Virus record (IMG/VR): IMGVR_UViG_3300046791_000289
Coordinates: 1 to 63,218 of that record
Origin: a virus
Direction: 5' to 3' (one strand)
DNA: 63,218 bases
Shown: one piece after another, positions 1 to 63,218 of the stretch
How the letters are laid out: each line of letters begins with the position of its first letter
How positions within the stretch are numbered: the stretch's first letter is position 1
Translations under genes and position numbers: made by a program
Notes under the pieces: generated by a model
What the model was told of the DNA's origin: nothing
Database searches by the model: none
Seen by the model: the letters and a program-made list of their open reading frames with translations, nothing else

Positions 1-147
1 CTCCAGGATCTGGCCGCGGGTGAGCGAGCCCAGGCCAGACCAGGACACGAGCCCGCCGATCGCGCCCTCCTGGACGCCGGCGATGAGCTGGCCGTGGGTG
101 AGGTACTCAACGCCGGCCGCCGTCGGCGCGGCGCCGGTCGCGCGCAG
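1..147. repeat. Terminal direct repeat, left copy
   Basis: These bases recur at 63072-63218. The first 126 positions are identical; the three mismatches are at 127, 138 and 146. This is what an assembler leaves when a circular or circularly permuted molecule is opened, with low-quality ends on the last bases. The repeat lies inside a coding gene, which argues against a fixed natural terminal repeat, although that is not excluded. Confidence 0.9.
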
Positions 148-651
148 GGCGCCCGCCGCCGCGCTCTCTACGGTGTAGCGGGTCGCCTGGCCGCGGGCCG
201 CGATGACGGGGACGTTGTAGCCGGCCACCGGGTTGACGTCGCCGGGGAGGACGCCACCCCGGACGAGGCCGGCGGAGGCCGCGTTGTGCGCCGCCTCCTG
301 GGCGAGGGTGGCGAACTCGGCCGGGGCCTGGACCGCCGCGACGGCCGCCGCCTGCTCTCCGGCGAGGTCGACCGGGCGGGTCGTGCGGGTCGGCACCGGG
401 TGACGCGGGCGAGAGCAGGTCGCGCACACCTCACGGTCGAGGAGTCGAACCGTCGCGCGCGCGGCGCGGCCGGCGGTGAGGCTGCACTCGCACCAACGGA
501 CGCCACGGACCACCGGAGGCTCCGCGGAGAGGACCACATGGGCGGCGCCGCCCGCGGTCGGCGGGCCGTCGAGGTCCAGCTCGATCATCGAGCCGAAATC
601 GGCGGTGTCATCGTTGGCGGCGGCGGGGACGGTGTCGGTTGCGTTGCTCAT
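1..651 (-). CDS. Hypothetical protein spanning the contig junction, N-terminal part
   Basis: 217 codons from ATG at 651 run open to base 1 and continue in frame at 63071 through 62238, giving a 494-residue protein. The N-terminal part has four cysteines (C54, C56, C76, C79) that could bind a metal, then an Ala-rich region. I do not recognise the family. The start is placed at the ATG six bases downstream of a promoter -10 box at 658-663, so the message is probably leaderless. The gene forms its own transcription unit, ending at tandem hairpins at 62168-62226. Confidence 0.8.
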   Translation of the reverse strand, partial: MSNATDTVPAAANDDTADFGSMIELDLDGPPTAGGAAHVVLSAEPPVVRGVRWCECSLTAGRAARATVRLLDREVCATCSRPRHPVPTRTTRPVDLAGEQAAAVAAVQAPAEFATLAQEAAHNAASAGLVRGGVLPGDVNPVAGYNVPVIAARGQATRYTVESAAAGALRATGAAPTAAGVEYLTHGQLIAGVQEGAIGGLVSWSGLGSLTRGQILE

Positions 652-657
652 GACCTA

Positions 658-687
658 TGACTATCAGAGCGGCGCATGACTGGTCAA
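658..687 (-). promoter_or_regulatory. Leaderless-type promoter for the junction-spanning gene
   Basis: On the minus strand: TTGACC (687-682), an 18-bp spacer, TAGTCA (663-658), then six bases to the ATG at 651. The sequence just upstream of and around the -35 (CATGTTGAC) is shared with the promoters at 60496-60501 and 61187-61192. No room remains for a Shine-Dalgarno leader. Confidence 0.6.
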
Positions 688-741
688 CATGTTTAACAAC
701 GAAATTCGCGAACCGGGATCGCATCCGATGGGTGACCGCTC

Positions 742-796
742 CCACCGGTAGCGTCCGGCCGCCGCGTCACCCGTCGTCGACCGCTACCGGTAGCGT
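742..796. promoter_or_regulatory. ACGCTA/TAGCGT-type repeat, candidate operator
   Basis: CGCTACCGGTAGCG at 782-795 is a perfect 14-bp palindrome of the form CGCTA-N4-TAGCG, the same as the pair at 30317-30363. A second, half-conserved copy (ACCGGTAGCGTC, about 746-757) lies 40 bp away. It overlaps the 3' end of the gene at 767-1108 and lies about 100-140 bp upstream of the start at 651. It could be coincidental coding sequence. Confidence 0.35.
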
Positions 797-1108
797 CGCG
801 GCCAGCTCATCGATCATCGACCGCACGTAGTGCTGGTCGGACATCGCGCGGGCGCGCGCCTGGGCGGCGATCCGCTGCCAGACCGGCGTGGGGAGGTCGA
901 TCGAGAGCACGACCGGATCGATCACCGGCGGCGGTCGGTTGTGCTTGCCGTCGAGGTCGTCGGCGTCGCCCGCGACCGCGGCGAGGATCCCGTTGTGGAT
1001 CGCGACGACGGCCGCGCGGAACCCGCCGCACGGCGTGAGCAGGATCAGGAGCGAGCCGCACCGGTAGCGGTGGCCGCCGTCGCTCGAGGTGATCGCGGGG
1101 AACGTCAC
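767..1108 (-). CDS. Small hypothetical protein
   Basis: 113 residues from GTG at 1108, whose GTGA overlaps the stop of the upstream gene. The C-terminal half (after a Pro-rich stretch) has a strand followed by two amphipathic helices, loosely reminiscent of ribbon-helix-helix antitoxin-like proteins, but no family is recognised. It is the last gene of the minus-strand recombination operon. A longer reading from an ATG at 1132 exists, but the coupled start fits the pattern of the operon. Confidence 0.65.
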   Translation of the reverse strand: MTFPAITSSDGGHRYRCGSLLILLTPCGGFRAAVVAIHNGILAAVAGDADDLDGKHNRPPPVIDPVVLSIDLPTPVWQRIAAQARARAMSDQHYVRSMIDELAATLPVAVDDG

Positions 1109-1332
1109 CAGTCGCCGCCGCTGGCACCGCACGATTCGCTCTCCAGGATGCGATCGCGCCTGGCCTCGCCATGACCATCGTGTGATGGGCCGCTCATCAT
1201 GTGCATCGTGGACGATCCGTCCAGATAGAGCGTCCAGCCGACCGCGGCCAGCTTAGCGAGGTCACGACACGCACGGCGAAAGCGCGCCACCTCACGAGGG
1301 GTCGGAGGTCTCGGCGGAGCCGGGTCGCTCAT
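1105..1332 (-). CDS. Small phage protein ending in GGDW
   Basis: 75 residues. The ATG at 1332 overlaps the upstream stop (ATGA) and the stop overlaps the next GTG. The sequence has a hydrophobic strand-rich centre, a MSGPSHD motif and a C-terminal GGDW. To my recollection small phage proteins with an MSGPSH motif and a GGDW end are widespread; their function is unknown to me. Position at the end of a recombination operon suggests an accessory early function. Confidence 0.7.
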   Translation of the reverse strand: MSDPAPPRPPTPREVARFRRACRDLAKLAAVGWTLYLDGSSTMHMMSGPSHDGHGEARRDRILESESCGASGGDW

Positions 1333-2147
1333 CGCTTGCGCGCCTTGTGGGCGGTGGGGCCGGGATCCTGCGGAGGATCGGTCGGTGCGCCGGCCCCGAG
1401 TTGGAACCGGCCCCCGAGAGCGTCCAGGACGAGCGCCGCATCCGCGACGCCGTCCCCGAACATGCTCTCCAGTTTCCCGTGGAGTCCCTGGAGCGCCTCC
1501 GATACGGCGATCAGCGTGCTGTATCGCGACTCCGTGAACGGGATCAGGCGCCGCGTTGACTCGTGCCGGACCGTGACCGTCTCCTCGTGGGCGACCGTCC
1601 ACTCATCGCCCGTGAGTTCCATCCGGCGCCATACCTTCGCGGGATACGTCCCGCCGTGATACGTCGTCGGGAATTCGTTGCTGATCTCATACACGACGAA
1701 CTCGATCGAGAACCCGGAGATCGGCTCCGCCTCGTTCTCCGACCCCCACCGTTTGCCGTCGAGTCCCGTCCGTCGTGCGCGATGCTTCGCGTCGTAGTCC
1801 ACTTCGATGAACCGCTCGAACGTGTAGGACTCGGCGGCCGCGAGATGCTTGCGCATCGCGCTCTCCATGCTCTCCAGATCCCGAGCCCCAAACGTCACGC
1901 CAAGGAAGTTCGCGCCGAACTCGCCATGACGCCGCGAGAACAAGACCGCCGCGCCGACGGTGCGTAGCTTCCCCTCGATCAGGATCGTATCGAATTTCTT
2001 GAACCCGAGATCACGCCACTGGCGCGCGCCGCGCTCGCCGGCCGTCACCTCTACTTTCCCGATCTGGCGCGCGCGATGTGCCAGGCGATTCGCCTCGCGT
2101 TCCGCCTCGCGTTCCGCCTCATCGTCATCCGCTCGCGATCGCGTCAC
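1329..2147 (-). CDS. Hypothetical protein, 272 aa
   Basis: The start is GTG at 2147, overlapping the Nudix stop by GTGA. The N-terminus is a highly charged helix (Glu/Arg/Ala repeats, about residues 5-30), followed by a mixed alpha/beta region without motifs I recognise and a Pro/Gln-rich basic tail. The stop overlaps the next ATG. It is probably an early protein co-produced with the recombination genes; I cannot assign a function. Confidence 0.75.
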   Translation of the reverse strand: MTRSRADDDEAEREAEREANRLAHRARQIGKVEVTAGERGARQWRDLGFKKFDTILIEGKLRTVGAAVLFSRRHGEFGANFLGVTFGARDLESMESAMRKHLAAAESYTFERFIEVDYDAKHRARRTGLDGKRWGSENEAEPISGFSIEFVVYEISNEFPTTYHGGTYPAKVWRRMELTGDEWTVAHEETVTVRHESTRRLIPFTESRYSTLIAVSEALQGLHGKLESMFGDGVADAALVLDALGGRFQLGAGAPTDPPQDPGPTAHKARKR

Positions 2148-2644
2148 GGCGTCACCTGGCCCGTGGCGCGCAACCATTGCTTGATCTGGCCATAGACCAG
2201 GTACGTGCCGGGCGTGCACGGCATGCGGCGGATCGCGTGTTCGAGATCGAACCAGCCGATCGAGGTGTGGTCGAGCGGCTGGGGCTTCGGGTCGCGCTCG
2301 ACGAACGCGACCGAGTAGCAGTAGATCTCGACCAGCTCCTCGATCTCGAACGAGGCATGCGCGACGGCGACGCCAACGGCAATGGAGACGCCAAGCTCCT
2401 CACGCCATTCGCGCGCGAGCGCGATGCGCCTCGTCTCCGGTCCCGTGTAGTGCGGCGTGTAGCCGGATGCCGGCTCGCCGCCGGCGTCGCTGGCCTCGAC
2501 CTTTCCGCCGGGAAACTCGTACATCGACGGCCGGAGCTTGCTCGGCTTCCGTAGGCCCATCAAGAACGCGGGCGCGCCGACGGTGCCGACGCCCGGTAGG
2601 CCCAGGCTGTAGGGCTGGACGCAGAGCCCTGCGACGACGATCAC
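2144..2644 (-). CDS. Nudix hydrolase-like protein
   Basis: 166 residues from GTG at 2644 (GTGA overlap with the ATPase gene). PGGKVE is followed after about two dozen residues by REWREELG, the two halves of the Nudix box, in which the catalytic REXXEE glutamates bind metal. Here the loop between GGKVE and REWREELG is much longer than the usual spacing, so the box contains an insertion. The family hydrolyses nucleoside diphosphates linked to other moieties, for example modified dNTPs. In this operon it may clean nucleotide pools, but the substrate is unknown. Confidence 0.8.
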   Translation of the reverse strand: MIVVAGLCVQPYSLGLPGVGTVGAPAFLMGLRKPSKLRPSMYEFPGGKVEASDAGGEPASGYTPHYTGPETRRIALAREWREELGVSIAVGVAVAHASFEIEELVEIYCYSVAFVERDPKPQPLDHTSIGWFDLEHAIRRMPCTPGTYLVYGQIKQWLRATGQVTP

Positions 2645-3930
2645 GGGCGCACCATGCCATCACGGATCACGATCGCGTCCGTGTCCGCCTCGCCGACGCG
2701 CTCGATCCACACGCGCATGTCCCGCGCGATCGCGAACGCCTCGATCGCCGCGAGCGAGTCCTCGTCGAGGAGCGCGCCGTCCTTGATCCAGATCTCGCGG
2801 AGGTCGCGCGCGCTCGCCGCCGCGAGCCCGAGCGCCACACGGATCCGCTGGGCGCCGCTGGCCTGGGCGAACGGGAGGCCGTCGAACGTGATCCCGGTGT
2901 CGTCGAACCCGAGGCCGTCGACGGGGAGCGCGGTGCTCGAGAGGATGGCGGCCTTGGTCGCGTCGGCGAGCGCGAGATCGCCGTCGAGGTCGGCGACCTG
3001 GGCGGCGAGGTTGACGCGCTCGGCATCTTGCTCGCGGTGGGCCTTGGTCGTCGCGACGTAGGCGAGCCGCCGGGACTCGGCGCCCATCACGTCCGCGAGC
3101 GCGCGATCGTTCGCGGCGACCTCGGCTCGAACCTGATCGAGGTCGCCGAGCGCGGCGAGCTGGATCCGCGCGTTGTTGGCGCGGCCCGCGGCCGCGATCT
3201 GGCGCGCGATCGCGGCCGCGCGCTCATCCTGGAGCTTGGCGATCCGTTTCTCGAGGTCGTCGATCTCTCGATGCATCGCGTTGGCCTCGCGCTCGCCGCG
3301 CTCGATCGCCTCCGCGCAGTTACGCTCGCTGGCGAGCTTGCCCGCCAGCACGACGCCGCGCTCGCGTAGCTCGCCGATGTTCGCCGGCGCCGCGCGCGCG
3401 ACCGGCGTGGGGCCGCGCGCCTCGATCCGCGCCTCGAGCTTGCCGAGATCGCGCTTGACGTCGGTGCGCGCGGCGAAGGCCTTCGCCCGGCTCGCGTCGA
3501 TCTCGGCGATCTGTGCGGCCTCCGGGATCACCGCGAGGAGCGCGGCCCGTTGCTCCGCCGCCGCGCGCTGGAGGAACGCGAGCGGGTCCAGGAACCGCGT
3601 CCCGATGAGCGCGTCGAGCCGCTCCTGCGGCCGCCTCACCTGGCCGTGCGCATCGGACACCTCGAGCGTGGCGCCCGTCGGTCCGAACGTCCGCCGGATC
3701 TGGAGACCGTCATCGGTCTCGATCGCGATCGTCGCGCGCTTCGCGCCGCGCCGGATCGGCTCCTGCGGCGCCGTGCGCGTGCCCCGGAGCGCGGCGTCGA
3801 GCGCGTCGAGGATCGATGATTTGCCCTGGGCGTTGGCGCCCGCGATCAAGATGATCGAGCGCTCACCGGGGATGATCGCGACGTGCGCGATCCGCTTGAA
3901 GTCGTCGATGCGCAACGCGGTGATCTTCAC
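2641..3930 (-). CDS. RecF/SbcC-like ATPase with coiled coil
   Basis: 429 residues from GTG at 3930. An N-terminal head has Walker A GANAQGKS (about residues 31-38). A central part with Ala/Glu/Arg heptads (about 190-290) reads as a coiled coil. A C-terminal head has an ABC-like signature (ASGAQRIR, about 357-364) and a Walker B-like segment (IWIKDGALLDE, about 380-390). This is the architecture of small SMC-type ATPases that act on DNA ends. Coupling with a RecB-like nuclease and RecT-like protein supports a role in phage recombination or replication repair. Confidence 0.85.
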   Translation of the reverse strand: MKITALRIDDFKRIAHVAIIPGERSIILIAGANAQGKSSILDALDAALRGTRTAPQEPIRRGAKRATIAIETDDGLQIRRTFGPTGATLEVSDAHGQVRRPQERLDALIGTRFLDPLAFLQRAAAEQRAALLAVIPEAAQIAEIDASRAKAFAARTDVKRDLGKLEARIEARGPTPVARAAPANIGELRERGVVLAGKLASERNCAEAIERGEREANAMHREIDDLEKRIAKLQDERAAAIARQIAAAGRANNARIQLAALGDLDQVRAEVAANDRALADVMGAESRRLAYVATTKAHREQDAERVNLAAQVADLDGDLALADATKAAILSSTALPVDGLGFDDTGITFDGLPFAQASGAQRIRVALGLAAASARDLREIWIKDGALLDEDSLAAIEAFAIARDMRVWIERVGEADTDAIVIRDGMVRP

Positions 3931-4595
3931 GGGGTCTCCTTGCGGGTCGCGGTGAGTTCGCGCTCGCATTGCTCGAGGGCGATGTTGATCTCGGCGGCTT
4001 GCTCGGTCGTGCCTCCGCGATCGGGGTGGACGGCCGCCATGGCGCGGCGGTAGCGGTTGCGCGCGAGGCCGAGCGTGTCCTCGTCGCCGAGATCGGCGGG
4101 CCACGCGCCGCCCCACGGTGGCGCGCCCAGCACTTCGCGCCAGTCGCGCGCGGGCGTCTCCGACGATCCGGGCGGGAGGGCCGCGAATCCGGCGAACGCC
4201 TGTGAGACGGTGACGGCGCCCCATCGATCCAGCCCGCGCATCGCCTCGAGCGAGAGCGCGACGGCATGGAGGTTGTCGGCGACGGTGCGCCAGCGATCGC
4301 ACGGCATGGCGTGCGGCACGAGCGTGCCGGTGTCGTTCGGCATCGCCCAATAGACCGCGACGCCAGCATCGACGCCGCGGCCGGGCTCCTCGGAGTAGGG
4401 CGCGCCGTTGGCCTTGAGCGGCACGTTCGACGAGATCACGAGGTTCTTGCCGCCGATCAGCGCGACGGCGCGACGGATGATCTCGATCTCGCCAGCGATC
4501 GTGGCGCCCTTGAAGCGGCTGGGCTCGGGGTCGCGGGTCCGGCGCACGGCGGCGGGCCAGCGCAGGGGATGTGCAGAGGTCGGAATCGTGATCAC
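3927..4595 (-). CDS. J-domain-containing phage protein
   Basis: 222 residues from GTG at 4595, with GGAG about 10 bases upstream. The C-terminal 45 residues resemble a J domain: a basic helix with RNRYRR, then HPDRGG (about 190-195), the loop that stimulates Hsp70 ATPase. The N-terminal 170 residues are an unknown domain with several Trp and Gly-Pro motifs. It is coupled to the SMC-like ATPase. It might recruit host DnaK to the recombination or replication machinery; that is inference. Confidence 0.75.
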   Translation of the reverse strand: MITIPTSAHPLRWPAAVRRTRDPEPSRFKGATIAGEIEIIRRAVALIGGKNLVISSNVPLKANGAPYSEEPGRGVDAGVAVYWAMPNDTGTLVPHAMPCDRWRTVADNLHAVALSLEAMRGLDRWGAVTVSQAFAGFAALPPGSSETPARDWREVLGAPPWGGAWPADLGDEDTLGLARNRYRRAMAAVHPDRGGTTEQAAEINIALEQCERELTATRKETP

Positions 4596-4602
4596 GGGGA
4601 GG

Positions 4603-5880
4603 TCACTCCGGTTGGGGATTGTCGGTGGGGTCGTCGCTGGCGGTCGTGTACTCGACGAGGCGCGGCTTGATCGGGGCGTCGATGCCGCCCGCGGCGCGGA
4701 TCGCCTCGACGATCGCCTCCGCGTCCTTGCCCTTCTGCCGTGGGGCCGCGTGTGCCTTAGCGACGGCCTCCACGGCTTTCTTGGTCGTCGCGAGCTTGAC
4801 CGCCTCGCCTGCGGCCACATCGCCGTAGCGCGTGCGGAGAACCTCGAACGCAACATCGCCGTCGATCTTGTCGTTCCCCTCGCACGTGACCATCCCGAGC
4901 CAGCGCTTGCGGCCGGTGTCGGCGTCCTCGCCGAGCGGGATCGGTACGACGGTCGCGAGCGCGTGGATCTTGGTCTCCAGCGCGTTGAGGGTGGCCTTGT
5001 TCGCGCGGATCACGCGGAGGAGGTCGCCCGCGCGCGCGGGGTTGATCGCGATCGGCTGGCCGTCCTCCTCGGATGCGAAGGGCAGATCGAGCGCGGTGCG
5101 GATGAGGCCGGTGGTCGCCGGGCAGTAGACGCGCGCCGGGCACCACGTACACCACTCGCCGGCGACGACGTGCGGCGGCGGGTCGCCGGCGTCGAGCGCG
5201 GCGCGGACCTCGTCGGCCCGTACCCAGGTCGCGCTCACGTCCGCCGCGTAGGCGTCGAGCGTGGCCGCGTCGTAGGTCGCGCGCATCACGACCGGATCAT
5301 GATCCTCGTCGCGCCAGACCGCGATCCATGAGTGGACGCGCGAGAGCCCGAGCGCGCGCGAGAGCGCGAGCGCGCTCGACAACATCTGATCGTTCTCGCG
5401 CGGGTGCGCACGGAACGACCAGCCGCGTTTGAAGTCGAGTACGACGCCGACATCGCCCGCGGCGCCGCCGAGATCGATCGTCATGGCGAACTCGTGCGGG
5501 CTCGCGAGGCCGTCGTAGCGGCGCGCGAGCCCGGCGCCGAGCACGCGACCTTCCCCGGTCTGGACGTCGAACGCGAGCGCCAGCTCCGGCGTGAGCCCGA
5601 GCAAGCGATCGATGCGCGCCACGTCGAGGTCGACGAGCGCGAGCCGCGCGAACGGCGGCGCGTCCTCGAGCGCCAGGCGGCGCGCGTCGGTCGCCGGCGT
5701 GCCGGCGCCGATCGCGCCCCCCATCACCTCCAGGAACCGGTGGAGGATGCGGCCGGCGTCGCTGGGCTCGCTATCGGTGTCGATCTGCGGGAGCGCCCAA
5801 CTCGCGGCGCACTTCCGGGCGCGCCAGATCGAGGAGCCGGAGCGGCGCACGCGCCAGTGGCGAGGCTTCGCGGGGGCCAC
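4603..5880 (-). CDS. RecB/Cas4-type PD-(D/E)XK exonuclease with Fe-S cysteines
   Basis: 425 residues from GTG at 5880, with an AAGG site. Nuclease motifs are visible in order: GRILHRFLE with H47, TIDLGG with D136, VVLDFKRG with D149 and K151, and QMLSSA with Q165. Three C-terminal cysteines, CxxCx5C (C244, C247, C253), plus an N-terminal C24 match the four-cysteine Fe-S arrangement of AddB/Cas4 proteins. It probably resects DNA ends to make the single strands on which the adjacent RecT-like protein acts. The C-terminal 150 residues resemble DUF2800-type phage proteins and are otherwise unassigned. Confidence 0.8.
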   Translation of the reverse strand: MAPAKPRHWRVRRSGSSIWRARKCAASWALPQIDTDSEPSDAGRILHRFLEVMGGAIGAGTPATDARRLALEDAPPFARLALVDLDVARIDRLLGLTPELALAFDVQTGEGRVLGAGLARRYDGLASPHEFAMTIDLGGAAGDVGVVLDFKRGWSFRAHPRENDQMLSSALALSRALGLSRVHSWIAVWRDEDHDPVVMRATYDAATLDAYAADVSATWVRADEVRAALDAGDPPPHVVAGEWCTWCPARVYCPATTGLIRTALDLPFASEEDGQPIAINPARAGDLLRVIRANKATLNALETKIHALATVVPIPLGEDADTGRKRWLGMVTCEGNDKIDGDVAFEVLRTRYGDVAAGEAVKLATTKKAVEAVAKAHAAPRQKGKDAEAIVEAIRAAGGIDAPIKPRLVEYTTASDDPTDNPQPE

Positions 5881-5884
5881 CTGG

Positions 5885-7120
5885 TCACGCCTTTCGCGCG
5901 TCGCGGCCGGTCTTGGCCACGTCGGGCGCCGCGGCCCGTTCGTTGTAGAGGCCCGCGAGGCGATCGGCCATCGCGCCGCAGGCCTTGTCAGTGCCGGCCT
6001 GGGCGCGCCAGATCGCGATCATCGGCGAGAGCGGCCGGAGCGTGGCCATCGTCCCGCACACGGAGAGCGTGGCCTCGAACTCGTCGATCACGAGCGTGGT
6101 GATCGCCTCCACCGTGAGGCCGGCCACGGCATCGCCCGTGAGCCGCGTGCTCTTGCTCGCGCGCGCGTAGGCCGTGAGCGCGGCGAGGAACCGCGGCGAC
6201 GGCATCTCCTCGGCCTCGACGATCGCCGCCGGCTCGTCGCCAAACGGCGAATCGTCGACGGGCCCGCGCTCGGTCGCGGTCTCCGCCCAGCCCGGCATGC
6301 GATCGCGGACGTGCTCGGCGAGCGCGGCGCCATGCGTCGCCGCGTCGCCGCGGTCGGTAGTGGCCGTGCGATCTGGAGCGGCCACCGCCGTGACATCGAT
6401 CGGTCGGAACGCTGGCATCGCCGGCATCGCGACTCGATCGTCCTCGTCGCGCTCCTGTAGCTCCTCGAGTTCCTCGCGCGTGTACATTCCAAAGATCACA
6501 TCCTGGAATGCCGCCTTGACGGCCTTGGTCTGCGTCCGGTTGCGGAGCATGTCATCCGGCGAACTCATCCACGTGGCCTTGTTTTTCCAGCTCTGCGATT
6601 GCTTGTCGTAGCGCTTGTCGCCGTTCCGCTTGCTGACCTCTCCGCGGGTGAGCGCATAGGTGCGCTTGTGCCCCTCGGGCCAGTCCTTGCGTTCGACCTC
6701 GATCGAGCATCGCGCCTCGTCGAGATCGATCACCTCGAACCGTCGACAAACGGGGCTCGCACGCACGAGCGCGACCAGCGCATCGCTCCAGTACCCGATC
6801 TTGATCTCGCCACCCTCGCCGGGAAACGCGTAGGTCGCACGGATCGCCTGGATCGGCGTGAAGCCCATCTCTACGCCCTGGAGGATGACTAGCGTGAGGT
6901 TCGCCTCGTTCTGGAGCGCGGTCGGGAGGATCTTGGCCGCGCATAGGATCTTGGCGATCGTCTGGACCTGGACGATGCGCGCCGCTACCTCCGCGATCGA
7001 GTCGAGGCTCCGGCTGGCGACGGAGGTAGTCACGGCGTCCGCGAGGCGAGCAATCGCGGCATCGCCGCTGGGGAGCGCGTCGCGTCGGGCGATCGCGTGG
7101 TTCGGTTCTGATTCTGGCAT
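5885..7120 (-). CDS. RecT-like single-strand annealing/recombination protein
   Basis: 411 residues from ATG at 7120. The central region follows a recurrent phage family pattern: ILPTAL, then LQGVEMGFTPIQAIR, a conserved GYWSDALVALV segment, then SSPDDMLRNRTQTKAVK and DVIFGMYTREE. Proteins of this type occur beside RecB-like exonucleases and are often annotated as RecT. The C-terminal 130 residues are variable. First gene of the operon, with a start six bases from the -10 box. Assignment rests on pattern and context, not on a catalytic motif. Confidence 0.65.
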   Translation of the reverse strand: MPESEPNHAIARRDALPSGDAAIARLADAVTTSVASRSLDSIAEVAARIVQVQTIAKILCAAKILPTALQNEANLTLVILQGVEMGFTPIQAIRATYAFPGEGGEIKIGYWSDALVALVRASPVCRRFEVIDLDEARCSIEVERKDWPEGHKRTYALTRGEVSKRNGDKRYDKQSQSWKNKATWMSSPDDMLRNRTQTKAVKAAFQDVIFGMYTREELEELQERDEDDRVAMPAMPAFRPIDVTAVAAPDRTATTDRGDAATHGAALAEHVRDRMPGWAETATERGPVDDSPFGDEPAAIVEAEEMPSPRFLAALTAYARASKSTRLTGDAVAGLTVEAITTLVIDEFEATLSVCGTMATLRPLSPMIAIWRAQAGTDKACGAMADRLAGLYNERAAAPDVAKTGRDARKA

Positions 7121-7126
7121 GTCCGA

Positions 7127-7155
7127 CGAGTATCATGGCCGCTCATGCCACGCAA
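7127..7155 (-). promoter_or_regulatory. Promoter of the recombination operon
   Basis: Minus strand: TTGCGT (7155-7150), a 17-bp spacer, TACTCG (7132-7127), six bases, ATG at 7120. Same geometry as the promoter at 53474-53502. It is divergent from the plus-strand promoter at 7175-7203, with about 20 bp between the two -35 boxes, so one regulator could act on both. Confidence 0.55.
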
Positions 7156-7174
7156 GCGGATACAACGCGGATGG

Positions 7175-7203
7175 TTGCATCGCCAGGCGGGATCGCCCAC
7201 GGT
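7175..7203 (+). promoter_or_regulatory. Candidate promoter of the first HTH gene
   Basis: TTGCAT (7175-7180), a 17-bp spacer, CACGGT (7198-7203), then five bases to ATG at 7209. The -10 box is weak (C for T at the first position), but the distance to the start codon matches the other leaderless-type promoters. Confidence 0.4.
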
Positions 7204-7208
7204 GCGGC

Positions 7209-7502
7209 ATGGTCGACCTCAAGAAATTTCCGCCGAGTCCGATCCGGGCCTGGCTCGCCAAGCACCACGTCTCGCAGGCGGAGTTGGCCGCGCTCCTCGA
7301 CGTCGCGCTCTTCACGGTCTCGCGCTGGACGCGCGATGTCGTGCGGCCGCCCGATGAGCAAAAAATCTTGCTCGCAGAGGTCACCCGCGTATGGGAGCAC
7401 CAGAATCAGGTGCCGGGGCGCCGCGAGCCGATCCGCGGGATCCCGGTCTCGAGCTGGTACCACCGCGACCCCAAGCCGCGAATCTCGCGCAAATCATCTT
7501 GA
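7209..7502 (+). CDS. Cro/CI-like HTH regulator
   Basis: 97 residues. Residues about 9-40 form a helix-turn-helix (SQAELAALLDV turn, then FTVSRWTRD as recognition helix) of the lambda-repressor type. The C-terminal tail is basic and ends RKSS. Divergent from the recombination operon and adjacent to a second HTH gene, so these two probably form the phage switch or an early/late timer. No dimerisation or peptidase domain is present, as in Cro rather than CI. Confidence 0.75.
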   Translation: MVDLKKFPPSPIRAWLAKHHVSQAELAALLDVALFTVSRWTRDVVRPPDEQKILLAEVTRVWEHQNQVPGRREPIRGIPVSSWYHRDPKPRISRKSS

Positions 7503-7526
7503 CTCGGCATGTCGCGCGACTATACA
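7499..7526 (+). promoter_or_regulatory. Promoter of the second HTH gene
   Basis: TTGACT (7499-7504), a 16-bp spacer, TATACA (7521-7526), eight bases, ATG at 7535. TTGACTCGGCATG is identical to the start of the promoter at 60496-60501. The -35 overlaps the stop codon of the preceding gene. Confidence 0.6.
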
Positions 7527-7534
7527 CATTGACC

Positions 7535-7831
7535 ATGGCAAACGACGAGACCGAATCCCCCGCCGCGCTCCCGGGTGCGGCCCTCCTCCGTGACTGGCGG
7601 ACTACCGCCGACAAAACGCAAACGGACCTCGCGTTTCTCGTGGGCTCCAACGCGAGCCGGATCTCAGACCTCGAGCGTGGCGCGGCCATCCCGACGGTGG
7701 AGTTGGCCGTGCGCATCGAGACCACCACGGAGGGCGCGGTCCCCGTGCACGCGTGGGTGCGCCCCGAGTTCGCGCGCCTCGCGCCGGCGATCCTCGAGCG
7801 CGTCTCGGCCCTCGCGTCCGCCGCCGCCTGA
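7535..7831 (+). CDS. Cro/CI-like HTH regulator (HTH_3)
   Basis: 98 residues. Positions about 18-70 are a canonical HTH_3 domain: LRDWRTTADKTQTDLAFLVG, then SNASRISDLERG as recognition helix and IPTVELAVRIETTTEG. The short tail is hydrophobic. It has its own promoter. Likely DNA target is one of the palindromes in the genome, but none can be assigned from sequence. A 67-base gap follows before the replication gene. Confidence 0.85.
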   Translation: MANDETESPAALPGAALLRDWRTTADKTQTDLAFLVGSNASRISDLERGAAIPTVELAVRIETTTEGAVPVHAWVRPEFARLAPAILERVSALASAAA

Positions 7832-7898
7832 TCGCCATGCGAAACCGGAGGGGTTCGCGGCGGTGCCCGCTCACCGCCGGCATGGAGGCGTGCGCCCG

Positions 7899-8873
7899 AT
7901 GACCATCGACGTCGAGCACGACCACTACGTGCGCGTGTGGACGCGGGACACGGTGACGTGGTCGCTCCTCTCGTGGGAGGCGCGCGCCGTGCTCGTCCTC
8001 GCCTTGCGCAAGGCCGATCGGGCCGGGCTCATCCCGCATCAAGGCGCGTTCGCGCGTGGCCTCGCCGCGGTGATCGGCGGCGGCATTCCGGTGGAGGTCG
8101 TCGAGCGTGCGCTCGCCCAGCTCCAACTCCAGCCGCCGGACGCCACGGACACGCCGGTGATCGTGGCCACGTCCGCCTGCTACGTGTTCCCGCGGTTCGT
8201 GGCGCTCCAGGAGTCCCGCGCGAGCGACAAGAAACGCCAGCGCGAGGCGCGTGCGCGGCGCCGAGACTTCGCCCTCCGCGACTCGCGGATGACTGGCGCG
8301 ATCGTCACGTCGCGTGACACGACGTCACCGGACGTGACCGAACCAACCGAAACCGTCACGCCGTGCTGTGCTGTGCTCTCTGATCCGGAGGATCCGGATC
8401 AGATCTCAGATCAGGCCCCGTCTATCCCTCCTCTCCAACTGGAGGTCGATCGAGATCTTCCGCGGAGCCCCAAGCCGGCCAAGACCCGGCGACCGCTCGA
8501 CCCTGTCCAGCTTCCGATCGGCGAGGTCGTGCTCGCCCTGCCATGCCTCCGCGGCGTCGAGTACGCGATCACCGCGCCCGTGCTCGCCGAGTTCCGCGGC
8601 GTCTATCCCGGCGTCGACGTAGAGCAGGAGGCCCGCAAGGCCCGGCTCTGGCTCCTCGCCGATCCGAGCCGGTGGAAAACGCTCCGCGGCGCCCGGCGGT
8701 TCCTCACGTCGTGGATCGACCGCGCGCAGAACCAGTCACGCGGCACCGGACTCGCGCGCGGCACCGGCGAGTGGTCGCGGCGGACGATCGAGGCCGCCGA
8801 GCGCGATCGCCTCGCCGCCGAGTCACACCCCGCGGTCGACGATCGCCCACCGCCCGACGACGAGGATGCATGA
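7899..8873 (+). CDS. Phage replication initiator-like protein
   Basis: 324 residues from ATG at 7899, preceded by GGAGG. The N-terminal 110 residues resemble a phage replisome-organiser winged helix (WSLLSWEARAVLVLALRKAD). A low-complexity linker rich in Thr/Pro/Asp follows. A C-terminal domain (YPGVDVEQEARKARLWLL, then RKARL/FLTSWIDRAQ) is typical of lambda O/DnaT-like replication proteins. The linker DNA carries a phased repeat cluster (8303-8359) that may be the origin, as in lambdoid O genes. The stop overlaps the next ATG. Confidence 0.7.
   Translation: MTIDVEHDHYVRVWTRDTVTWSLLSWEARAVLVLALRKADRAGLIPHQGAFARGLAAVIGGGIPVEVVERALAQLQLQPPDATDTPVIVATSACYVFPRFVALQESRASDKKRQREARARRRDFALRDSRMTGAIVTSRDTTSPDVTEPTETVTPCCAVLSDPEDPDQISDQAPSIPPLQLEVDRDLPRSPKPAKTRRPLDPVQLPIGEVVLALPCLRGVEYAITAPVLAEFRGVYPGVDVEQEARKARLWLLADPSRWKTLRGARRFLTSWIDRAQNQSRGTGLARGTGEWSRRTIEAAERDRLAAESHPAVDDRPPPDDEDA
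8303..8417. other. Candidate replication origin inside the initiator gene
   Basis: CGTCAC/CGTGAC elements begin at 8303, 8313, 8323 and 8333, exactly 10 bp apart and alternating in orientation, with another at 8354. The first pair forms CGTCACGTCGCGTGAC, a match to the palindrome found at 20314, 20367 and 24511. They are followed by a relatively AT-richer stretch (8341-8360) and direct repeats of GATCCGG and TCAGATC (8382-8417). Position in the linker of the initiator mirrors the lambda origin. Function is inference. Confidence 0.4.
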
Positions 8874-9463
8874 CGCACGTGGAGGCCACGATGTTCGCGC
8901 GGATCATCTGCGGCATGTATGCCGTGCACACCGCCAAGCTGGGCGAGCAAGGGCGCGACGATATGGCGATCGCCTACCAGCTCGCGCTCCACGACGTCGC
9001 GAACGGCGACGCGATGGCCGCGCTCCAGCGCCACGCGAAGTCATCGCGGTTCGTGCCGACGCCCGCGGAGATCCGATCGGAGATCGTGGCGATGCGCCTC
9101 GGACGCGCCCGCAAGGGGATCGAGGCCTGGGGCGACGTCGTGGAGGCCAAGCGCTCGTGCGGGCACCACGACGCCCATGGTTCGCTCACGATGATCCCGG
9201 TGCGCGAGTTCTCCACCGCGCCGACGGTCGCCGAATTCATGTTTGCGGATCCGCTCGTCCATGACGTCGTGGCCGTGCTCGGCTGGCGCGACCTCGTGGA
9301 CTCCGAGTCCGTCGCCTCCGACCGCGCGCGCTTCGCGGAGATCTACGACGAGCGCGCCGCCGACGCGCGCAAGGAGGCGACGATCGCCAGCCCGGAAGTG
9401 CTGCGCACGATCGGCGCCCCCGCCCAACCCCAGCTCGCCGCTGGACGAAAGACCAAGCCATGA
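8870..9463 (+). CDS. Helicase-loader-like replication protein
   Basis: 197 residues; ATGA overlap with the initiator. The N-terminal half is helical, with a segment reading ALQRHAKSSRFVPTPAEIRS. A short PTPAEI motif after a helical repeat is common in phage proteins next to replication initiators that resemble replicative-helicase loaders/inhibitors such as SPP1 G39P. The C-terminus is charged and Ala-rich. The call rests on this motif and its neighbour. Confidence 0.5.
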   Translation: MTHVEATMFARIICGMYAVHTAKLGEQGRDDMAIAYQLALHDVANGDAMAALQRHAKSSRFVPTPAEIRSEIVAMRLGRARKGIEAWGDVVEAKRSCGHHDAHGSLTMIPVREFSTAPTVAEFMFADPLVHDVVAVLGWRDLVDSESVASDRARFAEIYDERAADARKEATIASPEVLRTIGAPAQPQLAAGRKTKP

Positions 9464-9987
9464 CCGACGACCAGACCGACCGAGCCAGCGAGTTGCTTCG
9501 GCAAATCTCGATCGGCTCCACGCTCTCCGCTGCGGCGCACGCCCACGCCGTCAAGATCTTCGCGCACGAGGGTCCTGTGTTCCTCCGCGAGGCGATCGCC
9601 GAGATCCGCACGTGGGAGCCGTTCAAGGCCGCCACGCGCAAGGTGATCGCCGATCTCCAGGCGGACCATGCCGTCATGCGCGTGGCGCTCGGCGAATCGG
9701 AGTTGCGGGCGGACCGCCTCGCCACGCGCAACGCGGAGATCGAGGCCGAACTCCAGGCGCTCCGGGCGCGCGCGGCGGCACTCGACCTCGATCTCTCCTC
9801 CTCGCGCATGACTGGGCAGGGCCTGGGGATCGAGGTCGATCGACTCAAGGCCGAGCGCGCGCGGGATCGCCTGGCGGTGCGTGCGGAGATGCAACGAGAG
9901 GCGGAACGCGAGGTCGCCTCCGAGGTCCACAAGGAGGAGCGAGCGGCGGCGGTCAACGCCCAGCGCGGCAAGGACGGCGGCCAGTGA
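9460..9987 (+). CDS. Coiled-coil hypothetical protein
   Basis: 175 residues, ATGA overlap. From about residue 60 to the end the sequence is almost entirely Ala/Arg/Glu/Leu heptads, consistent with a long coiled coil. The N-terminal 60 residues are a small helical domain. Located between a helicase-loader-like gene and the methyltransferase; function unknown. Confidence 0.7.
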   Translation: MTDDQTDRASELLRQISIGSTLSAAAHAHAVKIFAHEGPVFLREAIAEIRTWEPFKAATRKVIADLQADHAVMRVALGESELRADRLATRNAEIEAELQALRARAAALDLDLSSSRMTGQGLGIEVDRLKAERARDRLAVRAEMQREAEREVASEVHKEERAAAVNAQRGKDGGQ

Positions 9988-10292
9988 CCGACGCCCAACG
10001 CAAGGCCGCACGCACCATCGTCGAGGCATGCCGCGGATCCAAGCATGAGCACTCGGCGCCGGTCACCGCTCTCCGGCTCGCCCTCGACGAGATCGATCTA
10101 CTGAACGATCTATCGGCGGTGGTCGTGATGCGAATCGTTCGCCTCGAACTCGAAAAGGCCGGCGTCGATCCGGCATCACAGCCGACGTCAGCGATCACGT
10201 CGCTCTGTAGGGCGGCGCTGACTGACGCCCTCGAGCGCGCCCAGGCGCTCGCCACGTTCCGCGCGTCGCCGCCGCACAAGGCGGAAAACTGA
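9984..10292 (+). CDS. Small helical hypothetical protein
   Basis: 102 residues from GTG at 9984, GTGA overlap. Predominantly helical, no cysteine cluster or membrane segment. Its stop TGA overlaps the ATG of the methyltransferase (TGATG). Unknown function. Confidence 0.7.
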   Translation: MTDAQRKAARTIVEACRGSKHEHSAPVTALRLALDEIDLLNDLSAVVVMRIVRLELEKAGVDPASQPTSAITSLCRAALTDALERAQALATFRASPPHKAEN

Positions 10293-11005
10293 TGTCCTCG
10301 CTCCGCAAGAGCGCACGCACGGCCGTGATCGACGTCGGCGGCGATGGGCCGATGGTGCTCTCGCTCCCCGATGCGCTCGCCGAGATCGCGCGCCTCAACG
10401 CGATCGTCGAGCGCAAGTCGGCGCGGGAGTCGGCGATCGCCGCGCTCACGAGCGAGGACACCGACGAGTGGTGCACGCCGGCCTGGATCTGCGCGCTGGC
10501 GCGCCAGCTCTCGCTCACCGGCCGGATCGGGCTCGACCCATGTTGGAACCCGCGCTCGCTCACAGAGCCGGGCCGATGGCTCACCGAGCGTGAGGACGGC
10601 CTGTCCCGATCGTGGCGCGACATCGTGCATGGCTGGGCCGTTATCGATGCGCCAGGCGATGGCCTCGACGTGACCGGAGGCCTCACCTACGTGAACCCGC
10701 CCTACTCGGCGATGGCCGCATGGGTGGCCAAGATCCGGCGCGAGGCCGCCGCCCCGCTCGAGATCCTGTCGCTCGTGAAGGTCGCGACGGACACGCGGTG
10801 GTGGTCGTCGCTCGTGTGGCGCTCGGCGAGCGCGGTGGCGTTCTTGTACAAGCGCCTCGCGCACGCGCGGAACGACGGCACCGGCGGGCCCTCCGTCGAG
10901 GTGAAGGGGAGCACGTTCGCGAGCGCGCTCGTGTACCACGGCTTTCGCGCGGACCGGTTTCGCGAGCTGGTCGCGCCGCACGGCGCGGTGGTCGTGCTGC
11001 GATGA
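10292..11005 (+). CDS. Phage Dam-like N6-adenine DNA methyltransferase
   Basis: 237 residues. The C-terminal 180 residues carry the phage adenine methyltransferase pattern: DEWCTP (about 58-63), GLDPCWNP (about 80-87) and catalytic NPPYS (135-139), which flips and methylates adenine using S-adenosylmethionine. The N-terminal 50 residues are an extra helix with a LARL-type repeat. It may protect phage DNA from host restriction or mark replicated DNA. Confidence 0.85.
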   Translation: MSSLRKSARTAVIDVGGDGPMVLSLPDALAEIARLNAIVERKSARESAIAALTSEDTDEWCTPAWICALARQLSLTGRIGLDPCWNPRSLTEPGRWLTEREDGLSRSWRDIVHGWAVIDAPGDGLDVTGGLTYVNPPYSAMAAWVAKIRREAAAPLEILSLVKVATDTRWWSSLVWRSASAVAFLYKRLAHARNDGTGGPSVEVKGSTFASALVYHGFRADRFRELVAPHGAVVVLR

Positions 11006-11349
11006 GTGTCATTGCACCGCCGCGTCCGATCCGTGCCGTCGTCGAGATCATGTGCGCTGACTGTCCGTTTCACACGGACGGCGGCATCGCGGCGAACCAT
11101 CCCGAGTTGCCGGCGATTATCGAATCGGCCGAGCGCGGCAATCCGTTCATGTGCCACGAGACAGCGCTGAAGGATGCCAGGACGAGGCTCACGTCCGCTG
11201 GCGATCCAGACGGCATCCAGCCCCACATGAAGCTTTGCCGCGGCGCCCGCGTGCGCCAACTCGCGGCCTGGCGCGAGCGCGTCATCGCATCGGGTCACAC
11301 GCCAGGACCCAGCCCCCGATACACCGTTCCGAGCGAGGAGGAGTCATGA
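11002..11349 (+). CDS. Small Cys-rich protein, DUF6283-like
   Basis: 115 residues, ATGA overlap. The pattern is CADCPFHTDGGI, then a FMCHETA segment and LCRGAR, i.e. CxxCPF then CH then CxG. This resembles a common phage and bacterial family (DUF6283) thought to bind metal. Function unknown. In the DNA-metabolism operon between the methyltransferase and another zinc-finger protein. Confidence 0.6.
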   Translation: MSVIAPPRPIRAVVEIMCADCPFHTDGGIAANHPELPAIIESAERGNPFMCHETALKDARTRLTSAGDPDGIQPHMKLCRGARVRQLAAWRERVIASGHTPGPSPRYTVPSEEES

Positions 11350-11861
11350 TCGATCCGGCGCTCGACACCGACGCGGCCCAGCCCGCGCCGACGCCAGCCG
11401 CGGAGGCCCAGGTCGACGGCCTCGCCGCGATGGGCTTCGACGTCGATGAGCCGGATATGATGGTCCCGTGCATGTACTGCAAGATCCCCACGGCGATCGT
11501 CGGCGGCTGTATCGCGATGATCCGGTCGTGGAACCGCAAGGAGGCGCGCAAGGTGGGCGAGTTGGGCGATCTCGGCATCCGGTACAAGCCCGACCTCATC
11601 CGTCTGTCCGAGGTGATCCCGTGCGATGCCTGCATCCCGCGCAAGCGCGCGGAGATCGCGGGCGCCACGCTCGACACCAGCTACAAGGCGCGGCTCCTGC
11701 TCAATCAGATCCGCGCGGGGAGCGGGCTCGAGCCCGACGAGGACGCCGTGGCCTGGCTCGTCGAGAACGGCTACAAGTCCTCGCTGGAGGCCGCGCGGCT
11801 CTCGCGCAAGGCGATCCGCCTCGCGCCGACGCTGCACCATTCCGATCGGGGTGACCGATGA
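11346..11861 (+). CDS. Zinc-finger-like hypothetical protein
   Basis: 171 residues. Two CxxC knuckles (PCMYC about residue 42-45 and PCDAC about 93-96) could hold one zinc ion. The N-terminal 35 residues are acidic and Pro/Ala-rich. The C-terminal half is helical with EDAVAWLVENGY. No family recognised. Overlaps the neighbours by ATGA on both sides. Confidence 0.65.
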   Translation: MIDPALDTDAAQPAPTPAAEAQVDGLAAMGFDVDEPDMMVPCMYCKIPTAIVGGCIAMIRSWNRKEARKVGELGDLGIRYKPDLIRLSEVIPCDACIPRKRAEIAGATLDTSYKARLLLNQIRAGSGLEPDEDAVAWLVENGYKSSLEAARLSRKAIRLAPTLHHSDRGDR

Positions 11862-12634
11862 TCGTGCTAGAGCCTGGCCAACGTGTGGTCTCTCAGTTCT
11901 CATGCGGAGCTGCTTCCGCCTGCGCAACCAAAATCGCGATCGAGCGCTATGGCGATGCCGTCCATGTACTGAATGCGTTCCTGGCGTCCGAGGACGCCGA
12001 TAATCGGCGATTCCTCGCCGACTGCGAACGGTGGTTTGGTCGATCCTCGGTAGTCGTGCGCGATCAGAAGTACGGAGCATCCGCGATCAATGTCCTCCGC
12101 AAGCGCCGCTTCATCGTCAACCGCAATGGCGCCCCATGCTCAAAGGCCCTCAAGCGCGATGTCCTAGCTGCGTACAACCTCCCCACTGACCTCCTCGTGA
12201 TCGGGTTCACCTCCGATCCCAGGGACGAGGATCGGCTGGGCCGGTACATCGACGCAAATCCAGGCGTCCATGTGTGGGCGCCGCTCATCGAGGCCGGTCT
12301 CTCTAAGCGCGATTGCTATGCGCATCTCACGGCGGCCGGGATCGAGTTGCCGCGGATGTACCGACTCGGATACCGCAACGCGAATTGCCCTGGATGCCCC
12401 AAGGGCGGCATGGGGTACTGGAATCGCATCCGTATAGACTTTCCAGGTGTGTTCGAGGACATGGCATCGCTCCAAGATGAATTGGGGCCAGGATCGTATT
12501 TCTTCCGCGACCGTGCGACCGGAGAACGGATCTCCCTACGTATGCTTCCGTCGGATGCCGGTCGCTTCGATGAAGAGAAGCCGTTTGAGTGCGGTGCGGT
12601 CTGCGAATGGCCCGAGGGCGAGGTATCGCCATGA
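11858..12634 (+). CDS. PAPS-reductase-like PP-loop protein
   Basis: 258 residues. VVSQFSCGAASA (about 10-21) is the modified PP-loop typical of phage phosphoadenosine phosphosulfate reductase-like proteins, in place of SGGKDS. A second signature, NCPGCPKGGMGYWN (about 175-190), follows. Relatives bind ATP/PAPS and some take part in sulfur chemistry such as DNA phosphorothioation or cysteine synthesis. Its base composition looks slightly less GC-rich than its neighbours, perhaps a recent acquisition. Overlaps neighbours by ATGA. Confidence 0.8.
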   Translation: MIVLEPGQRVVSQFSCGAASACATKIAIERYGDAVHVLNAFLASEDADNRRFLADCERWFGRSSVVVRDQKYGASAINVLRKRRFIVNRNGAPCSKALKRDVLAAYNLPTDLLVIGFTSDPRDEDRLGRYIDANPGVHVWAPLIEAGLSKRDCYAHLTAAGIELPRMYRLGYRNANCPGCPKGGMGYWNRIRIDFPGVFEDMASLQDELGPGSYFFRDRATGERISLRMLPSDAGRFDEEKPFECGAVCEWPEGEVSP

Positions 12635-13095
12635 TCGTCGTCGTCAAGGGCCAGAAGCCGGTGGCGTTCGGGTCGTTCATCGTGCGGCTCGCCAAGGCGA
12701 CGGCGAAGGCCCCGCGGCCGCGCGCGTTCGTGGTGCCGGCGAACGATGCCGAGTTGCGGAAGTGGCAGCGCGCCGTGCGCCGCGCCGCCGAGCTGGCGCG
12801 CGCGGCGGCGAACGAACGCCCGATCGACGGCCCGTGTGTGGCGCGGATGCGCTTCATGATCCCGCGTCCGCCGCACCATTTCGAGGGCGGGATCCGCCTC
12901 CATGACAAGCCGCATTGGCCCGTGCTCCAGCGCCGTGACGACGTCGACAAGTTCGTGCGCGCCGTCCTCGACGCGATCACCGGCCCGATCGTCGACGACG
13001 ACGCGCGGATCGTGCGCATCGTCGCCGAAAAGGTCTACGTCGACGACGTAGCGGAGGCGGGCGTCTCTCTCGACGTGCACCGGGTGACCTCGTGA
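12631..13095 (+). CDS. rusA: RusA-like Holliday junction resolvase
   Basis: 154 residues. The RusA fold signature is present: RRDDVDKFVRAVLDAI (about 101-116) with acidic metal ligands, then GPIVDDDARI (118-127) and K134. RusA cuts four-way junctions as a dimer; in phage it resolves recombination intermediates before packaging. It follows the PAPS-reductase-like gene with an ATGA overlap. Confidence 0.85.
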   Translation: MIVVVKGQKPVAFGSFIVRLAKATAKAPRPRAFVVPANDAELRKWQRAVRRAAELARAAANERPIDGPCVARMRFMIPRPPHHFEGGIRLHDKPHWPVLQRRDDVDKFVRAVLDAITGPIVDDDARIVRIVAEKVYVDDVAEAGVSLDVHRVTS

Positions 13096-13283
13096 CCGCC
13101 CTCGATCGCTGGCGTGAGTTCGTTCTGGCGGTTCGCGCTCGGTTCTGTCATCGCACGCCGACGTGGAACGGGAGGCCTTGCACGCCCGGGTCCGTGCTCT
13201 GTGCGAGCGCACAGGCTGGAGAGCCGTACGTTTTCACGTGCTGGAGTTGCGATGGCGCTCTCACAACTGGCGGGCCGACGTGA
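13092..13283 (+). CDS. Small hypothetical protein with CxxC
   Basis: 63 residues from GTG at 13092, GTGA overlap with rusA. Contains FCHRTPTWNGRPC and FTCWSCDG, so four cysteines and one histidine could form a zinc knuckle. Its stop overlaps the next GTG. A longer reading in another frame (from 13163) covers this region, but coupling favours this gene. Confidence 0.5.
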   Translation: MTALDRWREFVLAVRARFCHRTPTWNGRPCTPGSVLCASAQAGEPYVFTCWSCDGALTTGGPT

Positions 13284-13720
13284 CCCGCCTCGTGTTCGCC
13301 ACGCTGATCGAGTACTCGCCCCAGGCCAGGCCCGGCGAGGGCCTCTATCGGCTCCGCGTGCAGGCGGAGGATCGTCACGTCGAGGTGCGCGCGCTCCCGA
13401 TCGGCGACACGCCCGGCGAGCCGTGGATCGTGGCGTGCGCGGACACCGTGCTCCAACGCCGGATCGGCGCGTGCGGCGCCACCGTCGCGCACGCGCTCGC
13501 CGAGATCGAGGACGCGATCGCGCTCTGGCGTGCCGGGCGCATGCCGCGGATCGCGGTCACCGGCGACTCGCGCGATCCGCCACCGCCCACCGAACTCCGC
13601 CCGCTCGAGGCCTGGCCCGCGAGCGTACCGACTCCAGTCTCCGCCGCGCCGGCATCCCGCCACGCGCGACTCGTACTCGACGCGGCGCAAGCACGCCGCG
13701 GAAAGGTTCCGACGACATGA
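13280..13720 (+). CDS. Hypothetical protein, 146 aa
   Basis: GTG at 13280 overlaps the preceding stop. The first 95 residues look like a compact alpha/beta domain (RLVFATLIEYSPQ, then LYRLRVQAEDRHVEV, then a helical LAEIEDAIALWRAG), the rest a Pro-rich basic tail. No family recognised. An upstream GTG at 13163 in the same frame is possible. Confidence 0.6.
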   Translation: MTRLVFATLIEYSPQARPGEGLYRLRVQAEDRHVEVRALPIGDTPGEPWIVACADTVLQRRIGACGATVAHALAEIEDAIALWRAGRMPRIAVTGDSRDPPPPTELRPLEAWPASVPTPVSAAPASRHARLVLDAAQARRGKVPTT

Positions 13721-14541
13721 GCGACGCACAGACCAACATCCCGATCGACGACAACACCCCCCCTAAGGTGGTTTACAAGACCATCACGCGCGAGCTGGCG
13801 GTCGTGCTCTCCTCGAAGGAGATCAACGTGGTTGCGCGCGAGGTGGGGCGCAAGACCACGCTCCTCCGCTCGATGCAGGATGCCAAGAAGGCCGAGGGCA
13901 TCCGGCGCAAGGCGGAGATCGACGAGGTGGACTCCGACATCAAGCGCATGTGCACCGTGCTGGAGAGCGGCAAGGAACTCCGCCCCGTCGAGTGCCGCGA
14001 GTTTTTCGAGAGCGGCTCGATGGTCGTCATGCGCGTGGACACCGCGGAGCGGATCTCGATCCGCCCGGCGTCGATGCAGGATCGCCAGATCGCGTTTGGC
14101 GGGCTCGGCGGCGAGAGCGCCGACACCTCGCACGCGCCGGACGATGACTCGATGGGCGACCTCGCGGCCGCCTCGCGCAACGCGGCGGGCGACGGCGCGA
14201 CCGCCGACGAGCCCGCGGAGTCCGACGGCACCGGCATCGTGCGCGACGACACCGGCGAGCGCGTGGGCGCGGTCGTGTCGTCGTCGGTCGGCGCGGGCGT
14301 CTTTGTTGGAGATGGTAGCGAGGATGGCGAACTCGCACCGGGCCAGCGTGACCCGGAGGATCAGGGCGAGTCCGTGATCGAGTACGACGACGGCCCGCCC
14401 GAGGATCGCGGCGTCGCGATCGCGACGATCGGCGAGGCTGTCGCCGCCAAGGAGGCCAGCAAGCGCAAGGCGGGCAAGCCCAAGGCGAAGGCCGCCAAGC
14501 CCGCGCCCAAGGCCAAGCCGGCCAAGGCGAAGCGCCGGTGA
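13717..14541 (+). CDS. Hypothetical protein with histone-H1-like tail
   Basis: 274 residues, ATGA overlap. The N-terminal 115 residues are helical with a KRxAEI/EVDSDIKRM region. The middle (about 125-235) is an acidic, Gly/Asp-rich linker. The last 30 residues alternate Lys, Ala and Pro like histone H1 or AlgP tails, suggesting nonspecific DNA binding. Role unknown; it might coat or compact DNA. Confidence 0.7.
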   Translation: MSDAQTNIPIDDNTPPKVVYKTITRELAVVLSSKEINVVAREVGRKTTLLRSMQDAKKAEGIRRKAEIDEVDSDIKRMCTVLESGKELRPVECREFFESGSMVVMRVDTAERISIRPASMQDRQIAFGGLGGESADTSHAPDDDSMGDLAAASRNAAGDGATADEPAESDGTGIVRDDTGERVGAVVSSSVGAGVFVGDGSEDGELAPGQRDPEDQGESVIEYDDGPPEDRGVAIATIGEAVAAKEASKRKAGKPKAKAAKPAPKAKPAKAKRR

Positions 14542-14930
14542 GCCCGCGCGCGCCGTCGCCGGTCGGGTTCCGTGAGGTGGTGATCGTCGCGCTCGCCAGC
14601 GCGATCGGGATCGTCGTCGCGATAGGGCTCCATGAGGAGCGGATCGCGCGGGAGGATCGTGATCACATGACCGAGGTGCGCCAGCTCCTGGCCGCGAGCG
14701 AGGCGCGCACCGCGCTCGCGCTCGCGCTGGCCGCGGCGCACGCCCGGCCTCACGCGGACCCGCCGGCGATCGGCGCGCTGATCGATCGCACGGAGTACCT
14801 CCGCGCGATCATGGCGGCGACGTGCAAGCCCGACGGCTACGGCTGGCGGGTGGCGCTTCCGGCGCCGCCGCCCGGCTGGCCCGCGATCCCGCCACCGGAT
14901 CGCACGGGCGCCTGGGCGTCGCCGCCCTGA
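14538..14930 (+). CDS. Single-pass membrane protein, small
   Basis: 130 residues from GTG at 14538. Residues about 13-31 (VVIVALASAIGIVVAIGL) form a membrane helix, followed by a charged helical region and a Pro/Trp-rich C-terminus. With one N-terminal anchor, the rest is probably periplasmic or cytoplasmic. Function unknown. Confidence 0.6.
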   Translation: MSPRAPSPVGFREVVIVALASAIGIVVAIGLHEERIAREDRDHMTEVRQLLAASEARTALALALAAAHARPHADPPAIGALIDRTEYLRAIMAATCKPDGYGWRVALPAPPPGWPAIPPPDRTGAWASPP

Positions 14931-14964
14931 TCGCACGACATCTAACCAACCCGAGGGGTCCCAC

Positions 14965-15711
14965 ATGCAAGCCAGCACCGATCGCGCGCCGCCGCGCGCA
15001 TCCATCCCGATCAATCTCACCGCCCGCGAGGCCTTCGCGATCGGCCAGCATTGCAAGGTCAGCCCGACGACGATCGAGGGCCAGCCCGCGGCCGCGCTCC
15101 TCGTCGCGTTCGCGCCGACGCCGCTGGACTCCGAGCCGGCGCCGCTCCTCCCCATCGTGGGGCCGCTGGGCTCGCGCGTGCTCGCGCTGTCATCGCTCCC
15201 GATCGAGATCTACCTCCGCCGGTTCGCGCGGGTCTGGCTCCAGGATCCGCGCTCGGTCGCGCCAGCCTGCGACGATCCGATCATCGCGGCATCCTGGTAC
15301 GCGGCCGGGCTCCTCCAGACCTGGAAAGGACACCCGATCGTCCTGATCGGTGAGTTCGTGCGGCGCGCGTTCGCGCTCGCGCTCGAGGGCGTGGGGCTGG
15401 CGAGCGAGGCCGCATCCGTGCGGCACATGCCCGACCGCAGCACGATCGGCGGGCGGGTTCCCCTCGTGCCGTCGCTCTCCTGGATCGAGAACACGAACGC
15501 GGCCAGCCTCCGCACGCGCGCACAGAACGACGTGCGCGCGATCCTGCGCGGCGCCGCGACGATCGACACGCCCCCGTGTCCGACGTGCCAGAGCACGATC
15601 GGCGAGGTCGAGCCGGTCACGGCGATGACGTGCCTCTCGTGCCGCTCCTACCTCCGCCGCCAGACCGACATCGTGACCGGCGCGCCCGGGGGCTGGGTCG
15701 TGATCCGATGA
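14965..15711 (+). CDS. Hypothetical protein with C-terminal zinc ribbon
   Basis: 248 residues from ATG at 14965. An N-terminal alpha/beta region is followed by helices and a C-terminal CPTC...CLSC ribbon (about 206-232). The gap before it (14931-14964) contains GAGGGG-like purines as a ribosome site. No family recognised. The stop overlaps the DUF1643 gene. Confidence 0.65.
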   Translation: MQASTDRAPPRASIPINLTAREAFAIGQHCKVSPTTIEGQPAAALLVAFAPTPLDSEPAPLLPIVGPLGSRVLALSSLPIEIYLRRFARVWLQDPRSVAPACDDPIIAASWYAAGLLQTWKGHPIVLIGEFVRRAFALALEGVGLASEAASVRHMPDRSTIGGRVPLVPSLSWIENTNAASLRTRAQNDVRAILRGAATIDTPPCPTCQSTIGEVEPVTAMTCLSCRSYLRRQTDIVTGAPGGWVVIR

Positions 15712-16280
15712 GCTACACCGACGGCCTCCACCGGATCAGCACGCACAACGGCCTGGAGGCGTGCGACCGGGCCGAGTTCTCCGCGTGCGGGCACTACCGC
15801 TACACCCTCGATCGGATCGTCGAGGTCGGCGAGCGGCGGCCCGAGCGCGTCACGTTCGTGATGCTCAACCCGTCGACGGCCGACGCGACCTCGAACGACG
15901 CCACGCTCCGCCGGTGCCTCGCGTTCGCCGCGCGCTGGGGCATGGGCGCGCTCCGGGTCGTGAACGCCTACGCCTGGCGCTCGACCGATCCGATCGCGAT
16001 GGCCGCGGCTCGGACGCGCGGCGTCGACGTGATCGGCCCGCTCAACGATGAGCGCATCGCCGAGAGCGTGACGCCCGAGCTGGCCGCGCGCGTGATCGTC
16101 GCCTGGGGCGCCCACTGCGAGCCCGCGCGCGCCCAGGCGATCTACGCAGCGATCAAGCGCACCCGCGGTGCGGAGCCGCTCGCGCTCATCGTGACCAGCG
16201 CAGGCGCGCCCGGCCATCCGCTCCGCCTCGCCGGCGATCGCGTACCCCAGCCCTGGCGGCCGCCCGGAGCACAGTCGTGA
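15708..16280 (+). CDS. DUF1643 domain protein
   Basis: 190 residues. Family hallmarks are in order: FVMLNPSTADA (about 48-58), NDATLRRCLAFA, WGMGALRVVNAYAWRSTDP, RVIVAWGAHC and a C-terminal GHPLRL...PQPW. DUF1643 proteins are widespread in phages and bacteria. Their biochemical role is not established to my knowledge. Overlaps neighbours by ATGA and GTGA. Confidence 0.85.
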   Translation: MSYTDGLHRISTHNGLEACDRAEFSACGHYRYTLDRIVEVGERRPERVTFVMLNPSTADATSNDATLRRCLAFAARWGMGALRVVNAYAWRSTDPIAMAAARTRGVDVIGPLNDERIAESVTPELAARVIVAWGAHCEPARAQAIYAAIKRTRGAEPLALIVTSAGAPGHPLRLAGDRVPQPWRPPGAQS

Positions 16281-16459
16281 TCGCGATCCGGGTCATGGTC
16301 GACGGCGAGCCGCTGATCCTCACCGTGGAGGACGGCGCCGCCGAGATCCGCCGCGAGCGCGCGCCACGCCACACCCGCACGACCTCGACGAACGTACCGA
16401 TCATGCTCAACGGCGTCTCGTCGTCGGTCTCCGTCGCGGTCGAGGTGATCGACCTGTGA
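16277..16459 (+). CDS. Small hypothetical protein, 60 aa
   Basis: GTG at 16277, overlapping on both sides. It is nearly all beta-strand pattern with a basic middle (RRERAPRHTRTT). No recognised family. Retained because of perfect coupling and coding-like codon choice. Confidence 0.6.
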   Translation: MIAIRVMVDGEPLILTVEDGAAEIRRERAPRHTRTTSTNVPIMLNGVSSSVSVAVEVIDL

Positions 16460-16815
16460 GGCGCTCCTGGCTCAAGCGCCGCCGGGCCACCGCCCGCCGA
16501 TCGTCGGCGGTGAAGGATCCCGTGTTCCTCGCGTGGGTGCGCACGCGGCCGTGCGTGGCGGCCTACCTGGGCCGATGCCGCGGCGCGATCCAGGCCCATC
16601 ACGCGGGCGCGCGCGGCCTCGGGCAGAAGTGCCGCGACGACGAATCGATCCCGCTCTGCGACGGCCACCACGACCTCTTCCACGACGGCCCGGTGAGCGA
16701 CTGGCCCGCGTGCTGGGCGACGCGCGAGGAGCGGCGCGACTGGATCCGCATGACGATCAGCCTCACGCAAGCCGCGTTCGCCGCGCGCCGCGTCGATCTC
16801 GTGGTGGAGTTCTAA
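16456..16815 (+). CDS. HNH-like zinc nuclease (DUF968/Ref type)
   Basis: 119 residues from GTG at 16456. The motif QAHHAGARGLGQKC (47-59), then IPLCDGHH (65-72) and H76, matches the HH...K..D..IPLC..HH...H signature of REF/DUF968 HNH-like proteins, with C33 and C41 likely zinc ligands. P1 Ref is a RecA-dependent endonuclease, so a role in recombination is plausible. The N-terminus is strongly basic. Confidence 0.7.
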   Translation: MRRSWLKRRRATARRSSAVKDPVFLAWVRTRPCVAAYLGRCRGAIQAHHAGARGLGQKCRDDESIPLCDGHHDLFHDGPVSDWPACWATREERRDWIRMTISLTQAAFAARRVDLVVEF

Positions 16816-16816
16816 G

Positions 16817-17452
16817 GTGCGCGCCGTCAACGCCCGGGCCGACGTGAAGCGCGCGGCGTGGCTCCGCGGCCGCAAGGCCGGTGGCCATCCGCTCTCGACC
16901 GCGCAGGCGGAGTGGCTGGCCGGCTACCGCTCGCGCAAGAACCCGGGCCCGCCGACGGCGGCGATCGCCGAGCTGATCGCGGCCGTCACCGTGGTGGCCG
17001 ACTGCGATCCGGCGGACCTCCGCGCCGGCGATCGCCGTCAACCGGTCTGGCGCGATGACGCCCGGCGCCTGTTCATGCTCGCCGCCCGGCGGGCCGGGCA
17101 CATGCTCCGCGCGATCGCCGCCGTGACCGGCCAGCCCTACTTCGCCGCCGCGCTCTCCACGCGGCGCGCCGAGATCGCCGCGGAGGCCGGCAAGCCGATC
17201 GCCGCGCGCTACGACGCCGTGATCGCCCAGGTCGAGCGCGCCCGGCGCGGCGAGGTCGTCGCGATCGCCCCCGCCGTGCACAAGCGCACCTTGCGGCGCG
17301 CGCCCGCCGCCGGTGTGGGCGAGACGATCACCGTCAAGGTGCGCGTCGGATCGGCGGCATGGTGCTACCTCGATCGCCTCTCAGAGTTCGCCGAGTTGTC
17401 CGAAACCGCGAGCGTGCGCAAGGCCGCTCGTCCGCTCTCCAACGTCGAATAG
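16817..17452 (+). CDS. Hypothetical protein, 211 aa
   Basis: GTG at 16817, just after the HNH stop. The basic N-terminus with LRGRKAGGHPLSTAQAEW and a following helical region could bind nucleic acid. The C-terminal third carries several strands. No family recognised. Confidence 0.6.
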   Translation: MRAVNARADVKRAAWLRGRKAGGHPLSTAQAEWLAGYRSRKNPGPPTAAIAELIAAVTVVADCDPADLRAGDRRQPVWRDDARRLFMLAARRAGHMLRAIAAVTGQPYFAAALSTRRAEIAAEAGKPIAARYDAVIAQVERARRGEVVAIAPAVHKRTLRRAPAAGVGETITVKVRVGSAAWCYLDRLSEFAELSETASVRKAARPLSNVE

Positions 17453-17463
17453 GAGCCACCGAC

Positions 17464-17892
17464 ATGATGCAATTCATCCTGATCCCCTCGAGCCTCTCCC
17501 ATGCCGCCGCCCAGCAACTGGACGCGCTCATGGGCGCCTTTCCCCTGATCGACGTGCGCCCCGCGGAGGGTACCGAGCCCGAGGCGTTCATGTTCGAGGT
17601 GGGCGTGGTGACCTACTCCTACGCCGTCGAGAACCCGGAGCGGGTCTCGTTCCGGCCGGTGCTCTCCGATGGGCTCGTGCTCGCGATCGGGCCCACCGCA
17701 CACTCCCCCTATCCCGCCGTCGGCGATCACGTCGCGTTCGCCGCGGGCCTCGCCGCCAAGGTGCTGGCCCGCGAGATGTCGTCGAACCTCGTCCGCTACC
17801 TCGCGACGGCGCCGCGCGCCACGCTCGCCGAGATCCGCCGCGTCATGGATCGCCGGATCCTGGTCTCCGATCGCCGGATCGTGCCGGCGTGA
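17464..17892 (+). CDS. Hypothetical protein, 142 aa
   Basis: ATG at 17464 with AGGAG nine bases upstream. Two possible alpha/beta units (MMQFILIPSSL start; DGLVLAIGPTAH), helix-rich C-terminus. No motif recognised. Its stop overlaps the next GTG. Confidence 0.65.
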   Translation: MMQFILIPSSLSHAAAQQLDALMGAFPLIDVRPAEGTEPEAFMFEVGVVTYSYAVENPERVSFRPVLSDGLVLAIGPTAHSPYPAVGDHVAFAAGLAAKVLAREMSSNLVRYLATAPRATLAEIRRVMDRRILVSDRRIVPA

Positions 17893-18467
17893 GGGTCTAC
17901 GTCGCCGCCAGCTCGCGCGAGTTGTCGCTCGCCGCCGAGTTGATGACCGCGCTCGAGACCCGCGCGGAGCGGGACTTCGCGCCCGGCTCGCGAATCGAGA
18001 TCGCCTCGACGTGGCCCGAGACGATCCGATCGGTCGGCGTCGCCAACCCGACCGACGTCGCGCCGTCGGCCCGGCGCGCCTGGGCGCGCCGCCAGTGCGA
18101 CGAGGTGCGGAGCGCGGATCTGTTCTGGCTCCTCTACCCCGCCCCGCCGATCACGGGCTGGGCGGATGCGGTCACGCCGATCCGTGGCGCGGCGCCGGTG
18201 TCGTTCGGGGCCGCGTTCGAGTTCGCGCTCGCGAACGCGCATGGGATCCCGTCGGTGGTCTCGGGCCTCGCCCAGCGGCAAACGATCTTCACCGCGATGG
18301 CCACCCACGCGCTCGATGATCATGAGGCCGCGCTCGACTGGATCCTCGCGATCGCGCTCCCCACGTGGAACCGCGCACGCCGGATCGCGATCGGGTCCGC
18401 GCCCGTGTTTCGCACGCGGATCGAGGCGCTCACCGCCGCCGCGAACGATCGCCCGGTGCGCGAATGA
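17889..18467 (+). CDS. Nucleoside 2-deoxyribosyltransferase-like protein
   Basis: 192 residues. The Rossmann-like start MRVYVAASSRE, an IEIASTWPET segment, ARRQCDEVRSADLFWLLYP, then FGAAFEFALANAHGIPSVVSG follow the deoxyribosyltransferase family order; the E in AAFEFALA would be the nucleophile region. Such enzymes swap bases on deoxyribonucleosides. Together with the Nudix and PAPS-reductase-like proteins it may adjust nucleotide pools. Substrate unknown. Confidence 0.6.
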   Translation: MRVYVAASSRELSLAAELMTALETRAERDFAPGSRIEIASTWPETIRSVGVANPTDVAPSARRAWARRQCDEVRSADLFWLLYPAPPITGWADAVTPIRGAAPVSFGAAFEFALANAHGIPSVVSGLAQRQTIFTAMATHALDDHEAALDWILAIALPTWNRARRIAIGSAPVFRTRIEALTAAANDRPVRE

Positions 18468-18691
18468 TCTGGCGCGAGCGCTACCGCCTGAGCGGCGCCA
18501 CGTTCGACGAGGCGCGCCGCCGCGCCGATCTCGAGGTGATCGCGCGCACCGCCGACCAGCGCGCGGGCGCCGCGATCGGCATCGGGATCGCGCTGGCGAT
18601 GATCGCGATCGTCGCGATGCTCACCGCCGTGGCCTACGATCGCGGCCAGGCCCGCGCGCGCGACGTCGCCGCCGCGCCATGCGTCCGGTAG
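18464..18691 (+). CDS. Small single-pass membrane protein
   Basis: 75 residues, ATGA overlap. Residues about 36-58 (AIGIGIALAMIAIVAMLTAV) are a membrane helix, preceded by a basic helical head, implying the head stays in the cytoplasm. Function unknown. Confidence 0.65.
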   Translation: MIWRERYRLSGATFDEARRRADLEVIARTADQRAGAAIGIGIALAMIAIVAMLTAVAYDRGQARARDVAAAPCVR

Positions 18692-18735
18692 CCGGACGCG
18701 ACATCACCCGTCACGATCACCCGAGGAGGAGCCCC

Positions 18736-19062
18736 ATGCCGAACCAACCGATCCCCCGTGCCGTGCTTGACGTCCGCGACCCGGACACGCCGGTCCCGTG
18801 GAACCCGGCATGCGAGATCGGGCTCGCACGCGTCGTCATCGGCAACAACTTCGCCGACCTCGATCCGAGCGCGCTCCGGGCGCTCGTCGAGCGCGGCCAG
18901 GAGTGGCTGGTCAAGCATGCCGGCCGCCAGCGGTTGCACGCCGTCTCGAGCGCGACCGACGAGGGCGCGGCGGCGGCGATCCGCGCGCAGGGCGGTGACC
19001 CGGGCGCGTTCGCCGGCCAGGTCGCGGCGCAGATGGCCGAGCTGATCGGAGCGAAGTCGTGA
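18736..19062 (+). CDS. Hypothetical protein, 108 aa
   Basis: ATG at 18736 with GAGGAG six to eight bases upstream, one of the few clear Shine-Dalgarno sites in this cluster and a sign of independent translation. The sequence has a loop-rich N-terminus and helical C-terminus. No family recognised. Confidence 0.65.
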   Translation: MPNQPIPRAVLDVRDPDTPVPWNPACEIGLARVVIGNNFADLDPSALRALVERGQEWLVKHAGRQRLHAVSSATDEGAAAAIRAQGGDPGAFAGQVAAQMAELIGAKS

Positions 19063-19595
19063 GCGAGTCGTGTACCTGTCGACGAACGAGCGATGGATGC
19101 GGCATCTATCCAAGCGGGAATTGCCCAACCCACGCCATAGCGCATGGCGGCGGAATGGCTGGCCACGATGACGTCGTGACGTCGACGCGCGAGGATGACG
19201 GCACCCCGCTGGACGGCACGCACCACATCGAGGCGCCGCTCTACGACTACGGCGCCGAGTTGGAGCAGATGGCCGCCCCGATCTTCCCAGCGGTCGAGGT
19301 CGGCGAGACGTTCGTCCTCACGGTCGATGACGCCTGGTACTCGTCGCTCGACGCCGGAGCCTACAAGGTGGCCGCGATCGCGCCGACCGTGCTCACGCTC
19401 GGGCGCGACCCGGCCCGCCTCATGGTCGATCGCGGCCGCGGCCTCGAGCACGCCTCGCGCGCGGCGACCAAGGACGGCCGGCGCAAGCTCCGTGCGATGC
19501 ATGTGCGCTATCTGGCCATGGTCGCGGCCCTCGAGCGCCTCCTGCGCGGCGAGCTGGGCCGGCGCCGCGGGCTCCGCGCCTGGAGCACGCGATGA
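19059..19595 (+). CDS. Hypothetical protein with N-terminal cysteine cluster
   Basis: 178 residues from GTG at 19059. SESCTCRRTSDGCGIYPSGNC (cysteines at about 4, 6, 13 and 21) could bind a metal. The centre is beta-rich and the C-terminus a basic helix. Unrecognised. The stop overlaps the next ATG. Confidence 0.65.
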   Translation: MSESCTCRRTSDGCGIYPSGNCPTHAIAHGGGMAGHDDVVTSTREDDGTPLDGTHHIEAPLYDYGAELEQMAAPIFPAVEVGETFVLTVDDAWYSSLDAGAYKVAAIAPTVLTLGRDPARLMVDRGRGLEHASRAATKDGRRKLRAMHVRYLAMVAALERLLRGELGRRRGLRAWSTR

Positions 19596-20401
19596 GCGCC
19601 TCGAGCCCGAGCGAGGCGGCCCTCGCGGCGATCGTCGTGCGCTACCTCCGCGCCGCCGGGTGGGATACCTATCAGGAGGTGGACGATATCGACGTCCTCG
19701 GCCTCCGAGGCGCGGCGATGATCATCGTCGAGACCAAGCGCGTGGCGACGTGGGATCTCCTCGGCCAGTGCGATCAGCGCCTCTCCACGGCGCCATACGT
19801 GTGGGCCGCGGTCGGCACGATGCCCTGTGGCTACCGCGCCGCCCACGCCTGCGAGGATGCCTTCCGGGCGAAGGGGCTCGGGCTCCTCCTGATCGACGCC
19901 GACGATCGCTACGGCGTCCAGGTCGATCGCGAGTTCGCGCGGCTCGAGGCCTCGCGCTCGATCCTGATCCCGGGCGAGTCGATCCCGCCTTGCGGTGGCC
20001 TCGTCCGCCAGCGCGTGGCACCCACGATCGGCCGGTCCGGCGAGCCCAATGCGGCCCGCGTCGCAGCCCTCCGCGCGCGGCTCGACCCCCGCCAGCGGGA
20101 CAACGTCGCCGGCGTGCCGACCGGCGGCGCCCCGGCCAACTTCACCCCGCCGACCAGCTACCAGACCACCGCCGCCGCGTTCCGCGCCTACGTGACGGCC
20201 AACCCCGGCCGCAAGCTGGGCGAGGTCGTGAGCGAGATCGAGCACCACTACTCGAACCCGAGGAGCGCACAGTCGGCCCTCCGCACGCACCTCAAATCCG
20301 GCTTGCTCGGTGACGTCACGCTCCGTGACGGTCGCGTGTACATCGACGCCGTTCCTGGTTCGCTGGCGTCACGGGACGTGACGGAAGGCGACGTGCCGTG
20401 A
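19592..20401 (+). CDS. PD-(D/E)XK nuclease-like protein with C-terminal wHTH-like region
   Basis: 269 residues. E8, then a VRYLRAAGWDTYQEV helix-strand, D32-D34, IIVETK (E47, K49) and Q59 outline a restriction-endonuclease fold of the VRR/RmuC-like small type. The C-terminal 80 residues (FRAYVTANPGRKL to GDVTLRDGRVYI) resemble a winged helix. The 3' end contains two copies of a palindrome (20314-20330, 20367-20383). Possible DNA-repair or junction nuclease. Confidence 0.65.
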   Translation: MSASSPSEAALAAIVVRYLRAAGWDTYQEVDDIDVLGLRGAAMIIVETKRVATWDLLGQCDQRLSTAPYVWAAVGTMPCGYRAAHACEDAFRAKGLGLLLIDADDRYGVQVDREFARLEASRSILIPGESIPPCGGLVRQRVAPTIGRSGEPNAARVAALRARLDPRQRDNVAGVPTGGAPANFTPPTSYQTTAAAFRAYVTANPGRKLGEVVSEIEHHYSNPRSAQSALRTHLKSGLLGDVTLRDGRVYIDAVPGSLASRDVTEGDVP

Positions 20402-20403
20402 CG
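20314..20403. repeat. CGTCACGNNNCGTGACG palindrome cluster
   Basis: Two perfect 17-bp palindromes at 20314-20330 and 20367-20383, plus a half-site CGTGACG at 20397-20403. They overlap the end of one gene and the start codon of the next. The same motif occurs at 8303 and, with one mismatch, at 24511, so it is likely a protein-binding site rather than coding coincidence. Confidence 0.6.
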
Positions 20404-20934
20404 GTGGAGGCCATTATGCTCGCCAACCTGGACGAGCGGATCCGCCAGGTCGTCATGCGCGCCCGGTTCTCCGCGCGCTTGCTCGGGCTCGCCGGCGAGG
20501 AGGCGATCGCAGCGCTGATCGATGGCCTCGCCGCGGACGAGTTCCGCGGCCCCGCCCCGTTCCCGCGCCACATCGTGTGCGCCGCCGAGCTGGTCGGCCA
20601 GCGGTGCCCGCTCGGCGACCGGCTCGCGCCGCTCCGCATCGGCCACGTGGTCCAGGCCGGCGCCCACGGCCTCGAGCGCTCGGAGGTGCTGATCTCAGAG
20701 ACGCCGGTCCCATGGGAGTCGTTCCATCGCGGCGTGATGCCGCCGGCGATCGTCAACATCCACCCGCGCCATGCCGGGAGCGCCCACACCGCCCAGGCCT
20801 TCGCGTGGTGGGGCGGAGTCGACCCGGCCGCGATCGCGCGCGGCGCCGACCTCGTGCGGGCCATCCCGCCGCGCCCGCGCTCGAGGTACGGGATCGCGCG
20901 ATGGCACACGATCCATCGGCCGGAGCGGACGTGA
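20398..20934 (+). CDS. Hypothetical protein, 178 aa
   Basis: GTG at 20398. Mixed helical N-terminus and a C-terminal region with several Pro, Trp and His residues (PPRPRSRYGIARWH). No motif recognised. The start codon is embedded in a CGTGACG element, so a bound protein could affect expression. Confidence 0.6.
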   Translation: MTVEAIMLANLDERIRQVVMRARFSARLLGLAGEEAIAALIDGLAADEFRGPAPFPRHIVCAAELVGQRCPLGDRLAPLRIGHVVQAGAHGLERSEVLISETPVPWESFHRGVMPPAIVNIHPRHAGSAHTAQAFAWWGGVDPAAIARGADLVRAIPPRPRSRYGIARWHTIHRPERT

Positions 20935-21171
20935 CGGCCCGGCCTCGCGGCCGCCGGTCGATCCTCCACCGGGGGATGGCCGACGTCTCCACGTGGACGA
21001 TCTACGGCCAGGAATCCGGGCCCCGAGACCGAGCACATCGTAGGCCTCGTCGCCCGGGGCGAGGTCACCTCACGGACCATGCTCCCCTCAGGCATGACGT
21101 GCGTGGTCGTGCGGATCACGGCATGGGAGGAGGACGGCCACCGGCCCCCGCCGCCCGAGCTGGCGCACTAG
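20931..21171 (+). pseudogene. Small gene with apparent +1 frameshift
   Basis: GTG at 20931 overlaps the preceding stop. The frame reads coding-like to about 21010 (MADVSTWTIYGQ), after which the coding-like frame is +1 (NPGPETEHIVGLVARGE to PPPELAH, stop 21169-21171). Removing one G at 21011-21012 restores a 79-residue protein. This is a sequencing indel, a mutation or recoding; it is not a normal slippery site. Function unknown. Confidence 0.55.
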
Positions 21172-21174
21172 CCG

Positions 21175-21426
21175 ATGCCCGCCGCCCCGCTGGGCGCCAC
21201 CGTCCGCATCTACCTGGACGTCCCGGGCCCCGTGCTCGCCGGCGACGCCGTCCAGACCCCCACCGGCCGCACCTACCTCGTGATCGACGTCCGCCGCCAG
21301 ACTCGCGGCGCACGAGCTGGGCGATGGCACCTCGTGGTCGTCGTGGTCGAGCGCGCACCCGAGGGCGCCCACGTCCACCGGATCCGCTGGTACCGCCGGG
21401 ATCGGCGCCCCGCCCGCCCGACATGA
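21175..21426 (+). CDS. Small beta-rich phage protein, 83 aa
   Basis: ATG at 21175, three bases after the previous stop. Strand-rich with TGRTYLVIDVRRQTRGARAG and a conserved-looking basic C-terminus. Similar short proteins occur in actinophages and others to my recollection. Function unknown. Confidence 0.6.
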   Translation: MPAAPLGATVRIYLDVPGPVLAGDAVQTPTGRTYLVIDVRRQTRGARAGRWHLVVVVVERAPEGAHVHRIRWYRRDRRPARPT

Positions 21427-21475
21427 GGCACCGGCCTGGCGCGAGCTACATGCGCGCCGCTCATACGTAACAGAC

Positions 21476-21503
21476 TTGCCAGCGCGGCATATGCCGTTGC
21501 ATA
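21476..21503 (+). promoter_or_regulatory. Candidate promoter with internal palindrome
   Basis: TTGCCA (21476-21481), a 16-bp spacer, TGCATA (21498-21503), six bases, then a GTG at 21510 in frame with the next gene. The spacer contains the perfect palindrome CGGCATATGCCG (21485-21496), a likely operator. Same geometry as the other leaderless-type promoters. Confidence 0.45.
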
Positions 21504-21551
21504 GTAGCCGTGCCTGCCCGATCCCCATGCCAAACCACGATGAGGCACCCC

Positions 21552-22949
21552 ATGCCATCCGACCGCCCGCCGACCCCTGCTAACCCGTCCGCCATGCTCG
21601 TGCCCGGCGGGCGGCGGACCCGCCTCGTCGTCGACGACATCTCCATGGTCGACCATCCGATGTGCGCCGCCGGCACGAACACGCTCAACGGAGAGGGGAC
21701 CAAGCCGTGCCCGGACCACTCGGTCGGCACCGTCCATTGGGCGAGTGGCGGCCCGAGGCACCCCTACTGCGCGCGGCACGCGAAGATCCTCCAGGAGGTT
21801 CCATCGTCGTTCGATGCCGCGGGCAAGCCCGCGAACCCGGCGATCTTCACGCCTCACGAGTCGATCGAGATCAAGACCAACGCGGTCAAGCGCTGGGCGG
21901 CGAGTGTCGAGGGCCGCCCCCATAGCCTCGTGCCCAGCGAGGGCGTGCTCGTCGGCCACCTGGCGATCCTCCCGCTCCGGGCGATGCCCGACGCCAAGGT
22001 CGGCGACGCGTTCTCCGTCGAGTTTACGGCAGAGGCGGTCGACTACGAGTCGCGCCCGGCCGATGCGGTCGATCCGGCCTGGCCGCCCGCCTGGCGCCTG
22101 CCCGCGAATCCTCTGACGTGGAGGAACGAATACGACCAAGCGCCGGCGCCGCTCTCGACAAGCCAGGACTGCGAGCCACCGCCATTCTCACCGTCGGATC
22201 CGCGCCTATTCCCGGCCCTTCCGATGACGTTCCGACCTAGCTACCGCAAGCACGCGCCGGTGGGCTTCACCGAGGACTCTCGCCAGGCCGGCATCGTGTG
22301 CGATGTCGCGAAGGAGCTTGGCCTCAAGGTCTCGCCGGATGAGGTGGTCGCGACGCTGGACGCGCTCCAGGGCCAGCGCATGACGAACTACAACATCACG
22401 CGCGAGGTAAAGGTCACCGCGATGCTGTCCCACGCGCGGATGATGGGGACGGCCTACACCCGCGCGCAGGCCACGGCGGACCTCGCCCAGCTTGATGCCC
22501 GCATGGCCGATCCGATCGCGGTCGGTCGCACCATCGCCGAGTTGGAGCGAGCAACGCCAGGCGTGCGTATCAAGATGATGGTCGCTGGCGAGGTCAGCCC
22601 GGCGGACGTCGTCAAGCTGGAGCGCGGCGAGCGCGCGATCACGATCGAGGCGGAAGCCGTGTTCGACTCGCCGGAGTTGCTCGAGGCCGTCCGCAAGGGC
22701 GAGGAGGCGCGCAAGGCGTTCGTCGGCGACCTCATGATCAACCAGCTCGAGAACCTGGCGCATGAGGGCGAGTTCGCCACGCACCGGGCGCTCCCTCGCG
22801 AGTTGGCGATCCTCGCCTCCGCCGAGTGGTCCCGCCGCGTGCGCGAGCGGCTGGCCGAGCGCGCCGCCGCGGCTCGCCTCCGCTGCCAGAGCGACGCCGA
22901 TGAGGACGTCGACAACTTCCCGGACGCGAATGGAGGGTCGCGATGGTGA
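21552..22949 (+). CDS. Large hypothetical protein, 465 aa
   Basis: Start chosen at ATG 21552 with GAGG five bases upstream; an in-frame GTG at 21510 would fit a leaderless message instead. N-terminal third has cysteines and histidines (CPDHSVG, YCARHAK) that may bind zinc. The middle is loop-rich. The C-terminal 200 residues are helical with repeated Glu/Ala/Arg. I recognise no family. It heads the last sub-operon before packaging genes. Confidence 0.7.
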   Translation: MPSDRPPTPANPSAMLVPGGRRTRLVVDDISMVDHPMCAAGTNTLNGEGTKPCPDHSVGTVHWASGGPRHPYCARHAKILQEVPSSFDAAGKPANPAIFTPHESIEIKTNAVKRWAASVEGRPHSLVPSEGVLVGHLAILPLRAMPDAKVGDAFSVEFTAEAVDYESRPADAVDPAWPPAWRLPANPLTWRNEYDQAPAPLSTSQDCEPPPFSPSDPRLFPALPMTFRPSYRKHAPVGFTEDSRQAGIVCDVAKELGLKVSPDEVVATLDALQGQRMTNYNITREVKVTAMLSHARMMGTAYTRAQATADLAQLDARMADPIAVGRTIAELERATPGVRIKMMVAGEVSPADVVKLERGERAITIEAEAVFDSPELLEAVRKGEEARKAFVGDLMINQLENLAHEGEFATHRALPRELAILASAEWSRRVRERLAERAAAARLRCQSDADEDVDNFPDANGGSRW

Positions 22950-23419
22950 GAGTGCGCGGCGTGATAGGGGTGAAGCCGCCCACGCTGTTGCCCATTCACG
23001 AGGATCGGCGTGGAGTGGTACGCGCCAAGCCGCCCGAGTTCGTGGCGAACCGCAAGGCGCGAAAGGTCCAGGCGTCACGCGCGCTCAAGGCGACGGAGAA
23101 GGCGATCGATGCCGCGCTGGTCTCCATGGCGCGCTCGATCGCCGATGAGCTTCCGCTCGACAAACTCGTCGACACGGGCCGTCTCATGCCGTCGATCACG
23201 GCCTGGCTCGATGACCGCTACGGCACGTCATCGCTCCAGGTCGGCCCGCTCCGCCTCGAGACCATGTGGGTGCGAGGTGGGTACATCTGGCGGTGCGGCG
23301 ATCTCCACCTGTTCAACCCGTCGACGTTCCCGACACAGGCGGAGGCGCAGATCGCCGCGGAGCGCGGCCTCCGCGAGTTCCTCACGAGCATGCTCCTCGC
23401 CCTACCGGCGCCGCGATGA
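22943..23419 (+). CDS. Hypothetical protein, 158 aa
   Basis: ATG at 22943 overlaps the preceding gene by seven bases. Basic N-terminus (RKARKVQASRALK), helices, then strands with WRCGDLHLFNPSTFP. The stop overlaps the next ATG. No family recognised. Confidence 0.6.
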   Translation: MVRVRGVIGVKPPTLLPIHEDRRGVVRAKPPEFVANRKARKVQASRALKATEKAIDAALVSMARSIADELPLDKLVDTGRLMPSITAWLDDRYGTSSLQVGPLRLETMWVRGGYIWRCGDLHLFNPSTFPTQAEAQIAAERGLREFLTSMLLALPAPR

Positions 23420-23820
23420 CCCGCCTCGAGATCATCGCCGCGATCGCCACGCGCCGGGTTGCGATGCTCCGCCCGGTGAAGGGCCCGCGTGCCGCGCGCC
23501 CCCCGCGGATCTACAAGGCCCGGCCGTACAAGCCGCGAACGAAGCCGTCGACGTGGAAGCCGGGGCCCGGTTGCTGTCGATGTGGCCGTCCGCGCGACGG
23601 CGCCAAGGCCCGCTGTGCCGAGTGCCGCGCGAGCGAGGGGAAGCAGCGCGACGCCCGGATCGCGGCCGGCATCTGCTATCAGGCGTGGTCCCACGGCCCG
23701 GCCGCGCCCGGCGGCACCTCGTGCGCGACGTGCCGCGAGTTCTACCGGGTCCAGATGGCCGTCCGGAAGGCTGCGAAGCGCGAGGCCAGCAAGGCGCTGG
23801 AGCTGACCAGCGCGGCATGA
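23416..23820 (+). CDS. Basic zinc-finger-like protein, 134 aa
   Basis: CCRCGRPRDGAKARCAEC (about 53-70) and CATC (about 111-114) give two CxxC pairs plus extra cysteines; the protein is rich in Arg and Lys. It may bind DNA. ATGA overlap at the start. It ends a transcription unit: a new promoter follows at 23835. Confidence 0.6.
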   Translation: MTRLEIIAAIATRRVAMLRPVKGPRAARPPRIYKARPYKPRTKPSTWKPGPGCCRCGRPRDGAKARCAECRASEGKQRDARIAAGICYQAWSHGPAAPGGTSCATCREFYRVQMAVRKAAKREASKALELTSAA

Positions 23821-23834
23821 CGCGACGTCTTATG

Positions 23835-23864
23835 TTGACCGTCAATGCCGCAAGGTGATAGATG
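23835..23864 (+). promoter_or_regulatory. Promoter before the small-gene cluster
   Basis: TTGACC (23835-23840) within ATGTTGACC, an 18-bp spacer, TAGATG (23859-23864), six bases, ATG at 23871. The ATG at 23871 is in frame with the gene called at 23931, so either a leaderless 94-residue protein or a short leader with a mini-ORF is made. Confidence 0.55.
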
Positions 23865-23895
23865 GTAGACATGAGAGGACTAGAAGAAATCAAGC

Positions 23896-23934
23896 ATGGC
23901 GACGCCCATCGACGACCTCGCGAGCCTCCTATGA
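23896..23934 (+). CDS. Possible 12-residue leader peptide
   Basis: ATG at 23896 encodes MATPIDDLASLL and stops at 23932-23934, with its TGA overlapping the next ATG (ATGA), exactly as real genes do here. GAAGAAAT lies upstream as a weak ribosome site. It could couple translation of the next gene. Alternatively the region is only the N-terminus of a longer leaderless reading from 23871. Confidence 0.35.
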   Translation: MATPIDDLASLL

Positions 23935-24155
23935 GCGGGACCGTGAGTCCCTCGTTCCTCGTCGAGGGCCCGCCGCTCGATGCATCGGCGACGTTGCCCG
24001 AGGCGCGCGCGATCCCGTTCGCGAGCGCGAGCGATGACCCGCGCACGCTCGGCGATCCGATCTACTTCGCGATCCAGCAACGGCGCTTCACCGCGGAGGA
24101 CGCCGGCCGCCTCCTCGTCGGCATGGCCCGACATCGGAGCGCGTGCCCGCTGTGA
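23931..24155 (+). CDS. Hypothetical protein, 74 aa
   Basis: ATG at 23931; an in-frame ATG at 23871 would add 20 residues of basic, non-typical composition. The C-terminus has a helical FAIQQRRFTAEDAGRLLVGM segment. Unknown function. The stop overlaps the next GTG. Confidence 0.6.
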   Translation: MSGTVSPSFLVEGPPLDASATLPEARAIPFASASDDPRTLGDPIYFAIQQRRFTAEDAGRLLVGMARHRSACPL

Positions 24156-24229
24156 GCTGGTTCTTGATCCTCGCCGCGATCGTCGTCATCGCCGGCGTGC
24201 CTGAGATGCCACCGCGGCGGCGACGATGA
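24152..24229 (+). CDS. 25-residue membrane peptide
   Basis: GTG at 24152: residues 3-16 (WFLILAAIVVIAGV) are hydrophobic and the tail is PPRRRR. It is coupled on both sides by GTGA and ATGA. A tiny single-pass membrane protein with a positive cytoplasmic tail; unknown role. Confidence 0.5.
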   Translation: MSWFLILAAIVVIAGVPEMPPRRRR

Positions 24230-24504
24230 CAACCTCGCGGCCGTTCGTGCGCGCGGGCAAGGTCTGGCGCGTGCTCGGCATGGTCCCGGAGACCGAGGGC
24301 CGCGAGGGCGTCGAGATGATCGCCTACCGCGTGAACGGCATCGGCGCGTCGTGCGGCCACTACCACACGACGCAGGACGAGGCGGAGGCGTGTCCGTGGG
24401 AGCCGGTGCCGCCACCGCCGGTGTACGCCGGCATCGTGCGCCAGGTGCGTGACGATCGCGGCGATGTTCGGCGATGGCGCCAGGCCACGATGCCCTGGGC
24501 ATAG
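24226..24504 (+). CDS. Hypothetical protein, 92 aa
   Basis: ATG at 24226. Strand-rich with a CGHYHTTQDEAEAC segment whose Cys/His residues could bind zinc; Pro-rich after it. Last gene before the terminases. No family recognised. Confidence 0.6.
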   Translation: MTTSRPFVRAGKVWRVLGMVPETEGREGVEMIAYRVNGIGASCGHYHTTQDEAEACPWEPVPPPPVYAGIVRQVRDDRGDVRRWRQATMPWA

Positions 24505-24510
24505 CGCACG

Positions 24511-24527
24511 CATCACGCTACGTGACG
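24511..24527. promoter_or_regulatory. Palindrome upstream of terminase genes
   Basis: CATCACGCTACGTGACG matches CGTCACGNNNCGTGACG with one mismatch. It is in a 49-base intergenic gap and ends 26 bases before the small terminase ATG, where a -35 or activator site would sit (a CATGCT box lies six bases from the ATG). It may also be a packaging-site element. Confidence 0.5.
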
Positions 24528-24553
24528 TCCGCGCCGCGTGCCATGCTCGAGGC

Positions 24554-25084
24554 ATGGGAGGACACCACACAATCCGCGCGCGCGAACTCCTCGTGCGCGA
24601 GCTATGGGCGAAGGGGCGCGACTCGCGCGACATCCAAGAGGAGGTGGCCGCCGGCGACCCGGCGATCGGCCTCCCCCCCTGCGACACGCGCACGGTGCGG
24701 AGCTACCTCCAGCGCCTGCGCGGCGAGATGGCGAAGGTTGACGCGGAGGATCTCACCCACGCCCGCACGCAACGGCGCGGCGTGCTGCGGGCGAACCTCC
24801 TGCGCGCCCACCGGCTTGCCGACCTCGCCGAGAAAGCCGGGAACCACGGCGCCGCCGTGCGCGCGGCCAAACTCGTGAACGAGTGCGTCGACCGCCTCAA
24901 CGCGCTCGACAACCTCAACGTGATCACGGTCGACATCAAGCCGAACGAGTCCGGCGTGAGCCTCGCCGGCACCTCGGCCCTGCCCGACCTGTCAAAGATC
25001 TCGCCGGAGGTGCGGGCCGCGCTCGTGGCCGTCGCTCAGGCCGTCAAGACCGCGGCCGCCAAGCTCCCCACGCCGGAGTCCTGA
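24554..25084 (+). CDS. Terminase small subunit-like protein
   Basis: 176 residues from ATG at 24554. Residues about 5-55 form a HTH-like region (RELWAKGRDSRDIQEEVAAG, then RTVRSYLQRLR) that would recognise the packaging site. The following helices (MAKVDAEDL, RANLLRAHRLADLAEKAGN) fit the oligomerisation core of small terminases. Position right before the large terminase supports the call. Confidence 0.7.
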   Translation: MGGHHTIRARELLVRELWAKGRDSRDIQEEVAAGDPAIGLPPCDTRTVRSYLQRLRGEMAKVDAEDLTHARTQRRGVLRANLLRAHRLADLAEKAGNHGAAVRAAKLVNECVDRLNALDNLNVITVDIKPNESGVSLAGTSALPDLSKISPEVRAALVAVAQAVKTAAAKLPTPES

Positions 25085-25086
25085 TC

Positions 25087-26796
25087 GTGGGCCGCCCGCT
25101 CTCCGCGCGCGCGCGCCGGATCGCCGCCGTGCGCCAGACCGTGAAGGGCCGGGCCGAGCGCGCGCCCAGCAAGCCCCGCCGCGGCAACGGCGCCAAGGCG
25201 AAGGCGACCACGCCGCTCACGATGACCGAGCACGAGGATCTGATCGACCTCGCGCTCACCGATCCCGACGCCCTGCTCCTCGCCGACGCCAAGGGCCGGG
25301 CGGAGGCCTCCTTCGCCGCGTTCGTGGGGCTCCTCTGGCACGAGGTGATCCCGGACCGCCGCGCCTGGGGCTGGGCGTTCGACGCGATCTGCGACCATCT
25401 CGAGGCGGTCACCTACGGCCACATCCGCCGGCTCTTGATCAACGTCCCGCCGGGGTTCTCCAAGAGCGCGCTTACCAACGTGTTCTGGCCGGCGTGGGAG
25501 TGGGGCCCGCTCAACCGCCCGCACCTCGCGCACTTCGCGACGTCGCACGACCTCGAGATGGCCACGGAACAAAACCGGCTCTGTCGCGAGTTGATCACGT
25601 CACCGCTGTATCAGCGCCTGTGGGGCGATCGCGTCCAGCTCTACAAGGATCAGAGCGCCAAAAAGCGGTTCATCATCCGCGGCGGTGGCTTCCGCGCCGT
25701 CACCGCGTTGACCTCCGCCACCGGCGGCCGCGGTCACCGCATGGTCGCCGACGACATCCACTCCGTGATGGGCGCCGAGTCCGAGGCGGACCGCTCGGCG
25801 GCCCGGCGCTCGTTCTCGAAGGTTCTGCCCTCGCGCCTCAAGGTGCCCGACCGCGACGCGCTCGTGATGATCGGCCAGCGCCTGCATCCGCGCGATGCCT
25901 ACTCGCTGGCGATCCGCCTGGGCTACGTGCATCTCGCGCTCCCCATGCGCTGGTCGCTCAAGCACAAGTACCAATGGAAGGGCGCCGCCCTCGAGCCGCT
26001 CACGCAATACGGCGGCGGAGATCCGCGCTCGACGGAAGGCGAGTTGCTCAACACCGAGCGCTACCCCGCGCGCGCGGAGGGCGAGCTACGCGACCAGCTA
26101 CGGATCGAGGGCGGGCTCGCCGCGGAGGCCGGCCAGCTCGATCAGAACCCGACCGAAGAGGGCGGCACGATCTTTCCGCTCGAGGAGTCGCGCTATCAGA
26201 TCGTGGACTACGTCCCGCACGTGCTCGGCGCGATCGCGTGCCGCGGGTGGGACTTCGCCGCCACGATCTCGCTCGCCTCGAAGTGGTCCGCCGGCGTGAA
26301 GTTGTGGCGCGTCCCGTTCGAGGGCGACGAGGAGCAGATCCAGGCCGGTGGCGTCCCGCGCTACCGCTGGTTCATCGAACACGTGGAGCGGTTCCGCGGC
26401 ACCCCGCTCACCGTCCGCCAGAAGCTCCGCGCGCGCGCCGAGCACGACGGCTACGACGTCGTCATCTCGATCCCGAAGGATCCGGCCGCCGCCGGCGTGG
26501 TCCAGCTCGAGGACTACGGCGCGACGTTGTCCGGGTTCAACGTGCACTCGAGCCCCGAGACGGGGAGCAAGGCGGATCGCGCGGCGCCCTTGGCGGCACA
26601 AGCCGAACTCGGCAACCTGTACCTTGTGCGCGGCGATTGGAACGCGGCCTTCATCTCCGAGGCCCAGAGCTTCACCGGGCACGAGAGCGGCATCTCCGAC
26701 CAGATCGACGGCGCGACCCGCGCATTTTCCAAGCTGGCCCCGCGCGCCGTCCGGCGTACCGTGGGCGGCGCGTACACGATCGAGATCACGACCTGA
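25087..26796 (+). CDS. terL: Terminase large subunit
   Basis: 569 residues from GTG at 25087. ATPase domain: LLINVPPGFSKSALT (about 117-130) as Walker A, TSATGGRGHRMVADDI (209-224) holding the Walker B aspartates. The RNase H-like nuclease follows, with RGWDFAAT (about 394-401) supplying the first metal-binding Asp. It packages DNA into proheads and cuts it. The N-terminal 40 residues are a basic extension. Confidence 0.9.
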   Translation: MGRPLSARARRIAAVRQTVKGRAERAPSKPRRGNGAKAKATTPLTMTEHEDLIDLALTDPDALLLADAKGRAEASFAAFVGLLWHEVIPDRRAWGWAFDAICDHLEAVTYGHIRRLLINVPPGFSKSALTNVFWPAWEWGPLNRPHLAHFATSHDLEMATEQNRLCRELITSPLYQRLWGDRVQLYKDQSAKKRFIIRGGGFRAVTALTSATGGRGHRMVADDIHSVMGAESEADRSAARRSFSKVLPSRLKVPDRDALVMIGQRLHPRDAYSLAIRLGYVHLALPMRWSLKHKYQWKGAALEPLTQYGGGDPRSTEGELLNTERYPARAEGELRDQLRIEGGLAAEAGQLDQNPTEEGGTIFPLEESRYQIVDYVPHVLGAIACRGWDFAATISLASKWSAGVKLWRVPFEGDEEQIQAGGVPRYRWFIEHVERFRGTPLTVRQKLRARAEHDGYDVVISIPKDPAAAGVVQLEDYGATLSGFNVHSSPETGSKADRAAPLAAQAELGNLYLVRGDWNAAFISEAQSFTGHESGISDQIDGATRAFSKLAPRAVRRTVGGAYTIEITT

Positions 26797-26804
26797 GAGG
26801 CCCC

Positions 26805-28376
26805 ATGCCATCGTTCATCCGTTCCCTGGCGTCCATGTTCTCGAGCCCGGCCGCGTCCAGCACGAGCCTCGATCAGGTCGCGTCGCCGCCGGCCGTGCCC
26901 GCCGTGATCGCTGGCCCCACCGGAATCGCGATGCCGGAGACGGTCGACCCCACGGAGACGATGGGCGTGGGCGTGGCGCAGTTCATCGGCGGGTACCTGG
27001 CGAGCCGCGAGACCAACCCCGAGTTGGTCGGGCGCGCGCGCTATCGCACGTACCTCGACACCGTGATCAACATCGAGATCGCCGCCGCCGGCATCCGCAT
27101 GTACCACGACCTCCTCCGCGGCGTGGAGTGGAGCTTCGCGCCGCCGGCGCCCTACAAGGACGATCCCGAGGCGATCCAGATGGCCGAGGACGTGAGCCAG
27201 CTCGTGCACATGGCCTCGACGACGTGGAGCGAGATCGTGGGCAACGTCGCCCGCTTTCGTCATTGGGATTTCTCGATCAGCGAGTGGAGTCTCCGCAAGA
27301 TCGAGGAGGGCCCGCTCGCGGGCTGGCTCGGGATCGGCTACGTCGAGGTCCGCGAGAACGAGACGATCGAGCAATGGATCCCGGACGAGAACGGCCGGAT
27401 CGTGGGCATCGTCCAGCGCTCGCCGATGGATTTCAAGTTGCGCCCGATCCCGCGGGCCAAGCTGATCTATCGAGCCGATCAGACGTTCACGTCGAGCCCG
27501 GACGGCATCGGCATCATCCGGCACATTGTGCGCGCGAAAGAGCAGGTGCTCCGGTTCGAGGATATCGAGATGATCGGCTTTGACGGCAACCTCCGCGGCA
27601 CGCCGATCGCGTACATCCCCTATGTCGAGATCGCGGCCGCCGTGAAGGCCAACCTGATGTCCGCCAAGGAGGCCAAGGACTCGATCGACGCGATGAAGTC
27701 GATCGTACAGAACCACGTCGTGAGCCGCGGGCGCGGCGTGGCCGTTGACTCGTCGCCGTTCCGCTCGCTCGACGTCAACGGCACGCCGTCGGCGATGCGC
27801 ATGTGGGACCTCAAGACCGTGACGACGGAGGCGGGCTCGCAGAAGGAGTTGGGCGAGGCAATCCGCCGCAAGCGCGAGGACGTCGCGATCGTCTGCTACG
27901 CGGAGGTGCTCCTCCTCGCGACCGGCGGCGGCGGCGGCTCGCACGCGGCCGCCGTAGAGAAGGGCACGCGCATGGCGAACCTGATCAACGGCACCGCCGG
28001 CGAGGTCGGCGAGACCGTCCGGCAGGATCTCCTCATGCCGTTGATGGCGCTCAACGGCAAGCCGGTGGACAAGACCCCGGTCCCAACCGCCTCGTCTGTG
28101 ACCGGGTTCGATGTCAAGGAGGCCGCGGACATCATCACCGCCCAGGCCCAGAGCGGCCAGCCGCTCCGCGACGGCGATCCGGCGATCGACCTCATGCGCA
28201 CGCGCGGCGGGCTCCCCGCGATCCCGCCGGAGGTGATCGCGCGCGCCGAACAAGCCGCCATGCTCCAGCGTCGCGCGATGGCGCGCGTGGTGCCGGGCGC
28301 GACCGATCCGAACGCCCCGCCGAGCAAGGACCCGAACAAGCCGCCGGCGCCCGCGCCGCGCAAGGAGCCCGCATGA
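26805..28376 (+). CDS. Portal protein, Mu gp29/DUF935 type
   Basis: 523 residues from ATG at 26805 with GAGAGG upstream. DUF935 features: TNPELVGRARYRTYLDTVIN near the start, repeated strands around RHWDFSISEWSLRKIEEG, SPDGIGIIRHI, and AVEKGTRMANLINGTAG toward the C-terminus. The portal forms the dodecameric ring at the head vertex. A Pro/Ala-rich tail ends the protein; its stop overlaps the next ATG. Confidence 0.88.
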   Translation: MPSFIRSLASMFSSPAASSTSLDQVASPPAVPAVIAGPTGIAMPETVDPTETMGVGVAQFIGGYLASRETNPELVGRARYRTYLDTVINIEIAAAGIRMYHDLLRGVEWSFAPPAPYKDDPEAIQMAEDVSQLVHMASTTWSEIVGNVARFRHWDFSISEWSLRKIEEGPLAGWLGIGYVEVRENETIEQWIPDENGRIVGIVQRSPMDFKLRPIPRAKLIYRADQTFTSSPDGIGIIRHIVRAKEQVLRFEDIEMIGFDGNLRGTPIAYIPYVEIAAAVKANLMSAKEAKDSIDAMKSIVQNHVVSRGRGVAVDSSPFRSLDVNGTPSAMRMWDLKTVTTEAGSQKELGEAIRRKREDVAIVCYAEVLLLATGGGGGSHAAAVEKGTRMANLINGTAGEVGETVRQDLLMPLMALNGKPVDKTPVPTASSVTGFDVKEAADIITAQAQSGQPLRDGDPAIDLMRTRGGLPAIPPEVIARAEQAAMLQRRAMARVVPGATDPNAPPSKDPNKPPAPAPRKEPA

Positions 28377-28951
28377 CCTCGCCGATCACGATCTCCGGCT
28401 TCATCTTCCCCGTCCTCGCCGACCGCGCCGACGCCGCGCGCTATTTCGCGGGTTCGATGCGCGGCGCCACCTGGCTCGCGCTCGCCGACGCCGTCCAGGA
28501 CATCGCGCTCGTGAACGCGACCATGATGCTTTCGCAGATGACGTGGGAGGGCGACCCGGTCACGCCCGGCCAGTCGCTGCCATTCCCGCGCACGGGCCTC
28601 GACGACCGCGACGGCAACGCCGTGTCGTCAACGATCGTGCCCCAGGACGTCATCAACGGCGCCTGCGAGCTGGCGCTCGCGATCTACCTCAACCCGGACA
28701 AGGTCGCCGGCCAGGCCCAGGGCACCGCGAGCAACATCTCTGAGGTGTCGGCGACGAGCGGGACCTCGGTCTCGTTCTTCCGACCGATCGCCGGCACGCG
28801 GCTCCCCACCGCCGTCGATGAATGGCTCGAGCCCTATCTCGAGGGCGGCGGCACCGGCGGCACCTCGAGCGGCGTGGGCGGCGCGACCGCGTTCGGTACC
28901 GACGAAAGCGGTCACGTGACCTGCATCCCGAACCGCTACCGGGTGTGCTGA
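28373..28951 (+). CDS. Head-tail adaptor-like protein, DnaT-like
   Basis: 192 residues, ATGA overlap. RADAARYFAGSMRGATWLALAD, LVNATMMLSQMTWEG and SLPFPRTGLDDRDGN fit the phage DnaT-like adaptor family that connects portal and tail. The C-terminus is Gly/Thr-rich. Assignment from pattern and position. Confidence 0.6.
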   Translation: MTSPITISGFIFPVLADRADAARYFAGSMRGATWLALADAVQDIALVNATMMLSQMTWEGDPVTPGQSLPFPRTGLDDRDGNAVSSTIVPQDVINGACELALAIYLNPDKVAGQAQGTASNISEVSATSGTSVSFFRPIAGTRLPTAVDEWLEPYLEGGGTGGTSSGVGGATAFGTDESGHVTCIPNRYRVC

Positions 28952-28952
28952 C

Positions 28953-29339
28953 ATGGCCGACTTTCTAGGCGTCGACATCGCCGGCATCATCGACGACACC
29001 TTTACCGACCTCGGGATCGAGGACGCGGAGAGCGCGGTCGCGTCGCTCGTGAAGGTCACGCCCGGCACGCGCACGCCGGGCGCGGAGGCCGCCGGCACGA
29101 ACCCGACCAGCACGACCTACCCAGTCCGCGGCTTCGTCGCGCGCAGGCTGGTCGCGTACACGCCGCAGTCGAACGTGGTGGAGGGCGACCGGCAGATCAT
29201 CGTGTTCGGCGCGAGCGTGGCCGCCGGCGTCGAGATCGTCGCGAACGATCGGATCATCGACGCCAAGGGCAAGATCTGGCGCGTGGTCTCCGCGGTCCTC
29301 GATCCAGCCGGCGCCGTGTGGAAGGTCCACGGCCGGTGA
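28953..29339 (+). CDS. Head completion/closure-like protein
   Basis: 128 residues starting one base after the previous stop. Strands with TTYPVRGFVARRLV, VVEGDRQIIVFGAS, VEIVANDRIIDAKGK and WRVVSAVLD read as the small beta-barrel of SPP1 gp16-like head closure proteins. Position between adaptor and Mu F protein fits. Confidence 0.55.
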   Translation: MADFLGVDIAGIIDDTFTDLGIEDAESAVASLVKVTPGTRTPGAEAAGTNPTSTTYPVRGFVARRLVAYTPQSNVVEGDRQIIVFGASVAAGVEIVANDRIIDAKGKIWRVVSAVLDPAGAVWKVHGR

Positions 29340-30298
29340 TCACGCTCGCCAAGCGCGACGCCGGCGACGTGCCGCGCGATCGCCTGATCGCCCAGATCGA
29401 TCTCTCGGAGGCCGCGATCGGCGAGCGCTTCGCGGAGATGGTCGCGTGGCTCAAGGCGCGGAACGACGTCGAGGAGATCGAGCGCGCCATCGCGAACGGC
29501 GCCTTTGACGTGGTCGCCGACGTCGACCCGGCCGCGCGCGTGTTCGCCGCCGAGATCAACGCGCGCTTCGCGGCCAGCGCGAGCGACGTGCTCGCGAGCA
29601 TGTCGAGCCAGACCAGCCTGGCCCTGCACTACGACGTCACGAACTACGCCGCGATCCAGGCGATGCAGGCGAACACGCTCGAGGTCGTGCAATCGATCCG
29701 CGAGGAATCCCGCGACCTGGCCCGCACGATCCTGAGCGAGGGCATCGCCGCCGGCGACAACCCGCGCGTGATCGCGACGACCGTGCACAACACGATCGGG
29801 CTCACGACCTACGACCACGAGATCATCGCGAACTACCGGCGCGCGCTCGAGACCGCCGACGCGCACGCGCTCACCTACGAGCTGCGCGATCTCCGGTTCG
29901 ATCGCCGCGTCGATGCCGCGGCTCGCGGTGGCCGCCGGCTCTCGCAGGAGCAGATCGATCGCGCCGTCGCGCGCTACAGCGCGAACCGCCTCGATCATCG
30001 CCAGGAGGTGGTCGCGCGCACGGAGGCGCTGTCATCCGTGCACGAGGGCGTGGACGCCGGGATCGATCAGGCCGTGGCGACCGGCGCGCTCGAGGCGGAC
30101 GCGATCATCGCGGAGTGGCTCGCCGGCCACCCCCCGCGCACGCGGTTCTGGCACGCGTCGATGAACGGCCAGCGCCGCGCCTACGGCGAGCCGTTCCTCT
30201 CGGGCCAGGGGAACCCCCTCCGCTACCCCGGCGACCGCGCCGCCCCGGCGGACGAGCGCGCCAACTGCCGCTGTCAGAAGGTAATCCGGGTCCGGTAG
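29336..30298 (+). CDS. Mu F-like minor head morphogenesis protein
   Basis: 320 residues from GTG at 29336 (GTGA). The C-terminal 70 residues carry the Phage_Mu_F signature: RFWHASMNGQRRAYGEPFLS, NPLRYPGDRAAPADERANCRC, with paired cysteines. The N-terminal two thirds are helical. Such proteins are injected or sit in the head and can be needed for assembly. Followed by a regulatory region. Confidence 0.85.
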   Translation: MITLAKRDAGDVPRDRLIAQIDLSEAAIGERFAEMVAWLKARNDVEEIERAIANGAFDVVADVDPAARVFAAEINARFAASASDVLASMSSQTSLALHYDVTNYAAIQAMQANTLEVVQSIREESRDLARTILSEGIAAGDNPRVIATTVHNTIGLTTYDHEIIANYRRALETADAHALTYELRDLRFDRRVDAAARGGRRLSQEQIDRAVARYSANRLDHRQEVVARTEALSSVHEGVDAGIDQAVATGALEADAIIAEWLAGHPPRTRFWHASMNGQRRAYGEPFLSGQGNPLRYPGDRAAPADERANCRCQKVIRVR

Positions 30299-30316
30299 TG
30301 TCCGAATCCGGCATGG

Positions 30317-30363
30317 ACGCTACGCATAGCGTTCTTGCGTACTGAAAACGCTACTGCTAGCGT
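30317..30363. promoter_or_regulatory. Paired 16-bp operators and promoter before protease gene
   Basis: ACGCTACGCATAGCGT (30317-30332) and ACGCTACTGCTAGCGT (30348-30363) are two perfect ACGCTA-N4-TAGCGT inverted repeats with starts 31 bp apart, three helical turns. A promoter lies between them: TTGCGT (30335-30340), 17-bp spacer, TAGCGT (30358-30363), with ATG nine bases on. The right palindrome covers the -10, so a bound dimer would block it; the left could also support looping or activation. Confidence 0.7.
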
Positions 30364-30372
30364 GGCCACGAG

Positions 30373-32028
30373 ATGCCGCCCAAGCGCGTTCAGATCGTGG
30401 GGACCGTCGTCAAGGTCGCGGGTGGCGTGGCCTACGGTCACGCCGTCGTCGCGAACTACGACGGCGAGGACTACTTCGATCTCCAGGGCGACAACGTGGA
30501 CATGGACTCGCTCCGCGACTGCGCGACGGCGTTCATGCAAGGCACCCGCACCGCCAAGCGCATGCACAAGGGCGGCGCCGCGGGCCAGATCGTGCACTCG
30601 ATGCCGCTGGACGCGGAGATGGCCGCCGCGTTCGGCATCACGACCAAGAAGCTGGGCTGGCTCATCGGCATGCTCCCCGGCTCGGAGGAGTTGGCGAAGG
30701 AGATGGCCGACGGCCTCCTCCCGGCGTTCTCGATCGGCGGGCTCGGCGAGCGCGTCGAGATCGACGCCGACGGCACCGAAAAGGGCCTTGGGTTCGTATC
30801 GCTGGCCAAGGATGGCAGCGACAAGGGCCAGAAGGGCAAGCGCTACCGCCTCCGCCTCAAGCGGCTGGACGAGGTAAGCGCGGTCGACCGCCCGGCCCAG
30901 GAGTGGGCGACCGTCGCGCTCATCAAGAACGCCGACGGCACCTCGACGCGTCCGGCGCCCGGACGGTCGGTCCTGATCGCCAAGCTCGCCGCGCCACTGC
31001 TCAAGTCGGTGTTCCTCACCACCGCGACCGCCGGGCACCAGCATCGCCTGTCGATGTGCGGCTACGACGACGAGCGCATGACCAGCGGCGACACCTCGTA
31101 TGAGAGCGGCGGCGGTGCCAGGGACTTCGGTCACTCGCATGCCTGGATCTGCGGCGACGACGGCAAGGTGACGATCGCCGAGTCGCACGGTCACACGCAC
31201 GAGCTGGGCCCCGAGGCGGCGGAGATCCCGACCGATGAAGCCGAGCCCGCCGAGCCCCCCACCGATCCCCGCGTCGCCGTCGTGGCGCGCGACCCCAACG
31301 CACCGCCCACGATCGATCCCCCAAGCCCGGAGCCCGCCGCCATGCCGATGACCCCCGAAGAACTCGCCAAGTACAACCGCGCGCTGGCGCTCGCCGAGAT
31401 GACCGACGCGCAGAAGGCGTGGTTGGGCAAGCTCCCCGCGCTCGCCGCGGACGCGTTCGTCGCCAAGAGCGCGCCCGAGCGCGAGGCCGCGCTCGCCGCC
31501 GATGCGCCGGTCTATACGATCCGCCACGGCGAGAGCGCGGGCACCGTGCTCCGCAAGAGCGACCCCACCGCGCTGGTCTCCGCGTGCAAGATGGCCGACG
31601 CCTCGCACGATGCGACCGTCAAGGCCCAGGGCGAGGCCGCCGACTCGATCGCGAAGGCGGTCGCGCTCGAGACCATCCCCTACCTCGCCGGCACGGGCGA
31701 CGTGCACACCGCGATCATCAAGTCGGTGACCGCGATCGGCGACGAGGCGCTCCGCAAGGGCGCGATGGATGCGCTCAAGGGCGCGAACGCGGCCGTCCAG
31801 ATGCTCACGAAGCAGGCGGGCTTCAACGGCGGCGCCCAGCCCGGCGCCGGCGGCACCTCGCGCGCCAAGCTCACCGAGAAGGCCCGCGAGCGCGCGGCCA
31901 AGAACGGTGAGGATCTCGCGGTCGCGAAGGCGTGGCTCCTCGAGCATGACTCGGAGGCCCGCGCGCTCTACGACCAGATCGACAAGGAAGATCGCGCCGC
32001 GCAGGCCTCCGCGCGCGCCAGCGCCTGA
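30373..32028 (+). CDS. XkdF-like capsid maturation protease with scaffold region
   Basis: 551 residues. Residues about 1-190 match XkdF-type putative serine proteases: YGHAVVANYDGEDYFDLQGD, MQGTRTAKRMHKGGAAGQIV, LPAFSIGGLGERVEI. Residues about 215-280 are His-rich (GHQHRLS, GHSHAW, HGHTHEL), a probable metal-binding insertion. From about residue 325 an Ala/Glu/Lys-rich helical region looks like scaffold. One gene thus seems to make protease plus scaffold. Confidence 0.75.
   Translation: MPPKRVQIVGTVVKVAGGVAYGHAVVANYDGEDYFDLQGDNVDMDSLRDCATAFMQGTRTAKRMHKGGAAGQIVHSMPLDAEMAAAFGITTKKLGWLIGMLPGSEELAKEMADGLLPAFSIGGLGERVEIDADGTEKGLGFVSLAKDGSDKGQKGKRYRLRLKRLDEVSAVDRPAQEWATVALIKNADGTSTRPAPGRSVLIAKLAAPLLKSVFLTTATAGHQHRLSMCGYDDERMTSGDTSYESGGGARDFGHSHAWICGDDGKVTIAESHGHTHELGPEAAEIPTDEAEPAEPPTDPRVAVVARDPNAPPTIDPPSPEPAAMPMTPEELAKYNRALALAEMTDAQKAWLGKLPALAADAFVAKSAPEREAALAADAPVYTIRHGESAGTVLRKSDPTALVSACKMADASHDATVKAQGEAADSIAKAVALETIPYLAGTGDVHTAIIKSVTAIGDEALRKGAMDALKGANAAVQMLTKQAGFNGGAQPGAGGTSRAKLTEKARERAAKNGEDLAVAKAWLLEHDSEARALYDQIDKEDRAAQASARASA
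31342..32028 (+). CDS. Probable nested scaffolding protein (internal start)
   Basis: An in-frame ATG at 31342 (MPMTPEELAKYNRALALAE) has GGAG about ten bases upstream and begins exactly where the helical scaffold-like region starts. Lambda C/Nu3 and many other phages make scaffold this way. Produces 228 residues if used. Not proven by sequence alone. Confidence 0.45.
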   Translation: MPMTPEELAKYNRALALAEMTDAQKAWLGKLPALAADAFVAKSAPEREAALAADAPVYTIRHGESAGTVLRKSDPTALVSACKMADASHDATVKAQGEAADSIAKAVALETIPYLAGTGDVHTAIIKSVTAIGDEALRKGAMDALKGANAAVQMLTKQAGFNGGAQPGAGGTSRAKLTEKARERAAKNGEDLAVAKAWLLEHDSEARALYDQIDKEDRAAQASARASA

Positions 32029-32081
32029 TCTCCGTCGCCCCGCCCTCTCCCGATCCCACCGCCACCTCCACAGGAGCCGCT

Positions 32082-33095
32082 ATGTCGAACGAGAACCTCT
32101 CCCCCGCACTGACGAAGCCGGTCTCAACGGCGCTGGCGGCCGCGATCGTCGCCGGCACGACCAAGAAGTACGCCGGCGTCACCCTCAACTCGTCCGGCCA
32201 GTGGGACCTCCCCTCGGCCGGCGGCACGATCGACGCCGTCCTCTACTCGGCGGACGTCACCGTCGCGGGCAACCGCGCGCGCGGGCAGACCGTGGGCTCC
32301 GGCCAGGTCTACGTGCGCGCGGGCGCGACGATCGCGGTCGGCGACGATCTCAAGGTCGACACCGCGGGCGGCTTCATCGCGTGCGTGGCCGGTGATGTCG
32401 CGCTCGGCAAGCGCGTGGCGAAGTGCACGGAGGCGGGCACCGTCGGATCGATCGCGTCGGCGATCCTCTGCGGCGGCTCGGCCGTCGTCGTGGTCGCCGG
32501 CACCGACGTTCAGTCGACCGCCGGTGCGATCACCGTCCTGTCGGAGGAGACCGACCTCGTGATCGCGGGAACGATGGCGTTCTCGCTCGCGGACGGGCGC
32601 ACGGTCGGCCAGCGCAAGCGCATCGAGGTGACGTCGGCCACGGCGACCCCCGACGGCACGCTCACGATCACCACGCCGGTCCCCGGCGAGTCCGGCGCCG
32701 GCGTGTTCAAGCTGGGCGCCGTCGGCCAGTTCCTCGTGCTGGAGTGGACCGCCACCGGCTGGCACGTGATCGAAAAGCACCGCGCCGGCGCCAAGACCTA
32801 CGTGGTCGGCACGGCGGCGCCGGGCAACATGGTGGAGAACATCGACCTGTCCGTGACCGGCACCGTGTCGGGCGCGCTCCAGGACGGCAACGTCCCCGGC
32901 GAGATCATCCACGTCTCGCAGTCGGTGGCGTCGACCTCGCCCATCGGCACCCTCACCGGCAAGTACCGGACGAAGCTCGGTGTGCTCGCGTCGGTGAGCA
33001 CCACGGGCTGGACCGCGACGACCTCGTTCCTCTACGCCGTCTGGGACGGTGTGGCGTGGAACGAGATCGCCAGCTCGGGTCTCACCTTCAACTGA
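32082..33095 (+). CDS. Capsid decoration protein, DUF2190-like, with extension
   Basis: 337 residues with AGGAG seven bases before ATG 32082. The first 140 residues repeat short strands with Gly/Ala and GTTKKYAGVTLNSSGQWDL, VTVAGNRARGQTVGSGQVYV, VGDDLKVDTAGGF, typical of small cement proteins encoded before the major capsid. The C-terminal 190 residues are another beta-rich domain, longer than the usual family, perhaps a surface-exposed host or decoration module. Confidence 0.65.
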   Translation: MSNENLSPALTKPVSTALAAAIVAGTTKKYAGVTLNSSGQWDLPSAGGTIDAVLYSADVTVAGNRARGQTVGSGQVYVRAGATIAVGDDLKVDTAGGFIACVAGDVALGKRVAKCTEAGTVGSIASAILCGGSAVVVVAGTDVQSTAGAITVLSEETDLVIAGTMAFSLADGRTVGQRKRIEVTSATATPDGTLTITTPVPGESGAGVFKLGAVGQFLVLEWTATGWHVIEKHRAGAKTYVVGTAAPGNMVENIDLSVTGTVSGALQDGNVPGEIIHVSQSVASTSPIGTLTGKYRTKLGVLASVSTTGWTATTSFLYAVWDGVAWNEIASSGLTFN

Positions 33096-33102
33096 TCGCC
33101 GC

Positions 33103-33118
33103 GCCCCGCGCGCGGGGC
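33103..33118 (+). terminator. Hairpin before the major capsid gene
   Basis: GCCCCG-cgcg-CGGGGC gives a 6-bp GC stem with a 4-base loop, 8 bases after the decoration protein stop. No T-run follows, so it may be an mRNA-stability element or weak attenuator. Confidence 0.35.
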
Positions 33119-33178
33119 TCTCCACCACCGCACCGCCCTGTACTCCACGCCTCCTCACCTCCACCGGAGACCCCCGCC

Positions 33179-34234
33179 ATGAGCTACCTCGAGCATATCC
33201 ACAAGGGCTCGCCCGACCCGGGCGACGTGTACATCCGCCCCGAGATCACGGACATGTCCGTGGCCTACATGATCAAGAACGGGGCCGGGTTCTTGAACAC
33301 GATGTTCCCGGACTGCCCCGTCAAGCTCCAGCAGGGCAAGTATCGGTACTACGACCCGGCCGCGTTCTTCAGCGACGACATGGAGGAGCGCGCGGACGGC
33401 GCCGAGTCCGCGGGCGGCGGGTTCGACACCTCGACGCGCGACTACGCGACGCGCGTGTTCGCGTGGCACACCGACATCGGGCCGCAGATGCGCGCGAACG
33501 CGTCGAACGTCGACGTCGATCGCGCGGCCGCGGGCCTGTGCACCAACAAGGCGCTCCTCAACCGCGAGACCCGCTTCATCGCGATCGCGTGGAAGACGGG
33601 CGTGTGGTCGACGGAGCGCTACTTCAACGCGGGCGGCTCGCCGACGAACACCGGCGCCACCGGCTCACGCTGGCTCTCGTGGGCGGATGACGCCTCGGAC
33701 CCGATCCGCGATCTGCGGCGCACGCTCCAGGCCCAGCGGCTCGCGTCGTTCGGATACCGAGTGAACCAGATCGCGTTTTCGGAGGACGTCTGGGAGCGCA
33801 TCATGGTGCACCCGAAGATCGTCTCGCGGTTCACCGCCGGCCAGACGCCGGGCGGGCCCGCGATGGCCGATCCGGGCAAGGTCATGACCGGCATGGAGCA
33901 GTTGCTCTCGACGCCGGAGTTCCCGATCAAGATCCGCGTCGGGCTCGGGATCAAGAACACCGCCAAGAAGGGCCTCACCGGCGTGCCCGCGCTGATCGCC
34001 ACCACGGGCGTGCTCGGGCTCTACGTGCCGGCCGCGCCGTCGCCGCTGGAGCCGAGCGCGGGCTACACGTTCAACTGGACGAGCTACCTGGGCGCGGGCG
34101 CGCAGGGCCAGGTGATCACCCGCGAGGTCGTGCCGCTCACCAAGGGCGCCCAGCGCTACGAGATCGAGATCGCGAACGACGCCGTGATCGTCGCGCCGGA
34201 CGCCGGGTTCTGGTGCGAGGGCGTCCTCTCCTGA
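33179..34234 (+). CDS. Major capsid protein
   Basis: 351 residues from ATG 33179 with CGGAGA upstream. Features of the major capsid lineage in DUF935-portal phages: early YIRPEITDMSVAYM, a VKLQQGKYRYYDPAAFF strand, RRTLQAQRLASFGYRVNQIAFSE helix-turn and a C-terminal YEIEIANDAVIV strand region. Position after the decoration gene and before tail completion genes fits. It lacks a long N-terminal delta domain, consistent with a separate scaffold. Confidence 0.85.
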   Translation: MSYLEHIHKGSPDPGDVYIRPEITDMSVAYMIKNGAGFLNTMFPDCPVKLQQGKYRYYDPAAFFSDDMEERADGAESAGGGFDTSTRDYATRVFAWHTDIGPQMRANASNVDVDRAAAGLCTNKALLNRETRFIAIAWKTGVWSTERYFNAGGSPTNTGATGSRWLSWADDASDPIRDLRRTLQAQRLASFGYRVNQIAFSEDVWERIMVHPKIVSRFTAGQTPGGPAMADPGKVMTGMEQLLSTPEFPIKIRVGLGIKNTAKKGLTGVPALIATTGVLGLYVPAAPSPLEPSAGYTFNWTSYLGAGAQGQVITREVVPLTKGAQRYEIEIANDAVIVAPDAGFWCEGVLS

Positions 34235-34240
34235 TCGTGA

Positions 34241-34261
34241 CGCGGGCGGCTCTCGCCCGCG
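34241..34261 (+). terminator. Hairpin after the major capsid gene
   Basis: CGCGGGCG-gctct-CGCCCGCG, an 8-bp perfect GC stem with a 5-base loop, begins seven bases after the capsid stop. No clear T-run. Likely attenuates read-through or protects the abundant capsid mRNA. Confidence 0.5.
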
Positions 34262-34336
34262 CGTGACAGACACCGCCGGCGCCGGTCGCGCCGCGCTCCA
34301 CCTGGCAGCGAACCCGCCAGGCACCGGGAGGTCACG

Positions 34337-34648
34337 ATGGATCAGAACACCAGCACGGGCGTGGATCCGCTCTTTCAGCCCGACAAGGGCGCGTATGCGG
34401 TCGCGGATTTCCGGTACGCCGGCAAGGAGTACCTCATCGGGGAACCCTTCCCGGTGAAGGATCTCCCCCAGCTCGAGATCTGGACGATGTGGCGCGGCGG
34501 ACGGATCGAGTTCGGCGAGCCAAACCCGCTCGCGCTCGCGGACGCCAAGGCGCGCCGCGAGGAGATCGAGGCGGAGGCCAAGCTCCGGGCCAAGCTCGCC
34601 GAGCGCGCCGCCAAGGCCGGCAAGACACCCGCCACGGCGGCGAGCTGA
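34337..34648 (+). CDS. Small head/neck-region protein, 103 aa
   Basis: ATG 34337 with GGGAGG five bases upstream. N-terminal loop and strands (FRYAGKEYLIGEPFPVKD), then a highly charged Ala/Glu/Lys/Arg C-terminal helix. Located between capsid and tail completion genes; exact role unknown. Confidence 0.6.
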   Translation: MDQNTSTGVDPLFQPDKGAYAVADFRYAGKEYLIGEPFPVKDLPQLEIWTMWRGGRIEFGEPNPLALADAKARREEIEAEAKLRAKLAERAAKAGKTPATAAS

Positions 34649-34679
34649 TCGGGAGGCGCCGGTAACGGCGGCCCCCACG

Positions 34680-35177
34680 ATGGCGCTCCCCTCGAGCGGG
34701 CCGGTTGTCTCCCTCGACGACCAGCTCGCCGCGATCACCGCCGACCTCAAGCGCCACCTGGAGCGCGAGATGGTCGCGCTCGCGTTCGAGGTTCACGCCA
34801 ACCTCACGCACGACACGCCGATCGATACGGGGTGGGCCGCGGCCAACTGGATCCCCGGCTTCATCGACTCGAACCCTCAGGCCAGCCCCGGCGCCGCGGC
34901 GGCTGGCCTCGCCGCGATCGCGGCCTACACCCTCGAGCGCGGATCGATCGTCATCGCTAACCCGGTGCCCTACGTGCGGTGGCTGAACTACGGCACGAGC
35001 CACAAGGCCCCGGCCGGCTTCGTCGAGATCGCGGTCGAGCGCGCGATCGCGACGCGTGCGGGCGAGAAAACGCTCACGCCGCGGCGCGGGACGCTCGTCC
35101 AGGGCCCGACCTACTCGCCGGCCCGCCGCGATCGCCAGGAGATCCGCGAGTCGCTCCGGCCGCGAGGCCCGACGTGA
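34680..35177 (+). CDS. HK97 gp10-like tail completion protein
   Basis: 165 residues. ANLTHDTPIDTGWAAANW, ANPVPYVRWLNYGTSHKAPA and a following basic helix are the hallmark of gp10/minor tail completion proteins that sit between head and tail. Basic C-terminus. Confidence 0.75.
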   Translation: MALPSSGPVVSLDDQLAAITADLKRHLEREMVALAFEVHANLTHDTPIDTGWAAANWIPGFIDSNPQASPGAAAAGLAAIAAYTLERGSIVIANPVPYVRWLNYGTSHKAPAGFVEIAVERAIATRAGEKTLTPRRGTLVQGPTYSPARRDRQEIRESLRPRGPT

Positions 35178-36652
35178 ACTCGCTAGCCACGCCAGGGCCC
35201 TGGACCCTCAACAACCGCGATGAGCTGGTGCGGCGCCAGGTGCGCCCGCGCGTGACCCATCCCCTCTGGATCGGCCAGAGCAACGCGCTGGGCTACACCG
35301 GCGCGAGCGTGACGACCGACAACGGCCTCCGCGCGGCGGTGCCCTATGCGGCGTCGCAGATCGACACCGCGATCTCGTTCGCGTGGCCCTCCTCCGCCCA
35401 GCCGCGCCGCGACGTCCAGCCCTACGCCGCGAGCCCGCCGGATGCCGGCGCCGAGCTGGGCTACGCGCGCGCCGCGATTCAGCTTGGCGTGGCCGCGTCC
35501 GTGCTCCAGCAAAGCAAGATGGCCGTGGCCGGCGTCGAGATCGACACGATCCTCCTCGACGCCAACTACTCACGGATGGTCACGTACGCGCGCGCGCAGG
35601 AGGCCGCGACGGGCCATCTGATCTCGGACGTCCACCTCTGGCATGGCGAGGCGGACGCCGTCGACGACACGCGCGGCGGGAACTACTACGCGCGACTGAC
35701 CACGCTCGGCGGGAAGCTCCGCACGGACTTCCCCGGGTGCCGGATCTGGCTCATGCGGCTCAACGCGGCCGCGACGGGCGCCGCGATCACGGCCTCCGGG
35801 CGCGCGCTCGTGCGCGCGGCGCAAGCACAGTTCGCCGCCGATCATCCGTCCTACGTCTGGCTCATCGACCTGGACGATGTCTTGCTCGGCGGCGACGGCG
35901 TCCACTACCCCCAGGAGAGCTATTGGACGGTCGGCACCCGGCTCGCCTGGACGCAAGCGCGCGCGCTCGGCTACCTCCTGCCCGACGAGCGTGTGAGCGG
36001 GTGTCCCTCGATCCGCGCCGTCACGAACCCGTGCGTGTCGTCGGGCACGATCGGCGCGAGCGTGAAGCCGCACGCGACGCCGGCGCTGATCGACGAACTC
36101 CAGCTCTTGGCGGTCTGTGCGGGCGGCATCCTGGAGGTGCCCACGCTCTCCGACGCACAGGGATTCGTCGAGATCGCGGGATCGCCCGTGGTGTCCCTGA
36201 GTAGCGGCGTGCGCTGTTACACGGCGGTCTATTGGCGTTACTACAAGGGCCAGGGCAACCCGACGATCGCGGGCGGCTCGCAGCAACGACGGTGCGCCAA
36301 GATCGTGACCATCAACGGCGCCGCGCTCGACGGCGCCGCGATCGTGGCGGTGACCTCGAACGTCAATAACGCGTTCGTCGTCGGAATGTCGCTCCCGTCC
36401 GTGGTGACGTCGCTCGATCGGTGCCTCGTGATCGCGTTCCACGGTCACCACGCGAGCGGCCTCAACGCGCTCACGATGGATGGCGGCCAGGAGGCCAGCC
36501 TCGCGATCGACTCGTACGGACCCGCGAATCAGAAGCTATCGATCATCGCCGACGCGATGCCGGTGCACGGCACGCGCGCGGCGCGCACAGGATCGCACGC
36601 GATCATCACGTTGCAGGCTACGATCCAGGTCGTCATCAAGGCGGCCGCGTAG
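35174..36652 (+). CDS. SGNH-type esterase in the tail operon
   Basis: 492 residues from GTG 35174 (GTGA). SGNH blocks: LWIGQSN with nucleophile S36, HLWHGEAD (154-161), and DGVHYP with D241 and H244 as the other triad members. This is the sialate O-acetylesterase/carbohydrate-esterase arrangement. The C-terminal 190 residues form a separate beta-rich domain (VVSLSSGVRCYTAVYWRYY). A virion-associated enzyme deacetylating host polysaccharide is plausible; it is unusual for the gene to lie here. Confidence 0.75.
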   Translation: MNSLATPGPWTLNNRDELVRRQVRPRVTHPLWIGQSNALGYTGASVTTDNGLRAAVPYAASQIDTAISFAWPSSAQPRRDVQPYAASPPDAGAELGYARAAIQLGVAASVLQQSKMAVAGVEIDTILLDANYSRMVTYARAQEAATGHLISDVHLWHGEADAVDDTRGGNYYARLTTLGGKLRTDFPGCRIWLMRLNAAATGAAITASGRALVRAAQAQFAADHPSYVWLIDLDDVLLGGDGVHYPQESYWTVGTRLAWTQARALGYLLPDERVSGCPSIRAVTNPCVSSGTIGASVKPHATPALIDELQLLAVCAGGILEVPTLSDAQGFVEIAGSPVVSLSSGVRCYTAVYWRYYKGQGNPTIAGGSQQRRCAKIVTINGAALDGAAIVAVTSNVNNAFVVGMSLPSVVTSLDRCLVIAFHGHHASGLNALTMDGGQEASLAIDSYGPANQKLSIIADAMPVHGTRAARTGSHAIITLQATIQVVIKAAA

Positions 36653-36659
36653 GAGCCCT

Positions 36660-37262
36660 ATGCAACGGATCAAGCTCAACACCACGACCCGCGGGATCCC
36701 GCTCTTTGCGGCCTCCAGCGTCGATCTCCAGGTCGCGCTGGACGCGTCCGCCTTGACGTTCACCGTCGCGGTGATCAAGGCCGACGGGACCTCGCAGGCC
36801 GGCGCCGGATCGGGCGGGATCAGCAACGCCGGCATCACGCAACCGAGCCTCTCCCTCGCGCGCGGCGTCTGCTACTACACGCCGGGCGCCAGCGACGTGA
36901 ACGTGTATGGGCCCACCGTGTTCGTGTTCACGGCGAGCGGCATGGAGACGCGGCGCGAGGTCGTCGACGTCGTGGCGCACGATCCGTACGACCCGATCCG
37001 CGCCGGCCTCACCGCGCTCCGGCCCGACCCGATCCTCGTCGGCGCGGCCGTGACCGGCACGCTCACCGCCGCCGCGTTCACCACGAACCTGGCGATCGCG
37101 TCGAACGCGCTCAAGAACGAGGCCCACTGTCGGTTCGTGACCGGCGCGCTCGCGGGCGAGGTCCAGAAGATCACCGGCTACGCCGCGGGCGTCCTCTCGT
37201 TCACGGCCGGGTTCTCCGCCGCCCCCGCCAACCTCGACGCGTTCGTGGTCGTGAACGGATGA
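36660..37262 (+). CDS. Tail-associated protein with repeat module, 200 aa
   Basis: ATG 36660 with AGGAG. Two halves: an N-terminal beta domain (DLQVALDASALTFTVAVI) and a C-terminal 70-residue domain (VTGTLTAAAFTTNL to AFVVVNG) that is paralogous to the C-terminus of the gene at 44239-45150. The module probably mediates binding in the virion. No function can be named. Confidence 0.65.
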   Translation: MQRIKLNTTTRGIPLFAASSVDLQVALDASALTFTVAVIKADGTSQAGAGSGGISNAGITQPSLSLARGVCYYTPGASDVNVYGPTVFVFTASGMETRREVVDVVAHDPYDPIRAGLTALRPDPILVGAAVTGTLTAAAFTTNLAIASNALKNEAHCRFVTGALAGEVQKITGYAAGVLSFTAGFSAAPANLDAFVVVNG

Positions 37263-37759
37263 GCCTCCTCCTCCTCGCCAGCGATGACGCCGTCGTCATC
37301 CCGCCGATCCCGCCGTCGCCGGCGCCCACGCTGGCGTCCGTCGAATGGGACGAGGCGACGCGGCTCGCGTTCGCGCGCGTGCTCACGTTGTGGGTGGACG
37401 GCCTGGGCGCGCCGCTCACGCCGATCAACCTCGACGACGAGACCATGGCGGAGCCGGAGGGCGTGCCGTGGATCCGCGTGAGCACGCGCGAGACCGCGTC
37501 GCGCATCCGTGCCATGACCGACGCCGGCGCCCATCGCTTCGCGCGCGAGGCCAACGTGTGGATCCAGGTGTTCGCCCCGCCCGATGGCGCGGACGTCGCG
37601 AACAAGCTCGCCAAGCGCGCGCGCCTCATGTTCGAGGGCGTGCGCATCAACGCCGCGATGGTGTTCGACGCCGCGCGGATCATCACCCTCGGTTTCGACG
37701 GCGCGAAATGGTACGCCGTGACCGTCCAGGCCCCGTTTCGGTACTACGAGACCCACTGA
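37259..37759 (+). CDS. Tail terminator-like protein
   Basis: 166 residues, ATGA overlap. WIRVSTRETASRI, FAREANVWIQVFAP and VTVQAPFRYYETH match the order of strands in tail terminator/neck proteins of the gpU type. Placed just before the tube protein, as expected. Confidence 0.6.
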   Translation: MSLLLLASDDAVVIPPIPPSPAPTLASVEWDEATRLAFARVLTLWVDGLGAPLTPINLDDETMAEPEGVPWIRVSTRETASRIRAMTDAGAHRFAREANVWIQVFAPPDGADVANKLAKRARLMFEGVRINAAMVFDAARIITLGFDGAKWYAVTVQAPFRYYETH

Positions 37760-37772
37760 CAGGAGCCCAGCC

Positions 37773-39287
37773 ATGCCCGAGCAAAACGCCGCAGACGTCT
37801 CTTTTTGCTACTCGATCGAGAGCGCGATCGGCGTGTCCGGCACGCTGTGGAAGTCGATCGAGCCCAACCCCGGATCGTGGAAGGCGGGCGCCGAGATCAA
37901 GACGGTGGCCCGGATGCCGGTCACGCCCGATCGCCAGGAGCGCCCCGGCTCGGTGATCGATCTCGACGCCGGCGTCGAGTACGAGTCCGACATGATGTAC
38001 GACGCGTGCGAGGATCTCCTCGAGATGGCGTTGTGCGTGACCGCCAAGCGCGGCACCGTCGCCAACCCCACCGCGCGCTGGACCACCGGCACGAGCACGA
38101 TCACGTCGGTGACCGGCACCGGCTACGTGACCAGCGCGGGCGGCGACTGGCCCAACAACACGCTCGTGGTCGCGCGCGGCTTCGCGCTCGCCGCGAACAA
38201 CGGTTTGAAGCTCCTGGCGGGCTCGTCGACCACCGTGCTGGTGAAGGCCGCCGGCCTGGCCGCCGAGACCACGAGCGTGGTCCAGAACGCGCAGCTTGAG
38301 GTGTGCGGCGTCCAGGCGGCCGTGAACGATCTCAACGTCGTGGCGAGCGGCCAGAAGATCACGAGCACGGTGCTCAACTTCACGCTCTTGCCGATCTCCG
38401 TCGGCCAGGAGATCTACATCGGCGACCTCGCCTCGGGTGCCGCGTTCACGTTCACGAACTCGGTCAACCGCGGCTTCTGGCGGATCACCGCGATCGCCGC
38501 CGGCGCCCTGTCTCTCGACCGCGGGCCGGGCTCCGCGCTCGTCGACGAGACCGGCACCGGCCTCACGATCCGCCTGTTCTACGGCGCCTGGCTCCGCCCG
38601 GTCGCGCGCACGTCGACGTCGTTCCTCGATCGCTCGGTCTCGTTCGAGGCGGCCTATAACGACCTCCTCCTGTATCACTACTCCAAAGGGCAGAAGCTGG
38701 ACCAGCTCGTGCTCACGGCGCCCACGACGAACAAGGCCACGCTCAAGGCCTCGTTCAAGGGCCTGGACTCGCCGGCGCCGGTCGCGGCCGGCTCGCGGCT
38801 CGCGGGCGCGTCGACGCCGAACTCCGTCGTCGCGAACACGCTGATCGCGACGGTCTCCGACATGCCGCGGCTCCGCATGATCACGCAAGCGGAGGCCGCG
38901 CTCTCCACGGACGGATCGTGGTTCGAGACCGTGACCATGACGATCAGCGACAACGTGAACCCGAAAAAGTACCTGGGGTCGCTGGGCGCGAGCCGCAACG
39001 TGCTCGGCCGGTTCGGGATCAAGATCGCGTGCGTCGGTGTCTTCACCGACTCGCTCCTCCTCTCCGCGATCCGCAATAACACGTCGCTCGGGTTCGGTTT
39101 CTGCCTCCGCGGCCTGGGCGACGGCGCGATCTACTTCGACGTGCCCGACGCGCGCGCCGGTGGCGGCGCGCTCACGCAACCCGACAACGATCTCGTGACG
39201 CAGCAATTTGAGCTGACGCCGGTCAAGTCGCAGGCGCTCTATCCCTACGCGATGTCGATCAGCCTCTTCCCGTACATCCCGATCTGA
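37773..39287 (+). CDS. Major tail tube protein
   Basis: 504 residues from ATG 37773 with AGGAG. The length and beta-rich sequence with a large central Gly/Thr insertion fit siphovirus tube proteins of this head-tail type; it is followed by the tail assembly chaperones and tape measure. N- and C-terminal regions (FCYSIESAIGVSGTLWKSIE; LVTQQFELTPVK) look like the tube fold; the middle (about 95-270) may be an inserted surface domain. Confidence 0.75.
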   Translation: MPEQNAADVSFCYSIESAIGVSGTLWKSIEPNPGSWKAGAEIKTVARMPVTPDRQERPGSVIDLDAGVEYESDMMYDACEDLLEMALCVTAKRGTVANPTARWTTGTSTITSVTGTGYVTSAGGDWPNNTLVVARGFALAANNGLKLLAGSSTTVLVKAAGLAAETTSVVQNAQLEVCGVQAAVNDLNVVASGQKITSTVLNFTLLPISVGQEIYIGDLASGAAFTFTNSVNRGFWRITAIAAGALSLDRGPGSALVDETGTGLTIRLFYGAWLRPVARTSTSFLDRSVSFEAAYNDLLLYHYSKGQKLDQLVLTAPTTNKATLKASFKGLDSPAPVAAGSRLAGASTPNSVVANTLIATVSDMPRLRMITQAEAALSTDGSWFETVTMTISDNVNPKKYLGSLGASRNVLGRFGIKIACVGVFTDSLLLSAIRNNTSLGFGFCLRGLGDGAIYFDVPDARAGGGALTQPDNDLVTQQFELTPVKSQALYPYAMSISLFPYIPI

Positions 39288-39288
39288 T

Positions 39289-39347
39289 TCGGGGCCGCCG
39301 GTCCCCGAGGGAGTCCTCCCGGTCCCCCGGCGCGCGTCGTGCGCGCC
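39289..39347 (+). terminator. Tandem hairpins after the tube gene
   Basis: TCGGGG-N8-CCCCGA (39289-39308) and GGCGCGC-gtcgt-GCGCGCC (39329-39347) follow the tube stop. Neither has a T-run. They probably limit read-through or stabilise the tube message. The remaining gap to 39445 holds only the candidate promoter listed separately. Confidence 0.45.
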
Positions 39348-39392
39348 TCCGGCGTGTTCGCGGCTCGGATCGTGAGGTCCGGGCCGTTCGCA

Positions 39393-39422
39393 TTTTCGGC
39401 GGCGCCGCGCGCCTGCTACGGT
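39393..39422 (+). promoter_or_regulatory. Candidate promoter before tail chaperone
   Basis: An extended -10, TGCTACGGT (39414-39422), uses the same TACGGT box as the promoter at 53497. The -35 is poor (TTTTCG, 18 bp away). It is followed by an mRNA leader with AGGAGG before ATG 39446, unlike the leaderless class. Confidence 0.35.
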
Positions 39423-39445
39423 GCGCGCAGGAGGACTCAGACCCC

Positions 39446-39973
39446 ATGCCCGATTTCTCGCACCTCGCCAACCTAGCCACCGACGCCACGCTCACGGCGC
39501 GGCTCACGATCCCGGAGATTACCGTCCACGGCCAGGAGCTGGCGCCCGACGGCAACCCCAAGCCGGATGGGTGCACGCCCGTCCTCTTCGTCGTGAGCAC
39601 CGGCGAAAAGAACGTCGAGTATTCGCGCAAGATCGCCGCCGTCGCGCTCCAGCGCGCGAAGCAGCGCGCCGCGATGACCACGGAGGAATGGCTCCGCGCG
39701 AACCGCGAGGCGCGCGCGCGCTTCCGCAAGTTGGCCCCCGCGCTCGTCGTCAAGGGCTGGGCGAACGTCTACGAGACCACGCCCAACGGGCCGCGTGAGG
39801 TCCCGTTCTCGATCAGCGCCTGTGAGGAGTTGTTCGCGCCCGAGGACGCCAAGGGGCCCGATGGCAAGCCCAAGCCTGGCCTCCCGGATCAGATCGTGGA
39901 CCGCGTGATCGCGTTCTGCTCTGACGAGGCCAACTTCACGCACGCGAACGTCGAGGCCGTCGCAAAAAACTAG
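39446..39973 (+). CDS. Tail assembly chaperone G
   Basis: 175 residues from ATG 39446 with AGGAGG. Short acidic and helical protein with a beta N-terminus (TARLTIPEITVHGQEL), immediately before a -1 slippery site and upstream of the tape measure, the position of lambda G. It coats the tape measure during assembly. Most ribosomes stop at TAG 39971-39973. Confidence 0.8.
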   Translation: MPDFSHLANLATDATLTARLTIPEITVHGQELAPDGNPKPDGCTPVLFVVSTGEKNVEYSRKIAAVALQRAKQRAAMTTEEWLRANREARARFRKLAPALVVKGWANVYETTPNGPREVPFSISACEELFAPEDAKGPDGKPKPGLPDQIVDRVIAFCSDEANFTHANVEAVAKN

Positions 39974-40395
39974 CGGCGGTGGTCGAGTGGGAACTCGCGC
40001 TCACGCCGTATCGCGGCGTGCTCGACCTCCGCGACAAGGCCGTGGCCGACGCCATCGACCACGACCGATCAGCGCCTCCGCCCCAGCTTCCTGCGTTCCT
40101 GCGTACGCACCTCGAGAACCGCCCGGACCTCGACGAAGGCGATCTCTTTTTCGTCCGTGCGTATAGGGATCTGGCAACGTGCCGCCCTGAGGGGTTCAAC
40201 GGGCCAGGGCTTATCCCATGGACGGCGATCCAGCTCTGGATCGACCGGCACGGCGCCGCGGAAGACCCTATCCTTGCCGATGCGATCCACGTGATCATCC
40301 GCGCCATGGACACCGCCGAGCGGGCGTGGCACGTCGCGCACCCGCCCCCCCCGAAGGCACCGCAGAAGCCGCCCCCGCGCGGCCGTCGAGGTTGA
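39446..40395 (+). CDS. Tail assembly chaperone GT fusion via -1 frameshift
   Basis: A AAA AAC at 39964-39970 (codons GCA AAA AAC, then TAG) is a canonical slippery heptamer. A -1 shift re-reads from 39970 into the open frame ending at 40395, giving a 316-residue fusion. The downstream part (VVEWELALTPYRGVLDLRDK) has the alpha-helical T-like character. The ratio of G to GT controls tail assembly in relatives. Confidence 0.8.
39964..39970 (+). promoter_or_regulatory. Programmed -1 ribosomal frameshift site AAAAAAC
   Basis: Heptamer A AAA AAC in the correct phase right before the stop of the G-like gene, one of the commonest tail-chaperone slippery sequences. I see no obvious pseudoknot just downstream by eye, but none is strictly needed. 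Confidence 0.85.
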
Positions 40396-40399
40396 GCCC

Positions 40400-43378
40400 A
40401 TGCCTGATTTCGTCACGAACGCGATCCTCAACCCCACCGGCTACAAGGTCGGCGCGGATCAGGTAATCGCGGCGGCGAAGGCGACGGCGGCGGCGCAACA
40501 ACAGGCGCTCGATTCGGTGGAGAAACTGGCACGCCAGTTTCGCGCGCTCGAAGGCCAGCTCAACCCGGTGATCGCGCGCGAAAACGCGCTCTACGAGGTC
40601 ACGGAGCTTGCGACGCGCGCCCAGCTCGCCGGCATCATCACGGACAAGGAGGCGATCCGTACGATCGAGATGAAGCGCGTGGCGCTCGAGGCGGAGACCC
40701 TCACCTACCAAAAGGTGATCGTCGAGTTGGCCGCCGAGACCGCCACGATGCGGGTCAACGATCGCGAGCGCGAGATCTCCGCCAAGCTGATCGCGACAGA
40801 GAACCGGCTCAAGCAAGCCGGCGTCGCGGTCTCCGCCGAGCAACGCGCCGCGCTCCAGGCGGAGATCACGACGCAGGTGGAGTTGGGTGCCGCGCGGACC
40901 AAGGCGAGCGGTGGCGGCGGCGGCACCGGCGGCGCGATCGCCGGCATCGTGGCCACGCTGGGCGTGGGCGAGGTGATCCACCTCTCCGACGCGTACACCG
41001 GGCTCCAGAACCGGATCCGCCTCGTGACCGATGGGGAGGCGGACCTCAAGAGCGTGAGCGACCAGCTCTTTCAGGTCTCGCAGGAGACCCGCTTTTCGTG
41101 GGAGGCGAGCGCGGAGACCTACCAGCGACTGACGAACGCGACGCAAGATCTCGGGCTCACCGAGCGCCACCGGATCGCGTTGACCAAGGAGTTGAATGAG
41201 CTGGCCGTCGAGTCCGGCGTGACCGGCAAGGAGGCGGAGAACGGCCTCCGCCAACTCGCCCAGGGCCTCTCCGCGGGGGCACTCCGCGGCCAGGATCTCC
41301 GCGCCGCGCTCGAGGACGTGCCCGCGCTCGGCCAGGCGATCGCGAAGGGCCTGGGCGTGTCGGTCGGCGCGCTCCGCGAGCTGGGCGAGAAGGGCAAGCT
41401 CACCGCCGACATGATCGTCAACGCGCTCGATCGCGTGCGCGGCGACGTGGATCAGAAGTTCGGCAAGACCACGGAGACTGTCGGCCAGAGCCTCGTGCGG
41501 CTCAAGAACGCGGCGGAGAAGTTCTCGGGCGAGTTGCTCACGGAGAGCGGGCTCGCGAGCGGACTCGCCAACGTCCTGTCGTTCCTCGCCGACCACATGG
41601 ACACCCTCGGCAAGGTGATCGAGTTCGTGTCGATCGCGCTGGGCGTCAAGTTCGCGCTGGGCGCCGTGCGCGCCGCGATCGAGGGGATCCTCGCGCTCGA
41701 CGTCGCGATCGCCTCGAACCCGCTCGGCATGCTCATCATCGGCGTGAGCGCGGCTGTCGCCGCGTTCGTCCTCTTCGGCGACGAGATCAAGGGCGTCCTC
41801 TCGTTCTTCACGGAGAACGTGTGGGCGGAGGCCGCTGGCTCCGTGCTGCTCCTGCTCAACCCGCTGACGATGGCGATCGGCGTCCTCGGCCTCGTCGACT
41901 CCGGCCTCAAGCTGGTCGGGTCGTCGCTCGGCGGCCTCACGGACTGGCTCGGCATCACGAGCGAGGCGTTTGGGGACTTCCGTGAGGCCATGGAGCGCGC
42001 ACAGCACCAGCACGAGGAGGAGGTGCGCCTCACCTGGAATCAGGCCTTCGCGCTCGGGCGGCTCCGCGCCGCGCTCAAGGACGGCACGGAGGTCACGGCG
42101 CTACAGGCGGGGCTCATGCTCAACCTGGGCGACCAGATCAAGCGCACGACCGACATCGCCCAGGCGTTCGTGGCCGTCGACGTGAGCCGCCAGGTCACCG
42201 AGTTGGTCACCGCGGCCGCGCTCGTCGGCCAGATCAAGCACGAGATCGACGCGATCCAGGCGGCGACGGCCCGGCAGATCGGCACGATCGCGCGCGATCA
42301 GGCCCGCACGACCGTCGCGCTCGTCCAACGCCTCCAGCGCGAGGCGCGCCAGGCCGCGACGGAATCCAAGGCGCTCGATCGCGAGCTGGCCTCGCTCGAG
42401 GGCCGCCAGAACGCGGCCAGCGACGCCGCGCTCAAGCTCGCCACGGCCTACGGCATCCTGGAGCGCGCGGTCCACGCGAACAAGATCACGATGGCCGAGG
42501 CGAACGAGATCCGCGTGGCCACGATCGCGAACGTGGCGGCGGAGGAGGCCGGCAAGAGCAAGCTCATCGATCGCGAGCGCTCGATCACCGCCGAACTCGA
42601 GGCCCAGGCGCGCGCGGAGCAAATCCGGGCGGACATCTCAAACGAGCACTACGCCGCGAGCATCGGCAAGACGTCGGAGCTTGGCGACAAGATGCAGGCG
42701 GATCTGGCCGCCGGTAAGCAATCGCTCTACGACGCGGGCCTCGCGCTCGCCAAGGGCGCCGACGATCGTTCGCCGCTCGAGGGCATGCGCAAGGCGTTCT
42801 CCGAGATCGCCGGCCACGCCAAGGCCGCCGGCGTCGCTATCAAGGAGGCCTTCGTCGACGTGTTCGGCCAGATCGAGGACAAGCTGGTCGACCTCGTGGT
42901 CACCGGCAAAGCCTCGTTCGCCGACCTCACCGAATCGATCTTCCGCATGCTGACTAAGATCCTCCTGGATCAGGCGTTCGCCCGGTTGATCGGGATCCTC
43001 GGGCTCGGGTCGGCGGGCGGCGCCGCGGGCGCGTTCGCCGCGGCCAACGCGGGCCGCATTCCCGGCCACGCGACCGGCATCCAATACATGGTGGGCGGCT
43101 CGGGCTCGACGGATAACGAACTCCAGATGTTCCGCGCGACGCGCGGCGAGCGCGTGACCGTGGAGACGCCGGCGCAACAGATCGCGGCGGCCTCGCGCGG
43201 CAACGGCGGAGGCGGCGGCGGCCTCGCGCCGGTCGTGCGGCTCACCGCGGTGAACGTCCTGGACCCGCGCCTCGTGCCTCAGATCCTCGCGACGCCCGAG
43301 GGCGCCTCGCACGTCATCAACTCGATCGCGTCGCGCCCGGAGATGGCGCGCGCCGCGCTCCGCGCCCGGAGGGGCTGA
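40400..43378 (+). CDS. Tail tape measure protein
   Basis: 992 residues. Long Ala/Glu/Lys-rich coiled coils (residues about 20-170 and 620-780), a tape-measure N-terminal domain (about 190-320, SVSDQLFQVSQETRFSWEAS to ALRGQDLRAALEDVP), two hydrophobic stretches (about 415-500) and the lambda-H-like C-terminal region (RMLTKILLDQAFARLIGIL, then Gly-rich). Its length sets tail length. Confidence 0.9.
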   Translation: MPDFVTNAILNPTGYKVGADQVIAAAKATAAAQQQALDSVEKLARQFRALEGQLNPVIARENALYEVTELATRAQLAGIITDKEAIRTIEMKRVALEAETLTYQKVIVELAAETATMRVNDREREISAKLIATENRLKQAGVAVSAEQRAALQAEITTQVELGAARTKASGGGGGTGGAIAGIVATLGVGEVIHLSDAYTGLQNRIRLVTDGEADLKSVSDQLFQVSQETRFSWEASAETYQRLTNATQDLGLTERHRIALTKELNELAVESGVTGKEAENGLRQLAQGLSAGALRGQDLRAALEDVPALGQAIAKGLGVSVGALRELGEKGKLTADMIVNALDRVRGDVDQKFGKTTETVGQSLVRLKNAAEKFSGELLTESGLASGLANVLSFLADHMDTLGKVIEFVSIALGVKFALGAVRAAIEGILALDVAIASNPLGMLIIGVSAAVAAFVLFGDEIKGVLSFFTENVWAEAAGSVLLLLNPLTMAIGVLGLVDSGLKLVGSSLGGLTDWLGITSEAFGDFREAMERAQHQHEEEVRLTWNQAFALGRLRAALKDGTEVTALQAGLMLNLGDQIKRTTDIAQAFVAVDVSRQVTELVTAAALVGQIKHEIDAIQAATARQIGTIARDQARTTVALVQRLQREARQAATESKALDRELASLEGRQNAASDAALKLATAYGILERAVHANKITMAEANEIRVATIANVAAEEAGKSKLIDRERSITAELEAQARAEQIRADISNEHYAASIGKTSELGDKMQADLAAGKQSLYDAGLALAKGADDRSPLEGMRKAFSEIAGHAKAAGVAIKEAFVDVFGQIEDKLVDLVVTGKASFADLTESIFRMLTKILLDQAFARLIGILGLGSAGGAAGAFAAANAGRIPGHATGIQYMVGGSGSTDNELQMFRATRGERVTVETPAQQIAAASRGNGGGGGGLAPVVRLTAVNVLDPRLVPQILATPEGASHVINSIASRPEMARAALRARRG

Positions 43379-43382
43379 TCCC

Positions 43383-44234
43383 ATGCTTCAACCTGTCGAT
43401 GTCAATGAATACGGCGACGTGATCTCGAGCGTGTCGGGCGCGCCTGGCCTGGGGCCCGGCGTCACCGTCACGCCCGGCAACAACACGTATGGCTCCTATG
43501 TGTCCGTGCTCTCGGCCGTTGCCTCGGACGTGTGGGGCCTGTGGATCCTAATCACGAACGGGTTCGTGTCGGCGGCCGCGCGCGACATGATCGTGACGAT
43601 CGGGCTCGACGCCGCGGGCGGCACCTCGTTCACGGACTTCATCGTCGACCTCCTCGCGCCGTGTCCTGGCCAGTACGGCACGTCCGCCGCGGTGCCGGGC
43701 GGGATCGCCTACTGGTTCCCCCTATTCATCAAGGCGGGCACCTCGATCGGCGCGAAAGCGTCAGTCAACAATGCGACCGTCGGCACCGTCGCGGTCGGCG
43801 CGAAGTGCATGATCAAGCCGTCCCGCCCCGACCTGATCCGCGTCGGTCACTACGTGCGGACCTACGGCTCGACGCCGGCGTCGAGTTCGGGCACCGCCGT
43901 CACGCCCGGCACCGCCTCAGAGGGCGCCTGGACGCAACTCGGCACGGTAGCCGCGGGCGATCGGCCGTGGTTCTGGCAAGTCGGCCTCGGGATCAACAAT
44001 GCCGCGATGAATTCGGGCGCCTGGCACATCGACCTGGGCATCGGCGACGCCTCGAACAAGCGGACACCGATCGTCGATCAGTTCTCCTCGAGCGCGTCCA
44101 CCGAATGCATCTCCGCGAACTACGCCGGGGCGTTCGCGAAGGCGGTGCCTGGCGATCTGGTCTACGGTCGCGCTCAACAGTCCTCAACCCTGATGACCGG
44201 ATTCTCGATGGCCGCCTACGCGGTCGGAGGTTGA
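43383..44234 (+). CDS. Distal tail-associated beta-rich protein, 283 aa
   Basis: ATG 43383 four bases after the tape measure stop. Gly/Ser/Thr-rich beta pattern without helices, possibly a jelly-roll. Placed between tape measure and the distal tail proteins, so a tip or decoration protein. No family recognised. Confidence 0.6.
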   Translation: MLQPVDVNEYGDVISSVSGAPGLGPGVTVTPGNNTYGSYVSVLSAVASDVWGLWILITNGFVSAAARDMIVTIGLDAAGGTSFTDFIVDLLAPCPGQYGTSAAVPGGIAYWFPLFIKAGTSIGAKASVNNATVGTVAVGAKCMIKPSRPDLIRVGHYVRTYGSTPASSSGTAVTPGTASEGAWTQLGTVAAGDRPWFWQVGLGINNAAMNSGAWHIDLGIGDASNKRTPIVDQFSSSASTECISANYAGAFAKAVPGDLVYGRAQQSSTLMTGFSMAAYAVGG

Positions 44235-44238
44235 TGCC

Positions 44239-45150
44239 ATGACCGTTCCTCTGACGTTGACCGAGGGCACTCCGACGATCTCCACCACGGAATGGAGCTT
44301 CCCCGCGGGCGGGACCACGCTCACCGCGCAAACGACCGCGGGCCGCATGTCCGCGTTGCTCAACATGAGCAACCTCGTCGCGGGGGATGAGTTTCAGTTC
44401 AAGCTCTACGAGGCATCGGTGGCCGCCGGCACGCAACTCCCGATCTGGGATTGCACGATCAAGGGCGCGCATGACTCGTTCTTCACGCCGGACCTCCCCG
44501 TCGCGCGCGGTTGGAACCTCACCGCGAAGCGGATCGCCGGCGCCGATCGCGTCATCGGGTTCTCGATCCGGCAGTCGACCGGCGACGTCAACGCGGCGTC
44601 AATCGCGGCCAGCGCGATCAACCTCGCCGCGCTCGCGAGCGACACCCGGTTGTCGCTCGGCATCATGCGCGCGAACACGGCCCAGGCGGGCGCGGCGCAG
44701 GCGATCACGCTCGACGCGGGCGCGAGCGCCACCGATGACATCTACGTCGGCATGCTCGCGATCCTCACGGGCGGTACCGGCGCCGGCAACGCGCGGCGGA
44801 TCGTCGACTACATCGGATCGACCAAGGTCGCGACCCTCAACGAGCCCTGGCTCGGCACGTCGCCCGACAACACCACGACGTTCGTGCTCATGGCGGATGC
44901 GGACATGCCCGAGTTGCCCGGCCGCAAGGCGATCACCGGCACGCTCACGGCGACCGCGTTCACGACCGACCTCACCGAGACCACCACGGATCACTACAAG
45001 GACTGCTTCATCACGTTCGCGACCGGCACGCTCGCGCGCCAGGTCAAGAAGTGCACGGCCTACGACGGCTCGACGAAGACGTTGACGTTCGCGTCCGGCT
45101 TCACCGGCGCCCCCTCGAACGGTGACGTGTTCTACGTGATCAACGGCTGA
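44239..45150 (+). CDS. Tail-tip-associated protein with repeat module
   Basis: 303 residues. The N-terminal 110 residues are a beta domain; the middle describes a repeated ITLDAGASATDDIYVG-type fold; the C-terminal 70 residues (ITGTLTATAFTTDL to DVFYVING) match the C-terminus of the protein at 36660-37262. Probably virion surface. Function unassigned. Confidence 0.6.
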   Translation: MTVPLTLTEGTPTISTTEWSFPAGGTTLTAQTTAGRMSALLNMSNLVAGDEFQFKLYEASVAAGTQLPIWDCTIKGAHDSFFTPDLPVARGWNLTAKRIAGADRVIGFSIRQSTGDVNAASIAASAINLAALASDTRLSLGIMRANTAQAGAAQAITLDAGASATDDIYVGMLAILTGGTGAGNARRIVDYIGSTKVATLNEPWLGTSPDNTTTFVLMADADMPELPGRKAITGTLTATAFTTDLTETTTDHYKDCFITFATGTLARQVKKCTAYDGSTKTLTFASGFTGAPSNGDVFYVING

Positions 45151-45154
45151 TCCG

Positions 45155-46402
45155 ATGAGCGGCGGCTACCTCCTCCTCGCGGATGGTTTCGGTGGGGGTG
45201 CGCCGCCGGCGCCGCCCAGCGCGATCGGCTACATCCTCGCGACGCGGCCGCCGTCCTCGTACCGGCACACCGCGAAGTGGATCACGGACGTGCTCACGAG
45301 CGCGAACGGCGCCGAGCATCGCCGCGCGCTCGCCGCGTACCCGCGCGAGGCCTACGAGGCGACCTATCACCTCGACGCGATCGAGGCCGCCGAGATGCGC
45401 GGCGTGCTCTACGCGATCGGCGCCACGCCTGTGCTCTTGCCCGAGGAGCACGAGGCGCTCCCGGCGCTCGCCGCGATCACGGCCTACACGATCAGCATCG
45501 ACACGACGCGATCGGACGCGTTCGCAGTCGGCGTAAGCGTGCTCGTGCGCAACGGCGCCGATCAGGCCTACGGCGGCGTGATCTCCGCGATCGCGCCCGG
45601 CACGCCCGGCCTCAACACGATCACGATCGACGCCCTCCCCACCGCCGGCCTCGCGTTCGCGGCGGGCTCCGACGTGGTCCCGCTCCGCCAGATCTCGATG
45701 GCCGACGGCCAGCCGCTCGCGCGCTACGCCCAGGGCGACGGCATCCTCACGGTGGGCGGCCAGGCGACGACCCTCCGCACGACGATCGGCACCGGCGCCA
45801 CGCTGACGACGTTCGACGGGATCCCGGTGGTCACGTACCCGGCCGAGCGCGACGAGGGCGGATCGCCGACCGGCGAGCAAACGACCGATGACCTGATCGT
45901 GATCGACTACGGCGGCGCGTTCGAGGTGCGCACGGACCGCACGTCGCCCGCGATCCAGCGCGGCCATCGCTGGACCGTCGACGGGCCGACGGATCGCCAG
46001 TGGTGGAAACTGCTGGCCGCCACGCTCTACGGCAAGCAAGGCCGCGCGCTCCTCCCCACCTGGCGCGCTGACCTGGCGCTCTCGATCCAGCCCGCGCCGG
46101 GCGCGACCACGCTCCTCGTGACCGATGCCGTGGACTACGCCGGCGTGTGGTACCCGGACGGCTTCCGCTGGCTCCAGCTCGCGCACGCGGACGGCTCGGT
46201 CGAGTACACGAAGGCCTCCGCCGCCGTCGACAACGGCAACGGCACACAATCGGTGACGTGCTCGGCCGTGTCCGGGACCGCGGTCACGATGGTGTCCATG
46301 ATGGATCCGGTCCGCCTCAACACGGACGAGGTCGTGACCGAGTGGCAAGCGGGCCTCGTCGGCGACCTCGCGCTAGCGTTCTCCACGATCCCCGCCGGAT
46401 GA
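45155..46402 (+). CDS. Minor tail protein, 415 aa
   Basis: ATG 45155. An N-terminal Gly-rich segment, then an alpha/beta region with repeated strands and TDRTSPAIQRGHRWTVDGPT. It precedes a DUF2163-type protein and the host-specificity protein, the order seen in GTA-like distal tails. Exact family not recognised with certainty. Confidence 0.6.
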   Translation: MSGGYLLLADGFGGGAPPAPPSAIGYILATRPPSSYRHTAKWITDVLTSANGAEHRRALAAYPREAYEATYHLDAIEAAEMRGVLYAIGATPVLLPEEHEALPALAAITAYTISIDTTRSDAFAVGVSVLVRNGADQAYGGVISAIAPGTPGLNTITIDALPTAGLAFAAGSDVVPLRQISMADGQPLARYAQGDGILTVGGQATTLRTTIGTGATLTTFDGIPVVTYPAERDEGGSPTGEQTTDDLIVIDYGGAFEVRTDRTSPAIQRGHRWTVDGPTDRQWWKLLAATLYGKQGRALLPTWRADLALSIQPAPGATTLLVTDAVDYAGVWYPDGFRWLQLAHADGSVEYTKASAAVDNGNGTQSVTCSAVSGTAVTMVSMMDPVRLNTDEVVTEWQAGLVGDLALAFSTIPAG

Positions 46403-46408
46403 GGTCTC

Positions 46409-47233
46409 ATGTCGTACGACACCGACGAGAAAAGCATCGCAGGAAGCCGCCCCGTCGAGTTGTATGAGTTCACGGCGGGCTCGCTGGTCTACCGCTACAC
46501 GTCGGCGGCGGACGCGATCAGCTACGGCGGCCACAGCTACACGCCGGCGCCGCTCCAAAGCTCCTCGCTGGGCGCGCCGGGCACCTCTGACCCGCCCGAG
46601 TTCTCGATCGAGGCGCCCTACGATCTCCCGTTCGTCGTAGAGCAGGGGACCGATATGCCCGCGCAGGGCATGACCCTCCTCCTCTCGCTCTACCAGCGCG
46701 TGAGCGGCGTCGCGCTGGGCGTGTGGTTCGCCCGGGTGACCTCGATCGCGCTCACCGGGAACACGGCCCGGATCCGCGTGCCGTCCGTCCTCGACGACGC
46801 GCTCGACGCGCCGGTGCCGAGCAAGCGCTATCAGCTCCAGTGCATGCACCAGCTCTTTGACGCGCGGTGCACGCTCTCGCCGCTGATCGGCTTCACGTCG
46901 ACGACGATCGCCGGCACGACGAGCAACCCGCGGATCTTCACCGTCGCCGGTGTCGGCGGGAACCCGGATGACTGGTACACGAGCGGCCAGCTCCTCGACG
47001 TCGCGACCGGCGAGCGGCGCATGATCGTGTCGCAGGTCGGCACGACGATCGAGATCAAGGACCGCCTCCCGATCGCGAACCTCCTCTCGCCGGTGCGCAC
47101 GGTCTACCTCTACGCCGGGTGTCGCCGCACCGTCGAGGTGTGCTCGGCGAAGTGGAACAACGTGAAGCACTTCACCGGCTTTCCCTACATCCCGTCGGAG
47201 AACATGTTCACCGGCGGATTGCGAGGTCTCTGA
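46409..47233 (+). CDS. DUF2163/BR0599-type distal tail protein
   Basis: 274 residues from ATG 46409. The C-terminal YAGCRRTVEVCSAKWNNVKH...FPYIPSEN motif with paired cysteines is the family hallmark and is known in gene transfer agent and siphovirus distal tails. The N-terminus (ELYEFTAGSLVYRYTSAAD) fits. It precedes the large tail protein, with ATG overlapping TGA. Confidence 0.75.
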   Translation: MSYDTDEKSIAGSRPVELYEFTAGSLVYRYTSAADAISYGGHSYTPAPLQSSSLGAPGTSDPPEFSIEAPYDLPFVVEQGTDMPAQGMTLLLSLYQRVSGVALGVWFARVTSIALTGNTARIRVPSVLDDALDAPVPSKRYQLQCMHQLFDARCTLSPLIGFTSTTIAGTTSNPRIFTVAGVGGNPDDWYTSGQLLDVATGERRMIVSQVGTTIEIKDRLPIANLLSPVRTVYLYAGCRRTVEVCSAKWNNVKHFTGFPYIPSENMFTGGLRGL

Positions 47234-50200
47234 TGTTTCTCCTCCTCGCGGAGCTGGCGCTCGAGGCCGGCCTCTTTGTTTACAGCCGCTATCGCCAGCT
47301 CACGGCGGATGACGTCGCGCGCGACCACCGCCGCGCCGACGAGTTGTCGTTCCCAACCGCGCGCGAGGGCGATCCGATCCCGCTGTTCTACGGCCGGGTT
47401 CGCCACCGCTCGCCCAACGTGATCTGGCGCGGCGGCCTCCACACGGAGGCGGTCTATCAGGAGGTGCCGATCCCGCTGATCGGCGTCCAGCTCCGCGGGC
47501 CCGTGAGCGGCTACGAGTACGCGATCGCGTTTCAGATGTCGCTTGGGATCCCCGGCGGCACGTTCGCCAAGATTCGCAGCGCCTACGTCAACGACAAGCT
47601 CGTGGGGTTCTCGCTCGACGGAAACACGAACATCGACCAGCTCCACATCACCGGCGGCGGGATCAGCGGTGACGCGTCCTGGTACGGCGGCGATCTTGGC
47701 GATCTCCCGCTGGCGCAGAACGGCGGGCACTTCGGATGGGTAAACGGCTGGACGTCGGACCCGACGGCGCCGAGCGCAGCGCTCTTGCCCGACTACGCCG
47801 GGATCGCAAACCTCGCGTTCTTCGCGACGAACACCGGCGCCAACAACGGCTGGCCGCTCGGCATGTCGCCGCAACCGGACGCGTACTCGTTCGAGTTGAT
47901 CGCGGACTGCGCGGGCGCGATCGATCCGACGGCCTCGCTCGGCGCCTACCTGGGCGCGATCAACGGCGGCGACGCGAACCCGGCGAACGTGCTGTGGGAC
48001 CTCATGACGAACCCGTGGGGGCGCGGCGGCATCCCGACCAGCATGATGCACGCGCAGTCGTTCGTGGACGCCGGCCAGGTCTTGGCCGCGGAGGGCAACG
48101 GGTTCTCGATGATCTTCGGCGACTCGCGCTCGCTCCGTGAGGCCGTGCGCGTCGTGCTCGATCAGATCGACGGCGGGCTCTACATCGATCCGACCGATCG
48201 CCTCGTTCACCTCCGCCTCGTGCGCGAGGACTACACCGCCGGCTCGCTCCCGATCTTCGACGAGGGCAACATCATCGCCGTCGAGGAATGGACCACCTCG
48301 ACGTGGGAGGAGACGCCGAACCAGATGACGGCGACGTTCAACGATCGCGACGCCGCGTACACGACGCGCACCGTGATCGAGACAGACGACGCCTCGATCT
48401 CCGCCCAGGGCAAGGTGACGGCGAGCGCGGTCTCGTTCCCCGGCGTGACCAACGCCGCGCAGGCGCAGGTGCTGTGCTACCGCGAGTTGCGCGCGGCCTC
48501 GCGCCCGCTCCGGCGCCTCAAGATGATCGTGAACCGCGACGCCTACCTCCTCCGCCCGAACGATCTCTTTCGGTTCTCGTGGGCGAAGTACGGCGTAGTC
48601 CTGCGCGTGATGCGCGTGTCCCGCATCGACCTCGGCACGCTCCGCGACGGCCAGATCTCGATCACGGCCACGGAGGACATCTTCGCCGTCACGAGCGGCA
48701 CGCTCACGTTTCCGGCCCGCCCGATCGTGGCGCTCACGCCGGCGACGCCGATCACCGCGCGGGTCGTCGATGAGGCCCCGTGGTGGCTCCAGCACCACGC
48801 CCGGACGAACGGGGAGATCACGGACGAGGACGCGCAACGCCTGTGGTACCTCGCGGTGGCCGCGGCGAACGACCTGGCGGTGACGCCCCAGATCAGCCTG
48901 GATGGCGGCGCCTCGTTCGTCGACGACGTGGCCGCGGTGCCGGCGTTCCCCGCGACCGCGACGGCCTCGATCGACTACGCGCGCACGCTCGACCCCTACG
49001 ACACGGTCACCGGGATCGATCTCGTCGGGCTGGTCTACCCCGATCGGATCGAAACCGGGCTGGTCTCGGGCCGCATCACGTACGCCGGCCATGGCCTCGT
49101 GCGGTTCGGGGACGAGATCATCGCGTTCGAGTCGTTCACCGACAACGGCGACGGCACCGGCAAGATCGAGCGGATCTGGCGCGGCCTCCTCGACACGGCC
49201 GCCGTGGCGCACGTCGCCGGCGAGCGGCTCTACTTCCTGGCGCGCACGCCCTGGGGGCTCACGCCGTGCCGGCTCTCCGGCATGACGTTCGACGTCCTCG
49301 ATCCAGAGATCGTCGCGCGCCTCTTGCCCTCGTCCAGCTCGGGCCGGCTCACGCCAGCGACCGACCAGCCCACCGACGCGATCACGATCGGGCGCGACGA
49401 TGGCTTCACACGCGCGGCCCGCGCGTATCCGGTCGCGGACCTCAAGATCGCGAAGCAGGGCACCGCGACCAGCAAGACGCCCGCGGCGCTCGCGACGGCG
49501 GCGATCGATCTGACGTGGCTCTCTCGCGCGCGCGCGAGCACGACGATCACGCGCGGCGACGCGGCCGCCGAGACCACGACCGCGGATACGACGTGGGACG
49601 TCCGCGGGACCAAGCTCGGGTTGGTCCCGCTCGCGCCGGCCCTCCTGCGCGCGATCGCGCACGCGAGCCTGGGCGGGCTCGGCGATCCGCAGGCGGAGTG
49701 GATCCCGCTCGGGCGCGCGGGCCACGGCGCGATCGACGTCGCGGTGCGAACGCAGAGTGACACCGGGTGGTCCTGGCAGGATCCGGCGATCACGATCACG
49801 GCCTATCACTGGCGCAACCTCGTGAGCAACGGGGACTTCGCCGATGCCCTGAGCCAGTGGTCGACCGTGAGCGGGACGCCGATCGCCTCGACGGCATCGC
49901 CGCCCGACACCGGCGGGCGCTACCTCATCGACAACGCTTTCGGCGCGAACCTCGAGATCACGGAGACCGTCGACGTCGCGGGCTACCTCGCCGATGGCAT
50001 GGCCGCCGTGCTGTGGTTCTACGGCAAGAACTACAACGCCGACTCCGACGACACGCTCACCGCGAGCGTGGAGGCGCTGGACTCGGCCGGCGCTCACCTC
50101 GGCACGACCGCGACCACGACGGTCACGCCGTCGCTCACGACCTGGACGCGCTACGAGTTGGCCTATGCGGCACTCCCCGCCGGCACGGCCGCGCTCAAGG

Positions 50201-52734
50201 TCACGATCAAGGCGACCGGCGTGGTGGGCTCGGGCTCGGACGGGACCGCGCTCGATCCCGATTCGGCGTGCACGAACATCACGCTCCGCGTCGGGCGCTT
50301 CACCGCCAACCTGATCGCCAACGGCACGTTCGAGGCGGGCGCGCTCACGTCGTGGTCCACGATCTCGGGCACGTTCGCGGCGGTCGCGACCAACCCCTAC
50401 GCGGGCGGCTGGTGCGCGGATGCCACCGTGGCCGGCACGCTCCGCCAGGACGTCACGTTGACCGCTGGCTACGAGTACGGGACCGCCGTGCTCGAGTGCG
50501 CGCGCGGCGAGGTCGGCGGCTCGAACACGAGCCACGACACCGGCGAGGTCAAGCTGATCGCGCTCGACGGATCGAACGTCGTGATCGCGACGGCGACCAC
50601 CGGCGCGGAGGTGATCGGGTCCGGCAACGCGAACGCCTGGGCGCGGCGCGAGCTGGCGCTCGTGCTCCCGGCCGCCACCGCCAAGGTGCGTGTGGATTTC
50701 GTCACCGGCGCGCACTCGGCGCTGGACTGGTGCGCGGCGATCGATGACGTCGTGGTCCGCGTGCACAAGGCGCTGGACCCGGATCAGGTGATCGATCTGC
50801 GCTTCGACGAGGTGCCCGATCAGCCGATGCCGCGATCGGCGGCGCAGTTCGCGGTGGCCTTCCCCGCGCTCGCGTCGCCCGGCTACGGGTGGGACTTCGC
50901 CGCGGCGCGCGCGCTGATCGGCGACCTCGAGATGACCGCCGGGGCGCACGTGAAGCTGGACGCGAAGATCGTGGGGCCGTGGAGCGGCGACCTCGAGCGC
51001 GTCACGGACACATGCGTCGAGTTCCCGGCCGACGCGAGCGCGGAGGACGTCGCCACCTACGCGAACACCACCGCGATGAACTTCGCCACCGCCGAGTCGT
51101 TCACCGCGATCGCGATCGTCAAGATGGATGGCGAGAGCAACCTCGCCGCGACGCGCGGGATCCTCGGGCGCATGTCGACCGGAGGCAAGGGCTGGTCGCT
51201 CCAGCTCGAGACCGGGGGCAACGCGCGCGCCGTGCTCGGCGGCGCCTCGTCGACCAAGACCGCGACCGGCGCCGTCGTGATCAACGATGGCGCCCCGCAC
51301 CTCGTCGCGCTGGTCTACGACGCCGGCGCCGCGCTCCTCCACGTGATCGACGAGGACGGCACGGATCACACGACCTCAACGGCCGGCATGGGCGAGATCG
51401 CGATCGCGGGCGAGTCGTTCCGCATCGGGCGGGCCTCGACGTCACAGACCACGATGCGCGGCCAGATCGCGCGCCTCTGGATCTGGCGCGGCGTCGCGCT
51501 CTCCGCCGGCGAGGTCGCGAGCCTGTGGGCGTTCGGCGATGACCCGAGCGGCGCGATCTCGATCCTCGATCGCGATGGCCCGCTCGCGACGCGCGGGCCG
51601 GTGGACATCGACGGCGAGACGATCGGCACGTGGGGCGCCTCGCAGGTCGCGTTGGGCTACGACGGCACCGCGATGACCGCCGACGGAGGCAACGGCTGGG
51701 GCGCCGCGGTCCAGGGCGATCTGACGAACCTCACGCCGTGCCTCGATCAGGAGAACGCCACCTACTGGACGTCCGGCGCGGGCGCCGTGCTCACGCGGCG
51801 CGTGCAAGGGCCCGACGGGTTCTACAACGCGATCAACGTGCACCACGCGAGCGGCGGCCCCACGACCGACTACCTCGCGCTCGCGCTCGTCGCGCTCGGC
51901 GCCGGCAACCCCACCATGATCTGGTACTACCGGAACCCATCGGGCGCCGCGAACACGATCAAGGTGGAGTTGGTCTCGTCGGCCGGCACCGTGATCGATA
52001 CCTACTCGTTCACCGCCACCACGCGCACGACATGGGTGCGGGTCGCGCACACGTTCACCTGGACGAACCCGACCGCGACGGGGACGTTCCGGTTCTACGC
52101 GACCGGCGGCGCGACGGCGGGCGACATCGTGGTGTCGCCCAAGATCTACGTGGGCCAGATCGGCGCCGCGGGCTCGACGCAGATCCAGCCGATCGCGCTC
52201 GCGCTCGACGCCGTGAACGGCACGATCGGATCGGTCTCGCAGGCCTCGCGGCTCACGGCGTCGCCGACGATGTCCGCGCAGTACAACGGCGACGGTGAGA
52301 TCTACGCCGAGTTCGCGCTCACCGCGAGCGGGCCGGCCGCCGGCACGATCCTCAACCTCCGCCAGACCTCGAACGACAACGATCGGCGGCGCCTGCACAT
52401 CGGCGCCGCGGGCCGCGTCGACCTCGCGCACTACGACGGGGCCGCGGCGTCGACGTCCGGGAACACGCCGGTCGCGACGTTCGCGACGGTCACGGCCCAG
52501 CGCGGCCGGTGGGCGCGGATCGGGCTCTGGCCGACGCCGGCCTCGTTCTCGGAGGTCCGCAACGCCGCGGGCGCCGCCGCTGGCCGCACCGCGATCTGGA
52601 CGCCCGGCACCGTGGCCCCCACGCGGATCGAGATCGGTCACGCCGCGGGCGCATCGGAGATCAGCGGCCTCGTGCGACGCGTGATCGTGGCGACCGGCCC
52701 GCTCAACCCGACCACGTACACCGGCGGCGCCTGA
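47233..52734 (+). CDS. Large tail tip/host-specificity protein, 1833 aa
   Basis: ATG 47233 (TGATG). Residues 1-850 look like a phage tail J-like/GTA host-specificity protein, with a membrane-like start MFLLLAELALEAGLFV. Then two or three carbohydrate-binding-like modules (about 862-1017, 1026-1179 and 1506-1645, each starting near a NxxFxxxxWS motif), and a LamG-like region (about 1194-1437). The C-terminus is Gly/Ala-rich. This multi-domain end likely contacts host glycans. Confidence 0.85.
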   Translation: MFLLLAELALEAGLFVYSRYRQLTADDVARDHRRADELSFPTAREGDPIPLFYGRVRHRSPNVIWRGGLHTEAVYQEVPIPLIGVQLRGPVSGYEYAIAFQMSLGIPGGTFAKIRSAYVNDKLVGFSLDGNTNIDQLHITGGGISGDASWYGGDLGDLPLAQNGGHFGWVNGWTSDPTAPSAALLPDYAGIANLAFFATNTGANNGWPLGMSPQPDAYSFELIADCAGAIDPTASLGAYLGAINGGDANPANVLWDLMTNPWGRGGIPTSMMHAQSFVDAGQVLAAEGNGFSMIFGDSRSLREAVRVVLDQIDGGLYIDPTDRLVHLRLVREDYTAGSLPIFDEGNIIAVEEWTTSTWEETPNQMTATFNDRDAAYTTRTVIETDDASISAQGKVTASAVSFPGVTNAAQAQVLCYRELRAASRPLRRLKMIVNRDAYLLRPNDLFRFSWAKYGVVLRVMRVSRIDLGTLRDGQISITATEDIFAVTSGTLTFPARPIVALTPATPITARVVDEAPWWLQHHARTNGEITDEDAQRLWYLAVAAANDLAVTPQISLDGGASFVDDVAAVPAFPATATASIDYARTLDPYDTVTGIDLVGLVYPDRIETGLVSGRITYAGHGLVRFGDEIIAFESFTDNGDGTGKIERIWRGLLDTAAVAHVAGERLYFLARTPWGLTPCRLSGMTFDVLDPEIVARLLPSSSSGRLTPATDQPTDAITIGRDDGFTRAARAYPVADLKIAKQGTATSKTPAALATAAIDLTWLSRARASTTITRGDAAAETTTADTTWDVRGTKLGLVPLAPALLRAIAHASLGGLGDPQAEWIPLGRAGHGAIDVAVRTQSDTGWSWQDPAITITAYHWRNLVSNGDFADALSQWSTVSGTPIASTASPPDTGGRYLIDNAFGANLEITETVDVAGYLADGMAAVLWFYGKNYNADSDDTLTASVEALDSAGAHLGTTATTTVTPSLTTWTRYELAYAALPAGTAALKVTIKATGVVGSGSDGTALDPDSACTNITLRVGRFTANLIANGTFEAGALTSWSTISGTFAAVATNPYAGGWCADATVAGTLRQDVTLTAGYEYGTAVLECARGEVGGSNTSHDTGEVKLIALDGSNVVIATATTGAEVIGSGNANAWARRELALVLPAATAKVRVDFVTGAHSALDWCAAIDDVVVRVHKALDPDQVIDLRFDEVPDQPMPRSAAQFAVAFPALASPGYGWDFAAARALIGDLEMTAGAHVKLDAKIVGPWSGDLERVTDTCVEFPADASAEDVATYANTTAMNFATAESFTAIAIVKMDGESNLAATRGILGRMSTGGKGWSLQLETGGNARAVLGGASSTKTATGAVVINDGAPHLVALVYDAGAALLHVIDEDGTDHTTSTAGMGEIAIAGESFRIGRASTSQTTMRGQIARLWIWRGVALSAGEVASLWAFGDDPSGAISILDRDGPLATRGPVDIDGETIGTWGASQVALGYDGTAMTADGGNGWGAAVQGDLTNLTPCLDQENATYWTSGAGAVLTRRVQGPDGFYNAINVHHASGGPTTDYLALALVALGAGNPTMIWYYRNPSGAANTIKVELVSSAGTVIDTYSFTATTRTTWVRVAHTFTWTNPTATGTFRFYATGGATAGDIVVSPKIYVGQIGAAGSTQIQPIALALDAVNGTIGSVSQASRLTASPTMSAQYNGDGEIYAEFALTASGPAAGTILNLRQTSNDNDRRRLHIGAAGRVDLAHYDGAAASTSGNTPVATFATVTAQRGRWARIGLWPTPASFSEVRNAAGAAAGRTAIWTPGTVAPTRIEIGHAAGASEISGLVRRVIVATGPLNPTTYTGGA

Positions 52735-52743
52735 TCTCCTGAT

Positions 52744-52760
52744 TCACCCCTCCGGGGTGA
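52744..52760. terminator. Hairpin after the tail fibre gene
   Basis: TCACCCC-tcc-GGGGTGA, a perfect 7-bp stem with a 3-base loop, starts ten bases after the stop. No T-run follows. It may end or attenuate the structural operon ahead of the lysis promoter. Confidence 0.5.
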
Positions 52761-52784
52761 TGCGGTAGCCTTGCGCCATGGTGA

Positions 52785-52813
52785 TCGACCTCCAAAGCCT
52801 GAAACGGTATGGT
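52785..52813 (+). promoter_or_regulatory. Promoter of the lysis cluster
   Basis: TCGACC (52785-52790), a 17-bp spacer, TATGGT (52808-52813), seven bases, ATG 52821. Another box set, TTCACC at 52743-52748 with TAGCCT at 52766-52771 and ATG six bases on, also fits the geometry, so two starts are possible. Confidence 0.5.
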
Positions 52814-52820
52814 CGGATAC

Positions 52821-53252
52821 ATGGCCCCCGAGTTCCCCAGCGTCGGGCACGACGTCACCGGCACCGACTGGGGCGTGATCTACGGCCCGCTCGGGCTCAT
52901 GGCCGGCGTGTTCCTCGTCGGAATGATCCTCGTGTGGCGCTGGGCCTCCTCGGAGATCAGCAAGTCGCGCACGGAATGCGATGCGCGCGTCGAGGCGGCG
53001 CGGAGCAACGCGGAGACGCGCGTCGAGGCCGCCCGCTCGAACGCGGAGGCCCGCGTCGCGGCCGCGCGGGCGGATGCGGACGAGGAGCGCGAGGCGGCGA
53101 TCAAGCTCATGCGCGAGCGCGATCAGGAGTGGCGGGAGGAGATCCGGGCGATCGCCGTCGAGATGGGGGCGACCACACGGTCCGTGACGGACAAGTATCA
53201 CGAGCACGCGATCGCGCTCCGCACCGTGATCGAAACCTCCCGGGGGCGGTAG
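52821..53252 (+). CDS. Membrane-anchored coiled-coil protein, lysis cluster
   Basis: 143 residues from ATG 52821 (an in-frame ATG at 52809 adds four). Residues about 21-42 (YGPLGLMAGVFLVGMILVWR) are a membrane helix, followed by 11-residue repeats of RVEAARSNAE type (three near copies) and a long charged coiled coil. It could be a holin or a spanin-like protein. Position before the holin-like gene suggests a role in lysis. Confidence 0.6.
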   Translation: MAPEFPSVGHDVTGTDWGVIYGPLGLMAGVFLVGMILVWRWASSEISKSRTECDARVEAARSNAETRVEAARSNAEARVAAARADADEEREAAIKLMRERDQEWREEIRAIAVEMGATTRSVTDKYHEHAIALRTVIETSRGR

Positions 53253-53253
53253 C

Positions 53254-53472
53254 GTGAGGTCCGCCGTGTCGACCACCGAGCGCATCCGCACGGTTGCCCG
53301 CGAGGCGCGCGCCCGCGCACGCACGGAGCCAGTGCTCGATCCGGTGCGCGCCGCGATCCGCGAGTCGCAGCGCGCCCGCGAGGCCATGGCCGCCGACGTC
53401 GACGAGATTACCGATGAGTGCCTCGCGCTGGCCGCCGACCTCGCCGACGTCACGCCCATCTGGCCCGGCTGA
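53254..53472 (+). CDS. Small hypothetical protein, 72 aa
   Basis: GTG 53254 after a GGGGGCGGT purine stretch. Arg/Ala-rich helical N-terminus, acidic C-terminal helix. Within the lysis cluster, no membrane segment. Function unknown. Confidence 0.55.
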   Translation: MRSAVSTTERIRTVAREARARARTEPVLDPVRAAIRESQRAREAMAADVDEITDECLALAADLADVTPIWPG

Positions 53473-53473
53473 T

Positions 53474-53502
53474 TTGCGTGGTCTGGCATACGCGAGTACG
53501 GT
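53474..53502 (+). promoter_or_regulatory. Promoter of the holin-spanin genes
   Basis: TTGCGT (53474-53479), a 17-bp spacer, TACGGT (53497-53502), six bases, ATG 53509. Matches the class at 7120 in box, spacer and distance. Separate timing of the lysis proteins is likely. Confidence 0.6.
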
Positions 53503-53508
53503 TCGCGG

Positions 53509-53982
53509 ATGACTCACTACGCCCGCAAGCTCGCCATCCTCGCCCTCCTGTCCGTGTTCCTCGCGCTGCCAGTCGCTGGCGCCGCGTTCGCCGATGACGG
53601 AGGTACCGCGATCGGCGCGGTGGACGCGGGCGCCGGGGCGGCCTCCGCTCCCACCGGGATCGCAACCTCACCGCATGAGAGCGTGCCCTCGATCGACGAT
53701 CCCGGCGCCGTGATCCAGGCGCTCAAGGACGCCAAGGGCCACGCCGGGCTGATCGCGGTGATCGCGCTGGCCGTGTTCCTCCTCGCCGGCGCCGCGATCA
53801 AGGCCAGTGGCCACGTGGGATGGCTCGCGACCGGCCGCCGGCTCGCCGCGATCACGGCGGTGAGTGGCTTCGCGGCGGCCGTGTTCGATCAGGGCATGAC
53901 CGGCGCGAGCTGGTCGACCCTCGCCGGCCCGCTGGTCGCGGCGGTCGCGCTCGTGCTCCATCCGGTCGCGGCGAGCGCGTGA
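53509..53982 (+). CDS. Holin-like membrane protein
   Basis: 157 residues. A signal-peptide-like start (RKLAILALLSVFLALPVAGAA), then three hydrophobic helices (about 80-102, 108-127, 133-155) and a short tail. Number and placement of helices and position before spanins suggest a holin that permeabilises the inner membrane. No motif identifies the class. Confidence 0.65.
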   Translation: MTHYARKLAILALLSVFLALPVAGAAFADDGGTAIGAVDAGAGAASAPTGIATSPHESVPSIDDPGAVIQALKDAKGHAGLIAVIALAVFLLAGAAIKASGHVGWLATGRRLAAITAVSGFAAAVFDQGMTGASWSTLAGPLVAAVALVLHPVAASA

Positions 53983-54326
53983 GCCCCCTCGACGCGATCG
54001 CGGGCGGGCTCGGGCTCGCCGGTTGGATCGCGCTGGCGATCGCGTTGCTCGATCGATCGCGGCTGGTCGCGAGGGTCGGCGCGCTCGAGACCGCCGCCGC
54101 GCAGGGCCAGGCCGCCGCGCAGGCCGCGCGCGCGGACGTCGCCGAGCGCCAGATCGCCGCGGCCCAGGCGGGCCGGAAGGATGCAGAGGATGCACTCGAC
54201 ACCACGATCGCGACCATCGGTGACGGCGTCATGGCTCCTGATGTGTGGGATCACCATGCTGGCGTGCCGGCACCCAAGCCCGCCGCCGGTGACGATCCGG
54301 GCCCCGTCACCGTGCCCGATCGATGA
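53979..54326 (+). CDS. Inner-membrane spanin-like protein (Rz-type)
   Basis: 115 residues from GTG 53979 (GTGA). An N-terminal membrane helix (LGLAGWIALAIALL, about 10-23) followed by a coiled coil of Ala/Gln/Arg (about 35-80) and a Pro-rich tail is the i-spanin plan. The gene overlaps an outer-membrane spanin gene in another frame, as lambda Rz/Rz1 do. Works at the final outer-membrane step of lysis. Confidence 0.75.
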   Translation: MSPLDAIAGGLGLAGWIALAIALLDRSRLVARVGALETAAAQGQAAAQAARADVAERQIAAAQAGRKDAEDALDTTIATIGDGVMAPDVWDHHAGVPAPKPAAGDDPGPVTVPDR

Positions 54327-54516
54327 TCCATCGGCGCTGATCGCCAAGCCGTGGCCCGCGCGCGTGACGTGCGCGGACCTCCCGCGCGGCCTCTGCTTCG
54401 CGGCGAACGAGGCGATCGCGGTGATCGTGCGGATGGAGCGCCTCGAGCGCTACGCGCGCGACGCCTATCGCACGTGCCATGAGGCCATCGTTGCGCCAGT
54501 GGCGCCCGCGCCGTAG
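54220..54516 (+). CDS. Outer-membrane spanin-like lipoprotein (Rz1-type)
   Basis: 98 residues from GTG 54220, overlapping the previous gene by 107 bases in a different frame. N-terminal signal (SWLLMCGITMLAC) with the lipobox cysteine at about 16, then a Pro-rich stretch (RHPSPPPVTIRAPSP). Proline-rich mature part and overlap are characteristic of Rz1. An alternate upstream ATG at 54181 would extend the N-terminus. Confidence 0.7.
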   Translation: MTASWLLMCGITMLACRHPSPPPVTIRAPSPCPIDDPSALIAKPWPARVTCADLPRGLCFAANEAIAVIVRMERLERYARDAYRTCHEAIVAPVAPAP

Positions 54517-54550
54517 GATCTGATCGGGATACGAACCCGGCGGACGGCGG

Positions 54551-54588
54551 AAGGGCCCGAGTGTGATGCTCGGGCCCTTGGTCGTTTC
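54551..54588 (+). terminator. Strong rho-independent terminator
   Basis: AAGGGCCCGAG-tgtgatg-CTCGGGCCCTT (54551-54561 / 54569-54579) is a perfect 11-bp stem, followed by GGTCGTTT. Located 35 bases after the outer spanin, so it ends the lysis transcript. The adjoining 54517-54550 carries nothing else I recognise. Confidence 0.85.
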
Positions 54589-54625
54589 GGGGTAGGCTCC
54601 GCTCCTCACCACAGGAGGATTCTCG

Positions 54626-55141
54626 ATGCACTACAAGGATGGAACCGAGGCACGCGTAGGCGATCAGGTCGCCGGCAAGCTCTACAACACGGAGGGGACC
54701 CGCATCGGCGTGATCGTCTCCGTCACTCCAGGGACCGAGTCGTGTAACGCGATGGTCACGTTCCACGAGACCGTGCCGATCGACGATCAGCAGATGGCCG
54801 CGCACACCGCGGCGCCGTGGGAGCCGGGCGATCCGATCCTCGCGCTCGTGCCTCGGATGGCCGTGTGGCGCACGCGCGACGGCTACGAGCGCGAATCCCT
54901 GGGGGCCGCCGCCGGGAATCGGCCGGTCTGTCGCTTCGTCCGCGGCCTCATGCATGGCAACGATGGCCCGATGTCGTGCGTGTTCGAGTGCCAGGACTAC
55001 ACGGAGATCAAGGCGCTCACGCCGATCGACCGGAATCAGGTCGTGTTTCGCGCGACCACCGGCGAGCGGGTCGTAGTCGGGCCGCGGATGAGCCGGTCGC
55101 TCGACGTCATGTGGAGATGGCTGGAGCCTCGGTCGAGTTGA
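54626..55141 (+). CDS. Hypothetical protein, 171 aa
   Basis: ATG 54626 with AGGAGG eight bases upstream, the best ribosome site in the region. Starts MHYKDGTEARVGDQVAG, a KOW-like beta turn that could bind nucleic acid, then beta-rich sequence and a Trp-rich end. No family recognised. Lies between terminators, so a separate small unit. Confidence 0.65.
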   Translation: MHYKDGTEARVGDQVAGKLYNTEGTRIGVIVSVTPGTESCNAMVTFHETVPIDDQQMAAHTAAPWEPGDPILALVPRMAVWRTRDGYERESLGAAAGNRPVCRFVRGLMHGNDGPMSCVFECQDYTEIKALTPIDRNQVVFRATTGERVVVGPRMSRSLDVMWRWLEPRSS

Positions 55142-55206
55142 CCCGCGCGGTCACCCTCCTGGGCTACGCGCTGGACGAGGTCGGCGCGCACGTCGAACGC
55201 CGTTGA
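55111..55206 (+). CDS. Small helical peptide, 31 aa
   Basis: GTG 55111 (or ATG 55117) encodes MEMAGASVELTRAVTLLGY... and stops at 55204-55206. It overlaps the previous gene by 31 bases. Amphipathic helix, no motif. Uncertain. Confidence 0.4.
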   Translation: MEMAGASVELTRAVTLLGYALDEVGAHVERR

Positions 55207-55264
55207 CATCGCCGCCGCCCGATGGCACACCGGGCGGGCTACAGCGTCGGCGAGCGCTCGGCAC

Positions 55265-55317
55265 CGAACCCGGCCACGGTCTCCACTCCCCTCGAGATCG
55301 TGCCGGGTTCGATCTTT
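55265..55317 (+). terminator. Rho-independent terminator-like hairpin
   Basis: CGAACCCGGC (55265-55274) pairs with GCCGGGTTCG (55302-55311), with three further pairs after a bulge, and ATCTTTT follows directly. The loop is 27 bases. The stem plus T-run suggest termination before the endolysin gene. The rest of 55207-55333 shows nothing else. Confidence 0.6.
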
Positions 55318-55333
55318 TCGGTCACGGTCTGGG

Positions 55334-55972
55334 ATGCTCCTCCCCGCGGTCACCCGATCTAATCTCGCTCTCGATGCCGTCGCGCGCGCGCGCTCGTGCG
55401 TGGGGCACGGCGCCTACCAGCTCAGTGCCGGAGGATGGCAGGAGGGCATGCGTGCGGAGGTCCCCGATGTCCCGTGGGGTCCTCCCAAGCATGGAGTGGG
55501 CGTGATCGGCGCGGATTGCTCGGCCTTCGCGCTCTGGTGCTGGCGGATCGCGCCGCACCGCGCCGGGTTCAACCATGGCTCGTGGTCGACGGTCTCCGAC
55601 GACGTCAACACGGACTCGCTCGTCGAGGACGCCCTCCACCGGCACGAGCTGGTCACGCTCGTGACCGCCGACGATCGCCCGATGCCGGGCGACCTCCTCG
55701 TGTACCGGTCGATCTGGTACGCCGACGGCCACGCGAACGACACCGGCCATGGCGATCGCCGCTGGATCGGCCACGTCTCGATCATCGTCGACGTCCCGCG
55801 GGTCTACGTCGCCGGCGACTACTCCACGCTCCGCGTGGTCCAGTGCCGCGGGCCGAACGGCAAGCGACCGGGTGTGATCGAGAGCGACGGCTACACGTGG
55901 GAGCACCACGATCAAGACTGGGGCGACGTCGAGATCCGCCGGTCCAAGATCGTGCGCGTGGGCGCGATCTGA
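55334..55972 (+). CDS. NlpC/P60-like endolysin
   Basis: 212 residues from ATG 55334. GADCSAFALW with catalytic C62, MPGDLLVYRS, and GHVSIIVDV with H147 form the NlpC/P60 papain-like triad. No signal peptide or cell-wall-binding domain, so it needs the holin for release. It would cut peptide bonds in peptidoglycan. Being after a terminator, it may be transcribed separately. Confidence 0.8.
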   Translation: MLLPAVTRSNLALDAVARARSCVGHGAYQLSAGGWQEGMRAEVPDVPWGPPKHGVGVIGADCSAFALWCWRIAPHRAGFNHGSWSTVSDDVNTDSLVEDALHRHELVTLVTADDRPMPGDLLVYRSIWYADGHANDTGHGDRRWIGHVSIIVDVPRVYVAGDYSTLRVVQCRGPNGKRPGVIESDGYTWEHHDQDWGDVEIRRSKIVRVGAI

Positions 55973-56111
55973 AAGGTGGGGAGGCGCGGCGATCGACGCG
56001 GTGGCCGACCGGATCGATCCGCGGCTCTGCGACGTTGCCGACGGGCCGAGCGGGCTCTCATGTGGCGTGGCCGCTCTGTCGGGCGTGGCCGCCCCCTACT
56101 GCGCTAGCGGG

Positions 56112-56134
56112 GCTCGGCGCATCTCCGGCCGAGC
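56112..56134. terminator. Hairpin between convergent operons
   Basis: GCTCGGC-N9-GCCGAGC, a 7-bp perfect stem, lies in the 183-base gap between the endolysin stop and the minus-strand stop at 56156. Without a T-run it is only a weak candidate for a bidirectional terminator. I see nothing else in the gap. Confidence 0.35.
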
Positions 56135-56155
56135 GTGCCGCGCCTCCCCGAAACG

Positions 56156-56764
56156 CTACCCGGCGGTCATGCCAAGCGCGGCCCGCATCGCCTGGGCGAG
56201 CCTGTCGAGGATGGCGCCATCCACCTTGGCCTTGAGGTCCGCGCGGGCCTTGTCGATCACCGGCTGGAGTTCTCCTCGCATCGTCGTGGCGACGGCATCC
56301 GTGATCGTGCGCGTCACGAACGACGCGTTGTTGTGGTTGTCGGTCCTGTCGAGGATGGCGCTGATCCGATCCTTGAGTCCGGCCACGCGCCCGGTGGGGC
56401 GGCCGTAGTTGTCGGTTTGCTGCCATCCCTCCGCGATCACGACCTCGATCATCGCGCTGATCTTCGCCGTCACCAGCTCATCGAACGCGGCTTTGACGGC
56501 GGCGCCGATCGCCTCATCGAGCCGTTTGTTGAGGTACTCGCGGAGGCGCACCCCGATCCGTTTGCGATGCCAGTAGTCCGAGGCCGGGATCTCGTTCCCC
56601 TCGTCGTCGTAGCCTGCGGCCTCGCCCAGGATGCGCGAGGCCATGCACTCGATCAGCTCCTCGCGGCGGATCGACGGCACGTCGGCCGTGATCCGAATCG
56701 TGTCGTGGGCGGTGACCGGCGCGGGCTGGTCGGGGATGGGGTCGTTATTCTCGTCGTCGCTCAT
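56156..56764 (-). CDS. Hypothetical protein, 202 aa
   Basis: ATG 56764, with GGGAGG eight bases upstream, and also ATGA-coupled. An acidic N-terminus, then helices with REELIECMASRILGEAAGYD, HRKRIGVRLREYLNKRLDEA and TRTITDAVATTMRGEL. Helical throughout. Unknown function. Last gene of the accessory operon. Confidence 0.7.
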   Translation of the reverse strand: MSDDENNDPIPDQPAPVTAHDTIRITADVPSIRREELIECMASRILGEAAGYDDEGNEIPASDYWHRKRIGVRLREYLNKRLDEAIGAAVKAAFDELVTAKISAMIEVVIAEGWQQTDNYGRPTGRVAGLKDRISAILDRTDNHNNASFVTRTITDAVATTMRGELQPVIDKARADLKAKVDGAILDRLAQAMRAALGMTAG

Positions 56765-56994
56765 GATGGTGTCCTCCCGTTCGTTGTGGTGTCGCGCCCA
56801 GCGCAGGCCGGGCAGAAGTCGAGATCGGCGCATGGACCCGAGCGCGTGACGCGCGGCCGCAGGCGCCAGCTCCAGCCGCGCCCGATCGCGATCCTGCGCG
56901 CCGCGGTGACGTTGCGGGCCTCGATCGCGATGTCGTGATCGCATCCGTCGCCATCGCAGCGCAGCACGATCGTGGTGATCGCGCGCCAGCTCAC
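56761..56994 (-). CDS. Small zinc-ribbon-like protein, 77 aa
   Basis: GTG 56994 (GTGA). Cysteines in LRCDGDGCDHDI and FCPACAG, plus an intermediate C, suggest a zinc ribbon. Basic middle. Similar short proteins occur in phages as far as I recall. Unknown function. Confidence 0.65.
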   Translation of the reverse strand: MSWRAITTIVLRCDGDGCDHDIAIEARNVTAARRIAIGRGWSWRLRPRVTRSGPCADLDFCPACAGRDTTTNGRTPS

Positions 56995-57737
56995 GTCGGA
57001 TCCTTCGGGTCGCGCCAGTTGTAGAACGTCGGCGTGAGCATGCCGGGCGAGAGCGAAGCGATCTCGTCCATCGCTTCCGTGATCGCGCCCTCGATTCCAT
57101 CGAGTGACCACGAGGCATCACGGTCCGTCGCATCGGTCGCAGCCTGGCGGATCGCGACGAGCGCGCGGATCGCGATGCGGGCCACGGCCTTCGCCTGGCT
57201 CGCCGTGTTCCCCATCGTCGCCTCATGCATGATCGCCTTTGCCATCGGCGCGACGATCCGGGCCTCGTGCTCGAGGAGCTGGATCATCTTGGCGAACACG
57301 TTGGACGTGGCCTTGGCGCCCGCGATCGCCGCCTGCTTCCGGTTGCGGTCCGCGACGTGGAGACCGGGCAACGCGCCGGCGGCCTTGACGGCGATCTCCG
57401 CGGTCGCGCGCTTCGCGCGTAGCTCCTCGAGCCGCGCGCGGACCTCCGCGGCGCGCTCGTGGATCGCGGCGTCGACCGGCGCACGGCGCGGCCCGTGCGC
57501 GGGGAGTACCGTCACCGCGACCTCATCCGTCGAGCCGGCGTCTCGCTTCACGACGAGGATGATCCCGAGCGATGGGATCGATCGTTGTTCATCGCCAAGG
57601 ATCGTGCGCTCGCGGAGGGTGACGACGTCGCCGCCCGCGGCGGCCTCCTCGAGCGCGGCGCGCGCCTGGCGGGTCGACATCTCGGGGGCGTAGCGCTCGC
57701 GGTAGCGCTCGACGGCGTGGTGCGTGAAGGCGATCAC
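56991..57737 (-). CDS. Hypothetical protein with HHAxERYRER motif
   Basis: 248 residues from GTG 57737 (GTGA). The start IAFTHHAVERYRERYAP resembles a small N-terminal domain found in many phage and toxin-related proteins with an H..ERY.ER pattern. The middle has EEAAAGGDV, ILVVKRDAG; the C-terminal 150 residues are helical. Role unknown. Confidence 0.6.
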   Translation of the reverse strand: MIAFTHHAVERYRERYAPEMSTRQARAALEEAAAGGDVVTLRERTILGDEQRSIPSLGIILVVKRDAGSTDEVAVTVLPAHGPRRAPVDAAIHERAAEVRARLEELRAKRATAEIAVKAAGALPGLHVADRNRKQAAIAGAKATSNVFAKMIQLLEHEARIVAPMAKAIMHEATMGNTASQAKAVARIAIRALVAIRQAATDATDRDASWSLDGIEGAITEAMDEIASLSPGMLTPTFYNWRDPKDPT

Positions 57738-59134
57738 GGCCGCACCGCCGGGAACTCCGCCCACTGCGAGCCGTCGAGGTAGGGCAACTCGATCACTCCG
57801 CCGCGCTTGCGCTTGGAGCCATCCTTCCCCGGGCCACGTGCCGGGAAATGGCGGATCCCGGCGAGTAGCCCGGCGGGCTGATCGTGGGGCGTTGGCTCAA
57901 CGGCCTGCTTCAGGAAGAACGGGACCGACTCGGCACCCGCCTGATCGCGGAGCGATCGCAGCCACGCCACATCGCACGCACGCGCGCCGGCGCCGCTCTC
58001 GCATCCCGCGATGATCCAGTCGAGCGTATCGGTCCCGTCCTCGCCGCACGGCACCGCGCACGGATCGAAGAACTCGGCGAGGTCGACCGGACCGAGGAGC
58101 GGCTCACACGAGATGAACCGGATCGCCGCCGGCGTCGCGAGGAGCGCGTTGACGCGCTCGCCCGCCGCGGCCTGGTTCTCGACAGAGACACCGAGCCAGA
58201 CGTTGGCGAGCGGCCACGTCGCCTGCGGTCCGCTCGCCTTGCGGCCGCGCGGGATCTTGAGGTTGAACGTCGCGGCGGCCTTCGCCGCGGCCTCGAGTAC
58301 GAACGCGAGGATCGCCGACGTGCACGGGCCGACGGTCTCGGCGATCCACGCGAACCACTCATGCATCCGCGCGGCGCGCTTGGTGAGGATCTGAAACGTG
58401 TGCCACGGCGCGGCCGCCATGACGCCGAACGCGATCGCGATCTCCTCGTTCGACAGGCGCTCGTGAAACATGTCGGACATCGAGTTGACGAAGATCCGGC
58501 GCGGCCGCGTCCAGCGCATCGGCTGAAAGATCGAGGTCGGGATCAGGCGGACCTCGCCATTCCAGCCGATCGGCACCTCCTCCGTGCCGCGGATCCCGAT
58601 CGATCGCAGCGTCGCCGCGTGCGGGCGCTCGCGCCGCCCGAACCGCACGAGGCCCGCGTACGGCTGGCCCGGCCCGCTGAAACGCTTCGCGATGCTCTCC
58701 GCGTAGCAGTGACGGCATCCCTCGGAGACCCGAGAGCAACCCCGGAAGAGGTTCCACGTCGCATCGGTCCACGAGATCCCGGTCTTGTCGCTCACGACGT
58801 GGGCTCCAGCGCGGCCGCGAGCGCGGATCTCGTAGGACTTGGTCCGATCGACGAGTTCGGCGACCCGCTCATGCGCATCCGCCAGCGCGATCCGGCCCTC
58901 CTCCGTGAGGAGGAATGCGCCAGCGTTCGCGATCGGCTTCATGAGGCCTCGACGAGCGAGGCCATTGGCCGCCGCCATCGTGGGGAAGGCAACCCATGCG
59001 ACGACTCCGCCGGACTTCCGGTGCCCCTTGGCGCCGGCGCTACAGAGGATCGACGACGGAACGGAGCCGTTCGGAGACTCCACGGCGGTGAGGAGGACGA
59101 AGATTTGGCTATCCGTGAGCCGTGACTTACTCAT
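57734..59134 (-). CDS. DUF5131 (phage Gp37/Gp68-like) radical-SAM-like protein
   Basis: 466 residues from ATG 59134 (ATGA). From residue 116 the family order is clear: GISWTDATWNLFRGC, CSRVSEGCRHCYAE (C133, C140, C143, a Cx6CxxC cluster), RIFVNSMSDMFHE, WHTFQILTKRAARM, NVWLGVSVEN, FISCEPLLGPVDL, AGCESGAGARACDV and FFLKQ. The N-terminal 115 residues are an added helical region not usual in the family. Such proteins bind an Fe-S cluster; their reaction is not settled. Confidence 0.85.
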   Translation of the reverse strand: MSKSRLTDSQIFVLLTAVESPNGSVPSSILCSAGAKGHRKSGGVVAWVAFPTMAAANGLARRGLMKPIANAGAFLLTEEGRIALADAHERVAELVDRTKSYEIRARGRAGAHVVSDKTGISWTDATWNLFRGCSRVSEGCRHCYAESIAKRFSGPGQPYAGLVRFGRRERPHAATLRSIGIRGTEEVPIGWNGEVRLIPTSIFQPMRWTRPRRIFVNSMSDMFHERLSNEEIAIAFGVMAAAPWHTFQILTKRAARMHEWFAWIAETVGPCTSAILAFVLEAAAKAAATFNLKIPRGRKASGPQATWPLANVWLGVSVENQAAAGERVNALLATPAAIRFISCEPLLGPVDLAEFFDPCAVPCGEDGTDTLDWIIAGCESGAGARACDVAWLRSLRDQAGAESVPFFLKQAVEPTPHDQPAGLLAGIRHFPARGPGKDGSKRKRGGVIELPYLDGSQWAEFPAVRP

Positions 59135-60222
59135 GGCCCATTCCCGGCCACGCACGAGGTCATGGCGCCAGCGACGTCACACTGACAGTTCGTCGGGGAC
59201 GAACACGTGAGCGGCCCGGCGCACACGTCGGAGCACCGCGGCTCCGCCAGGCACCGGGCATAGCTCGGGCGACACACGGTGTACTCGGTACCCCAGGGCG
59301 AGAGATCCTGGCCCACGCACGTCACCGCGCAGTCGCCCAGGATCTCCGCGTCGGCGGGCGGCGCCGCATCCGGGCGCGGCCGGGCGTCCGCGGGCCGGGC
59401 GTCCGCCGAGTTGGCGATCGCGTCGACTCCGCCGCCGTCGGGCCCAGCGACCGGACCGTCCTCGCCGACGCACGCGCCGAGCACGAGGAGGACGAGCGCG
59501 AGGACGGGGAGGAGCTTGCCGAGGAGGCGGCTCGGCGCTGGGCCGGGCGCCGGGATCGGGCCGACGTCGAGCCAGCTCGAGACCACGCCGTCGCGCGCGG
59601 CGGCGACGCCGACCAGCGCGTGCGCCTCGCCGAACACCTCGATCCGCCAGTCGACGCCCGCGGGGAGCGCGCGCGCGGCGCCGTCGGCCAGGAGGCGCGG
59701 GGCGGTGCTGCCGTCACCGATCAGGACGTCCGCGCCGCGGACCGTGTCCCCCTCGAGCGCATGCCAGGTCACGGACCATGCATCCGGGATCGGGTCGACG
59801 CGAGCGATCCCATACTGGACCGCGCCCGCCTTGGCCTCGATCCAGTCGGTGAACCAGCCCGATCCGTCGTGCTCGCCAGGCTCGGAGCGGAGACACGCGG
59901 CGGTCTCGACGAGCGCGCCGATGTGCCAGAGATCCTCGAGCGAGAGCGGACCAATCGCGGCGATCGCCGGCATGAGGGAGCCGCGGTCGAGCGCGGCCGC
60001 GAGCGCGCGCGCCTGGGCCTCCGTTCCGGCCCAGCGGCCCGCGCTGTCGTTCGCGACGACCAGCGCGAGCGGCACGAAATCGACGCCCCCGCGGGCCTCG
60101 ATCATCGTGACCTCGTGGCCGACCACGCCGGCCCGGGTGAGCGCGAGGGAGAGGACGTCATCCGCCGCGGGCGAGGCCGCGCCGGTGTGACTGAGATCGA
60201 CGAGAGCAGAGGTGGCGATCAT
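59131..60222 (-). CDS. Two-part protein with internal lipobox and Cys-rich end
   Basis: 363 residues from ATG 60222 with AAAGG upstream. Residues 1-220 form a soluble domain of unknown type (MIEARGGVDFVPLALVVAND). Then RLLGKLLPVLALVLLVLGAC (232-251), a signal-like hydrophobic stretch ending in a lipobox cysteine, an Asp/Pro/Ala linker and ten cysteines in the last 70 residues. The second half looks like an independent lipoprotein. Either a fusion or a nested gene. Confidence 0.7.
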   Translation of the reverse strand: MIATSALVDLSHTGAASPAADDVLSLALTRAGVVGHEVTMIEARGGVDFVPLALVVANDSAGRWAGTEAQARALAAALDRGSLMPAIAAIGPLSLEDLWHIGALVETAACLRSEPGEHDGSGWFTDWIEAKAGAVQYGIARVDPIPDAWSVTWHALEGDTVRGADVLIGDGSTAPRLLADGAARALPAGVDWRIEVFGEAHALVGVAAARDGVVSSWLDVGPIPAPGPAPSRLLGKLLPVLALVLLVLGACVGEDGPVAGPDGGGVDAIANSADARPADARPRPDAAPPADAEILGDCAVTCVGQDLSPWGTEYTVCRPSYARCLAEPRCSDVCAGPLTCSSPTNCQCDVAGAMTSCVAGNGP

Positions 60223-60240
60223 GGCGGGTGCCTTTCGTGG

Positions 60241-60468
60241 CTAGCGCGCGCGACGAGTCGCTAGCGCGGTTCGGATGACGTTCGTGTGCGCCGCGAAAAT
60301 CGCGTTCGCCACGCCATCCCAATATGCGGCGCGATCCCCCTCCGAGTTCGAGGAGTTCCGGTTCGCGGCCGTCCAGGCGCCCCAGGCGCCGTGCTTCACA
60401 ACCATCGCGGAGGCCTTCGCGTCCTTAGCGGCGGTGGGGGTCTCGTTCGCGTTCGACATTCTCGACAT
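60241..60468 (-). CDS. Small hypothetical protein, 75 aa, leaderless
   Basis: ATG 60468, five bases after a strong -10 box (TATGAT). N-terminus Ala/Lys-rich, then WGAWTAANRNSSN and a helical NAIFAAHTNVIRTALAT. Unknown function. First gene of the accessory unit; the 18-base gap to the next gene holds an AAAGG. Confidence 0.65.
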   Translation of the reverse strand: MSRMSNANETPTAAKDAKASAMVVKHGAWGAWTAANRNSSNSEGDRAAYWDGVANAIFAAHTNVIRTALATRRAR

Positions 60469-60473
60469 GACTT

Positions 60474-60501
60474 ATCATAGTCATCGCGCATGCCGAGTCA
60501 A
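60474..60501 (-). promoter_or_regulatory. Strong leaderless-type promoter
   Basis: Minus strand: TTGACT (60501-60496), a 16-bp spacer, TATGAT (60479-60474), five bases, ATG 60468. The best -10 of the family. TTGACTCGGCATG is identical to the promoter at 7499. Confidence 0.75.
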
Positions 60502-60518
60502 CATGAGAATCGCAGAAA

Positions 60519-60812
60519 TCAGTACGGGTAGGCACCCGCGACGACGAGGAGGGCGTGGCCATAGCCCGCCAGGTAGACCGGGTCACGGGACACCGGCGCG
60601 TGGAGGTGAGCGCTGGGCGTGTCGGCCAGGGAGCCGTGGAGCCGGCCCTCGCTGTAGCGGTGGTCGATGGCGCCGCGCAGGCGGAACGCGGCCTCGCTCA
60701 CCTCGGAGCGAATCTCGGGCGGGAGCGAGCTGGCCTGGCGGTCGATCTGCGCGGCCGTGTCCCACGCGCGGCGGCACTCGTCGACGATGTAGGCAGCGGA
60801 CTCGGCGGTCAT
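60519..60812 (-). CDS. Hypothetical protein, 97 aa
   Basis: ATG 60812 overlaps the preceding stop (ATGA). Helical, with IVDECRRAWDTAAQIDRQAS and RSEVSEAAFRLRGAIDH, then a short hydrophobic end (GHALLVVAGAY). No family recognised. Confidence 0.6.
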   Translation of the reverse strand: MTAESAAYIVDECRRAWDTAAQIDRQASSLPPEIRSEVSEAAFRLRGAIDHRYSEGRLHGSLADTPSAHLHAPVSRDPVYLAGYGHALLVVAGAYPY

Positions 60813-60994
60813 GGTCGGATCCCGATCTCGCGCTTGGCGCGCGGGGCGAAGAGGTCGCGCGCGACGGCGCGTGGGCATTCGGTGGTGTAGGTCGTCGTCG
60901 CCACCGGCGCGCCGCCGACGGCGAGCCGCGCGGTGCGGGTGACGTAGCCAGCGCCGCCGCACGCGGGGCACGAGGCGTCACAGCGCGCGGTCAC
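60809..60994 (-). CDS. DnaJ-type zinc-knuckle small protein, 61 aa
   Basis: GTG 60994 (GTGA overlap). CDASCPACGGAGYV contains CPxCxGxG, the DnaJ-like zinc knuckle half. The rest is strand-rich and basic. Unknown function; the pairing with a J-domain protein elsewhere is probably coincidental. Confidence 0.6.
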   Translation of the reverse strand: MTARCDASCPACGGAGYVTRTARLAVGGAPVATTTYTTECPRAVARDLFAPRAKREIGIRP

Positions 60995-61156
60995 CGGCGA
61001 CCGCCGAGCGCGCACGAGTCGTGGTCGGTCGCGCGCACCACGTAGTCGACCAGCTCGGAGAGCGAGGCGTCCGGGGCATCGCCCGAGACCAGGTCTACCG
61101 AGTAGAGCCGCGCACGGTGGCCCCATCGCGTCCTCTACCGTGTGCTCGCTCGCCAT
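60991..61156 (-). pseudogene. Small gene with apparent +1 frameshift in a G run
   Basis: ATG 61156 opens MASEHTVEDAMG, then the coding-like frame continues +1 after GGGG (61124-61121) as HRARLYSVDLVSGDAPD to a stop at 60991-60993, which overlaps the next GTG. Removing one G gives 54 residues. Homopolymer error is the simplest reading; recoding is possible. Confidence 0.55.
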
Positions 61157-61162
61157 GACTGA

Positions 61163-61192
61163 TTGATATCAGACTCAGGCATGGCGAGTCAA
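61163..61192 (-). promoter_or_regulatory. Leaderless-type promoter
   Basis: Minus strand: TTGACT (61192-61187), an 18-bp spacer, TATCAA (61168-61163), six bases, ATG 61156. CATGTTGACTCG is shared with the promoter at 60496. Confidence 0.6.
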
Positions 61193-61220
61193 CATGAGTC
61201 GCGCGTTAGTCTATCCTCCG

Positions 61221-61925
61221 CTACCCCTCGCCGCCCAGCTCCTCGCCATCGACCGAGGCCGCCACGGCGGTGCCAGCGACGTCCTCCAGCTCGATGGTCA
61301 CCAGCGCGTCATCGCCGACGCACGCGGTCGCGATCGCGTCGGCGAGGGCGTCGCCGGCGGCCTTGCCGAGCGCTCGCACGACGGCGACGAGCGAGCCGGA
61401 GAGCCAGTTGTCGAGGTCGCCCCACATGCCAAGCATTCCATCACGAGGATGCGGGCAGAGCGTGACCTCGCCGGCCACCTCGTCGCCGTCGTCGCCGATC
61501 CGCACCATCACGTCGTAGTCCATGGCGCCCACGGTCTCGACGCACATGGAGGGCGTCCCGAGCGAGGCCACGATATAGGCGGTGGCCGCGCCGACGCCGT
61601 CCGCGTCGCCAGGCGTGGCGCCATGCGCCTTGTAGCCGTCGGCACAGAACGCTTCCCACAAGTCGGTGAGCGACGAGAGCACGGCCTCGCTCAGGTCGTC
61701 ATCCCGCTCGCCGGCCGCGTCGTAGGCGTGCACGGCGTTCGCCCGGCCCTCCTCCACCTCCACCATGTAGCCGTCGTGCGCGTCGGCGATCGCGGCCTGG
61801 GCGTAGCTCGCCCAGCGCTCCGCTTCTGGAAAGTCGGTGCCCTCGTACGGCGTGACCGTGATGTTGATGTGCGCGGTGATGTGCGCGATGGCAGCGGATG
61901 CGGCGAAGTCGGGCGATGCGGTCAT
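61221..61925 (-). CDS. Hypothetical protein, 234 aa
   Basis: ATG 61925, with GGAG about 11 bases upstream. Acidic, mixed alpha/beta, with HINITVTPYEGTDFPEAERW near the start and an Asp/Gly-rich centre. No family recognised. It shares the promoter at 62128-62157 with the small gene upstream. Confidence 0.65.
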   Translation of the reverse strand: MTASPDFAASAAIAHITAHINITVTPYEGTDFPEAERWASYAQAAIADAHDGYMVEVEEGRANAVHAYDAAGERDDDLSEAVLSSLTDLWEAFCADGYKAHGATPGDADGVGAATAYIVASLGTPSMCVETVGAMDYDVMVRIGDDGDEVAGEVTLCPHPRDGMLGMWGDLDNWLSGSLVAVVRALGKAAGDALADAIATACVGDDALVTIELEDVAGTAVAASVDGEELGGEG

Positions 61926-61996
61926 GGGAAGGGTCTCCAGGAGATCGAGGTGCGAGAGGGAGGAGGCCTTGCGGCCTCCGGGGAGAGGCGGCCGGG

Positions 61997-62121
61997 TCAC
62001 TCCGGCAGGGGGTTGTGGGTGGCGAGCGTGACGGTCTCGGCGCCCGCCGCGATGGCCCAGGCGGGTAGGTGCCATCGGCGAAGAGGGTGAGGGTGGCGGC
62101 GGAGTCGTTCGTGTTCGGCAT
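61997..62121 (-). pseudogene. Small gene with apparent -1 frameshift
   Basis: ATG 62121 reads MPNTNDSAATLTLFADGTYP, after which the coding-like frame is -1 (AWAIAAGAETVTLATHNPLP, stop 61997-61999). Adding one base near 62058-62066 gives 41 residues. Not a canonical slippery site. Likely an indel. Confidence 0.5.
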
Positions 62122-62127
62122 GACCAA

Positions 62128-62157
62128 TACGTACGACGAAACGTCATACGTGGTCAA
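62128..62157 (-). promoter_or_regulatory. Leaderless-type promoter
   Basis: Minus strand: TTGACC (62157-62152), an 18-bp spacer, TACGTA (62133-62128), six bases, ATG 62121. Preceded by CATATTGACC, similar to CATGTTGAC elsewhere. Begins just past the tandem hairpins. Confidence 0.55.
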
Positions 62158-62167
62158 TATGAGAGTT

Positions 62168-62226
62168 GCCGAATTCGTAGAATTCGGCCCTGGCCTCGCG
62201 CCGGGGGCGTAGCCGCGAGGCCAGGG
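62168..62226 (-). terminator. Tandem terminator hairpins
   Basis: CCCTGGCCTCGCG pairs perfectly (13 bp) with CGCGAGGCCAGGG (62188-62200 / 62214-62226), followed on the minus strand by a second hairpin GCCGAATTC-N3-GAATTCGGC (62168-62176 / 62180-62188). Both start within 12 bases of the stop at 62238. They insulate the junction-spanning gene from the next promoter. T-runs are short. Confidence 0.75.
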
Positions 62227-62237
62227 TCGGCGGTTGG

Positions 62238-63218
62238 CTAGCGCGCCAGCTCCTCGAAGATGAGGGCGAACCGCTGCGAGATGTCCGAGGCCACGCCGTC
62301 GAGCGAGGCGATCGCGGCCTGGACGCGGGCGCGGACGTCGCCCAGGACATCGGCGCCGAGCACGGCGGCGAACGAGACGATCCGCTCCCGGACGGTCTCC
62401 AGGCGGGTCTGGAGGTTCGTCGCGATCTTGTCGCCGAGCGGCTTCCCGGCGGCGGCGGCCTCGAGTTGGGCGGCCTGGAGATCGCCCAGGACCGCGGCGG
62501 CCTCGCCGACGAGCGAGCCGGCGAGCGAGGCCCGGAGCTTGCCCGAGTTCGTGAGCGGGATCGCGGGGACCATCCAAGCCGTGCCCCAGCCGCGGGAGAG
62601 GACGGTACACAGCGCCTCCGCGGCGTCGACGTGCTCCGACGGCACGAACCACGACCCGCCCAGCTTCACGCCGCGCCACGTCGTGCGGACCACGCCGGCG
62701 AGCCAGTCGGTCACCTCCGCCGCGGTGAAGATCTCCGAGGCGACGCGGCGAGCGAAGGCGTCGCGGGTGACCCGCGACAACTCGATCGAGTCGCCGTCGG
62801 TCTCGCCATGGGCGATGGTGAGCACGCCGGTCGCGTCGAGGTCGGCGACCATCGCGACGGAGCCCGCGCTCTCGCCCACGCCGGCCTTGGTCGTGACGCG
62901 CGCGATGTTCCACCGCGCGCGCCAGGTCTCGAGCGCCTTGCGCTCCGACACCGGGATCGCGCGGACCACGTAGCCGTCGAGGTTCAGGCGGTTGAGAACG
63001 TGGCCGGCCTGGGCGTGCGCGGTGCGCGCCTTGGGGGCGAGCTTGGCGTCGAGCCCGGCGGCCGCGAGGGTCTCCAGGATCTGGCCGCGGGTGAGCGAGC
63101 CCAGGCCAGACCAGGACACGAGCCCGCCGATCGCGCCCTCCTGGACGCCGGCGATGAGCTGGCCGTGGGTGAGGTACTCAACGCCGGCCGCCGTCGGGGC
63201 GGCGCCGGGCGCGCGCCG
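62238..63218 (-). CDS. Hypothetical protein spanning the junction, C-terminal part
   Basis: Open from the contig end (63218) to TGA at 62238-62240; joined to 1-651 it forms one 494-residue protein. This part contains GSLTRGQILETLAAAGL, a LNRLNLDGYVVRAIP region, alternating strands and helices (KLGGSWFVPSEHVDAAEAL, WMVPAIPLTNSGKL) and a helical C-terminus with repeated Ala/Glu/Arg. No family recognised. An internal GTG at 63119 is not the true start. Confidence 0.8.
   Translation of the reverse strand, partial: RRAPGAAPTAAGVEYLTHGQLIAGVQEGAIGGLVSWSGLGSLTRGQILETLAAAGLDAKLAPKARTAHAQAGHVLNRLNLDGYVVRAIPVSERKALETWRARWNIARVTTKAGVGESAGSVAMVADLDATGVLTIAHGETDGDSIELSRVTRDAFARRVASEIFTAAEVTDWLAGVVRTTWRGVKLGGSWFVPSEHVDAAEALCTVLSRGWGTAWMVPAIPLTNSGKLRASLAGSLVGEAAAVLGDLQAAQLEAAAAGKPLGDKIATNLQTRLETVRERIVSFAAVLGADVLGDVRARVQAAIASLDGVASDISQRFALIFEELAR
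63072..63218. repeat. Terminal direct repeat, right copy
   Basis: Copy of 1-147 with three mismatches in its last 21 bases. Bases 63072-63197 are identical to 1-126. Confidence 0.9.

Follow-up and report, generated by a model that had tools for sequence, protein, structure and literature searches.

A twin palindrome resembling an NrdR operator precedes the capsid genes of a GC-rich tailed phage

NrdR is a dATP/ATP-sensing repressor of ribonucleotide reductase genes in bacteria, and the mechanism by which it reads nucleotides was solved recently. To our knowledge, no targets other than reductase genes have been described for it. Its operator consists of two 16-bp palindromes [NrdR boxes; Rodionov and Gelfand 2005, as cited in PMC12051234] lying 15-16 bp apart (PMC12176259). 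NrdR binds best when the box centres are an integral number of helical turns apart, the S. coelicolor and E. coli proteins prefer spacers of 15 and 16 bp, and the spacer ranges for box pairs are 14-17 bp or 24-27 bp (PMC12051234). Within each box, C4 and G13 are contacts needed for specificity (PMC9110341), and the published core, C.[AT].A[AT].[AT].G, has an A8-[AT]9 centre (PMC12051234). The DNA is kinked at the central AT in the solved NrdR structure; an AG centre is present in a functional E. coli nrdAB box (PMC12176259).

We analysed a phage record of 63,218 bases (the whole stretch, called the window here) with about 70% G+C and a tailed-phage head module on the plus strand (Table 1). Two perfect 6+4+6 palindromes of the form ACGCTA-N4-TAGCGT lie in a 74-bp gap ahead of the head maturation protease gene. 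The initial annotation had described two perfect repeats 31 bp apart; both exact copies were found, with their starts 31 bp apart, and no further exact copy occurs anywhere in the record. It had also placed them before structural genes, which holds, as the genes that follow the pair encode the head protease, the decoration-like protein and the major capsid protein.

Table 1. Coordinates of the palindrome pair, its surroundings and the pairs in other phages
Feature	Position	Strand	Remarks
Box 1, ACGCTACGCATAGCGT	30317..30332	.	6-bp arms, centre CGCA; exact match
Spacer, TCTTGCGTACTGAAA	30333..30347		15 bp; box centres 31 bp apart, about three helical turns
Box 2, ACGCTACTGCTAGCGT	30348..30363	.	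6-bp arms, centre CTGC; exact match
Possible -35, TTGCGT	30335..30340	+	3/6 consensus; lies between the boxes; read from sequence
Possible extended -10, TGC-TAGCGT	30355..30363	+	hexamer TAGCGT at 30358-30363, 3/6; inside box 2; read from sequence
Terminase large subunit	frame 24883-26796	+	head module
Portal	within frame 25494-28376	+	head module
Adaptor and head closure genes		+	between portal and head morphogenesis in the listed module order
Head morphogenesis protein, upstream gene	29318..30298	+	PHROG 3517, E 2e-66; ends 18 bp before box 1
Head maturation protease (Peptidase_S78_2 / XkdF type), 551 aa	30373..32028	+	first gene downstream of the boxes
Decoration-like protein, 337 aa	32082..33095	+	from position and look; syntenic ORF in L276 and L316
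Major capsid protein, 351 aa	33179..34234	+	PHROG 1005, E 1e-47; capsid alignment
Perfect hairpin	34241..34261	+	directly after the capsid gene; possible unit end; without T run
Repeated promoter-like element	687 (-), 7499 (+), 60501 (-), 61192 (-), about 62175 (-)	
Canonical pairs, unrelated tailed phages	L177:2980-3060, L184:6790-6860, L199:1470-1530		
Freshwater-lineage pairs, examples	L160:1255-1302, L173:4255-4302, L213:4508-4555		

The protease matches Pfam PF14550 (26.3 bits against a 24-bit cut-off) and PHROGs 3017 and 1530. It aligns with the C-terminal part of PHROG 1530, which is named DNA methyltransferase; since related phages carry proteases annotated as methyltransferase/prohead protease fusions, that name probably comes from a fused domain absent here. 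No family match was found for the decoration-like protein. The hairpin after the capsid gene suggests that the protease, decoration-like and capsid genes may form one unit. A search of the record found no class I/II reductase or NrdR gene, and the same holds for all 12 viral records tested, the window included, many of which are fragments.

The pair shares with NrdR boxes the 16-bp palindromes, the arms (ACrCTA/TAGyGT), a 15-bp spacer that sets the centres integral turns apart, C4 and G13 in each box, and placement at the start of an operon. The reading as a twin operator of about three turns, a spacing that had been taken to favour cooperative binding, was upheld, and NrdR proteins bind box pairs well over a 15-bp spacer (PMC12051234). 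The window pair differs in its centres, which are not of the A/T type and do not match the published NrdR core in either box on either strand. Position 3 of each box is G instead of the usual A (G is also found in many Saccharibacteria nrd promoters), and the gene that follows is neither a reductase gene nor nrdR: the pair precedes capsid genes in a phage in which no nrd gene was found, whereas NrdR boxes precede nrd genes. Because the site departs from the core centre, the defining feature, we call it NrdR-like and do not file it as an NrdR box. Judged by their sequence, the twin palindromes appear to be a real dual operator of NrdR type.

To place these arms and this spacing, we scanned bacterial genomes, one per species, with the pattern ACGCTANNNNTAGCGTN{14,17}ACGCTA. 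The scan gave 118 loci, mostly in Saccharibacteria, with others in Caulobacter, Treponema, Nomurabacteria and cyanobacteria. Clustering of the neighbouring genes linked 42 of the 118 to nrd genes (22 to ATP-cone/NrdD anaerobic reductase, 17 to class II reductase NrdJ and 3 to nrdR), and for the main neighbour groups one to three representatives were confirmed by Pfam. The arms and spacing of the window pair are therefore those of an nrd operator in bacteria. Among the 42 nrd-linked ACGCTA pairs, an AT centre is present in both boxes of 17, in one box of 24 and in neither box of a single pair (L042), which lies before nrdR itself. An NrdR operator without AT centres is possible but rare. The sampled genomes from the classes of Kutzneria and Caulobacter (395 + 385) contained no ACGCTA pair except in the seeds.

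Other neighbours in the bacterial scan include a murA-like gene, a Sel1-repeat gene of Caulobacter, and genes for CTP synthase and RNase H. Genes for CTP synthase (L050, L053, L079, L081, L138, L140), RNase H (L072, L083, L151) and MraZ (L059, L121) follow an NrdR-type pair in Saccharibacteria and related groups, which suggests a wider NrdR regulon there. At ten loci (L049, L056, L057, L092, L110, L114, L123, L128, L131, L145), the named ones from Caulobacter, ACGCTA-N4-TAGCGT is followed by a second ACGCTA 15-16 bp on. Here the motif lies at most 38 bp before a Sel1-repeat/peptidoglycan-binding gene, which we take to resemble podJ, and beside a DnaA-box-like TCCACAG.

The initial annotation had left the regulator unnamed and pointed to two phage HTH proteins. 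No convincing HTH regulator was found among the window proteins scanned with Pfam and PHROGs, many small genes being without a family, and the sole DNA-binding hint was a sub-threshold MatP_C (ribbon-helix-helix) match in the minus-strand ORF 767-1132. The arms and spacing point to the host NrdR, which comes out as the single likeliest regulator among those weighed, at a little under an even chance; this estimate was cut back strongly because of the missing AT centre and the lack of conservation (below), despite the specific likeness in arms, gap and spacer. With the same near-even confidence we read the window pair as an NrdR-type dual operator over the protease-decoration-capsid unit, bound most likely by that host protein. 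Another dimeric regulator of the phage or its host, binding cooperatively and resembling NrdR by coincidence or convergence, would account for centres that are wrong for NrdR and for a site unique to this phage among ten compared, as expected of fast-changing phage-specific control, and many cooperative regulators bind sites an integral number of turns apart. Arms of the form AC[AG]C[AT]A with a 4-bp gap and a 15-bp spacer are, however, a narrow target to reach by accident, the protein scans yielded no convincing HTH candidate for such a role, and such a protein would be a one-site regulator, since the operator was not found at other intergenic regions of the record. We regard such a regulator as a strong contender that nonetheless falls somewhat short of even probability.

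Were the host NrdR the regulator, its dATP/ATP-loaded tetramer would grip both boxes on one face of the DNA, which would be bent, and the capsid unit would be shut off while dATP is plentiful. As phage replication drained dATP, NrdR would let go and the capsid genes would be expressed. We infer the presence of a promoter, the binding of NrdR to non-canonical centres and the effect on timing. Lytic infection by the pneumococcal phage SpSL1 is reported to induce the host NrdR regulon strongly (PMC6755750), which indicates that genes under NrdR can be switched on in a lytic infection.

A -35/-10 promoter bracketed by the boxes, as first annotated, was not confirmed in that form. The hexamers that can be drawn lie 17 bp apart, with TG at 30355-30356 ahead of the -10, and a consensus scan of 22000-40000 yielded no sigma-70-like promoter. 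With each hexamer at half of the consensus and no scanner report, a promoter at the box pair is therefore plausible and its reading from the sequence weak; the pair is placed where it could cover a promoter, and this part of the annotation stands even as the promoter itself does not find confirmation. As drawn, the promoter would start RNA ~3 nt before the ATG, giving a nearly leaderless message. Pseudomonas phage YuA reportedly has sigma-54 promoters in its structural region, and such phages have a capsid protein of the same family as that of the window. The two would be alike in having a dedicated, host-dependent control before the structural region; unlike YuA, the window has no match to the sigma-54 site TGGCAY-N5-TTGC, and we rejected sigma-54 control on this ground.

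At the RNA level, the arms of each site could pair into a 6-bp stem closed by a loop of 4 nt, with 9 nt separating the second site from the start codon. Such hairpins might govern translation, RNA processing or termination at the junction of the head morphogenesis and protease genes. Against such a role, shuffled sequences fold as stably as 30296-30420 is predicted to (z -0.77), the sites show no T run, terminator call or Rfam match, and a function in RNA would not call for two identical arms in phase with the helix. A tRNA search also found nothing. We consider an RNA-level role very unlikely.

Relatives of the phage were obtained with a capsid alignment; single-protein scans of viral contigs with the protease and head morphogenesis proteins gave none. 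The closest (two records) have capsid proteins 50-51% identical and the same gene order, with another short reading frame or a longer gap before the protease. A motif search in relatives had been suggested by the initial annotation, with non-conservation to count against the operator, and its outcome is partly adverse: a single box with at most one mismatch occurs in 0/9 related phages (L276, L316, L277 and six more), and the fetched region of these nine contains no box pair. Nor did the 74-bp gap show DNA similarity to phage and plasmid records beyond weak, chance-level matches (E 0.2 or worse). A site not conserved in relatives, in a stretch without similar DNA elsewhere, would suit a chance occurrence or a relic, such as a captured host promoter fragment now without function. 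Two perfect copies stand against that reading, with 0.0004 exact single sites expected per window by chance (first-order Markov estimate), as does their placement in one of the few AT-richer gaps that precede genes in the record. We also scored the best pair at spacers 14-17 in each of 150 simulated windows against the NrdR consensus positions, 28 being the full score. The real pair scores 24/28 and the best simulated pair at most 22, so that 0/150 windows reached it. Chance or relic is the least likely account of the pair, and even taken jointly, an RNA-level role and a lack of function are improbable.

We also searched other phages for such pairs. The 35 contigs from a first-pass pattern scan were mostly AT-rich and shared no genomic context, and that scan was set aside as uninformative; relaxed scans of viral contigs gave about a hundred loci with a pair. 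When AT-centred boxes were sought with the gap left free at 4-34 bp, 34 of 39 viral loci had gaps of 15-17 bp, the phasing expected of NrdR. Several pairs stand directly before head genes: the portal gene begins 7 nt after box 2 in L177, L201 and L229; a head-tail-joining gene begins 3-12 nt after it, followed by the portal, in L180, L184, L196, L207, L209, L214 and L234; and head-tail connectors follow in L171, L178, L191 and L217, and at greater distance in L199. The terminase large subunit lies upstream of the pair in L177, L178, L180 and L191. Both boxes match the published NrdR core in the L177, L180/L184 and L199 groups, in each case downstream of or near packaging genes.

The pairs of L177, the L184 group and L199 resemble that of the window in abutting or shortly preceding a tailed-phage structural gene, and the L177 spacer contains TTGACT as the window spacer contains TTGCGT; they differ in their AT centres, ACACTA arms and unrelated structural modules. 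In about 40-50 contigs of a freshwater phage lineage, a single pair of ACACTATAGGTAGTGT boxes (centre TAGG/CCTA), in most cases with a 16-bp spacer, lies in the gap ahead of the terminase genes, 480-600 bp from that of the small subunit, the large subunit gene also being downstream. The AT-centred form occupies this gap in the relatives L230 and L236, whose terminase large subunit is 59% identical. Of 101 loci, 55 lie near terminase, portal or connector genes against 18.8 expected. This figure is descriptive and does not amount to a test: the loci are not independent, and the count is biased, the genes used as queries having been chosen at loci where pairs had already turned up. Among cultured relatives of the phages with such pairs (Microbacterium, Roseobacter, Vibrio, Acinetobacter, Alcaligenes, Escherichia, Yersinia and Pelagibacter phages), no canonical pair reached the score.

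A search of open-access papers found none describing NrdR boxes on phage structural genes. As read from sequence, the canonical NrdR-box pairs before structural genes of unrelated phages are a firmer result than the window site. We propose, tentatively and with more doubt than attaches to the host NrdR as regulator of the window pair, that several unrelated tailed-phage lineages place packaging and structural genes under the host NrdR, so that particle building starts once dATP is drained, and that this GC-rich phage does so with a centre-shifted operator on its capsid unit. If this is true, phages would read the level of DNA precursors as a replication-to-assembly clock without a regulator of their own. 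The canonical pairs (L177, L184 group) make the question independent of whether the odd centres of the window bind.

Canonical NrdR pairs also occur in eight proviruses (L175, L185, L198, L208, L212, L249, L255, L257), where box 2 runs into a TTGACA -35 and an excisionase-type gene lies close by (in L257 a member of PHROG 904).

Elsewhere in the window, a single copy of the palindrome with one mismatch, CCGCTACCGGTAGCGT, lies at 781-796, close to where ORF 767-1132 on the minus strand has its 3' end. The view of the twin sites as the clearest operator in the genome is borne out by their perfection and qualified by a repeated promoter-like family around TTGACTCGGCATG, which the record also contains. 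Its members, TTGAC[TC]..[GC].CATG followed by TAT-rich -10s, stand before outward-facing genes at both record ends. They are likely early promoters, possibly with an operator of their own (GGCATG / GTCATG).
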